A stretch of 64,000 nt of DNA from Stomorhina lunata (Eukaryota > Arthropoda > Insecta > Diptera > Rhiniidae), in assembly GCA_933228675.1 (NCBI GenBank), contig OW121741.1, forward strand, positions 19,354,797-19,418,796, in the 5' to 3' direction. The notes under the pieces were generated by a model. That model was not told where the DNA came from. It searched no databases and saw nothing but the letters and a program-made list of their open reading frames with translations. The position numbers and the translations under genes were made by a program. Below, piece by piece: positions 1 to 64,000 of the stretch (positions are counted from its first letter, which is position 1; each line of letters begins with the position of its first letter).

Positions 1-888
1 AGATCAATTTTGGCTTTGCCTTTCACCATATCGGCGGTTTTGATAATGGTAGGAGGCTGTTTCTTTTCATCAGGGGCATTGCCGTTAGAATCAAAGTAAT
101 AGCCGGAACCTAAGCTTAAGATTACGGTAGCCTTGCCATCCAAGGGCTTGCCATAGGTATAGCTGGAAAAAGGGAAATTTGTTTAAAAATTAAATTCTTT
201 TGTTTTGGCGAACTTCAAAACTTACTTGGCTCTAACCACAATCTGCATATCACCATCCTTAACGGACACCGATTCAGTGGACTCTACTTTCACTACATAT
301 TTGGGCAAGACATATTTGTCCACCTCAAAGTAAACAGTACGATCATATCTGGCACCATTATTAACACCCAAACGCCAGCCTCCGGTCACGGGGAATTCAG
401 AAATTGTAAATTTGCCGGTGTAAACACCCTTTACAGTCTTAAAGTCACGAATTTCCTTAATGCGATTACGTTTGCCATCTTCAAACCAAATGAAGGCATC
501 TTTTTCCGGTTCAGCAGGTCTTAAATCCTTATCCATAAAGATGACTCTAAAGTTAATATCATCTCCGGGCTTATAAAGACCCTTATCGGTTTGGATTCTC
601 ACGTGATTACTGAATTTGGCATACATCAAGCGGGTAGAGTTTTTAAAGTTCTCCAAACAATTCAAACCCTCGGCGGTGATGTTGTAGTCACCATTTTCTA
701 GGTTAGGAACATCAAAGTCAACATGTTTGACTTCCTTGTCGGAGGCCTCTACTACTTTAGATTCATTGTATGAGGGACCGGTGATGCCTACCTTTATCTG
801 ACAGGGCTGGGAGGTGTGATGCACAGCAACAGCGGCTGTGTATTTGTCATTGGAGTGTATGGTGCCGGGTGCGATAACAGTATATTTG
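1..888 (-). CDS. Tep: Thioester-containing protein (TEP), exons 3 (partial) and 2
   Basis: Exon 2 spans 888 down to 226 and exon 3 spans 162 down to the window edge. A 63-bp intron separates them (donor GTAAGT at 225-220, acceptor TTTTCCAG ending at 163); exon 2 itself is preceded by acceptor CTTCCAG ending at 889. With exon 1 the exons join in frame: GG|C gives Gly23 and AA|C gives Asn244. Residues 24-243 carry MG1 and MG2, including the TEP/alpha-2-macroglobulin signature TDKGLYKPGD (about 123-132) and FEVDKYVLPKYVV (about 210-222). Exon 3 opens with YTYGKPLDGKATV (245 onward), the usual start of MG3. Possible N-glycosylation sites are NES (64), NIT (92) and NST (106); Cys52 and Cys100 could pair. 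Family members are secreted complement-like opsonins of roughly 1,300-1,500 residues, so only about a fifth is here and the thioester motif GCGEQ is off the window. Family assignment is firm; which fly Tep it corresponds to is not decided. Confidence 0.95.
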
Positions 889-1139
889 CTGGAAGGAAAG
901 AATATAAAACATTAATAAATATTGAAACATTAAATAATCTAGAATGTTTTTACAAATATTTGTTTAGGTCATTTGGCTGTTGTGTGAAAAGGTCAGGCTT
1001 ATCTTCAAATTTTGTATATAAAACCTCAAATATTGATTGTATATTTTTCTGGTTTGTTCAAGTCAAATTCAAGATTGTGTGCATCTTTCGTACTAGGGCA
1101 ATTCTTATCATATTATGTTTGTTTTAGGGGAAAAATTTA

Positions 1140-2460
1140 TAGAAATTTGGGTTTGTTTTTGATTTTAAACATTTTTGGAACCATATTTTGAATGAAGAAC
1201 TGATAAACTTTGGTTTGACAAAACTATTCTATGCGCGTTTTGTAGTTTTTGAATCAACAAGAAAAATAATCAATGACATTTTGAAAATTTTACCAATTAT
1301 TTTTTAGATTATAAAGTTTGAACAGAGACTACATTTAATCTCCTCTAAGTTGTGCTTCCCAATTTATAGGAATTGAAGTCTGATATCTTTTAAGTATAAC
1401 CTACAAATTTCAGCTGCATCTAACTGCAAATGTAGGTTTTACCTAACAAAATTAATTTATAAAATAAATGTTAACTCATGCAGTTTCATCACAGGTTAAT
1501 CGTAAAGTCTAGTGTCATATGTTTGTATTTAAGTAAAAATTTGGTGTTTGTTTTTGATTTTTAACACTTTTGGAACTGACAGTCTTTTGGTCTACAAAAC
1601 TACTTTATGTACGTTTTGTAGTTTTGGAGCCAACAAGAGAAATAACACAGCTATACAAAAATTGAGCTTTTTGCTGCTGCATGAACTTTTGGGATAATTC
1701 TTAGATAAGTTTTGTTTGCTAAATCCGAAAATGATTTTAGTTTTTTTAGATGGCTCTAGTTTTCGAGATATGCTTTTTTTGAAAAACAGGCTTTGCACGA
1801 TTAATATTAATATAACTGAAAAACAGCGTCTCCGATTTAATAAGCAAGAAAAACCAAAACTCGATGGCAATATTGCCTTTAAGTTGAACTACCAATGTTT
1901 TTTAATCCACTCAGCAGTTACAGAGATATTCTACAATTTAAACAACAATTTTTTTAATGTTATGTTTTTCAATAAATCTTCAAAAATATAAAATTTAAAA
2001 AATTTTAATTCTGTAATATCTCTTAAACGACTAAGCGGATTAAGAAAAATGTAAATCAAATTAAAGATAAAATTTGTCTCGAATTTCGGTTTTTCTTATA
2101 AGCTCAATATAACCAGCCGTTTTGGAGTTATGTTAACATTATTGGAAAAAAATTTGTTTTCCGGAAAAAAAAATTAAAGCTAGCTCGAAAAAAGCATAGT
2201 CGTTTTCGAGTTAAGTAGACCAAAGTCATTTAGATTGAGTCATTAAATCTCGTGCTGCAGAATCTTGTTGACCCTAATTATAATCAATGATTTTTTCTTT
2301 AAAATGTTGAGGTTGTGAACTTTAAAAAGAGATAACATCTTATGTCCGGCTAGCTCTGCTTCTAAATCTATAAAAATTAGAGTCTGATATATAATGTGTG
2401 AAATTTTAGTATTTCAGCTGCATATATCTGCGTATAGCTATTTTTTTTGCCATATGACAA
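1140..2460. repeat. Diverged direct duplications in TEP intron 1
   Basis: The segment around 1146-1265 (TTTTGATTTTAAACATTTTT through GTTTTGTAGTTTTTGAATCAACAAGA-type sequence) recurs at about 1540-1645, offset by about 390 bp. A second segment at about 1340-1440 (GTCTGATAT and later TTCAGCTGCAT) recurs at about 2330-2440. These look like old, diverged copies of one unclassified repeat. The rest of the stretch has no recognisable feature. Confidence 0.5.
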
Positions 2461-2639
2461 GATCAACTGCTTTTACTGCGGTTTCTTTTTGAATTAAATA
2501 AAAAATGATTTTAAGGAAATGTTTTAATGAAATAATTTTCTTAATTTTAACATCAGTCCTCAGGGACTATGACCTCCTCTTAGAAGGAGTAGTGTTTGAG
2601 AATATTTCATTTGAAAGAACGATATTTTTCTTAAACGGA

Positions 2640-5285
2640 TTTCTTTTGTCTACTTTTCAATTGAAGCTTTTGGTTAAGCTTTAATATTGAGCAGAAAGTG
2701 AAAGCTTAATCAAAGCTTAAGGAACTTTGATGAAAACCTTAAAATCTTCATTTCGGTACGAAAAGTTTAAGACGAAAGTTAAAGCTTTTAATAAATGTAA
2801 AAAGCATGGTTTAAGCTTATTTAAAAAATCGACAAAAATCCAATTTAAAGCTTTGATAAGTTTTGTTTTACAAATTTAACCTTTTGCTTTTGTTGTAGAT
2901 TAATTCGGCTACTTATGGAATCTAAACTAGATTTGAAAACTAAGCTCATTTAAAACTTAAAACTAAATTTTCAGTTTAAATTTGATTCGCTGCATAAATA
3001 AGCAAAAAAAAAAGCCAAATTTAGTTGGTTTCAGAAAGCTCTAAAAGCTAGAACTTTTTAGTAAGTTTTAGCAAGCTCTAGAAGGTAGAACTTTCAAATG
3101 AAGTTAAATCTTAAATCTTTTTTGACTTATAAAAACTACAATATTTTATTTTAGGATCTAAACTTTAATTTTTAAGACCAAATTCTAGGTTTCTATAAAT
3201 ATTTTTACAAATAAAAGCTATAAAATTTCTTTGCCATTTCTTTATAAATCAAAAAACAAAGCTTAGAAGGAAACTGAAAATTAAGCTCAATTAAGCATAT
3301 AAAAACCAACTTGCGGTAAGATTTAAAATATTAAGGCTTTATGCTATAAGCTTTAAATGTCGGTTATATATAAACCAATATCTAAGCTTTAAAAAACAAA
3401 GTTAAAAGCTTGCAGTTGTTGTTGCAGCTAAGCAGAGTTAAAGCTTTAGGTGATCTAGTTCAAATTTTGAGTCTTAAAGACTTTATAAACTAAAGTTAAA
3501 ATTACAATGTTGCTGGTTTAGGTATCTTATGTGTAAAGCTTTTGATTTAGTCTTAAAGCTTAATTCTGTTAGTTTTAGAGCGTTGTATTGGTATATCTAA
3601 TAAAAGTTAAAGCTTAAATTAAACTTATTTGAAGTACATATTAAGCTTATGAAATGAATCTGAAGTTCTCACTTAAGTTGAAATATAAATAGAGCTTAAA
3701 TTTAAAGTCCACCCTAAAGCTCAATTAAGTAAGTTTTATAAATCAAACTTCAAGTTTTGATAAAAGTCTAAAAATAATTTTTTTCAATACTAAAGCTTTA
3801 TTGAGTAAGTTTTATATTAAAACTTTAGCCTTTTCCTAAATTTAGCTTTAATTTGTTAGCAATATAAAAGCTTTATTGAGTAAGTTTTACAAATCAAACT
3901 TTAAGCTTTCGCTGTTTTGGCTTAAAAGTTGAACTTTTGAAAGTTTAGATGTGTTGGTTAAAAAGGCAACATATAAATCTTAAAGTATGAATTTAATTTT
4001 GTTTATAAAAGTTGGTTTAAGATTTTTTTGTAAACAGAACTTTAAGCTTTGATAGTAAAAGCTGCAAATATTAAGCTTTAATCTTAGTTTTTGAAGTTTA
4101 AACATCACATTTTAAAGCTTTATTTAGATTAAATTAATATTAAACTCCTAAGCTTTAGTTAAGTTATTTTATTACAAAAAGTTTAAAATCTTTTAAGCTT
4201 TAGTTAAGGGAACTCTATTTGCATATCAATATTAAAGCTTTAGTAGAAATAGAATTTTATTTTAAGCTTAAATATTTATATTGCTTTGATTTTTTGATTA
4301 ATTTAAAAGCTTATTTGAATAAGTTTTAGAAATTTAACTTAAAGCTTTTGTTGTTGTGCCTTAAGAGTCAAGCTTTTAGTAGTTCAGATGCTTTAGAGAA
4401 AAAATCAATATAAAAATATTAAAGCTTGTATATATTTTGGTGCTGAGTTGACAGCCTTAGGTCGATATACTTCGGCTCATTCCGGTACAAAGAAACGACT
4501 GTTTCGTGAATGTCTTAAAGCTTGAATGTTGCCCTATTTATGAAGTTTAAGATTTTTTGGTGAAAAAAACTTAAAGTTTTGGCCGTAAATATCGATCTTT
4601 AAGCTAACTTATATATTTTAATATAAAACTTTAAAGCTTTTGTTAATTTATTTTAGTATTAAGCTTAAAATTGTTTTTGCTTTAGTTGAAGAAATCATTA
4701 TATAAACCTCAAAGTTTAAGTGTGGCTTTATATAAAAAAGATATCAAAGAACTTTTTGATTTAGTTTAATACACCATGCTTTAAGCTTTATGTTCGAGAA
4801 AGCTTTAAATATCGAACTTAAAGCTTAACTAGGTTTTTGTATATCAATCTTTAAAGCACGGTATAAATCATATTAATAAGAAACTTTAAAGCTTTTGTTA
4901 TGCCTTATATTGAAGCTTTTGTGTTTGCTTTATATTAAAGCTTTTATAAATTAAAATTGTATTAGCCCAACCTTAAGTTTTAGTTCTTAATGTTTTTGGA
5001 CTCTTTTTTGCTTTTAAAATTTATAGTTTTTTTTCTACAATTTGATTTGATTGATTTACTAAATCTTGCCAATATTTTCTAGATTCAAGCAATTTATTTA
5101 ATTTTTAAAGCTTGCACATACATTTTTCAAATAAATCACGTGTCAGGGTGATAGCATTGAGTGTATAGATACAATTCGTGTTTATTTTAGTACCTGTTAT
5201 TCCGAAAAAAATAAAAAAAACTTATAAAAACCACAACAAATTTTATTTAAAAACACTAACATTAAGCTAAACGCTTAAAGCTTAG
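2640..5285. repeat. AAGCTT-dense tract
   Basis: About 2.6 kb in which the palindrome AAGCTT, usually as TTAAAGCTTTA or AAAGCTTTTG, occurs dozens of times at irregular spacing, with recurring phrases such as ACTTTAAAGCTTTTGTTA. There is no fixed period, so it looks like an old, scrambled tandem array. No coding sequence is seen. Confidence 0.65.
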
Positions 5286-6191
5286 CCACTAATTAACCCA
5301 TTTGTGGCCACATTTATCAAAATTTTATAGTGTTGACAAATAAAGACAATTATTATGTTTGTGAGTGAGTGTGTCTTTGTGTGTAGGAGCCTAATGATAA
5401 AAGCGTGACACATTCGAATAATTGCATAAAACTTGGACTTGAATTTCGAGGAATCACAACAATTTAAGCAATTAAGTGTTAAAAGTTTTATTTTAGTTTA
5501 GACATGCAATGTTTAGAGAAATTTTTGATTATGAGGGGTTTGAGATTTGTTTTGTTTGAAAATATTTTATGATAAATGGTAAAATTTAATTTTAAATTTT
5601 TTTTAGGAAGAAGACCTGTTTTTATTTTAATTTTTATGCAAATCATTATTAATTCACTAACTGTTTGTTCAAAAAAAAAATTCTAGAATTTTTTGGTTTT
5701 GTTAAAATTAATGTAAAAAAATAACACTGTGCTACACGAATGTGAGGTGGGACTTCTGATTTAACTATTAAGCTTAAATATTTTTTATAAAATTTCTTGA
5801 TCTTTCCGTTTTGTTCTTTTTTAATGGTAAGTTTTGGGAAAGCAAACATGTTACAAAGTTTTGAGTTTGAATACTTATAACTTTATTGTTGATCAATTTC
5901 ATAAAAATATTAATAAACTAATTTAAAGCTTCAAGTATCTACTTTTTAAAACGGAAAAGATTTTTAATATTCATTCAAAATAAGGATCTTATGATCGTTT
6001 TATTATTTCAGCGCCTTATAAATCTTTCGATTTTTTGCTAAATGTGAACTATACTTAAAAAAATTAAAAAATAATACTATGCAATTCTGTTCTATAGAAG
6101 CCTAGGGAGTGTATAATTAATTTTGTAAAATTTCTGGAACCCTTTACTTAGTCCTTTTGAGAAAGAAAGATTTTTTTAATGTTTTGAGTTT
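5286..6191. other. Unique A/T-rich intron sequence
   Basis: No gene, RNA or clear repeat seen. It holds a short GT-rich patch near 5355-5385 and isolated AAGCTT copies only. Confidence 0.5.
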
Positions 6192-8418
6192 GAAATTTTT
6201 GAAAAATTTCCTATAAAAATAGGAAATTTTTGAAAAATTTCCTATAAAAATAGGAAATTTTTGAAAAATTTCCTATAAAAATAGGAAATTTTTGAAAAAT
6301 TTCCTATAAAAATAGGAAATTTTTGAAAAATTTCCTATAAAAATAGGAAATTTTTGAAAAATTTCCTATAAAAATAGGAAAGTTTTGAAAAATTTCCTAT
6401 AAAAATAGGAAATTTTTGAAAAATTTCCAATAAAAATAGGAAATTTTTGAAAAATTTCCAATAAAAATAGGAAATTTTTGAAAAATTTCCTATAAAAATA
6501 GGAAATTTTTAAAAAATTTCCTATAAAAATAGGAAATTTTTGAAAAATTTCCTATAAAAATAGGAAATTTTTGAAAAATTTCCTATAAAAATAGGAAATT
6601 TTTGAAAAATTTCCTATAAAAATAGGAAATTTTTGAAAAATTTCCTATAAAAATAGGAAACTTTTGAAAAATTTCCTATAAAAATAGGAAATTTTTGAAA
6701 AATTTCCTATAAAAATAGGAAATTTTCGAAAAATTTCCTATAAAAATAGGAAATTTTTGAAAAATTTCCTATAAAAATAGGAAATTTTTGAAAAATTTCC
6801 TATAAAAAAAGGAAATTTTTGAAAAATTTCCTATAAAAATAGGAAACTTTTGAAAAATTTCCTATAAAAATAGGAAATTTTTGAAAAATTTCCTATAAAA
6901 ATAGGAAATTTTTGAAAAATTTCCTATAAAAATAGGAAATTTTTGAAAAATTTCCTATAAAAATAGGAAATTTTTGAAAAATTTCCTATAAAAATAGGAA
7001 ATTTTTGAAAAATTTCCTATAAAAATAGGAAATTTTTGAAAAATTTCCTATAAAAATAGGAAATTTTTGAAAAATTTCCTATAAAAATAGGAAATTTTTG
7101 AAAAATTTCCTATAAAAATAGGAAATTTTTGAAAAATTTCCTATAAAAATAGGAAATTTTTGAAAAATTTCCTATAAAAATAGGAAATTTTTGAAAAATT
7201 TCCTATAAAAATAGGAAATTTTTGAAAAATTTCCTATAAAAATAGGAAATTTTTGAAAAATTTCCTATAAAAATAGGAAATTTTTGAAAAATTTCCTATA
7301 AAAATAGGAAATTTTTGAAAAATTTCCTATAAAAATAGGAAATTTTTGAAAAATTTCCTATAAAAATAGGAAATTTTTGAAAAATTTCCTATAAAAATAG
7401 GAAATTTTTGAAAAATTTCCTATAAAAATAGGAAATTTTTGAAAAATTTCCTATAAAAATAGGAAATTTTTGAAAAATTTCCTATAAAAATAGGAAATTT
7501 TTGAAAAATTTCCTATAAAAATAGGAAATTTTTGAAAAATTTCCTATAAAAATAGGAAATTTTTGAAAAATTTCCTATAAAAATAGGAAATTTTTGAAAA
7601 ATTTCCTATAAAAATAGGAAATTTTTGAAAAATTTCCTATAAAAATAGGAAATTTTTGAAAAATTTCCTATAAAAATAGGAAATTTTTGAAAAATTTCCT
7701 ATAAAAATAGGAAATTTTTGAAAAATTTCCTATAAAAATAGGAAATTTTTGAAAAATTTCCTATAAAAATAGGAAATTTTTGAAAAATTTCCTATAAAAA
7801 TAGGAAATTTTTGAAAAATTTCCTATAAAAATAGGAAATTTTTGAAAAATTTTCTATAAAAATAGGAAATTTTTGAAAAATTTCCTATAAAAATAGGAAA
7901 TTTTTGAAAAATTTCCTATAAAAATAAGAAATTTTTGAAAAATTTCCTATAAAAATAGAAAATTTTTGAAAAATTCCCTATAAAAATAGGAAATTTTTGA
8001 AAAATTTCCTATAAAAATAGGAAATTTTTGAAAAATTTCCTATAAAAATAGGAAATTTTTGAAAAATTTCCTATAAAAATAGGAAATTTTTGAAAAATTT
8101 CCTATAAAAATAGGAAATTTTTGAAAAATTTCCTATAAAAATAGGAAATTTTTGAAAAATTTCCTATAAAAATAGGAAATTTTTGAAAAATTTCCTATAA
8201 AAATAGGAAATTTTTGAGAAATTTCCTTTAAAAATAGGAAATTTTTGAAATATTTTCTATAAAAATAGGAAATTTTTGAAAAATTTTCTATAAAAATAGG
8301 AAATGTTTGAAAAATTTCCTATAAAAATAGGACATTTTTGAAAAATTTCCTATAAAAATAGGAAAAATAGGAAATTTTTGAAAAATTTCCTATAAAAATA
8401 GGAAATTTTTGAAAAATT
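6192..8418. repeat. 31-bp tandem array A (about 72 copies)
   Basis: Near-perfect head-to-tail repeat with a 31-bp unit made of two potential hairpins: GGAAATTTTTGAAAAATTTC (an almost perfect palindrome about a central G) and CCTATAAAAATAGG (5-bp stem, 4-base loop). Most copies are identical. Variants (CCAATAAAAA near 6425-6465, TTTCTATA near 7850) cluster at the edges, and there is a short internal duplication near 8360. High homogeneity implies recent expansion or homogenisation. Confidence 0.95.
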
Positions 8419-9603
8419 GTTGATATTGAAAACTAATAACTTTTTTGGTTTTTAATTTTTTTAAAATGTTAGAATTTGTTTAAAAGCGTCAAGTATCTAC
8501 TTTTCAGCATAGGAAAAATATTATAAATCGGTTCAGAAATGAAGGTTTTGTCTACCTTTTACTGTTTTCGCATCTTAAACTTCCGCTATTTTGTTGCTTG
8601 TGTGTGGCTTAGGGTATCTTAGAGTCCGGTGACTTTCTTACATGTTTATTTTTAAATTCTTTCACTTTTGCAATGAAATGTTAATAATTTTTTTTTGCTA
8701 GGAATACCAGTTTTAATAAATATCCGAATAACAAAATAATTTATTGAAAAAATGCACAAAAAATAATTTTCGTTTGCAAAATTATTTATATTTCTATAAT
8801 TATGCAACTCAATTAATTCGTGTGCTATTTTCATATTAACAAATTAATAAAAATTTTTTTCTTAAAACCTGCTTTAATTTAAATTTATTTTTTTGTAAAT
8901 TTTTTTCTGTTTCGCTTTTGTTTCTTAAATCTTTTTCGTTTTACAAAACAAATATTATGTCACCAAAATGACACTCGAGCGGGGCATTAAACAATATAAA
9001 ATAAACGTTAAAAATTAATATTAAATAAGGCTTCTGCCGCTGCATGAATAAATATATTTCGAGAAAATATGTATGAAAAAAAAAATAAGAAAAATTACAC
9101 AAAGGCAAAAAGCCGCAGAACGAAAAAAAAACAACGAAAAATAACCTGAGATGAAATATGAAACAATACCTTTTTGTTTAAACATTTTGGAGCAAAAAAT
9201 TAAAAAAAAAAAAATATACATAAATAAATTTCAGAGAATATAAATAAACCGAAAATATAAAAAATTGTCATTGTAAATTTTAACAAGATAATTTTTTATA
9301 GCCAACATTGCATTCAGGCTCATAAATATTTATTTATTAATGTTTTACAAAGACCAAAGTGAAAAAGGCGGATGGACGGACTTGTAGAGGGAGAGACACA
9401 GTGGTTTAGAAACTCATTTCAGAGGACACAATTTATTATTTTAAAAATTATTTCAAAACAAAAATGTAGAAAGAGAAAGCAACAGATACTTTTTGCAAAG
9501 TCTTTCACATTTTGATTTCTTCGAGAATCATACAAATTTGTATACGGTCCTATATCGGGAGTGTCCTTCCCCTACAAATTTCCCAATGGGATCATTTTTT
9601 GTT
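8419..9603. other. Unique A/T-rich intron sequence
   Basis: No gene or organised repeat seen. Runs of A or T are common around 8650-9230, and short open frames there reflect base composition only. Confidence 0.5.
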
Positions 9604-10961
9604 CTACAAATTTTTAAAAATCCACGATTGGTATAAAATTTTGTTAATATAAAGATCCGCGATTGAAGTAAAATTTTGTCGATATAAATTTCCACGATTC
9701 ATGTAAAATTTTGTTAATATAAAGATCCACGATTGATGTAAAATTTTGTTAATATAAAGATCCTCGATTGATGTATAATTTTGTTAATATTAAGATGCAA
9801 GATTGATGTAAAATTTTGTTTATAAAAAAAACACGATTGATGTAAAATTTTGTTATTATAAAGATCCACGATTGATGTAATATTTTGCTAATATAAAAAT
9901 TCACGATTGATGTAAAATTTTGTTAATATAAAGATCCAAGATTGATGTAAAATTTTGTTAATATGAAGATTCACAATTGATCGAAAATTTTGTTAATATA
10001 AATTTCCTCGATTAATGTAAAATTGTGTTAATATAATGATCCACGATTGATGTAGAATTTTGTTAATATGTAGATCCACGATTAATGTAGAATTTTGTTA
10101 ATATAAATTTCCACGATTAATATAAAATTGCATTAATATAAAGATCCACGATTGATGCAAAATTTTGTTGATATTAAGATCCACGATTGATGTACAATTT
10201 TGCCAATATAAAGATCCACGATTGATGTAAAATTTTGTCAATATAAAGATCCACCATTGATGTAAAATTTTATAAATATAATATCCACGGTTGATGTAAA
10301 ATTTTGTTAATATAAAGATTCACGATTTATATGAAATTTTGTCAAAATAAAGATTAACAATTGATATAGAATTTTGCTGAAACAAATATCCACGGTTGAT
10401 GTAAAATTTTGTTAATATAAAGATTCACGATTTATATGAAATTTTGTCAAAATAAAGATTAACAATTGATATAGAATTTTGCTGAAACAAATTTCCACGA
10501 TTGATGTAAATTTTAATTAATATAAATATCCACGATTGATGTAAAATTTTGTCAGTAAAATTTTTCACTATTGATGTAAAATTTTGTTAATATAAAGATC
10601 CATGATTGATGTAAAATTTTGTTAGTATAGAGATCCACGATTGATGTAACATTTTGTCAAAATAAAAATCCACGATTGATGTAAAATTTTGTTAGTATAG
10701 TGATCCAAGATTGATGTAACATTTTGTCAAAACAGAAATCCACGATTGACGTAAAATGTTGTTAATATAAAGATCCACGATTCATGTTAAATTTTGTTAA
10801 TATAAAGATCCACGATTGATGTAACATTTTGTTAATATAAAGATCCACGATTGAAGTAAAATTTTGTCAATATAAAGATCCACGATTGATGTAAAATTTT
10901 GTTAATATAAAAATCCACGATTGATGTAAAATTTTGTCAATACAAAGATCCACGATTGATG
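9604..10961. repeat. 35-bp tandem array (about 39 copies)
   Basis: Degenerate repeat with the elements ATCCACGATTGATGTAAAAT and TTTGTTAATATAAAG per 35-bp unit. A three-unit block (about 104 bp) is itself duplicated, with copies starting near 10285 and 10389 that share the same unusual variants (TTTATATGAAATTTTGTC, GCTGAAACAAAT). Confidence 0.9.
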
Positions 10962-11120
10962 AATGGAAAACACTTCTACATAGGCCAAAACAATATGAAT
11001 TTTCTTAGTATGTGGGACAATAGTTCTCCCTACTCCTATCACAGAATTTTGAGCAAAAAAAAAAAAAAAAATACAAAAACAAAACCATTTTATTCAAAGT
11101 TTTAAAAAACTATATAAATG

Positions 11121-11361
11121 TGGCTTGGTGCTAAAAGGGCCAATGTCAAAAAAAGTAGTTTTGGGAAAATTCGATTTAAAGATTTTATTTTCCATATAAA
11201 TTCATAGTAACATTTCCCAGATAAGCCCTTAAAAATCTGTTCTAAGTTTAGTTAGAGATTAGCTGTTGGAGCCAAATAAAAGAGGGTAAAGAACAGAATC
11301 TAATGTAATCGTTAACTTAAAACACCAAAAATTTGACATTGGCCCTTTAAGCACCAAGCCA
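11121..11361. mobile_element. 241-bp element with 30-bp terminal inverted repeats (MITE-like)
   Basis: TGGCTTGGTGCTAAAAGGGC at 11121-11140, continuing CAATGTCAAA to 11150, is matched as its reverse complement at 11332-11361 with a single mismatch. The 181-bp interior is non-coding. The pattern fits a short non-autonomous DNA transposon or a stem-loop, but I see no clear target-site duplication and the termini match no superfamily I can name. Confidence 0.55.
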
Positions 11362-11579
11362 AAGATATGTGAACCGGTATATGAAAGAAAAATTTCCAAA
11401 AATTAGCTCAAAATTTCGAAAAATCATCAAATTTTGTTTTTGAGTCAGAAGCCACCTTTTAATAGACCGGGTCACATTTTTGGTATAACCGAAGACATTT
11501 TGACCAAACTTCTGTCATTGATAGAAAATATGGTTCCACAAAGTGTTCTAAGCTCCTACTTTTAATAATTCTAAGCGTA

Positions 11580-13140
11580 TGTTAAAATAATAAGTATATT
11601 ATTTGTATGGGGATAATCCTCCCCTGCTCCTAAATGAAAATATTATAGCTAAATTACGTTGACAATAAAGGTGATTAAAAAAAGTGTCTGAATTATCCAT
11701 TTGAGGTTTATTAAACTTGAAATACTCTTTTTGTTATTGGGGGCAAAACTTCCCCTAATGAAAAACCTATTTCCTCAAATTTTGTCGATTCTACTTTTGA
11801 AAGCTCTTAAAATACGCTACAATAATAATCTTATATGCTCCTTTCTTACGCAATTTTATTAAAGTTGTCAGTAAAAAAATACTTTTGTACACATTTTAAT
11901 GTCTTCAAGCACCCCTTGCCCGCCTTGTTTCTTTCGTGTCTAAATATCATCCTATGACGAAAATATCGCTTGTGGAAATATTGAAGGTTCTTACTTTTGT
12001 GAAAAAGTTTTCTTCTCCTATCCAAAGATACGAGACAATAATAATGACAATAATAATTTTATTTGTATAGAAGAACAAGTCTCCCCCTGCTCCTATCTCA
12101 CGTTATTTTTTAAACTACACTCGTCAGTAAAAAATACATTTGTAAAAATTTCAATGTCTTCAGTTTTAATAGGTCTTGAGAAACATGCCAATAAGCATTA
12201 TAGGGACAAGGCGGGCGAGCACCCTTGCCCGCCTTGACCCTTTAATGTGAAAATATCATTTTGTGACTAAAATATTGCTTGTAGAAATATTGAAGGTTAT
12301 ATCTTATGTGGGAAAGTTTCTTACTCCTATGCAAAGATTAGCGACAATATTAGTTTTATTTGTATAGGGGGAAAATCTCCCCCTGCTCCTATCTTACGTT
12401 ATTTTATTAAACTACACTCATCAGTAAAAATACTTTTCATTTAAATGATTCCAATTATAATAGATTTTGTGAAACATGGCAATATTCTTGAAGGACAAGC
12501 ACCCCCTGCCCGCCTTGTCCCTTTCACATCTAAATATTATTTCATGATAAAAATATTGCATGTAGAATTCTTGAAGGTTCTTACTTCTTTAGATCTGAAG
12601 ATACACGACATTTAGTAATTCTATGCATGTGGGAAAGTTCCTTCCCTGCTCCTATCCAAATATTTCGTAAAAGAAATTTAGTTCTGAAAAGTTTAAAAGC
12701 ACATGGCCTTTAATAGTTTTGAAGATACTTTACATTTTTTTAAATATTTTAATGAGGGGGGAAACTTTCCCCTGCTCCTATCTCACAAAAGTAAGCAAAA
12801 ATAATGTTTAAATGCTATGTTAAAGCCTCTAAAATTACAAGGCCTTAAGTTTAAAATTGATTAAAGGGGAAAACCTGCCCCTGCTCCTATCTCACAAAAC
12901 TAAGCCCATTAGTAAAAACGAGAAAAAGCTTAAGGACTTCGCTAAAGCTTCTTAAATTGCAAGGTCTTAAGTGTAGACTTTTTTTACAGGTGGGAAGAAC
13001 CTGCCCCTGCTCCTATCTCACAAAAATAAGCTCATTGGTAAAAATCGAGAAAAACTTTAAGGACTCCGCTAAAGCTTCTTAAATTAAAATTCCTTAAATG
13101 AAAACTTTTTATGGGGATTAGACTTCTCCTGCTCCGATCC
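11580..13140. repeat. Degenerate ~110-300-bp repeat with a CCCCTGCTCCTATC core
   Basis: The core CCCCTGCTCCTATCTCAC, preceded by a G-run (GGGG-A-rich-CCCC), recurs near 11621, 12084, 12379, 12644, 12769, 12878, 13004 and 13127; a diverged copy is near 11027. The last five are spaced about 110-126 bp. The middle units also share GCACCCCTTGCCCGCCTTG (near 11911, 12221, 12500). It is one of the few GC-bearing repeats in the intron. No coding content seen. Confidence 0.8.
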
Positions 13141-14470
13141 TGTTTATTTCTCTAACCTTGGCAAATTGGAAGACTTTATTCTTCCAAGTCCAAGTAATTT
13201 TATGTTAAATGTATCAACATAAAGTTCAAAATTTTTCATTTATTATTTTCAAAAAAATTTTCCTTTTTAACCACTGTCCGGATAGATGGACCGACAATAT
13301 CCTCATAAACATACCGACACATAAAGCAAGTGACAACAAAAGCCCCCTCTTTATTGTGTTAAAAGTGTTAAAATATGATAAATTTTCGTTAACAGGAAAA
13401 AAACAGGACAAAATTGTATTGGTCAATGTCGACCATAAGATACCCTAAACTACAGGGTTAAGGGTTATAGAAGAGCTATTCTTTTGCTATTCGTGACTCC
13501 CAGTTTAGCCTCAAGAGCTATGATGAAATTTGATCAAATTTCTTTATTATACCTTTTTATATCCCTTACATCACGATATTTGTACTTGATATATCTTTTT
13601 TTACTTATAACATGAAAGATTTAGGAAATTTCCGAGAGTTAAAAGTTCAATGGGAACATTATAAAGTACCAATATAGATGTTTAGAATAAACGCCTATAT
13701 AATAAATTTAATCATTATAACTAATGTAGTTTGAAAGTTATGAGCATCTAAACTATTTCAGAGTCTATTTTATACCAATTCTTCCCATCTTTGCTGGTGT
13801 AGGGAAACAAAAGAATCTTCATATCTATTTACATCATCCATTAAAGTAAAAATCTATTAATACTTCATCATGATCTTCATTAACCTAATACCAAGAAATA
13901 TTAAATCTTCCCCTTAGCAAATATTTAACAGCAAAAATCCCACGTTTGTAATAACAAAACCTGACAAATTTGTTAAAAAAAATTTTGTTTTTTTGTAATA
14001 ATATTTTTTTTAAATTCTGTTATATTTAAAGCAAATATTCATCATAATTTAGACACGCTCACAGCCGCAACATTGAGTCTGAACTGCGCCTTGAACTTGA
14101 GCTTTAAATCATTAACAAAAAAAAAAAAAAAAATAAAATTTTTTTATTTGTTTTGACAAAAAATTTGTATTTTTTGATGTTTCTAACTAGAAAATTTCTA
14201 AATGAAATTCTATTGTATTATTGAACATAAATTATAATTTTTATAAGAGGGGAAAAAAAAACAACATAAAAATTTGATTTAGCTGTCAAATTAGTGTGTC
14301 AGAAACAATCAATTAAATTTCTAAAAAAGTTCTGTTCCAATAAACAAATTGCGCAATTTAACTAATAAAAGCTTTTTTGTTAATTAACCTTGAGCAAGGC
14401 TCAAATAATGGTTTTGAAGTCACTTAACACAAAACCTCAGTTATGGCATTCGGGCTTAAACTCCACTTAA
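13141..14470. other. Unique intron sequence
   Basis: No gene or repeat supported. Two overlapping short open frames on opposite strands near 13210-13450 have no protein-like features. Confidence 0.5.
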
Positions 14471-14960
14471 ATTCATCAAAACTTTGCTAAATTAACATAA
14501 TTTAGTAAATATTACAAAATTTTGTCAATATAATAAAATTTAGTTAATATTAAAAAATGTTGTATATTAAAAAAATTTTGTAAATTTTACAAAATTAAGT
14601 TAAATTAACAACATTTAGTAAATATTACAAATTTTTGTATATTAAAAAAATTTTATAATAACAGACAATTTTGTAAATTTTTCAAAATTTTGTAAATTTT
14701 ACAAAATTTAGTAAATATTACAAAATTTTGTAAATTAAAAAAAAATTGTAAATATAAGAAATTTTGTGAATTTTACAAAATTTTGTTAATTTCACAAAAT
14801 TTAGTAAATACTGCAAAACTTTGTTTATTTAAAAAAAAAATTTAAATTTCAAAAATTTTGTAAATTTCACAAAATTTTTTGAATTTTTCAAAATTTTGTA
14901 AATCTTACGAAATCTCACAAAATTTTGTAAATTTACATAATTAAGTAAATTTTACGAATT
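14471..14960. repeat. A/T repeat of the AAATTTTGTAAATTTTAC type
   Basis: Degenerate short-period (about 17-20 bp) repeat of ACAAAATTTTGTAAATTT-like palindromic words, directly abutting the 12-bp satellite that follows. Confidence 0.7.
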
Positions 14961-17594
14961 TTGACATAAACAAAGACATATACTAAGACATAGACTAAGA
15001 GATAGACTAAAACATAGACTAAGACATAGACTAAGATTTATACTAAGACATAGACTAAGACATAGACTAGGACATAGACTAAGACATAGACTAAGACATA
15101 GACTAAGATATAGACTAAGACATAGACTAAGACATAGACTAAGACATAGACTAAGACATAGACTAAGACATAGACTAAGACATAGACTAAGACATAGACT
15201 AAGACATAGACTAAGACATAGACTAAGACATAGACTAAGACATAGACTAAGACATAGACTAAGACATAGACTAAGACATAGACTAAGACATAGACTAAGA
15301 CATAGACTAAGATATAGACTAAGACATAGACTAAGATATAGACTAAGACATAGACTAAGACATAGACTAAGACATAGGCTAATACATAGACTAAGACATA
15401 GACTAAGACATAGACTAAGACATAGACTAAGACATAGACTAAGACATAGACTAAGACATAGACTAAGACATAGACTAAGACATAGACTAAGACATAGACT
15501 AAGATATAGACTAAGACATAGACTAAGATATAGACTAAGACATAGACTAAGACATAGACTAAGACATAGACTAAGATATAGACTAAGGCATAGACATAGA
15601 CTTAGATATAGACTAAGGCATAGACTAAGATATAGACTAAGACATAGACTAAGACATAGACTAAGACATAGACTAAGATATAGACTAAGACATAGACTAA
15701 GACGTAGACTAAGACATAGACTAAGACATAGACTATGACATAGACTAAGACATAGACTAAGACATAGACTAAGACATAGACTAAGACATAGACTAAGACA
15801 TAGACTAAGACATAGACTAAGACATAGACTAAGACATAGACTAAGACATAGACTAAGACATAGACTAAGACATAGACAAAGACATAGACTAAGACTAAGA
15901 CATAGACTAAGACATAGACTAAGACATAGACTAAGACATAGACTAAGACATAGACTAAGACATAGACTAAGACATAGACTAAGACATAGACTAAGACATA
16001 GACTAAGACATAGACTAAGACATAGACTAAGACATAGACTAAGACATAGACTAAGACATAGACTAAGACATAGACTAAGACATAGACTAAGACATAGACT
16101 AAGACATAGACTAAGACATAGACTAAGATATAGACTAAGACATAGACTAAGATATAGACTAAGACATAGACTAAGACATAGACTAAGACATAGGCTAAGA
16201 CATAGACTAAGACATAGACTAAGACATAGACTAAGACATAGACTAAGACATAGACTAAGACATAGACTAAGACATAGACTAAGACATAGACTAAGATATA
16301 GACTAAGACATAGACTAAGACATAGACTAAGACATAGACTAAGATATAGACTAAGGCATAGACATAGACTTAGATATAGACTAAGGCATAGACATAGACT
16401 AAGACATAGACTGAGATAAAGACTAAGACATAGACTAAGACATAGACTAAGACATAGACTAAGACATAGACTAAGACATAGACTAAGACATAGACTAAGA
16501 CATAGACTAAGACATAGACTAAGACATAGACTAAGACATAGACTAAGACATAGACTAAGACATAGACTAAGACATAGACTAAGACATAGACTAAGACATA
16601 ACTAAGACATAGACTAAGACATAGACTAAGACAGAAACTAAGACAGAGACTAAGACATAGACTAAGACTAAAAAAATTTCTTAAATTTTACAAAAATTTT
16701 AAATTTTTTAAATTTTAGATAATTTCATAAATTAAGACATAGACTAAGACATAGACTAAGACATAGACTAAGACATAGACTAAGACATAGACTAAGACAT
16801 AGACTAAGACATAGACTAAGACATAGACTAAGACATAGACTAAGACATAGACTAAGACATAGACTAAGACATAGACTAAGACATAGACTAAGACATAGAC
16901 TAAGACATAGACTAAGACATAGACTAAGACATAGACTAAGACATAGACTAAGACATAGACTAAGACATAGACTAAGACATAGACTAAGACATAGACTAAG
17001 ACATAGACTAAGACATAGACTAAGACATAGACTAAGACATAGACTAAGACAAAGACATAGACTAAGACATAGACTAAAACATAGACTAAGACATAGACTA
17101 AGACATAGACTAAGACATAGACTAAGACATAGACTAAGACATAGACTAAGACATAGACTAAGACATAGACTAAGACATAGACTAAGACATAGACTAAGAC
17201 ATAGACTAAGACATAGACTAAGACATAGACTAAGACATAGACTAAGACATAGACTAAGACATAGACTAAGACATAGACTAAGACAAAGACTAAGACATAG
17301 ACATAGACTAAGATATAGACTAAGACATAGACTAAGACATAGACTAAGACATAGACTAAGACATAGACTAAGACATAGACTAAGACATAGACTAAGACAT
17401 AGACTAAGACATAGACTAAGACATAGACTAAGACATAGACTAAGACATAGACTAAGACATAGACTAAGACATAGACTAAGACATAGACTAAGACATAGAC
17501 TAAGACATAGACTAAGACATAGACTAAGACATAGACTAAGATAGAAACTAAGACAGAGACTAAGACATAGACTAAGACATGGACTAAGACTAAG
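14961..17594. repeat. 12-bp satellite GACATAGACTAA (about 210 copies), interrupted once
   Basis: Unit GACATAGACTAA, very homogeneous. It is interrupted at about 16671-16733 by an A/T segment (AAATTTCTTAAATTTTAC...) that occurs again at the array's right edge (17593-17655), showing that array plus flank were duplicated together. A variant block with GGCATAGACATAGACTTAG recurs at about 15589 and 16357, 768 bp (64 units) apart. Confidence 0.95.
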
Positions 17595-17770
17595 AAAATT
17601 TCTTAAATTTTACAAAAATTTTAAATTTTTTAAATATTAGATAATTTCATAAATTTTAGAAAATTTCATAAATTTTAGAAAATTTTAGAAATTTTAGAAA
17701 ATTTCATAAATTTTAGAAAATTTTATAAATTTTAGAAAATTTTAGAAATTTTAGAAAATTTCATAAAGTG
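17595..17770. repeat. A/T repeat AAATTTTAGAAAATTTCAT
   Basis: Short degenerate repeat bordering the 12-bp satellite. Its reverse complement (TCTAAAATTTATGAAATT-like) resembles the repeat at 19361-20454. Confidence 0.75.
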
Positions 17771-18182
17771 CTACTAAATGTCAAGTTAAAAAGGTATAAA
17801 TATGTTATTCTGAACAGACCTTTTTATATAAGATCGTGGCAGACGGTCTCTACTAGATCTCTTAGAATCTCAAGCTCGATATTTATCTACACAAATACAT
17901 TCTCACAATTCTAATAAAATTATTGTTATTACGATTACAATTGAAAACTTTTATTATTTTTAGGAAGTTCATTAGTTATAATTGAAGTTTCTATCTTTTA
18001 GCACTTTATTATTATTATCATAATTTTTCCAAAACATGATTTTGCAATTATAGTATTTTTAATAATTAAGTTCTTAGTAATTCCAAAAATCTATTTTTTT
18101 TTAATTAAACAAAAAACACTGAGATCATTTTTGGCGATCGCACAAAAAAAAAAAACCTTGTTTTTCATCAAACATTCAAAGG

Positions 18183-18192
18183 GGGAAATCCC
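18183..18192. promoter_or_regulatory. Candidate kappaB (Dif/Dorsal-type) site
   Basis: GGGAAATCCC matches the fly NF-kappaB consensus GGGAAANYCC and, on either strand, GGGWWWWCCM. It lies in TEP intron 1, 117 bp downstream of the exon 1 splice donor. Exact ten-base matches should be rare in DNA this A/T-rich. A GATA-type motif (TGATAA on the minus strand, about 18014-18019) lies within 170 bp. Function is inferred from location beside an immune gene. Confidence 0.45.
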
Positions 18193-18282
18193 ATAGACAA
18201 TTTCAATATAACTCAATTGTCTACAATTAAATAAATAAACACTTCACTTATTTTGTATTGATTCTAGTAATTAAAATAGCAC

Positions 18283-18291
18283 TTCTCAGAA
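18283..18291. promoter_or_regulatory. Candidate STAT site
   Basis: TTCTCAGAA is an exact TTC-N3-GAA, the binding consensus of fly Stat92E. It lies in TEP intron 1, 17 bp downstream of the exon 1 donor. Several Drosophila Tep genes are known JAK/STAT targets, which makes it relevant, but a TTC-N3-GAA match is expected about every few kilobases by chance. Confidence 0.35.
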
Positions 18292-18308
18292 ATTTAGCAT
18301 GAACTTAC

Positions 18309-18376
18309 CCCTCGCTAGCGTTGGCATAGGCAAGTATATGCACTAGGCAAACCAAGAGACTTAACGTAAAACGCAT
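18309..18376 (-). CDS. Tep: TEP exon 1: start codon and signal peptide
   Basis: The exon encodes M1 to E22 plus two bases of codon 23. It begins at ATG 18376-18374 and ends at a GG|GTAAGT donor (GT at 18308-18307). The peptide is MRFTLSLLVCLVHILAYANA followed by SE: a basic residue, a hydrophobic core and an A-N-A cleavage motif, so cleavage after Ala20 is expected. The phase-2 end fits the lone C that opens exon 2 at 888, making Gly23 and then KYTVIAPG, the normal start of a mature TEP. This frame match across 17.4 kb, together with the secretory leader that exon 2 lacks, is why I join them. cDNA would be needed to exclude an alternative first exon. Confidence 0.9.
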
Positions 18377-18500
18377 GTCTCAGATTTTAATTTCACTTAT
18401 TTGCCGGTACAAATTATACTTTTTTCAAAAATCGTCTTTAAATCTAGCCGGTTTGAAAAAAATCGATATTTTATTTTGGATTCTCTAGCTTAAAACCAAA

Positions 18501-18540
18501 AACCGATCTTTACAACTGAACAGTCAATCGATGACTGACC
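18501..18540 (-). promoter_or_regulatory. Candidate TEP core promoter (two Inr motifs, DPE-like element)
   Basis: Read on the minus strand, two insect initiator motifs lie 138-165 bp upstream of the ATG: TCAGTC at 18538-18533 and TCAGTT at 18519-18514. If the A of the first (18536) is +1, positions +28 to +33 are AGATCG (18509-18504), matching five of six positions of the degenerate DPE. No TATA box is visible about 30 bp upstream of either. This suggests a TATA-less Inr/DPE promoter with a 5' UTR of roughly 140-160 nt. It is inferred from short motifs only. Confidence 0.45.
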
Positions 18541-19360
18541 GCAAACTGTTGATGGGTCTTCAAAATATTGTTTGTGTTTGAGCAGAGTTTCATGCTCTCG
18601 CTGTCGCTTGCTGGTAGCAGGTAGCCGAAACAACAGACAACTCGTAGTGGGTATCTACGTCATATGGTTTAAGCATTAAAAAAAAAAATCACACAATTTG
18701 AATACTGGGTTTTTTCTCGTTTTGATTTTTAAATATGTTTTGTAAACAATAAAATATTGAATTAGGGATTTTTTTTCGTGTTTAATTTGGACTCACTCTC
18801 TTAGTCACTGAGTTATAAAATAGTAAGAGTTTGTCTTTTTTGCTTTTGCTTTTTTGTTTACATTTGTATTTGTTTACTTGTTTGTTATTGTTTTCATTTG
18901 CTTTTGTATTTGCTGGGTATTTTTGTTTACATTATTGATTTTCTTTTAATTGTGTGTTTGTTTTGAGGGCAGGGAAACCAGAAATGAGATCTGGTCTACA
19001 CATGTTAATACAAGTAAATAGATCTTAAACAATTTGTGTACCTAAACAAACACATGTAAATCGAAAGTCTCTAAGTCTGTCCATGTAAACTAGTATCAAA
19101 GATTCTATAATATAAGATGTATGCACTTCCATACATTTATATGACGTATGGTCGTTTTGAAAAGTCCCATACAATACAACTAATGAAGACGATTATTCAA
19201 TGGTAAAAGGATCTTAGCTATTAAAAGGAGCCAAAAACCGATTCATCATTTCGGGTACTTCTCATCTTATACAAATACATATCTTTACATTTCGGTGAAA
19301 TTATAGTGAATAGGAAAATATGGCTTTCATTTCGAGATGATACCTAAACCCTTGATGGCT
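18541..19360. other. TEP upstream region
   Basis: Non-repetitive. 18560-18660 has more balanced base composition than its surroundings and may be proximal promoter. The remainder is T-rich with short TTTGT runs and no recognisable gene. Confidence 0.45.
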
Positions 19361-20454
19361 GAAATTTATAAAATTTTCTAAACATTATAAAATTTTTAAA
19401 AATTTATGAAATTCTCTAAAAATTATGAAATTAACAAAAATTTATGAAATTTTTAAAAATTTATAAAATTTTAAAAAAATTTATGAAATATTCAAAAATT
19501 AATGAAATTTTCTAAAAATTACAAAACTTTTAAAAATATATGAAATTTTCAAAAGTTTATGAAATTTGCAAAAAATATATGAAATTTTCAAAAAATTTAT
19601 GAAATTTTAAAAAATTTATGAATTCTTCAAAAATTATAAAATTTTCTAAAACTTATGAAATTTTTAAAAATCTATAAAATTTTTAAAAATTTATGATATT
19701 CTTAAAAACTTATGAAAGTTTTTGAAAATTATTAAATTTTTAAAAAATTTTTGGAATTTTTAAAAATTTATAAAATTTTTAAAAATTTATGAAATTTTTA
19801 AAAATTTATGAAATATTATAAAAATTATGAAATTTTTAAGAATATATTTTATTTTAAAAAATTTATGAAATTTCTAAAAATTCTGACATTATACAAAATT
19901 TATGAAATTTCAAAAAATTTATAAAATTTTCTAAAAATTTTGAAATTTTTAAAAACTTATTATATATTTAAAAATTTATATAATATTAATAAATATTACG
20001 AAATATTCAACAAATTTAAAATTTTCAAAAATTTATGAAATTTTTTAAATATATGAAAAATTTATAATATATTCAAAAATTTATAAATTTATATAATATT
20101 CAAAAAACTATTAAATTTTTAAAAATTTATGAAATTTTCCGAAATTTTTAAAATTTCCAAAAATTTATGAAATATTCAAAAATTTATGCAATTTTTCTAA
20201 AAATTTATGCAATATTCAATAACTTATGAAATTTTAAAAAATTTATGTAATTTTCAATAATTTATGAAATTTTAAAAAAATTATGAAACATTCAAAAATA
20301 TATAATATATATAAATTTTCAAAAATATATAAGATGTTTCAAAATTTATGAAATTTTCAAAAATTTATGAAATTTTCAAAAAACATATAAAATTTTTAAA
20401 AATTTATTAAAATTGCCAAAATTTATGAAATTTTTAAAAATTTATTTAATTTTT
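19361..20454. repeat. Degenerate 20-bp A/T array (AAATTTTTAAAAATTTATGA)
   Basis: About 50 diverged copies of a roughly 20-bp unit. It runs straight into a 12-bp satellite at 20455 through the junction AATTTTTCTTAGTCTATG, matching the mirror image of the junction at 17.59 kb. Confidence 0.9.
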
Positions 20455-20670
20455 CTTAGTCTATGTTTCTATGTCTAAGTCTATGTCTTAGTCTATGTCT
20501 TAATCTATGTCTTAGTCTATGTCATAGTCTATGTCTTAGTCTATGTCTTGGTCTATGCCTTAGTCTATGTCTTAGTCTATATCTTAGTCTATGTCTTTGT
20601 CTATGTGTTAGTTTATGTCTTAGTATATGTCTTAGTCTAGACATAGATCAACACATAGTTTATGTCTTTG
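20455..20670. repeat. 12-bp satellite TTAGTCTATGTC, short array (about 17 copies)
   Basis: Same sequence as the satellite at 14961-17594 but on the opposite strand. More diverged than the long arrays. The leucine/cysteine/serine-rich open frame across it is a by-product of the repeat. Confidence 0.92.
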
Positions 20671-21891
20671 TTTTTGATAATCGTCTCCATTAGTTGTTTC
20701 CAAATTAGAGTAAAAACGGTATGCTCTCTGTTTTAAGGGACTTTTTAAACAGACCATGCGTCAAATCGATGTATGGAATTACTACATCTTGTTTTTAAAG
20801 AGTTTTTGCCTAAAGCCCTTTATCTATTTTCAAATTTTTAAGTTTTCTAGACTTTTATCCGCTAATCATTTAAATAAATATTAAATATTAAAATTAAATA
20901 ATTATAGAAAATATTGCAATTGTCATAATTATAGTTTTGTTTTCGTAAAAATACAATAAAAGAAAACATTTCACGACTTTATTGTATTTTATTTTTCCAG
21001 TCAATATTTAATATTTTTCGATATGAAAAAAATAAAACATTTATTAACACAAATTGCACAATAATCTAAAATTGATCTAATGATTTTTGCCTCAAAAACT
21101 GAAAAAATAACAAATTCAAAATAAATATATATTTATAACTAATTGTCAGGTTTTGTGAATAAAATAAATTAAAATTAACATTTTATTTAATACTCGTATT
21201 TGGATGCATGTTCGAGTACTCGTATCTATTGTCGAAATAATATTTAATTTGAAATATTCAATAAGTTATGACGTCTGTCGGCTGGCAATTAAAATTAAAT
21301 TTATATTAAAATGCAGCGAAATATGAGACGTGTTTAATAAATACAAAATATAAAATTAAACTTGCCCTGACATTTTTAATGAAAATTATTTTAATTATAA
21401 TCAAATTAAATTTTAACAGTTTTTTTTTTTGCGCCGAATATCTCTATATCTATTGTTTTGGTGGTTAGTCATAATTGGAAATTTATAATTTCATATGCAT
21501 GAAGAATTCAAATTATATTAAATAGGGATTTTTTATACAGAAATTTAGCTAAAAAGTTTAATCAAATAAAGAAAAACAGATGTTGAAACTTAACAGATTA
21601 TCAATCTGTTGTTCAAAATTAAAATTTTAAAAATTCCAGCTAAGATTTCAGTTCAGCTCTAGATAAGGCTAGGTCAGTGAGTCTGATAGTCAGGCTCACT
21701 TAGACTATGAAGTCCATTGTGTCATAACTGAAGCTAAAAAGCATATTAAAGCATACACCTTGAATCATAATGAATTAGAGTAAAAGCTGTATACTCTCTT
21801 TCTATGGAGTTTTCAAAACGACCATACGGCAGATCATTATGTGGATGTGTAACATCTTTATATTATAGAGCATCTGGCGTCGCATACAAAC
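20671..21891. other. Unique A/T-rich intergenic sequence
   Basis: No gene seen. The phrase AATTAGAGTAAAA followed by GTATRCTCTCT occurs twice (about 20704 and 21774), each followed by a similar 'CGACCATACG' type sequence, so a short diverged duplication about 1.07 kb apart is likely. Confidence 0.45.
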
Positions 21892-24800
21892 AAGTTCTGT
21901 TCTTGTTCAGTTCTAGTTTAGTTCTAGTTCAGTTCTAGTTCAGTTCTAGTTCAGTTCTAGTTCAGTTCTAGTTCAGTTCTAGTTCAGTTCTAGTTCTGTT
22001 CTAGTTCAGTTCTAGTTCAGTTCTATTTCAGTTCTAGTTCAGTTCTAGTTCAGTTTTAGTTCAGTTCTAGTTCAGTTCTAGTTCAGTTCTAGTTCAGTTC
22101 TAGTTCAGTTCTAGTTCAGTTCTAGTTCAGTTCTAGTTCAGTTCTAGTTCAGTTCTAGTTCAGTTCTAGTTCAGTTCTAGTTCAGTTCTAGTTCAGTTCT
22201 AGTTCAGTTCTAGTTCAGTTCTAGTTCAGTTCTAGTTCAGTTCTAGTTCAGTTCTAGTTCAGTTCTAGTTCAGTTCTAGTTCAGTTCTAGTTCAGTTCTA
22301 GTTCAGTTCTAGTTCAGTTCTAGTTCAGTTCTAGTTCAGTTCTAGTTCAGTTCTAGTTCAGTTCTAGTTCAGTTCTAGTTCAGTTCTAGTTCAGTTCTAG
22401 TTCAGTTCTAGTTCAGTTCTAGTTCTAGTTCAGTTCTAGTTCAGTTCTAGTTCAGTTCTAGTTCAGTTCTAGTTCAGTTCTAGTTCAGTTCTAGTTCAGT
22501 TCTAGTTCTGTTCTAGTTCAGTTCTAGTTCAGTTCTAGTTCAGTTCTAGTTTAGTTCTAGTTCAGTTCTAGTTCAGTTCTTGTTCTGTTCTAGTTCTGTT
22601 CTAGTTCTGTTCTAGTTCTGTTCTAGTTCTGTTCTAGTTCTGTTCTAGTTCTGTTCTAGTTCTGTTCTAGTTCTGTTCTAGTTCTGTTCTAGTTCTGTTC
22701 TAGTTCTGTTCTAGTTCTGTTCTAGTTCTGTTCTAGTTCTGTTCTAGTTCTGTTCTAGTTCTGTTCTAGTTCTGTTCTAGTTCTGTTCTAGTTCTGTTCT
22801 AGTTCTGTTCTAGTTCTGTTCTAGTTCTGTTCTAGTTCTGTTCTAGTTCTGTTCTAGTTCTGTTCTAGTTCTGTTCTAGTTCTGTTCTAGTTCTGTTCTA
22901 GTTCTGTTCTAGTTCTGTTCTGTTCTAGTTCTGTTCTAGTTCTGTTCTAGTTCTGTTCTAGTTCTGTTCTAGTTCTGTTCTAGTTCTGTTCTAGTTCTGT
23001 TCTAGTTCTGTTCTAGTTCTGTTCTAGTTCTGTTCTAGTTCTGTTCTAGTTCTGTTCTAGTTCTGTTCTAGTTCTGTTCTAGTTCTGTTCTAGTTCTGTT
23101 CTAGTTCTGTTCTAGTTCTGTTCTAGTTCTGTTCTAGTTCTGTTCTAGTTCTGTTCTAGTTCTGTTCTAGTTCTGTTCTAGTTCTGTTCTAGTTCTGTTC
23201 TAGTTCTGTTCTAGTTCTGTTCTAGTTCTGTTCTAGTTCTGTTCTAGTTCTGTTCTAGTTCTGTTCTAGTTCTGTTCTAGTTCTGTTCTAGTTCTGTTCT
23301 AGTTCTGTTCTAGTTCTGTTCTAGTTCTGTTCTAGTTCTGTTCTAGTTCTGTTCTAGTTCTGTTCTAGTTCTGTTCTAGTTCTGTTCTAGTTCTGTTCTA
23401 GTTCTGTTCTAGTTCTGTTCTAGTTCTGTTCTAGTTCTGTTCTAGTTCTGTTCTAGTTCTGTTCTAGTTCTGTTCTAGTTCTGTTCTAGTTCTGTTCTAG
23501 TTCTGTTCTAGTTCTGTTCTAGTTCTGTTCTAGTTCTGTTCTAGTTCTGTTCTAGTTCTGTTCTAGTTCTGTTCTAGTTCTGTTCTAGTTCTGTTCTAGT
23601 TCTGTTCTAGTTCTGTTCTAGTTCTGTTCTAGTTCTGTTCTAGTTCTGTTCTAGTTCTGTTCTAGTTCTGTTCTAGTTCTGTTCTAGTTCTGTTCTAGTT
23701 CTGTTCTAGTTCTGTTCTAGTTCTGTTCTAGTTCTGTTCTAGTTCTGTTCTAGTTCTGTTCTAGTTCTGTTCTAGTTCTGTTCTAGTTCTGTTCTAGTTC
23801 TGTTCTAGTTCTGTTCTAGTTCTGTTCTAGTTCTGTTCTAGTTCTGTTCTAGTTCTGTTCTAGTTCTGTTCTAGTTCTGTTCTAGTTCTGTTCTAGTTCT
23901 GTTCTAGTTCTGTTCTAGTTCTGTTCTAGTTCTGTTCTAGTTCTGTTCTAGTTCTGTTCTAGTTCTGTTCTAGTTCTGTTCTAGTTCTGTTCTAGTTCTG
24001 TTCTAGTTCTGTTCTAGTTCTGTTCTAGTTCTGTTCTAGTTCTGTTCTAGTTCTGTTCTAGTTCTGTTCTAGTTCTGTTCTAGTTCTGTTCTAGTTCTGT
24101 TCTAGTTCTGTTCTAGTTCTGTTCTAGTTCTGTTCTAGTTCTGTTCTAGTTCTGTTCTAGTTCTGTTCTAGTTCTGTTCTAGTTCTGTTCTAGTTCTGTT
24201 CTAGTTCTGTTCTAGTTCTGTTCTAGTTCTGTTCTAGTTCTGTTCTAGTTCTGTTCTAGTTCTGTTCTAGTTCTGTTCTAGTTCTGTTCTAGTTCTGTTC
24301 TAGTTCTGTTCTAGTTCTGTTCTAGTTCTGTTCTAGTTCTGTTCTAGTTCTGTTCTAGTTCTGTTCTAGTTCTGTTCTAGTTCTGTTCTAGTTCTGTTCT
24401 AGTTCTGTTCTAGTTCTGTTCTAGTTCTGTTCTAGTTCTGTTCTAGTTCTGTTCTAGTTCTGTTCTAGTTCTGTTCTAGTTCTGTTCTAGTTCTGTTCTA
24501 GTTCTGTTCTAGTTCTGTTCTAGTTCTGTTCTAGTTCTGTTCTAGTTCTGTTCTAGTTCTGTTCTAGTTCTGTTCTAGTTCTGTTCTAGTTCTGTTCTAG
24601 TTCTGTTCTAGTTCTGTTCTAGTTCTGTTCTAGTTCTGTTCTAGTTCTGTTCTAGTTCTGTTCTAGTTCTGTTCTAGTTCTGTTCTAGTTCTAGTTCTGT
24701 TCTAGTTCTGTTCTAGTTCTGTTCTAGTTCTGTTCTAGTTCTGTTCTAGTTCTGTTCTAGTTCTGTTCTAGTTCTGTTCTAGTTCTGTTCTAGTTCTGTT

Positions 24801-26820
24801 CTAGTTCTGTTCTAGTTCTGTTCTAGTTCTGTTCTAGTTCTGTTCTAGTTCTGTTCTAGTTCTGTTCTAGTTCTGTTCTAGTTCTGTTCTAGTTCTGTTC
24901 TAGTTCTGTTCTAGTTCTGTTCTAGTTCTGTTCTAGTTCTGTTCTAGTTCTGTTCTAGTTCTGTTCTAGTTCTGTTCTAGTTCTGTTCTAGTTCTGTTCT
25001 AGTTCTGTTCTAGTTCTGTTCTAGTTCTGTTCTAGTTCTGTTCTAGTTCTGTTCTAGTTCTGTTCTAGTTCTGTTCTAGTTCTGTTCTAGTTCTGTTCTA
25101 GTTCTGTTCTAGTTCTGTTCTAGTTCTGTTCTAGTTCTGTTCTAGTTCTGTTCTAGTTCTGTTCTAGTTCTGTTCTAGTTCTGTTCTAGTTCTGTTCTAG
25201 TTCTGTTCTAGTTCTGTTCTAGTTCTGTTCTAGTTCTGTTCTAGTTCTGTTCTAGTTCTGTTCTAGTTCTGTTCTAGTTCTGTTCTAGTTCTGTTCTAGT
25301 TCTGTTCTAGTTCTGTTCTAGTTCTGTTCTAGTTCTGTTCTAGTTCTGTTCTAGTTCTGTTCTAGTTCTGTTCTAGTTCTGTTCTAGTTCTGTTCTAGTT
25401 CTGTTCTAGTTCTGTTCTAGTTCTGTTCTAGTTCTGTTCTAGTTCTGTTCTAGTTCTGTTCTAGTTCTGTTCTAGTTCTGTTCTAGTTCTGTTCTAGTTC
25501 TGTTCTAGTTCTGTTCTAGTTCTGTTCTAGTTCTGTTCTAGTTCTGTTCTAGTTCTGTTCTAGTTCTGTTCTAGTTCTGTTCTAGTTCTGTTCTAGTTCT
25601 GTTCTAGTTCTGTTCTAGTTCTGTTCTAGTTCTGTTCTAGTTCTGTTCTAGTTCTGTTCTAGTTCTGTTCTAGTTCTGTTCTAGTTCTGTTCTAGTTCTG
25701 TTCTAGTTCTGTTCTAGTTCTGTTCTAGTTCTGTTCTAGTTCTGTTCTAGTTCTGTTCTAGTTCTGTTCTAGTTCTGTTCTAGTTCTGTTCTAGTTCTGT
25801 TCTAGTTCTGTTCTAGTTCTGTTCTAGTTCTGTTCTAGTTCTGTTCTAGTTCTGTTCTAGTTCTGTTCTAGTTCTGTTCTAGTTCTGTTCTAGTTCTGTT
25901 CTAGTTCTGTTCTAGTTCTGTTCTAGTTCTGTTCTAGTTCTGTTCTAGTTCTGTTCTAGTTCTGTTCTAGTTCTGTTCTAGTTCTGTTCTAGTTCTGTTC
26001 TAGTTCTGTTCTAGTTCTGTTCTAGTTCTGTTCTAGTTCTGTTCTAGTTCTGTTCTAGTTCTGTTCTAGTTCTGTTCTAGTTCTGTTCTAGTTCTGTTCT
26101 GTTCTAGTTCTGTTCTAGTTCTGTTCTAGTTCTGTTCTAGTTCTGTTCTAGTTCTGTTCTAGTTCTGTTCTAGTTCTGTTCTAGTTCTGTTCTAGTTCTG
26201 TTCTAGTTCTGTTCTAGTTCTGTTCTAGTTCTGTTCTAGTTCTGTTCTAGTTCTGTTCTAGTTCTGTTCTAGTTCTGTTCTAGTTCTGTTCTAGTTCTGT
26301 TCTAGTTCTGTTCTAGTTCTGTTCTAGTTCTGTTCTAGTTCTGTTCTAGTTCTGTTCTAGTTCTGTTCTAGTTCTGTTCTAGTTCTGTTCTAGTTCTGTT
26401 CTAGTTCTAGTTCTGTTCTAGTTCTGTTCTAGTTCTGTTCTAGTTCTGTTCTAGTTCTGTTCTAGTTCTGTTCTAGTTCTGTTCTAGTTCTGTTCTAGTT
26501 CTGTTCTAGTTCTGTTCTAGTTCTGTTCTAGTTCTGTTCTAGTTCTGTTCTAGTTCTGTTCTAGTTCTGTTCTAGTTCTGTTCTAGTTCTGTTCTAGTTC
26601 TGTTCTAGTTCTGTTCTAGTTCTGTTCTAGTTCTGTTCTAGTTTTGTTCTAGTTCTGTTCTAGTTCTGTTCTAGTTCTGTTCTAGTTCTGTTCTAGTTCT
26701 GTTCTAGTTCTGTTCTAGTTCTGTTCTAGTTCTGTTCTAGTTCTGTTCTAGTTCTGTTCTAGTTCTGTTCTAGTTCTGTTCTAGTTCTGTTCTAGTTCTG
26801 TTCTAGTTTTGTTCTAGTTC
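21892..26820. repeat. 11-bp satellite AGTTCWGTTCT (about 448 copies)
   Basis: A 4.9-kb array with an 11-bp period. From 21.9 to about 22.58 kb nearly all units are AGTTCAGTTCT; from there to the end nearly all are AGTTCTGTTCT. Rare units have lost a few bases (near 22421, 22917, 24689, 26098, 26406). On the plus strand 8 of 11 bases are pyrimidines. No gene inside. Confidence 0.97.
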
Positions 26821-28410
26821 TATTTTACTTTTAGTTCCATTTAAATCCCTTTTCTGTATAACTGTTATTGTGTAGCACTTTGTTAGAAGTTAATAACATG
26901 AGTAATTTACTCAAATCTCTTAAAAGCTTGTGTATTTTGGTCCCTTTTCCCCATTTTTTCCTTTTATGTTAAAACAATATCATGTAGCCCAAACAAGAAT
27001 CCGTTTATTTCAACATATTTATAGCAAAAGTGTTGACAGTAAATAACAAGACCATAATATTTTTGAACATGAAAAAAAAAGACAACAGCTTTTGAAAACT
27101 GTTACATTTGTAAAGACTGACTGACAGTGGATTTGAGAACCCTTAGACAGACACTCATTTGTTCAGCTCTTGCAGACATTGAGACAAAATACACAATTTT
27201 AAAATAATATATTTTTAAACACAAAAAAAATCTAACAATTCCCATTTCCCATAAGCTACTTATAAGACACAAATTTAAGTAGAGATAACAATCCGGGACA
27301 CGACCAAATACAAAAAAAGACACAGACCAAAAGGACAAAAATACCATAAATACTCGACATCCTCTTGGCCCTTTTGCTGTTGTTTGCTTTCTAAGTAAAG
27401 AAAAGGAACTCAAATTTTTAAGACCAACAAAAAGAAAGGGGGAAAAGGAATCATAACATTCATAAATTTTATTTAAATATTAAATATTTGACACATTTAT
27501 TTTATTGTCCTTTATTGCTGTTCTTTTGGTGTTTTAAGACATTTTAAAATTTTCTTATTTTTTTGTCGGGTTTTTGTCTGTCTTTGGTTTTTTTTTATTT
27601 CCCTTAAGTAGTTTTACTTACAAGTGTTAATAATAAGATTTATTTTCGAAATTTTCAAGAGTCTATAAAAATGTTAATAAAGTTAAATATTTTAAATTTA
27701 TAACACGTTGTTTATAGGGGAATCAACATTTAAATGTGACATTTGTTTGGTATAATGGGTCGTATGATTGATATTAATTGCTCATAGATTTTATTTATTC
27801 AGGAATTTTATGAGTTTGAATGATATATAATGGCTAATTTTAGAGCGATTTAAGACACAAGAACCCGCTTAAAGGGAATTTGAAAAATCTAGAATAAAAC
27901 TGTTAAGGAATGTTAAAGGTATAAGGCCTCAAAGTGGTGATTTGGGGAAAAACTTTTGAAAAAAAGTAATTTTCTTAAATAGTTAGAGTATCTTTAGTTC
28001 GTTTTAGTCTGATCTTATTTGTAACTCTAGTACTTAAATTTTGTAACAAGTTCCTTCTATTTATTACTTAATTTACTTTTTTGCATCTACTCTTCTTCCA
28101 TATCCCAACTTTAGTCTGTCTGTCCCAATTTCCTGTTGCAACAATTGTATAACAAACAGTGCAGAGCAATTTGTTTGCTGTTTAAACAAAAAAAACAAAA
28201 AAAAAAAGAACTAAAATGAAACTGAAGATAATTTTATGAATTATTGTACATAACCCACATATACATTCATCCTCACATATTTAAACACTCTAATGCATAT
28301 ACACACATACTCACATCAACCGGAAATATTCAAGACATGTAGCATTTATTACTTAAATGCATGATCAATGCCCAATAGTTACAAAACGGGGAACCAGACC
28401 TAGCTAGTAT
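26821..28410. other. Unique intergenic sequence with one 19-bp core
   Basis: No gene supported; the 100-codon open frame near 27102-27413 lacks protein-like character. It contains an isolated copy of the 19-bp core CGTATGATTGATATTAATT at 27761-27779 and an A-run near 28186-28207. Confidence 0.5.
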
Positions 28411-30281
28411 GGTCTATATATAGACAGATTAATCTATATATAGAGAGCTTGGTCTATATATAGACAGATTGGTCCATATATAGACAGGTTGGTCTATATA
28501 TAGACAGATTGGTCTATTTAAAGACAGATTGGTCTGTATATAGACCAATTGGGTTATATATAGACATATTGGCCTATTTATAGACAAATTGGTCTATATA
28601 TAGACAGATTGATCTATATATAGACAGATTTTTCTATACATTGACGGATTAGTCTATATATGGACAGATTGGTCTGTACATACATAGACTGGTCTCTATA
28701 TAGACAGACTGGTCTATATATAGACAGATTGGTCTATATATAGACATATTGATCTATATAAAGACATATTGGTCTATATATAGACATATTGGTCTATATA
28801 TACACAGATTGATCTATATATAGACATACTCGTCTTTATATAGACAGATTGGTCTATATATAGACGGATTGATCTTTATGTAGATAGATTGGTCTATATA
28901 CAGAGAGATTGGTCTATGTAAACAGATTGGACCACATATAGACAGATTGATCGATATATAGACAAATTGGCCTATATATAGACATATTGATCTACATAAA
29001 GAAAGATTGATCTATATATAGATAGATTGATCTATATATGGATAGATTGGTCTTTATGCAGTCAGATTGGTCTGACTATAGACAGATTTGACCATATATA
29101 GACAGATTGGGGTATATATAGACATATTGATCTGTATATAGACAGAATGTTCAATATGTAGACACATTGGTCAATATATATAGACAGATTGGTCTGTATA
29201 CAGACAGACTGTTCTATACATAGACAGATTGATCTATATATAAACAGATTGATCTATATATAGACAGATTGATCTATATATGGACAGAAATATACAGACA
29301 GATTGGTCTATATATAGACAGATTGGAATATACAGACAGATTGGTCTATATATAAACAGATTGGTCTATATATGAAGAGATTGATCTATATGGACAGATT
29401 GGTCTATATATAGTCAGATTGGTCTATATATAGAAAGATTGGACTATATATAGACAGATTGGTCTATATATGGACAAATTGGTCTATATACAGACAGATT
29501 GGTCTATATATAGACAGATTGGTCTATATATAGTCAGATTGGTCTATATATAGTCAGATTGCTCCATATAGATAGATTCGTCTATATAGGCAGATTGGTC
29601 TATATATAGACAGATTGATCTATATCTAGACAGATTATTCTATATATAGACAGTTTGGTCTATATATAGACAGACTGGTCTATAAATAGTCAGATTGGTC
29701 TGTATATGGACATATTGTTCAATATATAGACAGATTAGTCTATATGTGGATAAATGTGTCTATATACAGACAGATCGGGCTATACACAGACAGATTATCT
29801 ATATATAGACGGTTTGGACTATATATAGACAGATTGGTCTGTATATAGTCAGATTGGTCTGCATATAGACAGATTGTTCAATATGTAAACAGATTGGTCT
29901 ATATATAGACAGATTGTTTAATATATAGATAGATTGTTCTATATATAGACAGATTAGTCTATATATAGACAGACTGGTTTATATAAAGATAGACTGATCT
30001 ATATATACACAGATTTTTCTATATATAGATAGACTGGTATATATATAGAGCGATTGCTTTATGTATGTATAGACTGTTCTATATATAGACATATCGGTCT
30101 ACAAATAAACAGATGGGTCTAGACAGATTTTGCTCTACATATAGAGAGATTGGTCTATATATTGATAGATTAGACTGGTCAATATATAGATGGATTGGTC
30201 TATATATAAACAGATGGGTCTATATATAGATTGCTCTATATATAAATAGATTGGTCTATATAAAGATAGATTGGTCTATAT
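28411..30281. repeat. 20-bp palindromic array GGTCTATATATAGACAGATT (about 93 copies)
   Basis: Degenerate head-to-tail array. Each unit carries the 12-bp perfect palindrome TCTATATATAGA. Moderate divergence, some units shortened. No coding content. Confidence 0.95.
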
Positions 30282-30429
30282 CTCTTGCCTCAAAATCAAG
30301 CGTTCTACGGGACTACCCTGAAGAATTACAGCTTAATATCCCACGAATGATACCAGATCATTGACAAGTTTTTCTGTAGTTAAGTCTCTGGGTTCTGTCT
30401 TCCCGAGCCCAGGATTGCCCTAGATATCT

Positions 30430-31935
30430 TTGTGACTCATAAGTCAAAGATGACTCAGCAGTTTAAGACTACCCATGACTTCGAGATGACTAATTTACTT
30501 AGAAATTCGATATGACTCAGAGGTTGGAGATGACAAAGTAATTCGGGATGACTCAACAGTTTGAGATAACTCATTTATTTCAAGAAAACTTATTATATTT
30601 AGTTGATTTAACAGTTCATGATGACTCAGCAGTTGGATGTAATTAAGTAGTTCTAGATGAATTGGCAGTTTAAGATGACTCAGCAATTCGAGATGACTCA
30701 GAAATTTGGTGTAACTGAGTGTTTCGAGATTATTATGCAATATGAGATCACTTAGCTTATTCCGATATGATTAAAAAATTGGCGATGACAAAGTAGTTTT
30801 AGATGACTCAGCAGTTTCAGATGACTCACTTCTTTCGAGAAGACATTATTTTTAGAAGATTTAATACTTCATGATAACTCAGCAGTTCGAGAAAATTAAG
30901 TAGTTCGAGATGACTCAGCTGTTATAGATGACTTAGCTGTTCAGAATGACTCAGCTATTCAAGATGACTCAGCTGTTCGAGATGACTCAGAAGTTTGATG
31001 TTACTAAGTAGTTCGAGGTTATTCAGTAGTATGAGATCACTTAGCCAATTCGAGGTGACTCAGAAGTTCAGGAGTTCAGTCTTCCCAAATCAAACATCAG
31101 CCCTGAATTGCCGAATATCTCTTTCTGACCTATTAGTGTAAGATGACTTGAGTCAGATGATGACTGAGCAGTTTGATGACTGAGCAGTTTGAGATGACTC
31201 ATTACTTCCAGATGACTTATTTACTTAGCAATTCGATAAGACTCAGAGGTTTCAGATGACTCAGCAGTTTGAGATGACTCAGCAGTTTGAGATGACTCAT
31301 CAGTTAAAGAGGACTCGTTTGTTTCTAGAAAACTTATTATTTTTAGATGATTTAACATTGCATGATGACTCAGATGATTAAGTGGTTCGAGATGACTCAG
31401 CTGTTTAAGATGACTCAGATGTTTGGAATAACTCAGCTATTCAAGATAACGCAGCAGTGTTAAATCATTTATAAAATTCGAGATGACTCAGCAGTTTAGG
31501 ATAACCCAGAAGCTTAAATTGACTCAGTAAAACAAGATGACTCATTATTACTTAAATGAGTCAGTTTATGATGACTCATTTGTTTTGAAAAGACTTATTG
31601 TTTTTAGATGATTTAGCAGTTCACGATGACTCTGCACTTCAAGATGACTAAATAGTTATTGATGTCTCAGTAGATTAATATGACTCAGCTGTTTGGAGTA
31701 ACTCAGCTGTTCAAGGTAACTCAGCAGTGTAAAATCACTTATAAAATTTGAGATGACTGAGTAGTCCCGGATAACACAGAAGCTTGAATTGACTAAGCAG
31801 AACTGGATGACTTATTATTAATTAAATGCATAAACCATTTACTTAAGAAGACACAACCATTTTTTGATGAGTTATCAGTTAGCCATGATTCATCATGATG
31901 AGATGATATACCAATTGGAGATGACTCAGTAACTC
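30430..31935. repeat. ~18-bp degenerate array of TGACTCA (AP-1/ARE-like) motifs
   Basis: Unit approximately AGATGACTCAGCAGTTTG. I count about 29 exact TGACTCA (two as TGAGTCA); about 12 read TGACTCAGC, which satisfies the antioxidant-response core TGACNNNGC. Larger blocks repeat too: the region near 30390-30460 (GTTCTGTCTTCCC...) recurs diverged near 31075-31150, and a block beginning TTATTWTTTTTAGATGATTT recurs at about 30590, 30845, 31335 and 31600. Confidence 0.9.
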
Positions 31936-33000
31936 GGGATCTCTTAACACAATTGATATGAGACGATTAAGAGTTTCAGATACATATTAGATATTTAGTA
32001 AAGCATGACTACGTCTTTGACATGATCTCTAATTCTGACATTATCTTTAACTGGAGTTTTCGCTAAAGCTATGATAGGTGTTAGAGTTTAAGTAACTGCT
32101 ACTAAGCTAGAGTCCACCTAAGACCAAAGGTCAGAGATAATAGTGAAGCATGACTAGGTCTTTGACTAGATAATATGAAATGATCTCTAAATCTGACTTT
32201 ATCTTTATTAAAGTCCAACAATGACTAAGGCTCTGTCTTTAGCTATAATCTTAGTGTAACTATACTCCAACTGCTGGGTACTTACATGCACCCTCATCTT
32301 GCTCTCTGCTTCATAAACTCTAAGATAATATTTTCCACTCTCTGATTTAGTTTATTTTTCCTGTTTGCTTAAGTTTTTCCTCAAATGTCGAATAACAAAA
32401 ATATGGTGGTTTTCACAATGAAAACTCTTAGATTTTAATTCCTTCACTCTCCAAAAAATATTTCCAAGTATTACCAAGGATGTGCATCAACAACAACAAC
32501 TTATTCCTTATGCGTTACAAACAAGTAAATATTTACTTAAAATTTTCTTGATATTGGAAAAGGAAATTTATCAATATTTTGAAGGAAATAACTAATTTTA
32601 TGTGCGAGAAGAAAACACATAAAATCTCAACATGAAAATATGTTAAATTTTGATAAGAGTTTTAATGCCTTTTTCGGCTTCCTCCTCGGGGCTGTACAAA
32701 TGTTTTCTTGTATGAAAAGTGTTTAAAGTTAAAGTGGCAGTGCAGCGCGTTCCATAAATTTGCAAACGAAATCTTTGAAGATAAGAAGTTTAAATTTAAT
32801 TTAGTAAATGGGAAATAAACAAGATTTTCGAAAAACAGTTAAGGAAAAATTTGATTAAAAGTCGTAAGAAATTAAGAGACTTTTGACTAGGAGAAAGGGA
32901 AATAATAATACCTGGAGTAAGACTAAAACTGAGACTAAGTCTGAGACCAAATCTAAGGTTTACCCTTAGAGTAAGTTCAAGACTAGTTAATAATTAAAAC
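31936..33000. other. Intergenic sequence with a local duplication
   Basis: AAGCATGACTAGGTCTTTGA and the following ATGATCTCTAAATCTGAC occur at about 32140-32205, with a related copy at about 31995-32050. No gene seen in the remainder. Confidence 0.5.
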
Positions 33001-34812
33001 TATGTCTTATGTTCATATTTCATATTTTTTCCTTAATAGTTTCCCCTAACCTTTAAATAACTCCAACTTAATCAGAATTGCCTTTAATTGTATATAAATT
33101 GCTCTAGAATATGAAACAATTTGAAAATCTTCCAAAATATTCCAAAATTTGTTAAAAATTATGAAAATTTTAGTTTAGTCCACTACGACGTATGATAGAT
33201 ATTAATTCAGATGTAATATCAAAAAAATCTCCATAACTTTGCTAATTATTCTTCGAATTTGCCCAAGCAAATTTCTTTTGAAATTGTACAAATCCAGCTT
33301 TATTTTCGTGGTATAAACTTTAATATACTCACATCCTTTATGAGCCTTTTTGAATAAAATTTCCGATTCATTTTCATTACTTCCTTAAAAGTTTTCCCAA
33401 AACCTTAAAATACCTTCACTATTTTCTGAGTTTTCTTAATCAAAATAGCCTTTAAATGTGTATTAGTTTCTCTAGAACATTATACAATTTAAAAATCTTG
33501 CAAAATATTCCAAAATCTATTAAAAATTCGGAAAATTTAAATTAAATCCATCATGACATATGACTGATATTAATTGAGAGGTAATTTCAGGAAGAACTCC
33601 TTAACTTTGCTAATTATTCCTCAAATTTAACCAAACAAACTTCTTTTGAAATCATTTAAAATTAGCATTATTTCCATGATACTTAAGCATTAGCTTTAAT
33701 ATACAGCCATGCTTTTCTGAGCCTTGTTAAACAAAATTTTTGATTTATTTTCTTAACAGTTTCACCCAAAACCTTTAAATACCTCCACTATTTTGTGAGC
33801 TTTCTTAATCTGAATTGCCTTAAATTGTGTATTTATTTCTCTAGAATATTTAACATTTTAAAAACCTTACAAAATATTCCACAAAATTTTGAAAAATATG
33901 AAAATTTAAACTAAAGTCAACATGACGTATGATTGATATTAATTTACATGTATTTTCTAAAAATCTTCATAACTTTGCTAATTATTCATCAAATTTAACC
34001 AAACAGATTTCCTTTGAAATCATACGAATTTAGCTTGATTTCCATGATATTTAACCATTAACTTTAATATACGTCCATCCTTTTATGAGCCTTTTTAAAG
34101 GCAATTTCTGATTTATTTTCTTGACAGATTCCCCTAAACCTTTAAATACCCATACATTTTTCTAAGCCTACTAAATCAGTATTGCCTTTAATTGTGTCTT
34201 AATTTCTCTAGAATATTAAACAATTTGAAAATCTCACAAAATATTTTAAAATTTTAAAAAAATTACAAAATCTTAAATTAAGTCCATCATGACGTATGAT
34301 TGATATTAATTTAGAGGTAATTTCAAAAAAATCTCCATAACCAAACAAATTTCTTTTCAAGTCACACAAATTCAGCTTTATTTCTACAATACTTAAAGAT
34401 TAACTTTATTATACTCCTAATCTTCTACGAGCCTTGTTTAACAAAATTTCTAATTAATTTTCTGAAGAGTTTCTCCTAAGCCCTTGAATACCTTTAATAT
34501 TTTCCAGGCCAACTTAACCTGAATTGTCTTTAATTGCGTACTTTACTTCCCCTGAATGTTAAACAATTTGAAAATCTTGGAAAATATTTAAAAATCTGTT
34601 AAAAATTCGGAAAATTTAAATTATATTCACAATAACGTATGACTGATATTAATTCAAAAGTAATTTCAAAGAAATCTCCATAACTTTGATAATTATTCTT
34701 AGAATTTAACCGAATAAATTTCTTTCGAAATCATACAAATTCAGTTTTATTTCCATGATATTTTAGCATTAACTTTAATATAGTGCCATCTTTTTATGAG
34801 CCTAGTTAAACA
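33001..34812 (+). repeat. Five tandem ~360-bp units with a 19-bp conserved core
   Basis: Diverged tandem units, with cores (CGTATGATTGATATTAATT or one- to two-base variants) at 33189, 33557, 33926, 34293 and 34636, so 343-369 bp apart. Around each core the units share TTAATCNGAATTGCCTTTAA, TCTCTAGAATATTAAACAAT and CTTTGCTAATTATTC-type sequence. No coding potential. Confidence 0.88.
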
Positions 34813-35821
34813 TATTTATACCACATACATATATTTTTATTATTACAAAATAAATTTGAATAAAATGAAAACTTGCTTATTTATTTATATAAAAACTCAC
34901 TAAAAGTTAACTGAGTTCTTGAGCAAAAAATACATAAAATTATTATAATTATTTTCATATCAAAAAAAAAAAAAAAAAACATGGAAAAAAAGTTTAAAAC
35001 AAACTAAAATGACTTACTTCTTGGAAGGAGTAAGGACTCGAATAATAACAGAGTCTTGTTGAACAAGTCACTGAACTTTTCCAGATATTCAGGATGTTCA
35101 CGACAACAAAAACATTACATTCACTTTAAAGTAAGTTATTGTTTATTTACAAAAAAGGAAACAAAAAATCATAGAAAACTTGAGAAAAACCAAAAACAAA
35201 ATGTTATTTTAAGTAAAAGTTCTATTAAAACGTAAGTTTTTTGACTTTAAATAAATACAATTTTTAATGTAAAAAATTTGAAAATTATTTAGCACATAAA
35301 ATGCCATTAAAATTAGTATCAAATTTTCCTTAAACTTTAACAATTAACCCAAAAAAGCTTAACCTTTAAATTTTCCCACTAATTAATATTAATCATACGC
35401 TTCATATAATAAAAAGTATAATCTCCGTTTTAAACCCAAAAATAAGCTTATCTTCAAAATGTTTTAAGCTCAAATGCTTTAAGCATAAACCATTTCCCCT
35501 TTTCAATCTTAAGACCTCTAACTATTTTCCCCATTAGACTGATATTTTGGAAATGCCACTTGAAATTTCTCTTTGTATCCGCAAGATTTGTGCTATGTCT
35601 TACCTTGTCTATGACATTAACATTTCAAATACCATAAGCTTTAAATGTCTTTGCATGAGGAATTCAGACCTTTAAAAATCGTTTTGCTATTTGAACATAG
35701 ATAAATGTTAAAGACTTACATAGATATAAAGGGTAAATCAAATGAGTGGAATAAAAAGAAAATTGATATTTAAAGACATAAAATTCCAGCTAACATGTTT
35801 AGTCCAAAAAGATAATTTTTT
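34813..35821. other. Intergenic sequence with one inverted 19-bp core
   Basis: Contains a reverse-orientation core (AATTAATATTAATCATACG) at 35381-35399 and a long A-run at 34961-34979. No gene; a splice-donor-like AGAAGTAAGT on the minus strand near 35019 stands alone. Confidence 0.45.
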
Positions 35822-37722
35822 CAACGAAAATGTTTCTATAGAAAAAATTTTTTAACGAAAATGTTTCTATAGAAAAAATTTTTTAACGAAAATGTTTCTA
35901 TAGAAAAATTTTTTTAACGAAAATTTTTCTATAGAAAAATTTTTTTAACAAAAATTTTTCTATAGAAAAATTTTTTTAACTCAAATTTTTCTATAGAAAA
36001 ATTTTTTTAACTAAAATTTTTCTATAGAAAAATTTTTTTAACTAAAATTTTTCTATAGAAAAATTTTTTTAACTCAAATTTTTCCATAGTAAAATTTTTT
36101 TAACTCAAATTTTTCTATAGAAATATTTTTTTAACGAAAATTTTTCTATAGAAACATTTTTTTAACGAAAATTTTTCTATAGAAAAATTTTTTTAACGAA
36201 AATTTTTCTATAGAAAAATTTTTTTAACGAAAATTTTTCTATAGAAAAATTTGTTTAAATAAAATTTTTCTATAGAAAAATTTGTTTAACGAAAATTTTT
36301 CTATAGAAAAATTTGTTTAACGAAAATTTTTCTATAAAAAAATTTGTTTAACGAAAATTTTTCTATAGAAAAATTTTTTTAACGAAAATTTTTCTATAGA
36401 AAAATTATTTTAACGAAAATTTTTCTAAAGAAAAATTATTTTAACGAAAATTTTTCTAAAGAAAAATTATTTTAACGAAAATTTTTCTAAAGAAAAATTT
36501 TTTTAACGAAAATTTTTCTATAGAAAAATTTTTTTAACGAAAATTTTTCTATAGAAAAATTTTTTTAACGAAAATTTTTCTATAGAAAAATTTTTTTAAC
36601 GAAAATTTTTCTATAGAAAAATTTTTTTAACGAAAATTTTTCTATAGAAAAATTTTTTTAACGAAAATTTTTCTATAGAAAAATTTTTTTAACGAAAATT
36701 TTTCTATAGAAAAATTTTTTTAACGAAAATTTTTCTATAGAAAAATTTTTTTAACGAAAATTTTTCTATAGAAAAATTTTTTTAACGAAAATTTTTCTAT
36801 AGAAAAATTTTTTTAACGACAATTTTTCTATAGAAAAATTTTTTTAACGAAAATTTTTCTATAGACAAATTTTTTTAACGAAAATTTTTCTATAGAAAAA
36901 TTTTTTTAACGAAAATTTTTCTATAGAAAAATTTCTTAACGAAAATTTTTCTATAGAAAAATTTTTTTAACGAAAATTTTTCTATAGAAAAATTTTTTTA
37001 ACGAAAATTTTTCTATAGAAAAATTTTTTTAACGAAAATTTTTCTAAAGAAAAATTTTTTTAACGAAAATTTTTCTATAGAAAAATTTTTTTAACGAAAA
37101 TTTTTCTATAGAAAAATTTTTTTAACGAAAATTTTTCTATAGAAAAATTTTTTTAACGAAAATTTTTCTATAGAAAAATTTTTTTAACGAAAATTTTTCT
37201 ATAGAAAAATTTTTTTAACGAAAATTTTTCTATAGAAAAATTTTTTTAACGAAAATTTTTCTATAGAAAAATTTTTTTAACGAAAATTTTTCTATAGAAA
37301 AATTTTTTTAACGAAAATTTTTCTATAGAAAAATTTTTTAACGAAAATTTTTCTATAGAAAAATTTTTTTAACTAAAATTTTTCTATAGAAAAATTTTTT
37401 TTACTCAAATTTTTCTATAGTTAAATTTTTTTTAACGAAAATTTTTCTATAGAAAAATTTTTTTTAACGAAAATTTTTCTATAGAAAAATTTTTTTTAAC
37501 GAAAATTTTTCTATAGAAAAATTTTTTTTAACGAAAATTTTTCTATAGAAAAATTTTTTTTAACGAAAATTTTTCTATAGAAAAATTTTTTTTAACGAAA
37601 ATTTTTCTATAGAAAAATTTTTTTTAACGAAAAATTTTCTATAGAAAAATTTTTTTTAACGAAAATTTTTCTATAGAAAAATTTTTTTAACTCAAATTTT
37701 GTATAGAAAAATTTTTTTAACG
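35822..37722. repeat. 31-bp tandem array C (about 61 copies)
   Basis: Unit contains TTAACGAAAATTTTTCTATA followed by GAAAAATTTTT. The segment centred on CTATAG is a perfect 24-bp palindrome with AAAATTTTT and AAAAATTTT arms. The middle is highly homogeneous, with variants (AACTCAAATT, AACTAAAATT, CTAAAGAAAAA) grouped in runs. It ends at 37722 exactly where the left arm of the large inverted repeat begins. Confidence 0.95.
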
Positions 37723-38720
37723 ACAGCAGCGATCACTTAGATTTTTTTCCCCTCTTTTGTCACTCTCTACTTAAGGGGACGAATTGGATCCTTTCTGTAA
37801 GATTTAAATTATCAGCCGCAAAACTTTTTCTATTTAATTGAAATTATTTAAAATTTAATAGAAACTTATAATGAAGAGCTCGTAAATGGGTAAAATTGTT
37901 AAACTGATTTTTATAACTTATTTGCTGAATGTACTTAAATTATATAGAAAATCTCAAGACAATTATTTAATTAAAATCGGTCAACAAATGACAAAGTTAT
38001 AGAGCATTTTGTGAAACCACCTCTGAATTAATATCAATCATACGTCACGGTGAAAGAAATTTTATTTTTGCTAATTTTTCAAAGAATTTTGCATGTTTTG
38101 CAATATTTTAAAATTGTTTTGTATTCTAGACATTTTTCTGAACACTTTCAAATCCTAAAGTTTTAGTTAAGTTATTAAAGTTAATTTTTATCTACGATTT
38201 AAAAATAAGTTTAATGAATTTTTATTTTTTTTCCCCAAAAACTTTTTTGGTGTTATCAAAGAAAAGAACTGTATATTGCAGTAGTTGTAATAAATTGGGA
38301 TTCTACTATAATACCTTTTTATTAAACTTTTTATAAAATATTTAAAATCCATTAACTTAAATAAAAATTATTTACGTTTTAGAAATGTTTACAAATTTTA
38401 GTTTTGGGCCTCGTAAAATGGTATGTGGGTTAGGATAATTTTGAAAAATTACTTAAGACCCATAGTAAAATTTTATAGAGAATCTGAAAAAAATTATTCC
38501 ATTTAAATCAAATAATAAATGCCAAAGTCATACAGCATTATGTGAAATCACCTCTGAATTAATATCAATCATACGTCCTGGTGGAATAAATTTTATTTGT
38601 GCTAATATTTCAAAGAATTTTCCACAATTGGCAATATTTTCAAATTGTTTTATATTTAAGAGATTTTCCTAGATATTTTCAGGCCCTAAAATTTTTAATT
38701 TACATTGTTTTTCTATGCAA
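37718..38720 (-). repeat. Large inverted repeat, left arm (two ~360-bp-family units)
   Basis: Two units with minus-oriented cores at 38026-38044 and 38557-38575. It aligns in reverse complement with 39870-41955: for example AAATTATTTAAAATTTAATA and GAGCTCGTAA near 37842-37884 match 41695-41735 reversed, and CACCTCTGAATTAATATCAA near 38550 matches 40038-40062 reversed. Confidence 0.85.
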
Positions 38721-39869
38721 AAATAAAAATAGTTTGGTTTAAAATTTAATTTTTACGCATTTAATTTCAATGAATTTTTAATAGAATGCGATGCACTTAT
38801 TTAGAGCTTCTGGCACTTAACCTGCAAATTCATTAACAATTTTGTTGACAAAAAACTTTCTTCCCTCCTATTCAACCTTTTTCACTAATTGAAAATCTTT
38901 AGAGAAATTTCCAACTTTTTGACCACTTTGATCTTAAACAATATTTTCTTCGCTAACTATTCAATATCACTTTTAAACTTTTCTTGGAAAAAAAAATTCG
39001 CAAAAATTATATTTTTCTTCCATTACCATTATTTACCCCGAAACGTTGACATTCTCTAAACTTACCAATAAATATTTACTTAGCCAATGTCTCCTTGGCT
39101 TTTACGACCATAAACTAGTAATAACTTATAGTCAAGCAATAATGGTTCATTAACTCGAAAGATTTTTACTCTTTTTTACTACCACTACTCGGGGTTTTTT
39201 GAAGAAAAATATTTTTATTTCTTTATTCATTGAAGAACTTTGCATTTTTTGAGGAAAAAATATGAAAAAAAATCCACATGCCAAAACTCTTAAAAAACAA
39301 GTCGTGAAACTTATAGCACAAGTCAGGGAAGAAAACTAGACAAAAAAAAAAATACCACCACAAACTTCTAAACAAAACAACAAATAAATCTTCCCACATT
39401 CAAATCGATTTTAAGTAGAAGGAAAGGAAAAAGCTCAGGACTAAAGGCGACCAAGAATCTTGAACTCTAGCTCAAAAATAACAATTTATAAGAATTACCG
39501 ACGAGATCTGGGTAAAAAATGGAAGATGAATGAGCAAATGCTGGCAAGGATGCAGAGGTAAACAAGTCTATTAAATATTAAACCAAGAAGACGAAAAATA
39601 TCTTTAGACAACAACAAATTTTGCTTAAAAATTTTTTTGAATATCTTACAAGAAAATGTAAAATTTTGAGTCTATGAAAAACGTGAGTACTTAACTTTGA
39701 ATGCAATGAAAAATCTTGGTAAGTTTCAAAAAGAAAAGTCATGAAATTAAGACAGACAAAAGTTTTAAAGTTACTTTTGTACTTAAGAGTCCAAATAGCT
39801 CTATTAACTATTAACAAAGCTAAATTTTATTAAATAAAGTTTTCAAAATTTTTGCAAAAATTCATTAGG
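38721..39869. other. Spacer of the large inverted repeat
   Basis: About 1.15 kb of unique A/T-rich sequence between the arms. No transposase-like reading frame or other gene seen. Confidence 0.5.
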
Positions 39870-41955
39870 AATATTTTAAAATTGTTAAATAAAACTTATG
39901 TTAATAACTTAATAAAGGTTAAAGGGTATCAAAATATCCAGGAAAATATCTAGAATATAAAACAATTTTAAAATATTGGAAAATATGGAAAATTCTTTGA
40001 AATATTAGCAAAAATGTAAATTCTTACACCAGGACGTATGATTGATATTAATTCAGAGGTGATTTCACAAAATGCTCTATAACTTTGGCATTAAGTAATC
40101 GATTTTAATAAGATACATTTTTATGGATTCCTTACAAAATTTTACTATATCTTTTAAGTAATCTTTAAAAATCACCCTAAAGCTGATACCATTTTACGAG
40201 ACCAAAAATTTAATAAAAATTTTTATCAAAACTTGTCTTTAGCAATAATTTTAGTCAAAATTTGTCTTTAATAAAAATTTTGATTAAAATTTGTCTTTAA
40301 TAAAAATTTTAATCAAACTTTGCCTTTGATAAAATTTTGATCAAAAGTTTTCTTTTGTAAAACTTTTAATTAAATATTGTCTCTATAGTAAAAATTTTGA
40401 TCAAAAGTTGTCTTTAGTAAAAATTTTGATCAAAATTTGTATTTAGTAAAAATTTTGATCAAATTTTTGTCTTGAGTAAAAATTTTTATCAAAATTTGTT
40501 TTTACTAAAATTTTTAGCAAAATTTGTCTTTAGTAAAAATTTTGATCAAAATTTGTCTTTAATAAAAATTTTGAACAAAATTAGTCTCTAGTAAAAATTT
40601 TTACCAAAAATTGTCTTTAGTAAAAATTTTGATCAAAAATTGTCTGTAGTAAACATTTTGATCACAAATTGTCTGTAATAAAAATTTCGATCAAAATTTG
40701 TCTTTAGTAAAAATGTTGAACAAAATTAGTCTCTAGTAAAAACTTTGATCAAAACTTGTCCTTAATAAAAATTTGGTCAAAATTTTTATTTAATAAAAAT
40801 TTTGTTTAAAATTTGTCTTATGTTAAAATTTTTATTAAAATTTGTCTAAAGTAAAATTTTTTATCATAATATGTCTTTAGTAAAAATTTTGATCAAAATT
40901 TGTCTTTGGTAAAAGTTTAGACCAAATTTGTCTCTTATAAAAATTTTGAATAAAATTTGTCTTTAATAAAAATTTTGATCAAAATTTGTCTTTAATAAAA
41001 ATTTTGATTAAAATTTGTCTCCAGTAAAAATTTTTATCAAAATTTGTCTTAAGTAAAAATTTTGGTCAAAATTTATTTTTTGTAAAAATTTTGATTAAAA
41101 TTTGACTTAAGTAAAAATCTTAATCAAAATTTGAATTTAGTAAAAATTTTGATCAAAACTTGTCTTTAGGAAAAATTTTGATCAAACTTTGTCTTTAGTA
41201 AAAATTTTGAACAAAATTAGTCTCTAGTAAAAATTTTGATCAAACTTTGTCTTTGGAAAAATTTTTGATCAAAATTTGTCTTTAGTAAAAATTTTGATCA
41301 AAATTTGTCTTCAATGAAAATGTTGATCAAAATTTGTCTGTAATAAAAATTTTGATAAAAAATTGTCTTTAGTAAAAGTTTTTATCAAAATTTGTCTTTA
41401 ATAAAAATCTTTATCAAAATTAGTCTTTAGTAAAAATGTTAAGAAAAATGTCGAGAATACAAAACAATTTGAAAACATTACAAAATATGTAAAAATCTTT
41501 AAAAATTTAAAAAAATAATATTTCTTCCTCCAGGACGTATGATTGATATTAATTCAGAGGTGGTTTCACAAAATGCTCTATAACTTTGTAATTTTTAGAC
41601 CAATTTTAACCAAGCAAATTTCTTTTTATTCTCTACAAAATTTAAGTATATTCCTAAAGTAAGTTTTCAAAATCGGTAAAAGATTTATACCTAGTTACGA
41701 GCTCTATATTAAATTTTAAATAATTTCTATTAAACAGAAAAATGTGTTTGGCTGATAATGATGATCTTCTTGGAAACAAGATATGATTTACTATGATAAA
41801 AAATTTGATGGACGTAAAGGTATCGTTAGAAAGACAGTATTATATAGTGTCTTTACTTAAGGTCCCAAATTGTCCCTTTAAGTGGAGAATGAAAAAGAAT
41901 GGATGTAAGAGAGGAAGAACAAATAGAAGTGATCAGTGCTGTAAACGAGCCAAAA
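39870..41955 (+). repeat. Large inverted repeat, right arm, split by a 29-bp array
   Basis: Plus-oriented cores at 40035-40053 and 41536-41554. Its outer end (about 41745-41945, with AAGTGATCAGTGCTG and CCAAATTGTCCCTTTAAG) matches in reverse complement the outer end of the left arm at about 37720-37800. The right arm is longer because the array at 40209-41440 lies between its two units. A 68-codon open frame at 41793-41999 lies within this repeat and is not considered coding. Confidence 0.82.
40209..41440. repeat. 29-bp degenerate tandem array (about 42 copies)
   Basis: Unit contains AAATTTTGATCAAAATTTG and TCTTTAGTAA. AAATTTTGATCAAAATTT is a perfect 18-bp palindrome. Units diverge by point changes (AACAAAATTAGTCTC variants recur together). 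It sits inside the right arm of the inverted repeat. Confidence 0.92.
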
Positions 41956-43525
41956 TAATGGATGACATGGATCAAAGAGAAACTGAAATTGTGTCTTAAG
42001 CAAAGATACCTTTATGGGGAATTTTTAAAATTTAATTTTTGTTAAAATTTTATTTGGTTAAATTTTGTTTGTCCCTTTTTTGCTTAGTTGATAATTCATA
42101 AATATTTAATATTAGATTACTTTTATGTTGAAATAAATTCCTTTTCTACTTTTAACAATTTGTTTGATTTGATTTATTTATTTACCCTGGACTTGCTCTA
42201 TCTCCATCCTTTTTTAGAATGTAAAAAGTATGTTAAACAATGTTAGTTTATTAGATAATACTATCACTTATTCACTTCTCCAAACGAGGAAAAAACAAAA
42301 AATACTTTCTCTAAAACAGCAATTCCTAGATAATAAAACTTCTACAGGAATGACAAATAAAAAATAAATAGAATTAAAAAAATCTTCAAAAACAAGGACT
42401 GAAAATAAAACTTCAGTCTTAGATTTTAGTTTTTTTTTAAAACACAATTTTTTTTCTCCAACTTTATGTCGTTTTGCCAGATTTGTTTAGTTTATGTTAT
42501 AGTTTTTTCTGAGAATTTTGTTTGCAATTCGATTTCATGCATCATAAACTAGAAGTTTTTCTTAGCAGAAAAGCTAAAGCTGCAGCTGCAGCAGCTGATG
42601 ACCAGTTGAAGTCAGAATGTAAAAAATGAAATGAAATATATGAATGAAGAAATTAAGTTTATAAATTCAAGGAATTTTTATATTACAATATTTTGTAAAG
42701 GTAAAGATGAAAGTAAATAAAACTGAAAGCTCGTTAAAAGGTTAGTAAATTAAAAATAAAGCAAGAAATTTTTAAGTAAAAAGCTTTAGTACTAATTTAT
42801 TCAAAACCAGCATATGGAGCGTATGATTGATATTAATTATAAAGTAGATTTGAAAAATGATTAAATTTGTTATAAATATTAACAGTACAAAAAAAAAGTT
42901 GGAGCTTAAATTAAAGAAGACACTTTAAGGTAATTTCAGTATTTTCTAGATCCCACAAATCTTCCTAAATTAACCCCCAAATTTCTATTTTTTTTTTCAA
43001 CATTTAGTGTTTTTTTTTTTTGATTTAAATGCTTTAAAATTTTATTTAATATTTATATATTTCCTTAAAAAATTTATTAGGGTCCTATATTTTTTACCAG
43101 CCAACAACTTCCACTTCAGCACTTACCCACTATTTAATTTTATACCCCCCTCATTCTTCCACAAAACTCACACAAATAAACTCTTTTTACCCTAAACATA
43201 GAGAACTGTAAGTGTGTGTGCATGTGCTTATGAGAGCATGTAAGTGTTACGATTATTTTCTGTAACAATTGTTTAAGATTTTCCAAAAAAGTTAAGAAAA
43301 ATAAATAATAAAACAACAATCGTTTACAACAAGAAAAAACTACAGAAAAAAAAACATAGAAGAAAAAAAGCCAGAGATTGGCCAACATTTGTGTGTGTGT
43401 TGAACGTTGAAATGACTTGAGAATTGTTAAAATAACTTTTTAGCTAATAAAACTATATATAAAAGACCACATGTGTTGGAGAAATGTAGAAGATTTTAAG
43501 GGTTTTTCAATAAGAAGTGTTAAAA
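41956..43525. other. Intergenic sequence with one 19-bp core
   Basis: A core copy (CGTATGATTGATATTAATT) lies at 42820-42838. A small GCAGCTGCAGCAGCTG patch is near 42580. Short open frames near 43007-43390 are compositional. No gene. Confidence 0.5.
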
Positions 43526-44410
43526 AATCAATTCAGCTAAAAGTTTTTTATACTTTTAAATTAGCAACAACATTTTTGCAGAAAACTCAATTCAGCAAAA
43601 AGTTTTCTATAAAAAACTCAATTCAGCTGAAAGTTTTCTTTATTAAACTCAATTCAGCTACATATTTTTGAAAAATAAGTTTAAAAAATTCAATTCAGCT
43701 AAAGTTTTCTCAAGAAAATTGATTCAAAGAACAAAATTTTAAGAGAAAACTCAATTCAGATACAAGATTTCTACAAAAAACTCAATTCAGCTGCAAATTT
43801 TATAAAACTAAGTATTAAAACGGCAATTCAGCTAATGTTTTGAAAAGAAAATAGATTTTAGATACAAAATAGTACTAGAAAACTTAATTCAGCTTCAATG
43901 TTTCCGCAAACAACCCAATTCAGCTAAAATGTTTCTGCAATAAACTCAATTCAGCTACAAATTTTACGATAAGCTTCAAGTTTTCAAAAAACAAAATGAT
44001 TTTCATTACAAAATTTTAACAGAATACTATTCAGCTACAAGATTTCTATATAAAACCCTATTCGGCTAAAAGTTTTACAATAATAAGTGATCAAAACACA
44101 ATTAAGCTACAAATTTTCAGCATAAAATTTAATTTAACTTAACAAATTTAACAGTAAAATTTAAATTCAGCTACAAGTTTTATAATAATAAGTGCTAAAA
44201 ATTAAATTCAGCTGAAAGTTTTGTAAGAAAAATTGAATTTAACTACGAAATTTAAACAGAGAACTTGATTTAGCTACAAAATTTCTGAAAAAAACTGAAC
44301 TCAGCTGCAGTTTTTTCAAGAAAATGAAGTTTAACTGCAAAATTTTAATGGAAAACTAAATTCAGCTACAAAATTTTCAGAAAAAAATCAATTCAGCAGC
44401 ATTTTTTTTT
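43526..44410 (+). repeat. ~31-bp array with CAATTCAGCT core, orientation 1
   Basis: Degenerate units such as CTCAATTCAGCTGAAAGTTT followed by TCTTTATTAAA; well-preserved neighbours are exactly 31 bp apart near 43585-43650. Oriented with AATTCAGCT on the plus strand. Confidence 0.85.
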
Positions 44411-44483
44411 CAAAAAATCCTAAATTAAATGTTTTCTATTGAAACCTTGTATTTAAATTGTGTTTTTTTTATTAAAAATTTTG

Positions 44484-45845
44484 CTGCTGAATTGAATTTT
44501 CAGTGAAAATTTATAGCTGAATTAAGTTTGAGAGAAAATTTATAGCTGAATTTAGTTTTTTTTAAAGAAAACTTTAGCTTAAATAATTTTTCTTTAAAAA
44601 TCTGAAGTAAAATTAATTTTTTTTTTAAAAAAACTCTTAGCTGAATTGAGTTTCTGATAAAAAATGTATAGTTAAATTAAGTGTTCTATGAAAAGAATGA
44701 AGGTACATTGAGTTTTCTTTACTTATCTGAATTGCTGAATTGAGTGTTTTTTTATAGAAAGCTGAATTGTGTTTTCTATAGAAAACTAAGTTGTATTGAG
44801 TTTTCTTTAGAAAACTTTAGCTGAATTAAGTTTTCTGAAGAAAATTTAAAGTGGAATTGAGGAATTAATACGCTATAGCTGATTTGAGTTTTCTTTAGAA
44901 AACTTAAAGCTGAATTGAGTTTTCTTTAGAAAACTTAAAGCTTAATTGTGTTTTCTCTAGTTTTCTTTAGCTGAATTACGTCTTCTATAAAAAATTTTAA
45001 GCAAAATAGAGCTTTCTATTGAAAATTATATCTGAATTGAGTTTTCTAAAGAAAACTTGTTTCTAACTTGAATTTTTATAGAAAACTTTTAGCTGAATTG
45101 AGTTTTCTATAGAAAAATTATAGCTGAATTGTGTTTTTTATAAAAAGCTTGAGGCTGAATTGTGTTTTCTGTAGAAAAATTGTAGCTGAATTCTGGTTCA
45201 ACTAAAATTAATTTCTTTCAATTGAGTTTCTTTAAAAGTTTTTAAGCTGAATTGAGTTTTCTTCTAAAATATTGCAGCTGAATTATCTTTCCAGTTAAAA
45301 TTTGAAGCAGACTTACGTTTTTTTTTAATATAACTTGTTGCTGAATTGAGTTTTCCTTAAAAAAATCATAGCTGAATTGAGTTTTCTATAAAAAACTTGT
45401 GGCTGAATTAAGTTTTTTAAGGAAAACTTTTAGCGGTATTGAGTTTTTTTCAAAGGCTGTCAAGCTAACTTGAGTTTTCTTCTAAAATTTTGCAGCTGAA
45501 TTGAGCTTCTAATTGAAAACATGCAGCTGACTTGAGTTTATTTAATAAAACTTGTTGCTGAATTGGGTTTTCCTTAGAAAAATTATAGCTGAATTGAGTT
45601 TTCTATAAAAAAAGTGTAGCTGAATTAAGTTTTCTATAGAAAACTTGTAGCTGAATTGAGTTTTCCATAAAAAACTTGTAGCTTAATTGAGTTTTCTTCA
45701 GAAGCTTTCAAGCTAGCTTGAGTTTTCTTCTAAAATGCTGCAGCTGAATTGTGTTTTTAATTGAAAATATGTAGCTGAATTGAGTTCCTAATTGAAAATA
45801 TGCAGCTGACTTAAGTTTTTTTAATAAAACTTGTTGTTGAATTGC
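44484..45845 (-). repeat. ~31-bp array with AGCTGAATTG core, orientation 2 (mirror of preceding)
   Basis: The same repeat as 43526-44410 but reverse-complemented: AGCTGAATTGAGTTTTCTAT followed by AGAAAAATTAT, 31 bp, clearest at 45090-45130. The switch of orientation happens within about 80 bp. Confidence 0.87.
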
Positions 45846-47035
45846 TGTTTTCCTGACTTGTCTTTAAAAATTTCTTTCACTTTATTTTTAAATCCCCTTT
45901 AAACATGTATTATGTAGCCATTATTTCACTTTGTTAGTTTATTTGTCTCGAAATAAGTTTTTTGTTCGTTTTCTTTTATTTAGGATTTTTTCGTAACGAT
46001 AAACTTTTTTGTTTAAGGTGTTAACAATTGTATATGTAAGTGCTTGAATTTGTTCGCAAGCTTGGGAAAAGACAGACAGACATTCCCTACCATACATGTT
46101 AAAAAGATAAATTGTTTAATTGGCTGTAAAATGTTAGCACTTAACTAAGAGCCAAAAAGATAATAACAAAAAAAAAAAAATGGCAAGAAAATTAGCTAAG
46201 GCTTAAAAGTTTAGACATAAGTCTTTTCAAGTGAAATAAGTGTCAAAAAATGTTTAAGAAGATGAGGAAGGAGGTGGGGAGATGAGTAGAAGGAAATCTT
46301 GACAATGAAAGTTTTTTAATATAATTTGTTTAAAGAGTTTTAAAAGAGCTTTATAACTCACTAAGAGGTTGTTTTGTTAAGTTGTTAAGGCTTAGTGCTT
46401 TCCGTAAGCATTTTTGCTACAATTATTAACTTACCATCTTAGCACTTGATGGTATTTATTTACCTTTTGGTCAGATTTTGTAAAATACAATTTTGCTATA
46501 TTCTATTTATTTTAAATAAAAACCATCGAACCTATTAACCCAAAAACTAGCCACTACAATTACCAAATAGAATGGAAAATTGTTAACAAAACATTTTAAA
46601 TACTAGAAAAAATAAAGAATTATTTGTTAGTACATAGAAAAAAGGATATACAAATACATAGAAAACCTATTCAGCAAAAAACAAAATAATAGATCTTTCT
46701 CTCTAACAGCCATTTACAATCAATAAAGCAAACCTTTTATGTTGGCAAAACTATTTAGTTATTGTTATTGTTGCTGCTGATGCTGATGTTGCTCCTGTTG
46801 TCATTGTTATTTGCTGTTAACCACTTGGGTATTGTTGACATTATGTACTCAATCAAAGATATAGAGGGAAATAAAGCTTAAAGTTTTACAGTCATACAAA
46901 CAACATACAAGTAATTGTTTGTAAATAGAAAAATTGTTGCTATTGCTGTTTTCCCATTGTAATGCCCTGTTTATTCCTGTGAAAACATTGCAAATATGTT
47001 GAAGGAAACAATAAAAGAGCTTATTTTAAGCAGGA
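45846..47035. other. Intergenic sequence between mirrored arrays
   Basis: No gene seen. Contains a TTG/CTG microsatellite-like patch at about 46760-46810 and an A-run near 46170. Confidence 0.5.
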
Positions 47036-50000
47036 AATTCTAGTTCAGCATAACATTTTGTACAGAAAAATACATTCAGCAACAAATTTTATTAAAAAAA
47101 ATTATGAAAAGTAAAAATTTTCACTAAAAAATTCAATTCAGCTGCCAGTTTTGGTGAATTAAATTTAATTCAGCAATAATTTTTTAAATAAAACACAATA
47201 TAAGTCACAATTTTCCATGAAAAACTCAATTCAGCAACAAATTTTCTCTATAAAAATGAACATAAACAACAATTTTCTATGAAAAACTCAATTCAGCTGC
47301 ATGTTTTTAAAATAAAAATCAATTCAGCTACATCTCTTCTTCAAAAAACTTAATTCAGCTTTAATTTTTTTATTTTAAAATTAAAGAATATATTCTTTTT
47401 CCATTTAAAATTAAGTTCTGCTATAAGTTCTTTGCAGTAAATATATAAATGGCACCAATTTTAAATAAAAACCAAATTGTGTTACAAGTTTTTTAAAGAA
47501 AACTCAATTCAGCAATATTTTTTTTGGTTGAAAAATCAAGATAAACAATAATTTACCTTGAAAAACTTAATTCACCTGCATATTTTTATATGAAAACTCA
47601 ATTCAGCTACATTTTTCTATACAAAACTAAGTTCAGCTGTATTTTTTTATTTTAAATTTGAAGATATGTACTTTTTCCATGTAAAAATAAATTTTGCTAA
47701 AAGTTCTCTGCAGTAAATATATTAACAGCAACAATTTTTAATAAAAAAAACTTCAAGTTTTTGAAAGAAAACTCCATTCAGCAATAATTTTTCTATAGAA
47801 AAATCATAAGCAACAAGTTTGTATAAAAAACTCAATTTAGCTGCATGCTTTCCAAAGAAAAATCAATTGAGCTACATCTTTTCTTTATAAAACTTAATTC
47901 AGCTATAATTTTAGAATTTAAAAATATATTATTTTTCCCTTTAAAATTAAATTCAGCTAAAAGTCTTCTGCGATAAATATATAAACAGCAACAATTTTTA
48001 ATGAAAAACTAAATTTAGCTAAAAGTTTTTGAAATATAGCACAATTCTGCAATAATTTTTAATAAAAAAATCAATCCAAACAAAAATTGTCTATGAAAAA
48101 CTCAATTCAGCTGCATGTTTTTAAATTCAGCTAAACTTTTTCAAAAAAATCGGAAAAAAAATTTAAAAAAAAATTAAATTTTATTATATTTTATTTGGGA
48201 ACATCAATATTTTTACTGAAAACTCAATTCAGCTGCAGTTTTTTTTTTTAAAGAAAACTGAATTCAGTTAAAATTTTTGAAAAGAAAACTTAATTCAGAA
48301 GTAATTTTTTTACTTCAAAATTTATAAATACATACTCGTTAAATTAAAAAAAATTCAGCTAACAATTTTCTTCAAAAAACACAATTCAGCTAAACTTTAT
48401 CTAAAAAGCCGAAATTCAGTAAAAAAAGTTATGTTTTAGTAAAAACTTCACTATAAAAATTAAACTCAACTACAAGATTTTATATATATTGTTACTCAGC
48501 TGCATGTTTTATATGAATACCTTAAAAAAATTCTTAAAGAAATACAATTCAGCGGCACTTTTTCTAAAGAAACCGTAATTCGACAACATTTTTTTAGCAA
48601 ATATTCAATTCAGCTAAATGATTTTATAAATAGTTTTATTCAGCTGCATATATGCTATAGAAAACTCAAAAGAAACTCATTGCAATCAATTTTGCAATAA
48701 AAACCTCACTTCAACTATATTTTCCCTACATAGAACTCAATTCAGCTAAAGTATTTTTTAAGACAAATTGTATTCAGCTGCAATTTATTACTAGAAAACG
48801 AATCAACGATGCAAAATTTTACTAGAAAGCACTATTCAGCTTAAAGTTTTTACAGAAAACACTTTCAGCTGAAGTTTTGTGAAAAAAAAGTAATATCAAC
48901 ATTAAGTTTTTACTAAAAAAATATATTAATTTTTCAAAGACAACAATTCAGCTAGACTTTTTCTGCAAAAAACCTAATTCAGCTAAAATATTTTCAAGAA
49001 AATCTGAAATTCATTTCAGCTATATTTTTTAAGAAATGACTCAATTCAGCTAAGTTTTTTTATATAAGATCTTGAATCTTTGGAAAAAAAAACTAAATTT
49101 AGTTGCGCTTTTCAGCAAAATTGGCAAAGAAAACATAATTCAGCATCAATTTTTATTAAAAACCTTAATTCAACTAAAATCATCTAAAATATTTTTGGGA
49201 AAAACTTTATTCAGCTGCATTTTTTCTCTATGAAATTCATTTCAGCTGCAAATTATTAAGGAAAAACTCAATTCAGCTGAATTTTGTATATACGGTGTTA
49301 AAATTTACTATAAAAACTCAATTCAGTTACACTTTTCAGCGAATTTTTAAAAGTAAACCCAATTTGGCTGCAATTTTTTATTTTAAACAACAATTCAGCT
49401 AGACTTTTTCTGCAAAGAACTTAAATTAGCTAAAATATTTTCAAGAAAAACATTATTCAGCTGCATTTTTTTGCTTTGAAATTCATTTCAACTACAATTT
49501 TTAAGAAAAAACTTAATTCAGCTGAACTTCTTATATACGATCTTAAGTCTAATGTCAAAAAAACTTAATTCATTGGGACTTTACAGCGAATTTGTTTAAA
49601 AAAACACAATTCAGCTGCAATATTTTACTAAAATCCTCAATTCAGCTACACTTTATTTCTGAAGAACACAATTCCGCTAAAGTTTTCCTTAAGAAAAATT
49701 GTATTTAGCTATATGTTTTGCTAGAAAGCTTAATTCAGCTATGATATTTTAAAGAAGAATTCATTTCAGTTGCATGTTTTCTATATGAATTTAACTATTA
49801 TTTAATTTTGAAACAAAAAAACTCAATTTAGTTTCAACTTTCTGCAAATTTGTTAAAGAAAACACAATTACACAACAATTTGTTATTGAAAAAATTAATT
49901 CAGCTAAAAAATTTTCCACATTGAACTCAATTCAGCTAAAAAAATTTAAAGAATATCTGCTTTCAGATACATTTTTAAGCAAGAAACCCAATTTAAGCTG

Positions 50001-50070
50001 CATAATTTTACTAGAAAATGTAATTCAGCTGAAGGTTTTTTTCCAGAAAACTGATTTCATCTTCAATTTT
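47036..50070 (+). repeat. Second CAATTCAGCT array, orientation 1
   Basis: About 3 kb of degenerate units with AACTCAATTCAGCTGCA and a T-rich/A-rich remainder, spacing mostly 30-45 bp. Same family as 43526-45845. Confidence 0.87.
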
Positions 50071-50660
50071 CCATGAAAATAAAATCTATTCTACCATTTT
50101 TCTTTAATTCTGCTTCATTCTAATCAAATTGTTGTTACCTTTTTCCATGCATATATTTCTACCTAATCCTTTCAACCTTTGACTTTATCCCAGATTTGCT
50201 TAGATTTAGTTTTCACCTTTTTCTTTCAAATGTGTTTGTTTGTGTTGTTATTGTTGTGAAAAGTGCTCTTTATTTCACTTAAAAACCAACAGGCATTTAA
50301 TTTCAACAACAACTAAACAATCATTGCTTTGTTGTTGTTGCTATTGTTGCAACTGTTTGTTGTTCTCAACAATGAACGAGTGAATGAATGAATGAAATCA
50401 ACATGTAAAAACACAGATTGATGGGAAAAAGGTTTTATTTTAGATAATCGTTGAAATGTTTGTCTTTTGTAGTTTTCTGTTTGTTCGCTTTGTTGATGCT
50501 GTAGGCATCTGTTTGCCTGCGAAAGTTATTTGAACAATGGCAATTTAGCAATTAGAATCACTTTCTTTTAATACAAATAGAAATAAATTTGGGTCAAAAT
50601 GGAGATGAATTGGGTTTTATATGGAAATTTGATGGATGAAATAAGTTTTATTTTTTATAA
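50071..50660. other. Centre of the second mirrored pair
   Basis: Unique 0.6-kb spacer with CAA/TTG microsatellite tracts at about 50303-50370. No gene. Confidence 0.5.
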
Positions 50661-53600
50661 CAAATTGTCAGCTGAATTAAGTTTTTTATAGAAAACTTGG
50701 GGCTGAATTGGGTTTATTGTGAAAAATGTGTAGCTGAATTGAATTTTATAGGAAAATGCAGCTGAATTCGTAGCTGAATTGTGCTTTTAGTACAAATTTT
50801 TCAATTGAAATGCATTTTTTAGCGATATTATATGAAAAACTGTTAGATGAATTGAATTTTTCAGAAAAAAATTGTAGCTGAATTGAGTTTATTAATAAAA
50901 ACTTTTAGCATAAGTAATTTTTCTATGAAAAAATGTATGCTGAATTATTTTTTTTATAGAAAATTCTTAGCTGAATTAAGTTTTAAAATTTTTTTATCTA
51001 TATTGACTTTTCCATAGAAAACTTGTAGCTGAATTCCATTTATTGTACAAAATTTGCATTTACATTGCATTTTTTTTATGAATATTACATAAAAGATCTT
51101 AGCTGAATTGAACTTTTCAGAGAAAACTTGTAGCTGAATTGTGCTTGTTATTAAAAATTTGTAGCAAAATTTACATTTTTATAAAAAAAATTATGTTGAA
51201 TTATGTTTTCCATAGAAAACTCGGACCTGAATTAAGTTCGTGTGAATAAATTGTAGCTAAATTGAATTTTTAAAAGACATTTTTTTTATCTGTACTGACT
51301 TTTCTATAGAAAACTCTAAGCTGAATTGTGCTTTTTGTACAAAATTTGCACTTAAATTGCATTTTTTTAATTATATGAAAAATTTATAGCTGAATTGAAT
51401 TTTTGAGAAAAAACTTGTATTAAAAACTTTTTGCAAAACTAATTTTCTATAAAAATGTGTATAATAAATTGTGTTTTCAATAAAAAATTCGTATCTGAAT
51501 TAAGTTTCTGTGAAAAAATATAGCTGAATTGAATTTTTTAAGACTTTTTTATCTTTATTAACTTTTTTATAGAAAACTCGTACCAAAATTGCGATTTTTG
51601 TACAAAATTTGCAGTAAATTGCATTTTCTAAGAATATTATGTAAACAATTTTTAGCTGAATTGAAATTTTTAGAGAAAACTTCTAGCTGAATTAAGTTTA
51701 TTATTAAAAACTTGTAGCAAAATAAACTTTACTATAAAATTATTAATGTTGAATTGTGTTTTTCATAGAAAATTCGTAGCTGAATTGCGCTTTTGTACAA
51801 CATTTGCAGCAAAATTGTATTTTTTTATGAATATTATATGAACGAATTTAAGCTGAATTTAATTTTTCAAAGAAATTTTATAGATCTATTGCGTATATTA
51901 TAAAAACTTTTTTCAAATTACCTTTTCAGTAAAAAAAAATATGCTCAATTGTATTTTCCATAGAAAATTCGTTGCTGAATTAAGTTTCTGTATGAAATCT
52001 TGCAGCTAAATTAAGATTCTGTATACAATTTTTAGCTGAATTGAATTTTTTAAAGACATTTTTTTATCTAAATTGGCTTTTATTTAGAAAAAATTTCAGC
52101 TGAATTGGGGTTTACATAGAAAATTCGTAGCTGAATTAAGTTTAGGTATAACATTTTTAGCTGCATTTAAAATATATTGACTTTTTTAGAGAGAACTCGT
52201 AGCTGAATTGCGCCTTTTGTACAAAATTTACAGCTGAATTGCATTTTTTTATGAGTTTTTCATTAAAAATTGAAAAATGAATTGAATTTTTTGGAGAAGA
52301 CTAGTAGCTGAATTAAGTTTTATATGAAAACCAGAAGTATTGTAGAGCTTTTAGTTAAAAATTTGCAGCTGAATTGTAATTTCTATCGAAAAAATAGAAG
52401 CTAAGTCGAGTTTTTTGTTAAAAAATTGCTGCTGAATTGAGTTTTTTGTTGAAACTATGCAGCTGAATTGTAATTTTTGTAGAATACAAGAACTTAAGTA
52501 TAGTTTTCTAAAAAAATGTCCACAGCTGAATTTAGTTTTTTGTTAAATATATGCATCAGAAATGTTATTTCAATAGAATACTATATAGTTTTCAGTAAAA
52601 TACTTTTAGCTGAATTTACTTTCATGGTTAATATATGCAGCTGAATTACAACTTCTTCAGAAAACTATAAGCGAAGTTAAGTTTTCTCTTGAATTGGGTG
52701 TTTTGTTGAAAATATGCAGCTAAATTTTAATTTCTATTCAAAACTAGAAGCTGAATTAAGTTTTTTTGGTAAAAACTTGCAGCTAAATTGAGTTTTTGTT
52801 AAAAATATGCAGCTAAATTGTAATTTTTGTAGAATATTAGAACTAAAGTAGAGTTTTCAGTAAAAAGATTGCAGCTGAATTAAGTTTTTTGTTGAAAATA
52901 TGTAGCTGAATTGTAATTTCTATTAAAAAACTAGAACTTTAGATGAGCTTTTCGTTAAAAACTTTTAGCTGAATTGAGTTTTTTGTTAAAACTATGCAGA
53001 TGAATTGTAATTTTTGTAGAATACTAGAAATTATCTAGAGTTTTCTTAAAAATGTATGCAGCAATAGAAAACTATATAGTTTTCTTTAAAATTTGCAGCT
53101 GAATTAATTTTTAAGTTAAAAATATGCAGCTGAATTGAGTTTTTGTTAAAAATGTGCAGCTGTTATGTAATTTTTATTGAAAACTAGAGCTTAATTTTGT
53201 TGTGCAGTTTTTATTGAGCCTAAGTAGAGTTGTTCGTTAAAAACTTGCAGCTAAATTAAGTTGTTTTGAAAATTTATGCTGCTGAATTGAACTTACATAG
53301 AAAATAAAAGTCAAAATTGAGTGAATTGTAGTTTCTATTGAGAACTGGAACTTATTTTGAGCTTTTTTGTTAAAACTATGCAGCTGAATTGTAATTTTTG
53401 TAGAATACTAGAACTTAAGTAGAGTTTTCTAAAAAAAAATATGCAGCTGAATTGAGTTTTTTGTTAAAAATATGCAGCAAAAATGGTATTTTTAATAGAA
53501 AACTATGTAGTTTTCTTTAAAATTTGCAGATGAATTAAGTTTGTAGTTAAAAATATGCAGCTGAATTGAGTTTTTTGTTAAAAATATGCAGCTGTTATGT

Positions 53601-54172
53601 AATTTTTATTGAAAACTAGAGCTTAATTCTGTTATGCAGTTTTTATTGAGCCTAAGTAGAGTTGTTCGTTAAAAACTTGCAGCTGAATTTAGTTTTCGTT
53701 GAAAATGTATGCAGTTAAATTGAACTTACATAGAAAATAAAAGTCAAAGTTGAGTTTTCAGTTAAAAGATTGTAGCTGAATTGAGTTTCTTGATAAAAAT
53801 ATGCAGCTGAATTGTAATTTATATTGAAAAATAGAACCTAAGTTGAGTTTTTCGTTAAAAACCACCCGCTGAATTGAGCTTTTTGTTAAAATTATTCAGC
53901 TGAATTGTAATTTTTGTGGTATACTAGAACTAAACTAGAGTTATCTAAAAAATATATGAAGCTGAATTGAGTTTTTTGTTTAAAATATGCAGTTGAATCC
54001 AGTTTTTGCTAAAAATATGCAGCTGAATTGTAGTTTCTATTAAGAACTGGAACTTATTTTGAGCTTTTTTGTTAAAACTATGCAGCTGAATTGTAATTTT
54101 TGTAAAATACTAAAAAAAATATGCAGCTGAATTTAGTTTTTAGTTTAAAATAGTCCGCTGAATCGAGAATTC
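50661..54172 (-). repeat. Second AGCTGAATTG array, orientation 2 (mirror)
   Basis: About 3.5 kb, reverse complement of the repeat at 47036-50070. Later units read GCAGCTGAATTGAGTTTTTT plus GTTAAAAATAT. A composite block (TGTTATGTAATTTTTATTGA through TTGAGCCTAAGTAGAGTTGT) is duplicated at 53161 and 53593, a 432-bp higher-order unit. Confidence 0.87.
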
Positions 54173-54578
54173 TGTGACAAACTTGTAGAATAGATTTTTT
54201 TTCATAAAATTTTTAACTTTTTGAATAAAATTCTTATATAAAGTTTATTTTCCTTAAAATATTTAAGTTTCATATACATTTTTGTCAAAATAATCGAACA
54301 ACTTTTTAGATTCTTTAATGAATTTCAAATTTATTTACAAAATCTCTTGCTGACAAGACAACCTCATACTCATACACTTGACTAAACACTTGAAACTGCA
54401 AACTGCTTTTGCCGTAATATAAAGTTTTAGTTTATTTAGAAACACCACACAAATACTTAGGCACCCAAGTACATTTTACTGCATAACCACTCAAACACAC
54501 ACACACGCACTCACGCAGAACTTCGGCCATGCCAAACACTCGCATGGACTCGTTTACAAAACCAGCTAAGCCACTAAT
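54173..54578. other. 3' flank of the 411-aa gene
   Basis: Probable 3' untranslated and downstream sequence, with several AATAAA motifs on the minus strand and an ACACAC run at about 54496-54506. Confidence 0.45.
54431..54436 (-). terminator. Candidate polyadenylation signal of the 411-aa gene
   Basis: AATAAA on the minus strand, about 143 bp past the TAA stop. Further AATAAA copies occur at 54335-54330 and 54249-54244, so the site actually used is uncertain in DNA this A/T-rich. Confidence 0.4.
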
Positions 54579-55879
54579 TTAAATTTCATTACATTTCGAA
54601 TTCATTAAGGTCGCCCGACTGCTGCCCACATTCTGTGAGGCACTATAAAGCATCTCATAAATATGCGTATCGTCAGCATTATCCCGTTGTGTCTGTTCAT
54701 GCAATTGCTTAACAGCCTCTAAGTAGGCATCATATTTTGTGGTGTTTTCAAAATCATGTTTGATGTCCGAGTATAATTGCTGGATATTTCTGAGCTGTTG
54801 AGTGGGTTTGTCGTACAGGGAGACCGGGGCCTGGGGTAGCAGTAGTTGCCATTGTTCCTGTAGATAGTCCACAAATTCAAAGTTACTAAATAAATAGGCT
54901 ACCACGAGGTCGAGTCCCTTTTCCTTGAGTTTGCTGAATACCTCCATGAGATCGTGTTGGGATGATTCCGAACTTTGGAATTGTTCATAGTCCACGGCCA
55001 GATCATGTTGTAGATAATTGAAAAGTCTTTGACGTTTGGTATAGAAATCACGAATCTTGAGTAAGGCCTCAGTTTCAATGAGTATTTTGCGTAAAGAATC
55101 CGAATGTTGTGAGGGTTCTTCCTCTTCGGATTGGGGTTCTATCACTTCCAGCAATAATTTACGTATGATTATTAAATAATCATTAATAACCTCCGCACCT
55201 GCGTCATTGACTTTTGCATACAATTGTTTGCCAAATTCCTGTATATTAACGGCTATCGTATGGTTATCCTTGGCTCCTAATTTATGCAGCATATGACCCA
55301 CATTGTGCTCATTAATGGGTACCATTTGCAGGGATTTGGAATAGAAATTATGATGAACGGGGGGAGATTTTGGGGTAATAACCTTAAATTGTTTGCACAA
55401 ATAGAAATAACGTAAATTATGAATTTCTTGAGCACTTTCCTCCTGCAGCTGATAGAAACGATCCTTGAGTCTTTTAAGGAAATTGACATTTCTCAGGCTG
55501 TACATATTGTCGCGACTGGTATCCTTATTCTCTGACAAATCCAAAAACTGCTTGATAAAGACTATCTTGGGCTCAAGTCTCGGGGAGCTCAAGGCCAAAT
55601 TTAATTCTTGGTTAAAGTTATCCTCAACATTTGAAGGTTTTTTGATGTCTCTTAAAAATCTATTAAGATAGTCCAAAGCCGAGGCTTTCATGGTCTCACT
55701 GACACTTACTAAAAATTCTTTTTGGAAGTCCTTGGAGCTTAAGGAAACTTCCTTGGCCTAAAATGGAAAAATATTTTTAAAATTCAAATTTAAATAAATT
55801 TCGAAAATTTCTGAAACCTTACCTTTAAATTTCCCATTATACAGCCCCATATTATTAGCAATAAAAAATATTTCTTCAT
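54579..55879 (-). CDS. Uncharacterised secreted protein, two exons, 411 aa
   Basis: Join 55879-55823 and 55757-54579. Exon 1 encodes MKKYFLLLIIWGCIMGNLK, a Lys-Lys plus hydrophobic leader typical of a signal peptide, and ends AAG|GTAAGG. The 65-bp intron ends TTTTAG and exon 2 continues in phase 0 to TAA. The mature chain is hydrophilic with many amphipathic, probably helical stretches, an acidic patch SEEEE near residue 228-232, two possible N-glycosylation sites (NHT at about 184, NTT at about 357) and only two cysteines outside the leader (about 140 and 408), which might form one disulphide. No transmembrane segment after the leader and no catalytic motif are visible. Balanced codon use, 370 uninterrupted codons and clean splice signals in an A/T-rich desert argue for a real gene. 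I do not recognise the family. It is on the same strand as TEP, with its stop about 36 kb upstream of the TEP start codon. Confidence 0.85.
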
Positions 55880-56010
55880 ATTATATTTATGTATATTTTT
55901 GCTTCAAAGTGCAGCTTTTTCTATTTTTAATAACAACTTGGTCTAGGTCTATCTAATGAATGATGGCGTTTTACTTGAAATTTGTGTATGGAATTGAAGA
56001 AAATTGTATT

Positions 56011-56017
56011 CTATATA
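56011..56017 (-). promoter_or_regulatory. TATA-like element upstream of the 411-aa gene
   Basis: TATATAG on the minus strand, about 132 bp upstream of the ATG at 55879. It would place transcription start about 100 bp before the ATG. No good initiator motif is visible at the expected distance, so this is weak. Confidence 0.2.
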
Positions 56018-56204
56018 TTTGTATACAGGTCATCGGGTGTTATCAGCCTAACATACATAGTTTTGCTTTTGAAATAAAATTAAAAACAAAATAAATAATA
56101 AAAAATATTAGGTTAACAAAAAAATTTTGAAAAAAAATATTAGAAATAGAAATATTGGCAAACACCAACACTTTCTAAAGAAGAGTTGATAACACCTTAA
56201 ATTT

Positions 56205-56405
56205 TCTATTAAAAAGTAGGTGACGGCCTAGAAAACTTAATATTTTGTAGAAAAGTAGGCGACAGCCCTAGTTTGTTCTACATAAAACTAGGCGACACCC
56301 GTAGTTATTTTTTTTACCGAAAAGTAGTTAACACTCCTAGTTTTTTACAGAAAAGGAGGCTACAGACCTCAATTCGTATACAAAAGTACGTCATCGTTAA
56401 AATTT
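56205..56405. repeat. Degenerate ~45-bp repeat AAAAGTAGGCGACAGCCCTAG
   Basis: Four to five diverged units upstream of the 411-aa gene, recognisable by GTAGGTGACGGCCTAG (56216), GTAGGCGACAGCCCTAG (56265), CTAGGCGACACCCGTAG (56308), GTAGTTAACACTCCTAG (56324 onward) and GGAGGCTACAGACCTC (56355). Confidence 0.65.
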
Positions 56406-56654
56406 TGTATAAAAAAGTCCTATAACAAAAAGAAGCTTATAATATTCAAAGTTTAGAACTTAACTTTTTCGAATACCCAATATAAAACACTAATAAAATA
56501 TCTAATTGAGTTGTTTTTGTAATTTAACAAATGAGTGTGCATTCTCTTATTGAAAGAGTTGTATAATTCTATACTTTGTTTAATTCAATAATATTATTAA
56601 TTCATAATAAAAAAGACCAAGTGGGAAATGAACCTACATTCACTTTTTTTCAAT

Positions 56655-59600
56655 AACACATGTCTATGTCTTGGGATATGACTTAGTATATGTCTAAGTC
56701 TGCGTTTTAATCAATATCTTAGTATACGTTTTAGTCTATGTCTTAGTCTATGTCTTAGTCTATGTCTTAGTCTATGCTTTAGTCTATGTTGTAGTCTATG
56801 TTTAAGTCTATTTCTCAGTCTATGAGTTAGTCTATGTCTTAGTCTATGTCTTAGTCTATGTCTTAGTCTATGTCTTAGTCTATGTCTTAGTCTATGTCTT
56901 AGTCTATGTCTTAGTCTATGTCTTAGTCTATGTCTTAGTCTATGTCTTAGTCTATGTCTTAGTCTATGTCTTAGTCTATGTCTTAGTCTATGTCTTAGCC
57001 TATGTCTTAGTCTTAGTCTATGTCTTAGTCTATGTCTTAGTCTATGTCTTAGTCTATGTCTTAGTCTATGTCTTAGTCTATGTCTTAGTCTATGTCTTAG
57101 TCTATGTCTTAGTCTATGTCTTAGTCTATGCCTTAGTCTATGTCTTAGTCTATGTCTTAGTCTATGTCTTAGTCTATGTCTTAGTCTATGTCTTAGCCTA
57201 TGTCTTAGTCTTAGTCTATGTCTTAGTCTATGTCTTAGTCTATGTCTTAGTCTATGTCTTAGTCTATGTCTTAGTCTATGTCTTAGTCTATGTCTTAGTC
57301 TATGTCTTAGTCTATGTCTTAGTCTATGTCTTAGTCTATGTCTTAGTCTATGTCTTAGTCTATGTCTTAGTCTATGTCTTAGTCTATGTCTTAGTCTATG
57401 TCTTAGTCTATGTCTTAGTCTATGTCTTAGTCTATGTCTTAGTCTATGTCTTAGTCTATGTCTTAGTCTATGTCTTAGTCTATGTCTTAGTCTATGTCTT
57501 AGTCTATGTCTTAGTCTATGTCTTAGTCTATGTCTTAGTCTATGTCTTAGTCTATGTCTTAGTCTATGTCTTAGTCTATGTCTTAGTCTATGTCTTAGTC
57601 TATGTCTTAGTCTATGTCTTAGTCTATGTCTTAGTCTATGTCTTAGTCTATGTCTTAGTCTATGTCTTAGTCTATGTCTTAGTCTATGTCTTAGTCTATG
57701 TCTTAGTCTATGTCTTAGTCTATGTCTTAGTCTATGTCTTAGTCTATGTCTTAGTCTATGTCTTAGTCTATGTCTTAGTCTATGTCTTAGTCTATGTCTT
57801 AGTCTATGTCTTAGTCTATGTCTTAGTCTATGTCTTAGTCTATGTCTTAGTCTATGTCTTAGTCTATGTCTTAGTCTATGTCTTAGTCTATGTCTTAGTC
57901 TATGTCTTAGTCTATGTCTTAGTCTATGTCTTAGTCTATGTCTTAGTCTATGTCTTAGTCTATGTCTTAGTCTATGTCTTAGTCTATGTCTTAGTCTATG
58001 TCTTAGTCTATGTCTTAGTCTATGTCTTAGTCTATGTCTTAGTCTATGTCTTAGTCTATGTCTTAGTCTATGTCTTAGTCTATGTCTTAGTCTATGTCTT
58101 AGTCTATGTCTTAGTCTATGTCTTAGTCTATGTCTTAGTCTATGTCTTAGTCTATGTCTTAGTCTATGTCTTAGTCTATGTCTTAGTCTATGTCTTAGTC
58201 TATGTCTTAGTCTATGTCTTAGTCTATGTCTTAGTCTATGTCTTAGTCTATGTCTTAGTCTATGTCTTAGTCTATGTCTTAGTCTATGTCTTAGTCTATG
58301 TCTTAGTCTATGTCTTAGTCTATGTCTTAGTCTATGTCTTAGTCTATGTCTTAGTCTATGTCTTAGTCTATGTCTTAGTCTTTGTCTTAGTCTATGTCTT
58401 TGTCTATATCTTAGTCTTAGTCTATGTCTTAGTCTATGTCTTAGTCTATGTCTTAGTCTATGTCTTAGTCTATGTCTTAGTCTATGTCTTAGTCTATGTC
58501 TTAGTCTATGTCTTAGTCTATGTCTTAGTCTATGTCTTAGTCTATGTCTTAGTCTATGTCTTAGTCTATGTCTTAGTCTATGTCTTAGTCTATGTCTTAG
58601 TCTATGTCTTAGTATATGTCTTAGTCTATGTCTTAGTCTATGTCTTAGTCTATGTCTTAGTCTATGTCTTAGTCTATGTCTTAGTCTATGTCTTAGTCTA
58701 TGTCTTAGTCTATGTCTTAGTCTATGTCTTAGTCTATGTCTTAGTCTATGTCTTAGTCTATGTCTTAGTCTATGTCTTAGTCTATGTCTTAGTCTATGTC
58801 TTAGTCTATGTCTTAGTCTATGTCTTAGTCTATGTCTTAGTCTATGTCTTAGTCTATGTCTTAGTCTATGTCTTAGTCTATGTCTTAGTCTATGTCTTAG
58901 TCTATGTCTTAGTCTATGTCTTAGTCTATGTCTTAGTCTATGTCTTAGTCTATGTCTTAGTCTATGTCTTAGTCTATGTCTTAGTCTATGTCTTAGTCTA
59001 TGTCTTAGTCTATGTCTTAGTCTATGTCTTAGTCTATGTCTTAGTCTATGTCTTAGTCTATGTCTTAGTCTATGTCTTAGTCTATGTCTTAGTCTATGTC
59101 TTAGTCTATGTCTTAGTCTATGTCTTAGTCTATGTCTTAGTCTATGTCTTAGTCTATGTCTTAGTCTATGTCTTAGTCTATGTCTTAGTCTATGTCTTAG
59201 TCTATGTCTTAGTCTATGTCTTAGTCTATGTCTTAGTCTATGTCTTAGTCTATGTCTTAGTCTATGTCTTAGTCTATGTCTTAGTCTATGTCTTAGTCTA
59301 TGTCTTAGTCTATGTCTTAGTCTATGTCTTAGTCTATGTCTTAGTCTATGTCTTAGTCTATGTCTTAGTCTATGTCTTAGTCTATGTCTTAGTCTATGTC
59401 TTAGTCTATGTCTTAGTCTATGTCTTAGTCTATGTCTTAGTCTATGTCTTAGTCTATGTCTTAGTCTATGTCTTAGTCTATGTCTTAGTCTATGTCTTAG
59501 TCTATGTCTTAGTCTTTGTCTTAGTCTATGTCTTTGTCTATATCTTAGTCTTAGTCTATGTCTTAGTCTATGTCTTAGTCTATGTCTTAGTCTATGTCTT

Positions 59601-62503
59601 AGTCTATGTCTTAGTCTATGTCTTAGTCTATGTCTTAGTCTATGTCTTAGTCTATGTCTTAGTCTATGTCTTAGTCTATGTCTTAGTCTATGTCTTAGTC
59701 TATGTCTTAGTCTATGTCTTAGTCTATGTCTTAGTCTATGTCTTAGTCTATGTCTTAGTCTATGTCTTAGTCTATGTCTTAGTCTATGTCTTAGTCTATG
59801 TCTTAGTCTATGTCTTAGTCTATGTCTTAGTCTATGTCTTAGTCTATGTCTTAGTCTATGTCTTAGTCTATGTCTTAGTCTATGTCTTAGTCTATGTCTT
59901 AGTCTATGTCTTAGTCTATGTCTTAGTCTATGTCTTAGTCTATGTCTTAGTCTATGTCTTAGTCTATGTCTTAGTCTATGTCTTAGTCTATGTCTTAGTC
60001 TATGTCTTAGTCTATGTCTTAGTCTATGTCTTAGTCTATGTCTTAGTCTATGTCTTAGTCTATGTCTTAGTCTATGTCTTAGTCTATGTCTTAGTCTATG
60101 TCTTAGTCTATGTCTTAGTCTATGTCTTAGTCTATGTCTTAGTCTATGTCTTAGTCTATGTCTTAGTCTATGTCTTAGTCTATGTCTTAGTCTATGTCTT
60201 AGTCTATGTCTTAGTCTATGTCTTAGTCTATGTCTTAGTCTATGTCTTAGTCTATGTCTTAGTCTATGTCTTAGTCTATGTCTTAGTCTATGTCTTAGTC
60301 TATGTCTTAGTCTATGTCTTAGTCTATGTCTTAGTCTATGTCTTAGTCTATGTCTTAGTCTATGTCTTAGTCTATGTCTTAGTCTATGTCTTAGTCTATG
60401 TCTTAGTCTATGTCTTAGTCTATGTCTTAGTCTATGTCTTAGTCTATGTCTTAGTCTATGTCTTAGTCTATGTCTTAGTCTATGTCTTAGTCTATGTCTT
60501 AGTCTATGTCTTAGTCTATGTCTTAGTCTATGTCTTAGTCTATGTCTTAGTCTATGTCTTAGTCTATGTCTTAGTCTATGTCTTAGTCTATGTCTTAGTC
60601 TATGTCTTAGTCTATGTCTTAGTCTATGTCTTAGTCTATGTCTTAGTCTATGTCTTAGTCTATGTCTTAGTCTATGTCTTAGTCTATGTCTTAGTCTATG
60701 TCTTAGTCTTTGTCTTAGTCTATGTCTTTGTCTATATCTTAGTCTTAGTCTATGTCTTAGTCTATGTCTTAGTCTATGTCTTAGTCTATGTCTTAGTCTA
60801 TGTCTTAGTCTATGTCTTAGTCTATGTCTTAGTCTATGTCTTAGTCTATGTCTTAGTCTATGTCTTAGTCTATGTCTTAGTCTATGTCTTAGTCTATGTC
60901 TTAGTCTATGTCTTAGTCTATGTCTTAGTCTATGTCTTAGTCTATGTCTTAGTCTATGTCTTAGTCTATGTCTTAGTCTATGTCTTAGTCTATGTCTTAG
61001 TCTATGTCTTAGTCTATGTCTTAGTCTATGTCTTAGTCTATGTCTTAGTCTATGTCTTAGTCTATGTCTTAGTCTATGTCTTAGTCTATGTCTTAGTCTA
61101 TGTCTTAGTCTATGTCTTAGTCTATGTCTTAGTCTATGTCTTAGTCTATGTCTTAGTCTATGTCTTAGTCTATGTCTTAGTCTATGTCTTAGTCTATGTC
61201 TTAGTCTATGTCTTAGTCTATGTCTTAGTCTATGTCTTAGTCTATGTCTTAGTCTATGTCTTAGTCTATGTCTTAGTCTATGTCTTAGTCTATGTCTTAG
61301 TCTATGTCTTAGTCTATGTCTTAGTCTATGTCTTAGTCTATGTCTTAGTCTATGTCTTAGTCTATGTCTTAGTCCATGTCTTAGTCTATGTCTTAGTCTA
61401 TGTCTTAGTCTATGTCTTAGTCTATGTCTTAGTCTATGTCTTAGTCTATGTCTTAGTCTATGTCTTAGTCTATGTCTTAGTCTATGTCTTAGTCTATGTC
61501 TTAGTCTATGTCTTAGTCTATGTCTTAGTCTATGTCTTAGTCTATGTCTTAGTCTATGTCTTAGTCTATGTCTTAGTCTATGTCTTAGTCTATGTCTTAG
61601 TCTATGTCTTAGTCTATGTCTTAGTCTATGTCTTAGTCTATGTCTTAGTCTATGTCTTAGTCTATGTCTTAGTCTATGTCTTAGTCTATGTCTTAGTCCA
61701 TGTCTTAGTCCATGTCTTAGTCTATGTCTTAGTCTATGTCTTAGTCTATGTCTTAGTCTATGTCTTAGTCTATGTCTTAGTCTATGTCTTAGTCTATGTC
61801 TTAGTCTATGTCTTAGTCTATGTCTTAGTCTATGTCTTAGTCTATGTCTTAGTCTATGTCTTAGTCTATGTCTTAGTCTATGTCTTAGTCTATGTCTTAG
61901 TCTATGTCTTAGTCTATGTCTTAGTCTATGTCTTAGTCTATGTCTTAGTCTATGTCTTAGTCTATGTCTTAGTCTATGTCTTAGTCTATGTCTTAGTCTA
62001 TGTCTTAGTCTATGTCTTAGTCTATGTCTTAGTCTATGTCTTAGTCTATGTCTTAGTCTATGTCTTAGTCTATGTCTTAGTCTATGTCTTAGTCTATGTC
62101 TTAGTCTATGTCTTAGTCTATGTCTTAGTCTATGTCTTAGTCTATGTCTTAGTCTATGTCTTAGTCTATGTCTTAGTCAATGTCTTAGTCTATGTCTTAG
62201 TCTATGTCTTAGTCTATGTCTTAGTCTATGTCTTAGTCTATGTCTTAGTCTATGTCTTAGTCTATGTCTTAGTCTATGTCTTAGTCTATGTCTTAGTCTA
62301 TGTCTTAGTCTATGTCTTAGTCTATGTCTTAGTATATGTCTTAGTCTATGTCTTAGTCTATGTCTTAGTCTATGTCTTAATATATGTCTTAGTCTGTATC
62401 TTAGTCTATGTCTTAGTCTATATCTTAGTCTATGTCTTAGTTTATATCTTAGTCCATGTCTTAGACTGTGACATAGCCGTTGTCTTAGTCTTTGTCTTAG
62501 CAA
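56655..62503. repeat. 12-bp satellite TTAGTCTATGTC, long array (about 485 copies)
   Basis: A 5.8-kb array of the same 12-mer as at 20455-20670, opposite to 14961-17594. Most of it is perfect; the two ends are diverged. A marker block (TTTGTCTTAGTCTATGTCTT then TGTCTATATCTTAGTCTTAG) recurs at 58381, 59515 and 60709 (1134 and 1194 bp apart), and another (TTAGCCTATGTCTTAGTC) at about 56995 and 57193, showing block-wise expansion. The long HRLR-type open frame on the minus strand near its right end is a repeat by-product. Confidence 0.97.
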
Positions 62504-64000
62504 AATTCCTTAATTTTTTTTTTCTTAAATAAGAATCTTTGAAAAAATTTTCTTTAAATACAAAATTATTAAAAATTTTTGGTTTTGAACTTTTATCGTT
62601 TATTCTTAATTTTCTTGCCAAATAATTAACTTTATTTATAAACAATTCGATCCACTCAATTACTAATCTTGTTTTCTTTATTATGTCTTTAAAAACCTAA
62701 AAATTTGCCTCAATTGACTAGATAAAACGTCTTAAATATTTAAACACAATGGCTGGGTCAATTTAAAGCTTATAACAACTTATTTAGTTTAATAAAAGTA
62801 ATTTGGTTGCTTTTCTATTTATTTGGCTTAAATAAATACATACAAAATATTGGCCAGCCATGAGTTATAGTTTAAGGTTTGTGTGTGTGTGTGTGCATGC
62901 TTTGCCAGTCTGTCTGTCTGCTTTTGAATGAATGTCTGTTTCCTTTAATGTTTAATTCGGTTGAGTCTGTTTAAAATAAATACAAAATCTGTTTAGAATA
63001 AAGAAAATAACTTGAAACATGAAAATTACTAAAGGAATATCTTGAAACATTTATACACTTGACTAAACTTTACACACACATACATGCACTTACTTATACA
63101 TTTGGTTTCTAAAGACCCTTTCAACTGGGGACTACGCATCAAAAAAAGAAGCTACACTTACAAAGACATGGTCTCACACAAACATAAACTCACAGACACA
63201 AGAAAAGCCATTACTTAAATAATGTTAAACATTAAAATCAACAACATTATAATTTGTTTCTATTTATTTATATAATGTTGTTCTTGTCAATGCACAATGG
63301 GGCAAATGGAAAAAACTTACAAAATTAGCCAACATAATAGTTGTCATTACTGTGGCTTTCAATTTTTCTGCAGCTTCAGGATTTAAGTTTTAGCTTAAGA
63401 TTTCTTCGACAACTCAGAAGCGTCGCTAATAAATTTGAGATGAAAATTTGTGTTTAGTTGGTAAGTTTCTTTGTCCCCTTCTTAACTCCGAATCTTAATA
63501 CTAGATTCCAAATATTGCTGATATTCTTCTATAAGATAAATCTTTCTATTTCTGCCCCACTGTGCCCCAAAGTCATTAATGTTATTGTATTTGTTGCTGG
63601 TATTTCGGTGGCTTTACCACAGTCATGTAGGCATACTTGTACTTGTTACATGATTGTGTGGCTCTATATCCCTGTTATTTGTTTATTTCATGGTTTAGTT
63701 GGAAAATTTGTATCTGCGTCCGTCTCTTTCGTTTAGGACTCCTTAAGGCTCCTCCTGTTCTCTGCTGGAGTGTGTATGGCTGTGTGATTTCTGGAGTCTG
63801 TGGTATCTGTGTTGTAGTGTTTATTTAATACTAGTTTGTGGGGTCATGCATGAGTGCACACTGTGGTTCAAATTTTGTTTCATAAAAAGCCTCAACAACA
63901 ACAACACCAACAACAACAGCAACAGTAATAACAAGTAAAAATATCAAAAACAAATTTATACTAGAACAACAAATAAATCATGAGGGCGGGAGTAAAAGGT
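62504..64000. other. Intergenic sequence, upstream side of the 411-aa gene
   Basis: No gene supported. Simple repeats: GT run at 62881-62895 and CAA tract at 63893-63926. The stretch 63560-63860 is less A/T-rich than its surroundings and could be part of an untranslated exon, but no splice-bounded coding frame is visible; the plus-strand open frame at 63458-63736 has no recognisable features. Confidence 0.45.

What the first reader, a model, noticed from the sequence alone, without database searches (positions are those of the whole stretch)
30430..31935. A satellite-like array of AP-1 / antioxidant-response motifs
Seen: about 29 exact TGACTCA heptamers in 1.5 kb, about 12 of them TGACTCAGC. 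Known: TGACTCA is the Jun/Fos (Jra/Kay) site, and TGACNNNGC is the CncC-Maf core; revcomp ATGACTCAGCA equals TGCTGAGTCAT, an NF-E2-type site. By chance about 0.2 heptamers would be expected on both strands. Inference: whether selected or not, the array could act as a stress-responsive enhancer or as a decoy that titrates bZIP factors. It lies about 12 kb upstream of an immune (TEP) gene. The motif may also just be the chance core of a repeat unit.
Basis: partly seen in the sequence, partly recalled or inferred. Interest (0 to 1): 0.75.

Follow-up and report, generated by a model that had tools for sequence, protein, structure and literature searches.

The report
Dispersed 18-base repeat carrying AP-1 motifs
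The dense run of stress-response (AP-1) motifs is real, but the motif is simply part of an 18-base tandem repeat found at many places in this fly's genome, and it is not kept intact better than the bases just beside it, so it is most likely ordinary repeat DNA rather than a dedicated switch.

Summary
In detail: 29 TGACTCA sites at 30433-31928 (27 on +, 2 on -), 12 of them TGACTCAGC, against about 0.2 expected. The region is about 85 head-to-tail copies of a worn 18-bp unit, AGATGACTCAGCAGTTYR. The unit is not peculiar to this locus: a search of the own genome (728 Mb, blowfly-like) scored 40 of 674 candidates and gave 73 matches on five large contigs, and the unit's 16-mer occurs 863 times, reversed control 0.

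Across 37 arrays (about 1,760 units), TGACTCA ranks fourth of 18 windows in conservation, behind the three windows shifted to its left. The G and second C that AP-1 needs are often mutated: genome-wide 168 and 188 single variants against 863 exact copies. The heptamer is somewhat better kept than positions to its right, so a weak, broader constraint is not excluded. Flanks give no sign of one common carrier element in the 29 loci examined.

Best reading: a dispersed minisatellite family spread by recombination or slippage, whose core happens to be a bZIP site. Enhancer or decoy activity remains untested. The nearest TEP exon found is 29.5 kb away, not 12 kb.

The parts
30430..31935 (+). Degenerate tandem array of an 18-bp unit, AGATGACTCAGCAGTTYR, about 85 units, with 27 TGACTCA on + and 2 on -
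   Evidence: Unit decomposition; autocorrelation peaks 18/36/54; heptamer positions; same unit genome-wide
30382..31060 (+). First super-copy: about 50 bp of non-repeat left border (TTCTGTCTTCCC...GGATTGCCC) plus array
   Evidence: Aligns end to end with 31064-31812
31064..31812 (+). Second super-copy: the same border sequence, diverged, recurs at about 31064-31130 inside the array, followed by array; shows a segmental tandem duplication of about 0.7 kb
28410..30281 (+). Adjacent, unrelated 20-bp tandem array (TGGTCTATATATAGACAGAT); context only, not part of the family

Best explanation
It is one copy of a dispersed minisatellite (short-unit satellite) family. An 18-bp unit, AGATGACTCAGCAGTTYR, has been multiplied head to tail by slippage and unequal exchange at many places in a blowfly-like genome, and later wears by point mutation. 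TGACTCA is frequent because it lies in the unit, not because each site was gained or kept as a transcription-factor site. Shown: the tandem unit, the 0.7 kb segmental duplication inside the array, the many other arrays with the same unit, and the lack of heptamer-specific conservation. Inferred: spread and upkeep by slippage/unequal exchange with little or no selection on the motif. AP-1 (Jra/Kay) or CncC-Maf proteins could probably bind it in a test tube (recalled site preferences); whether they do so in chromatin is unknown.
For: Periodic 18-bp unit, about 85 copies. Internal super-duplication including non-repeat border. Same unit elsewhere: 40 of 674 first-look candidates scored, 73 matches on C1, C2, C7, C10 and C11; 16-mer 398 forward + 465 reverse, reversed control 0/0; the first 100 listed hits fall into 37 clusters on C1. 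Per-array consensus is the same 18-mer at nearly every column in 29 of 29 arrays, changing mainly at columns 13, 16 and 17. In 37 arrays TGACTCA (mean 0.872, 712 copies) ranks below GATGACT (0.887, 793), AGATGAC (0.880, 729) and ATGACTC (0.877, 720). G4, essential for AP-1, is mutated at least as often as G1 outside the motif: 29 v 19 single variants beside 164 exact copies, difference not significant; genome-wide G4 168 and C8 188 beside 863. C11, part of the CNC-Maf TGACnnnGC core, is one of the poorest kept positions (0.678; 349 genome-wide). Neighbouring arrays in the window show the same motif-in-a-repeat effect, e.g. about 389 TGTTCT (recalled as a steroid-receptor half-site) in the 11-bp array.
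Against: Conservation is not flat. Base-matched, the heptamer loses 0.049 less than other positions (95% 0.015 to 0.087). Genome-wide its G4 and C8 (168, 188) vary less than G10 and C11 to its right (246, 349). In 4 of 5 self-alignments within the window array the heptamer diverged less than the rest (e.g. 36/211 v 79/295; one pair reversed, 12/67 v 14/95); these pairs overlap and the outside includes the Y/R-polymorphic columns. The genome-wide count for G1, the key comparator on the left, could not be obtained.
Confidence: 0.85

Rival explanations
1. The array is a latent or stress-responsive enhancer: AP-1 and/or CncC-Maf bind the homotypic cluster and switch a neighbouring gene, perhaps under MORC-like repression as described for human tandem-repeat enhancers.
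For: 29 exact sites in 1.5 kb, more than the >15 motifs at which the human MORC3-repressed element begins to behave as a repressed enhancer; AP-1 clusters are among the MORC3-restricted human tandem repeats (PMC13373173: abstract and passages). TEP-like immune gene in the same window. Slightly lower divergence in the heptamer than in base-matched positions.
Against: The same unit occurs at many other places, the heptamer is not the best-kept window, the nearest TEP exon found is 29.5 kb away, and in the human study only about 50 of about 1000 dense PU.1 clusters were accessible and bound, with few acting on genes. Whether this genome has a MORC gene was not learned (search unanswered).
Confidence: 0.06
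2. The family as a whole acts as a sink that titrates bZIP factors.
For: AP-1 sites per array in the 37-array sample: median 18, range 3-55. From 37 clusters per 100 16-mer hits and 863 hits, roughly 320 arrays and roughly 6% of the genome's AP-1 heptamers would lie in the family (rough extrapolation; C1's end may be untypical and the sample favours strong matches). Satellite DNA sequestering C/EBP is a published precedent (passage in PMC12085094; the original paper was not read).
Against: By the same estimate about 94,000 heptamers lie elsewhere, so the sink would be small unless arrays are unusually accessible. No heptamer-specific upkeep.
Confidence: 0.04
3. The arrays are carried around by a transposable element (for example a Helitron-type element with internal tandem repeats).
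For: Dispersed arrays on five contigs in both orientations. Helitron/Helentron-carried satellite arrays are known (passages of PMC10048060). Loci L001, L008 and L011 share flanking DNA of up to 92% identity.
Against: In 29 loci the arrays begin and end at different unit phases with visibly different borders, and the shared flank stretches listed lie at varying distances or are other repeats (that listing was cut at about 60 rows). It concerns origin and does not compete with the neutral reading of the motif.
Confidence: 0.1
4. The array is the remnant of a protein-coding hexapeptide repeat (18 bp = 6 codons).
For: Two frames of the perfect unit are open; longest stop-free stretch in the array is 91 codons.
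Against: All six frames of the array carry many stops, many units have lengths other than 18, and stops and frame breaks sit throughout.
Confidence: 0.01

Closest known systems
Dispersed euchromatic satellite-like short arrays of insects (e.g. Drosophila 1.688 euchromatic copies; Tribolium euchromatic satDNAs), as reviewed in PMC10048060 (passages only)
   Same: Short tandem arrays of one unit scattered over several chromosomes, some near genes; poor homogenisation between distant arrays.
   Different: Unit is only 18 bp and contains a bZIP heptamer; arrays here run to about 120 units rather than a few large monomers.
MORC3-repressed tandem-repeat enhancers of human monocytes (IFNB1-MRE), PMC13373173 (abstract and passages)
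   Same: Dense homotypic motif cluster (45 PU.1 sites there, 29 AP-1 sites here) created by tandem repetition, near an innate-immunity gene; AP-1 clusters occur among the restricted repeats.
   Different: There, binding, repression and enhancer activity were shown by experiment; here nothing but sequence is known, the unit is found at many loci, and the TEP gene is tens of kb away.
Satellite DNA as transcription-factor sink (C/EBP on alpha-satellite; cited in PMC12085094, passage only)
   Same: A repeated unit that contains a bZIP-type site.
   Different: No binding data; sites here are roughly 6% of the genome's AP-1 heptamers by a rough estimate.

Membership tests
Minisatellite / dispersed short-unit satellite family | Head-to-tail tandem copies of a short unit | tested here: met
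   18-bp unit, about 85 copies
Minisatellite / dispersed short-unit satellite family | Same unit in arrays at many genomic places | tested here: met
   73 matches from 40 of 674 candidates scored; 863 exact 16-mers, control 0; 37 distinct arrays analysed
Minisatellite / dispersed short-unit satellite family | Non-coding | tested here: met
   Stops in all six frames across the array
Functional AP-1 / CncC-Maf enhancer | Dense cluster of consensus sites beyond chance | tested here: met
   29 sites v about 0.2 expected
Functional AP-1 / CncC-Maf enhancer | Motif kept better than adjoining unit positions | tested here: inconclusive
   Heptamer better than base-matched outside positions by 0.049, but fourth of 18 windows in 37 arrays and no better than windows shifted left; CNC-defining C11 poorly kept
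Functional AP-1 / CncC-Maf enhancer | Conserved array at the orthologous place in other flies | not testable with these tools
   No other fly genome DNA available
Functional AP-1 / CncC-Maf enhancer | Open chromatin, factor binding, effect on a gene | not testable with these tools
   No such data
MORC-repressed tandem-repeat enhancer | More than 15 homotypic motifs in a tandem repeat | tested here: met
   29 here; 25 of 37 sampled arrays have at least 15
MORC-repressed tandem-repeat enhancer | Presence of a MORC protein in the genome | not tested
   Search unanswered
Transposon-borne tandem repeat | Common element sequence flanking the arrays at fixed distance | tested here: not met
   Borders differ between the 29 loci printed; shared flank pieces are few in kind or are other repeats; pair listing was cut at about 60 rows

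The most novel reading that the evidence does not exclude
A family of hundreds of arrays, each holding typically 10-50 AP-1/CNC-type sites, is spread through a fly genome and forms a distributed set of latent, repressible stress enhancers (a MORC-type logic outside mammals) or a bZIP sink; the better-kept left part of the unit (AGATGACTCA) would be the footprint of that use.
Probability: 0.06. Interest if true: 0.75.

Novelty: new member of a known kind. Interest (0 to 1): 0.27.

Why it matters
It shows how a repeat can produce a striking motif cluster without selection on the motif, and gives a test for that: compare the motif with shifted windows of the same unit over many arrays. If the arrays were nevertheless bound, this fly would offer a natural series of AP-1 arrays from 3 to 55 sites in which the dependence of repression or activation on motif number could be measured.

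Tried and rejected
Coding repeat: rejected because of stops in all frames and off-length units. Single carrier transposon: flanks of 29 loci compared; no common border seen, although L001, L008 and L011 share some flanking DNA, and the printed pair list was cut at about 60 rows. Literature on AP-1 in satellites: 0 papers hold 'satellite DNA' + 'AP-1 binding sites' + 'tandem repeat'; 2 hold 'TGACTCA' + 'minisatellite' and, by title and abstract start only, concern other things; I saw no description of this 18-bp unit (15 of 653 papers listed), which is not proof that there is none. TEP first exon: not found. Two-heptamer 18-bp spacing search of the genome: not completed. Genome-wide counts for G1 and G13 variants: not completed; replaced by counts in the 37 fetched arrays. 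Rows dropped before counting: L005 and L020 (overlap L003 and L006); of the 30 loci L032-L061, nine were analysed because the others fall in the same arrays or in L017/L019, and one of the nine (L035, same array as L034) was removed after one search had counted it twice (corrected). The extent of the L001 array was set by hand, and L001 was found through a pattern containing TGACTCA.

Full report
Observation. Between 30433 and 31928 there are 29 exact TGACTCA on the two strands, 27 of them on +, of 32 in the whole 64 kb window. Twelve are TGACTCAGC and seven ATGACTCAGCA. Outside the array the window has 3 AP-1 heptamers in 62,495 bp, and the flanks of 29 related arrays have 15 in 76,670 bp, about 0.13 per kb. 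So about 0.2 would be expected in 1.5 kb, and the excess is about 150-fold.

What it is. The stretch matches itself best at offsets of 18, 36 and 54 bp. Wrap-around alignment splits it into about 85 units of an 18-bp consensus AGATGACTCAGCAGTTTG, in which columns 16 and 17 are mixed T/C and G/A, hence ...TTYR. The left border sequence at about 30382-30430 recurs, diverged, at about 31064-31130, and 30382-31060 aligns with 31064-31812. So the array has also been doubled as a block of about 0.7 kb. Other, unrelated tandem arrays fill much of the window; the 20-bp array 28410-30281 ends about 150 bp before this one.

Surroundings. On the left the window holds a thioester-protein (TEP) exon at 222-911 on the - strand, with MG2 and MG3 domains and TEP relatives in Musca and Drosophila. 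On the right, 54579-55808 (- strand) encodes an uncharacterised protein 73% identical to one of Calliphora vicina, with relatives in Lucilia, Cochliomyia, Sarcophaga, Musca and Stomoxys. The organism is therefore blowfly-like; the species was not identified. The array lies 29.5 kb from the TEP exon and 22.6 kb from the other gene.

The rest of the genome. The window lies in G000:C2 of a 728 Mb assembly of 104 contigs. A DNA search with the array found 674 first-look candidates, scored 40, and gave 73 matches on C1, C2, C7, C10 and C11. The exact 16-mer AGATGACTCAGCAGTT occurs 398 + 465 = 863 times, the reversed control 0 times. The first 100 listed occurrences all fall in C1:3.8-16.4 Mb, in 37 clusters separated by more than 5 kb. 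Scaled up this suggests roughly 320 loci, with the caution that this end of C1 is denser than average (100 of 863 hits in about 1.7% of the genome) and that arrays without an exact 16-mer are missed.

The test that matters. If TGACTCA were kept for AP-1, it should be kept better than neighbouring words of the same unit. In the window array GATGACT is commoner (31) than TGACTCA (27). In 29 arrays with about 1,500 units, and in 37 distinct arrays with 1,760 units, the best-kept 7-base windows are GATGACT (0.887), AGATGAC (0.880) and ATGACTC (0.877), then TGACTCA (0.872). In the heptamer's own phase 708 of 1,662 scored words are TGACTCA; the next are TGACTTA (144), TAACTCA (97) and TTACTCA (55), changes expected to spoil AP-1 binding (recalled). 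G4 is mutated about as often as G1 and G10 outside (0.231 v 0.219, difference interval -0.066 to 0.083). In the 37 arrays single variants beside 164 exact 16-mers number 29 at G4, 19 at G1, 22 at G10, 24 at C8, 9 at C6, 32 at C11 and 80 at G13. The C of the CNC-Maf core TGACnnnGC (C11) is among the poorest kept.

Results against this reading. The unit does not decay evenly. Base-matched, the heptamer changes less than the other positions by 0.049 (95% 0.015 to 0.087), though GATGACT (0.071), AGATGAC (0.066), ATGACTC (0.058) and GACTCAG (0.053) do as well or better. Genome-wide, single variants beside 863 exact copies number 168 at G4 and 188 at C8 inside the heptamer, 246 at G10 and 349 at C11 outside (one reversed-control hit for the C11 pattern). 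The left comparator G1 did not complete genome-wide. In self-alignments of the window array the heptamer diverged less than the rest in four of five pairs (36/211 v 79/295; 9/49 v 21/74; 13/92 v 26/132; 7/62 v 19/87) and more in one (12/67 v 14/95); these pairs overlap and the outside contains the Y/R columns. The fair statement is that the left ten bases, AGATGACTCA, are better kept than the right eight, with no peak on the AP-1 heptamer itself. An extended ATGACTCA site under weak constraint is not excluded.

Origin. Arrays in the 29 printed loci start and stop at different phases with different borders, and no common carrier element is evident (list cut at about 60 rows); L001, L008 and L011 share flank pieces. 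Nine of 37 loci have another repeat word of this window, CTATAGAAAA, five or more times in their flanks, so several dispersed repeat families lie close together.

How it most likely works. As a minisatellite: unequal exchange and slippage enlarge and shrink it, blocks duplicate, copies wear. This is inferred from anatomy and comparison. Binding of AP-1 or CncC-Maf would be a by-product. The best published parallel for a function is the human MORC3 work (PMC13373173; abstract and passages read): tandem repeats with dense homotypic motifs, AP-1 clusters among them, are held closed, and one becomes an interferon enhancer when MORC3 is lost. The same paper finds only about 50 of about 1000 dense PU.1 clusters accessible and bound even without MORC3, and only one further restricted repeat with activated neighbours, so the chance that any one such array matters is low. 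Whether this genome encodes a MORC protein was not learned.

Verdict. Real, well counted, and explained by a repeat unit. A new member of a known kind; low to moderate interest, with a small chance of something larger at the family level.

Noticed in passing
window 21893-26821: An 11-bp array (AGTTCTGTTCT) carries TGTTCT at 78.9 per kb on both strands together, about 389 copies; TGTTCT is recalled as a steroid-receptor half-site. The same motif-in-a-repeat effect as the given finding.
   Followed up: partly
window 14963-17590, 20468-20639, 56662-62500: One 12-bp unit in both orientations: GACATAGACTAA at the first place, its reverse complement at the other two; the last array is 5.8 kb at 97% match. 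The frames through it give open stretches of 1,821-1,908 codons without being genes.
   Followed up: no
window 35814-37723; flanks of L003, L010, L011, L018, L024, L026, L028, L029, L040: The word CTATAGAAAA of the window's 31-bp array is frequent (5 or more) in the flanks of 9 of 37 loci with the 18-bp arrays, so several tandem families lie side by side in this genome.
   Followed up: partly
G000:C1:3.78-16.36 Mb: The first 100 of 863 occurrences of the 18-bp family's 16-mer fall in 12.6 Mb near one end of C1, about 1.7% of the genome; other strong matches also lie towards contig ends (e.g. C11:110-117 of 119 Mb). The distribution looks uneven.
   Followed up: partly
18-bp unit, columns 0-9 v 10-17: The left part AGATGACTCA is better kept than the right part in 37 arrays, and columns 16-17 are mixed T/C and G/A in many arrays. 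No explanation for the gradient was found.
   Followed up: partly
window 54579-55808, - strand: Gene for an uncharacterised protein of about 413 aa with 12 relatives found, those named being calyptrate flies; no Pfam domain and no solved-structure match.
   Followed up: partly
window 28410-30281: A 20-bp array rich in the palindrome CTATATATAG lies about 150 bp to the left of the AP-1 array.
   Followed up: no
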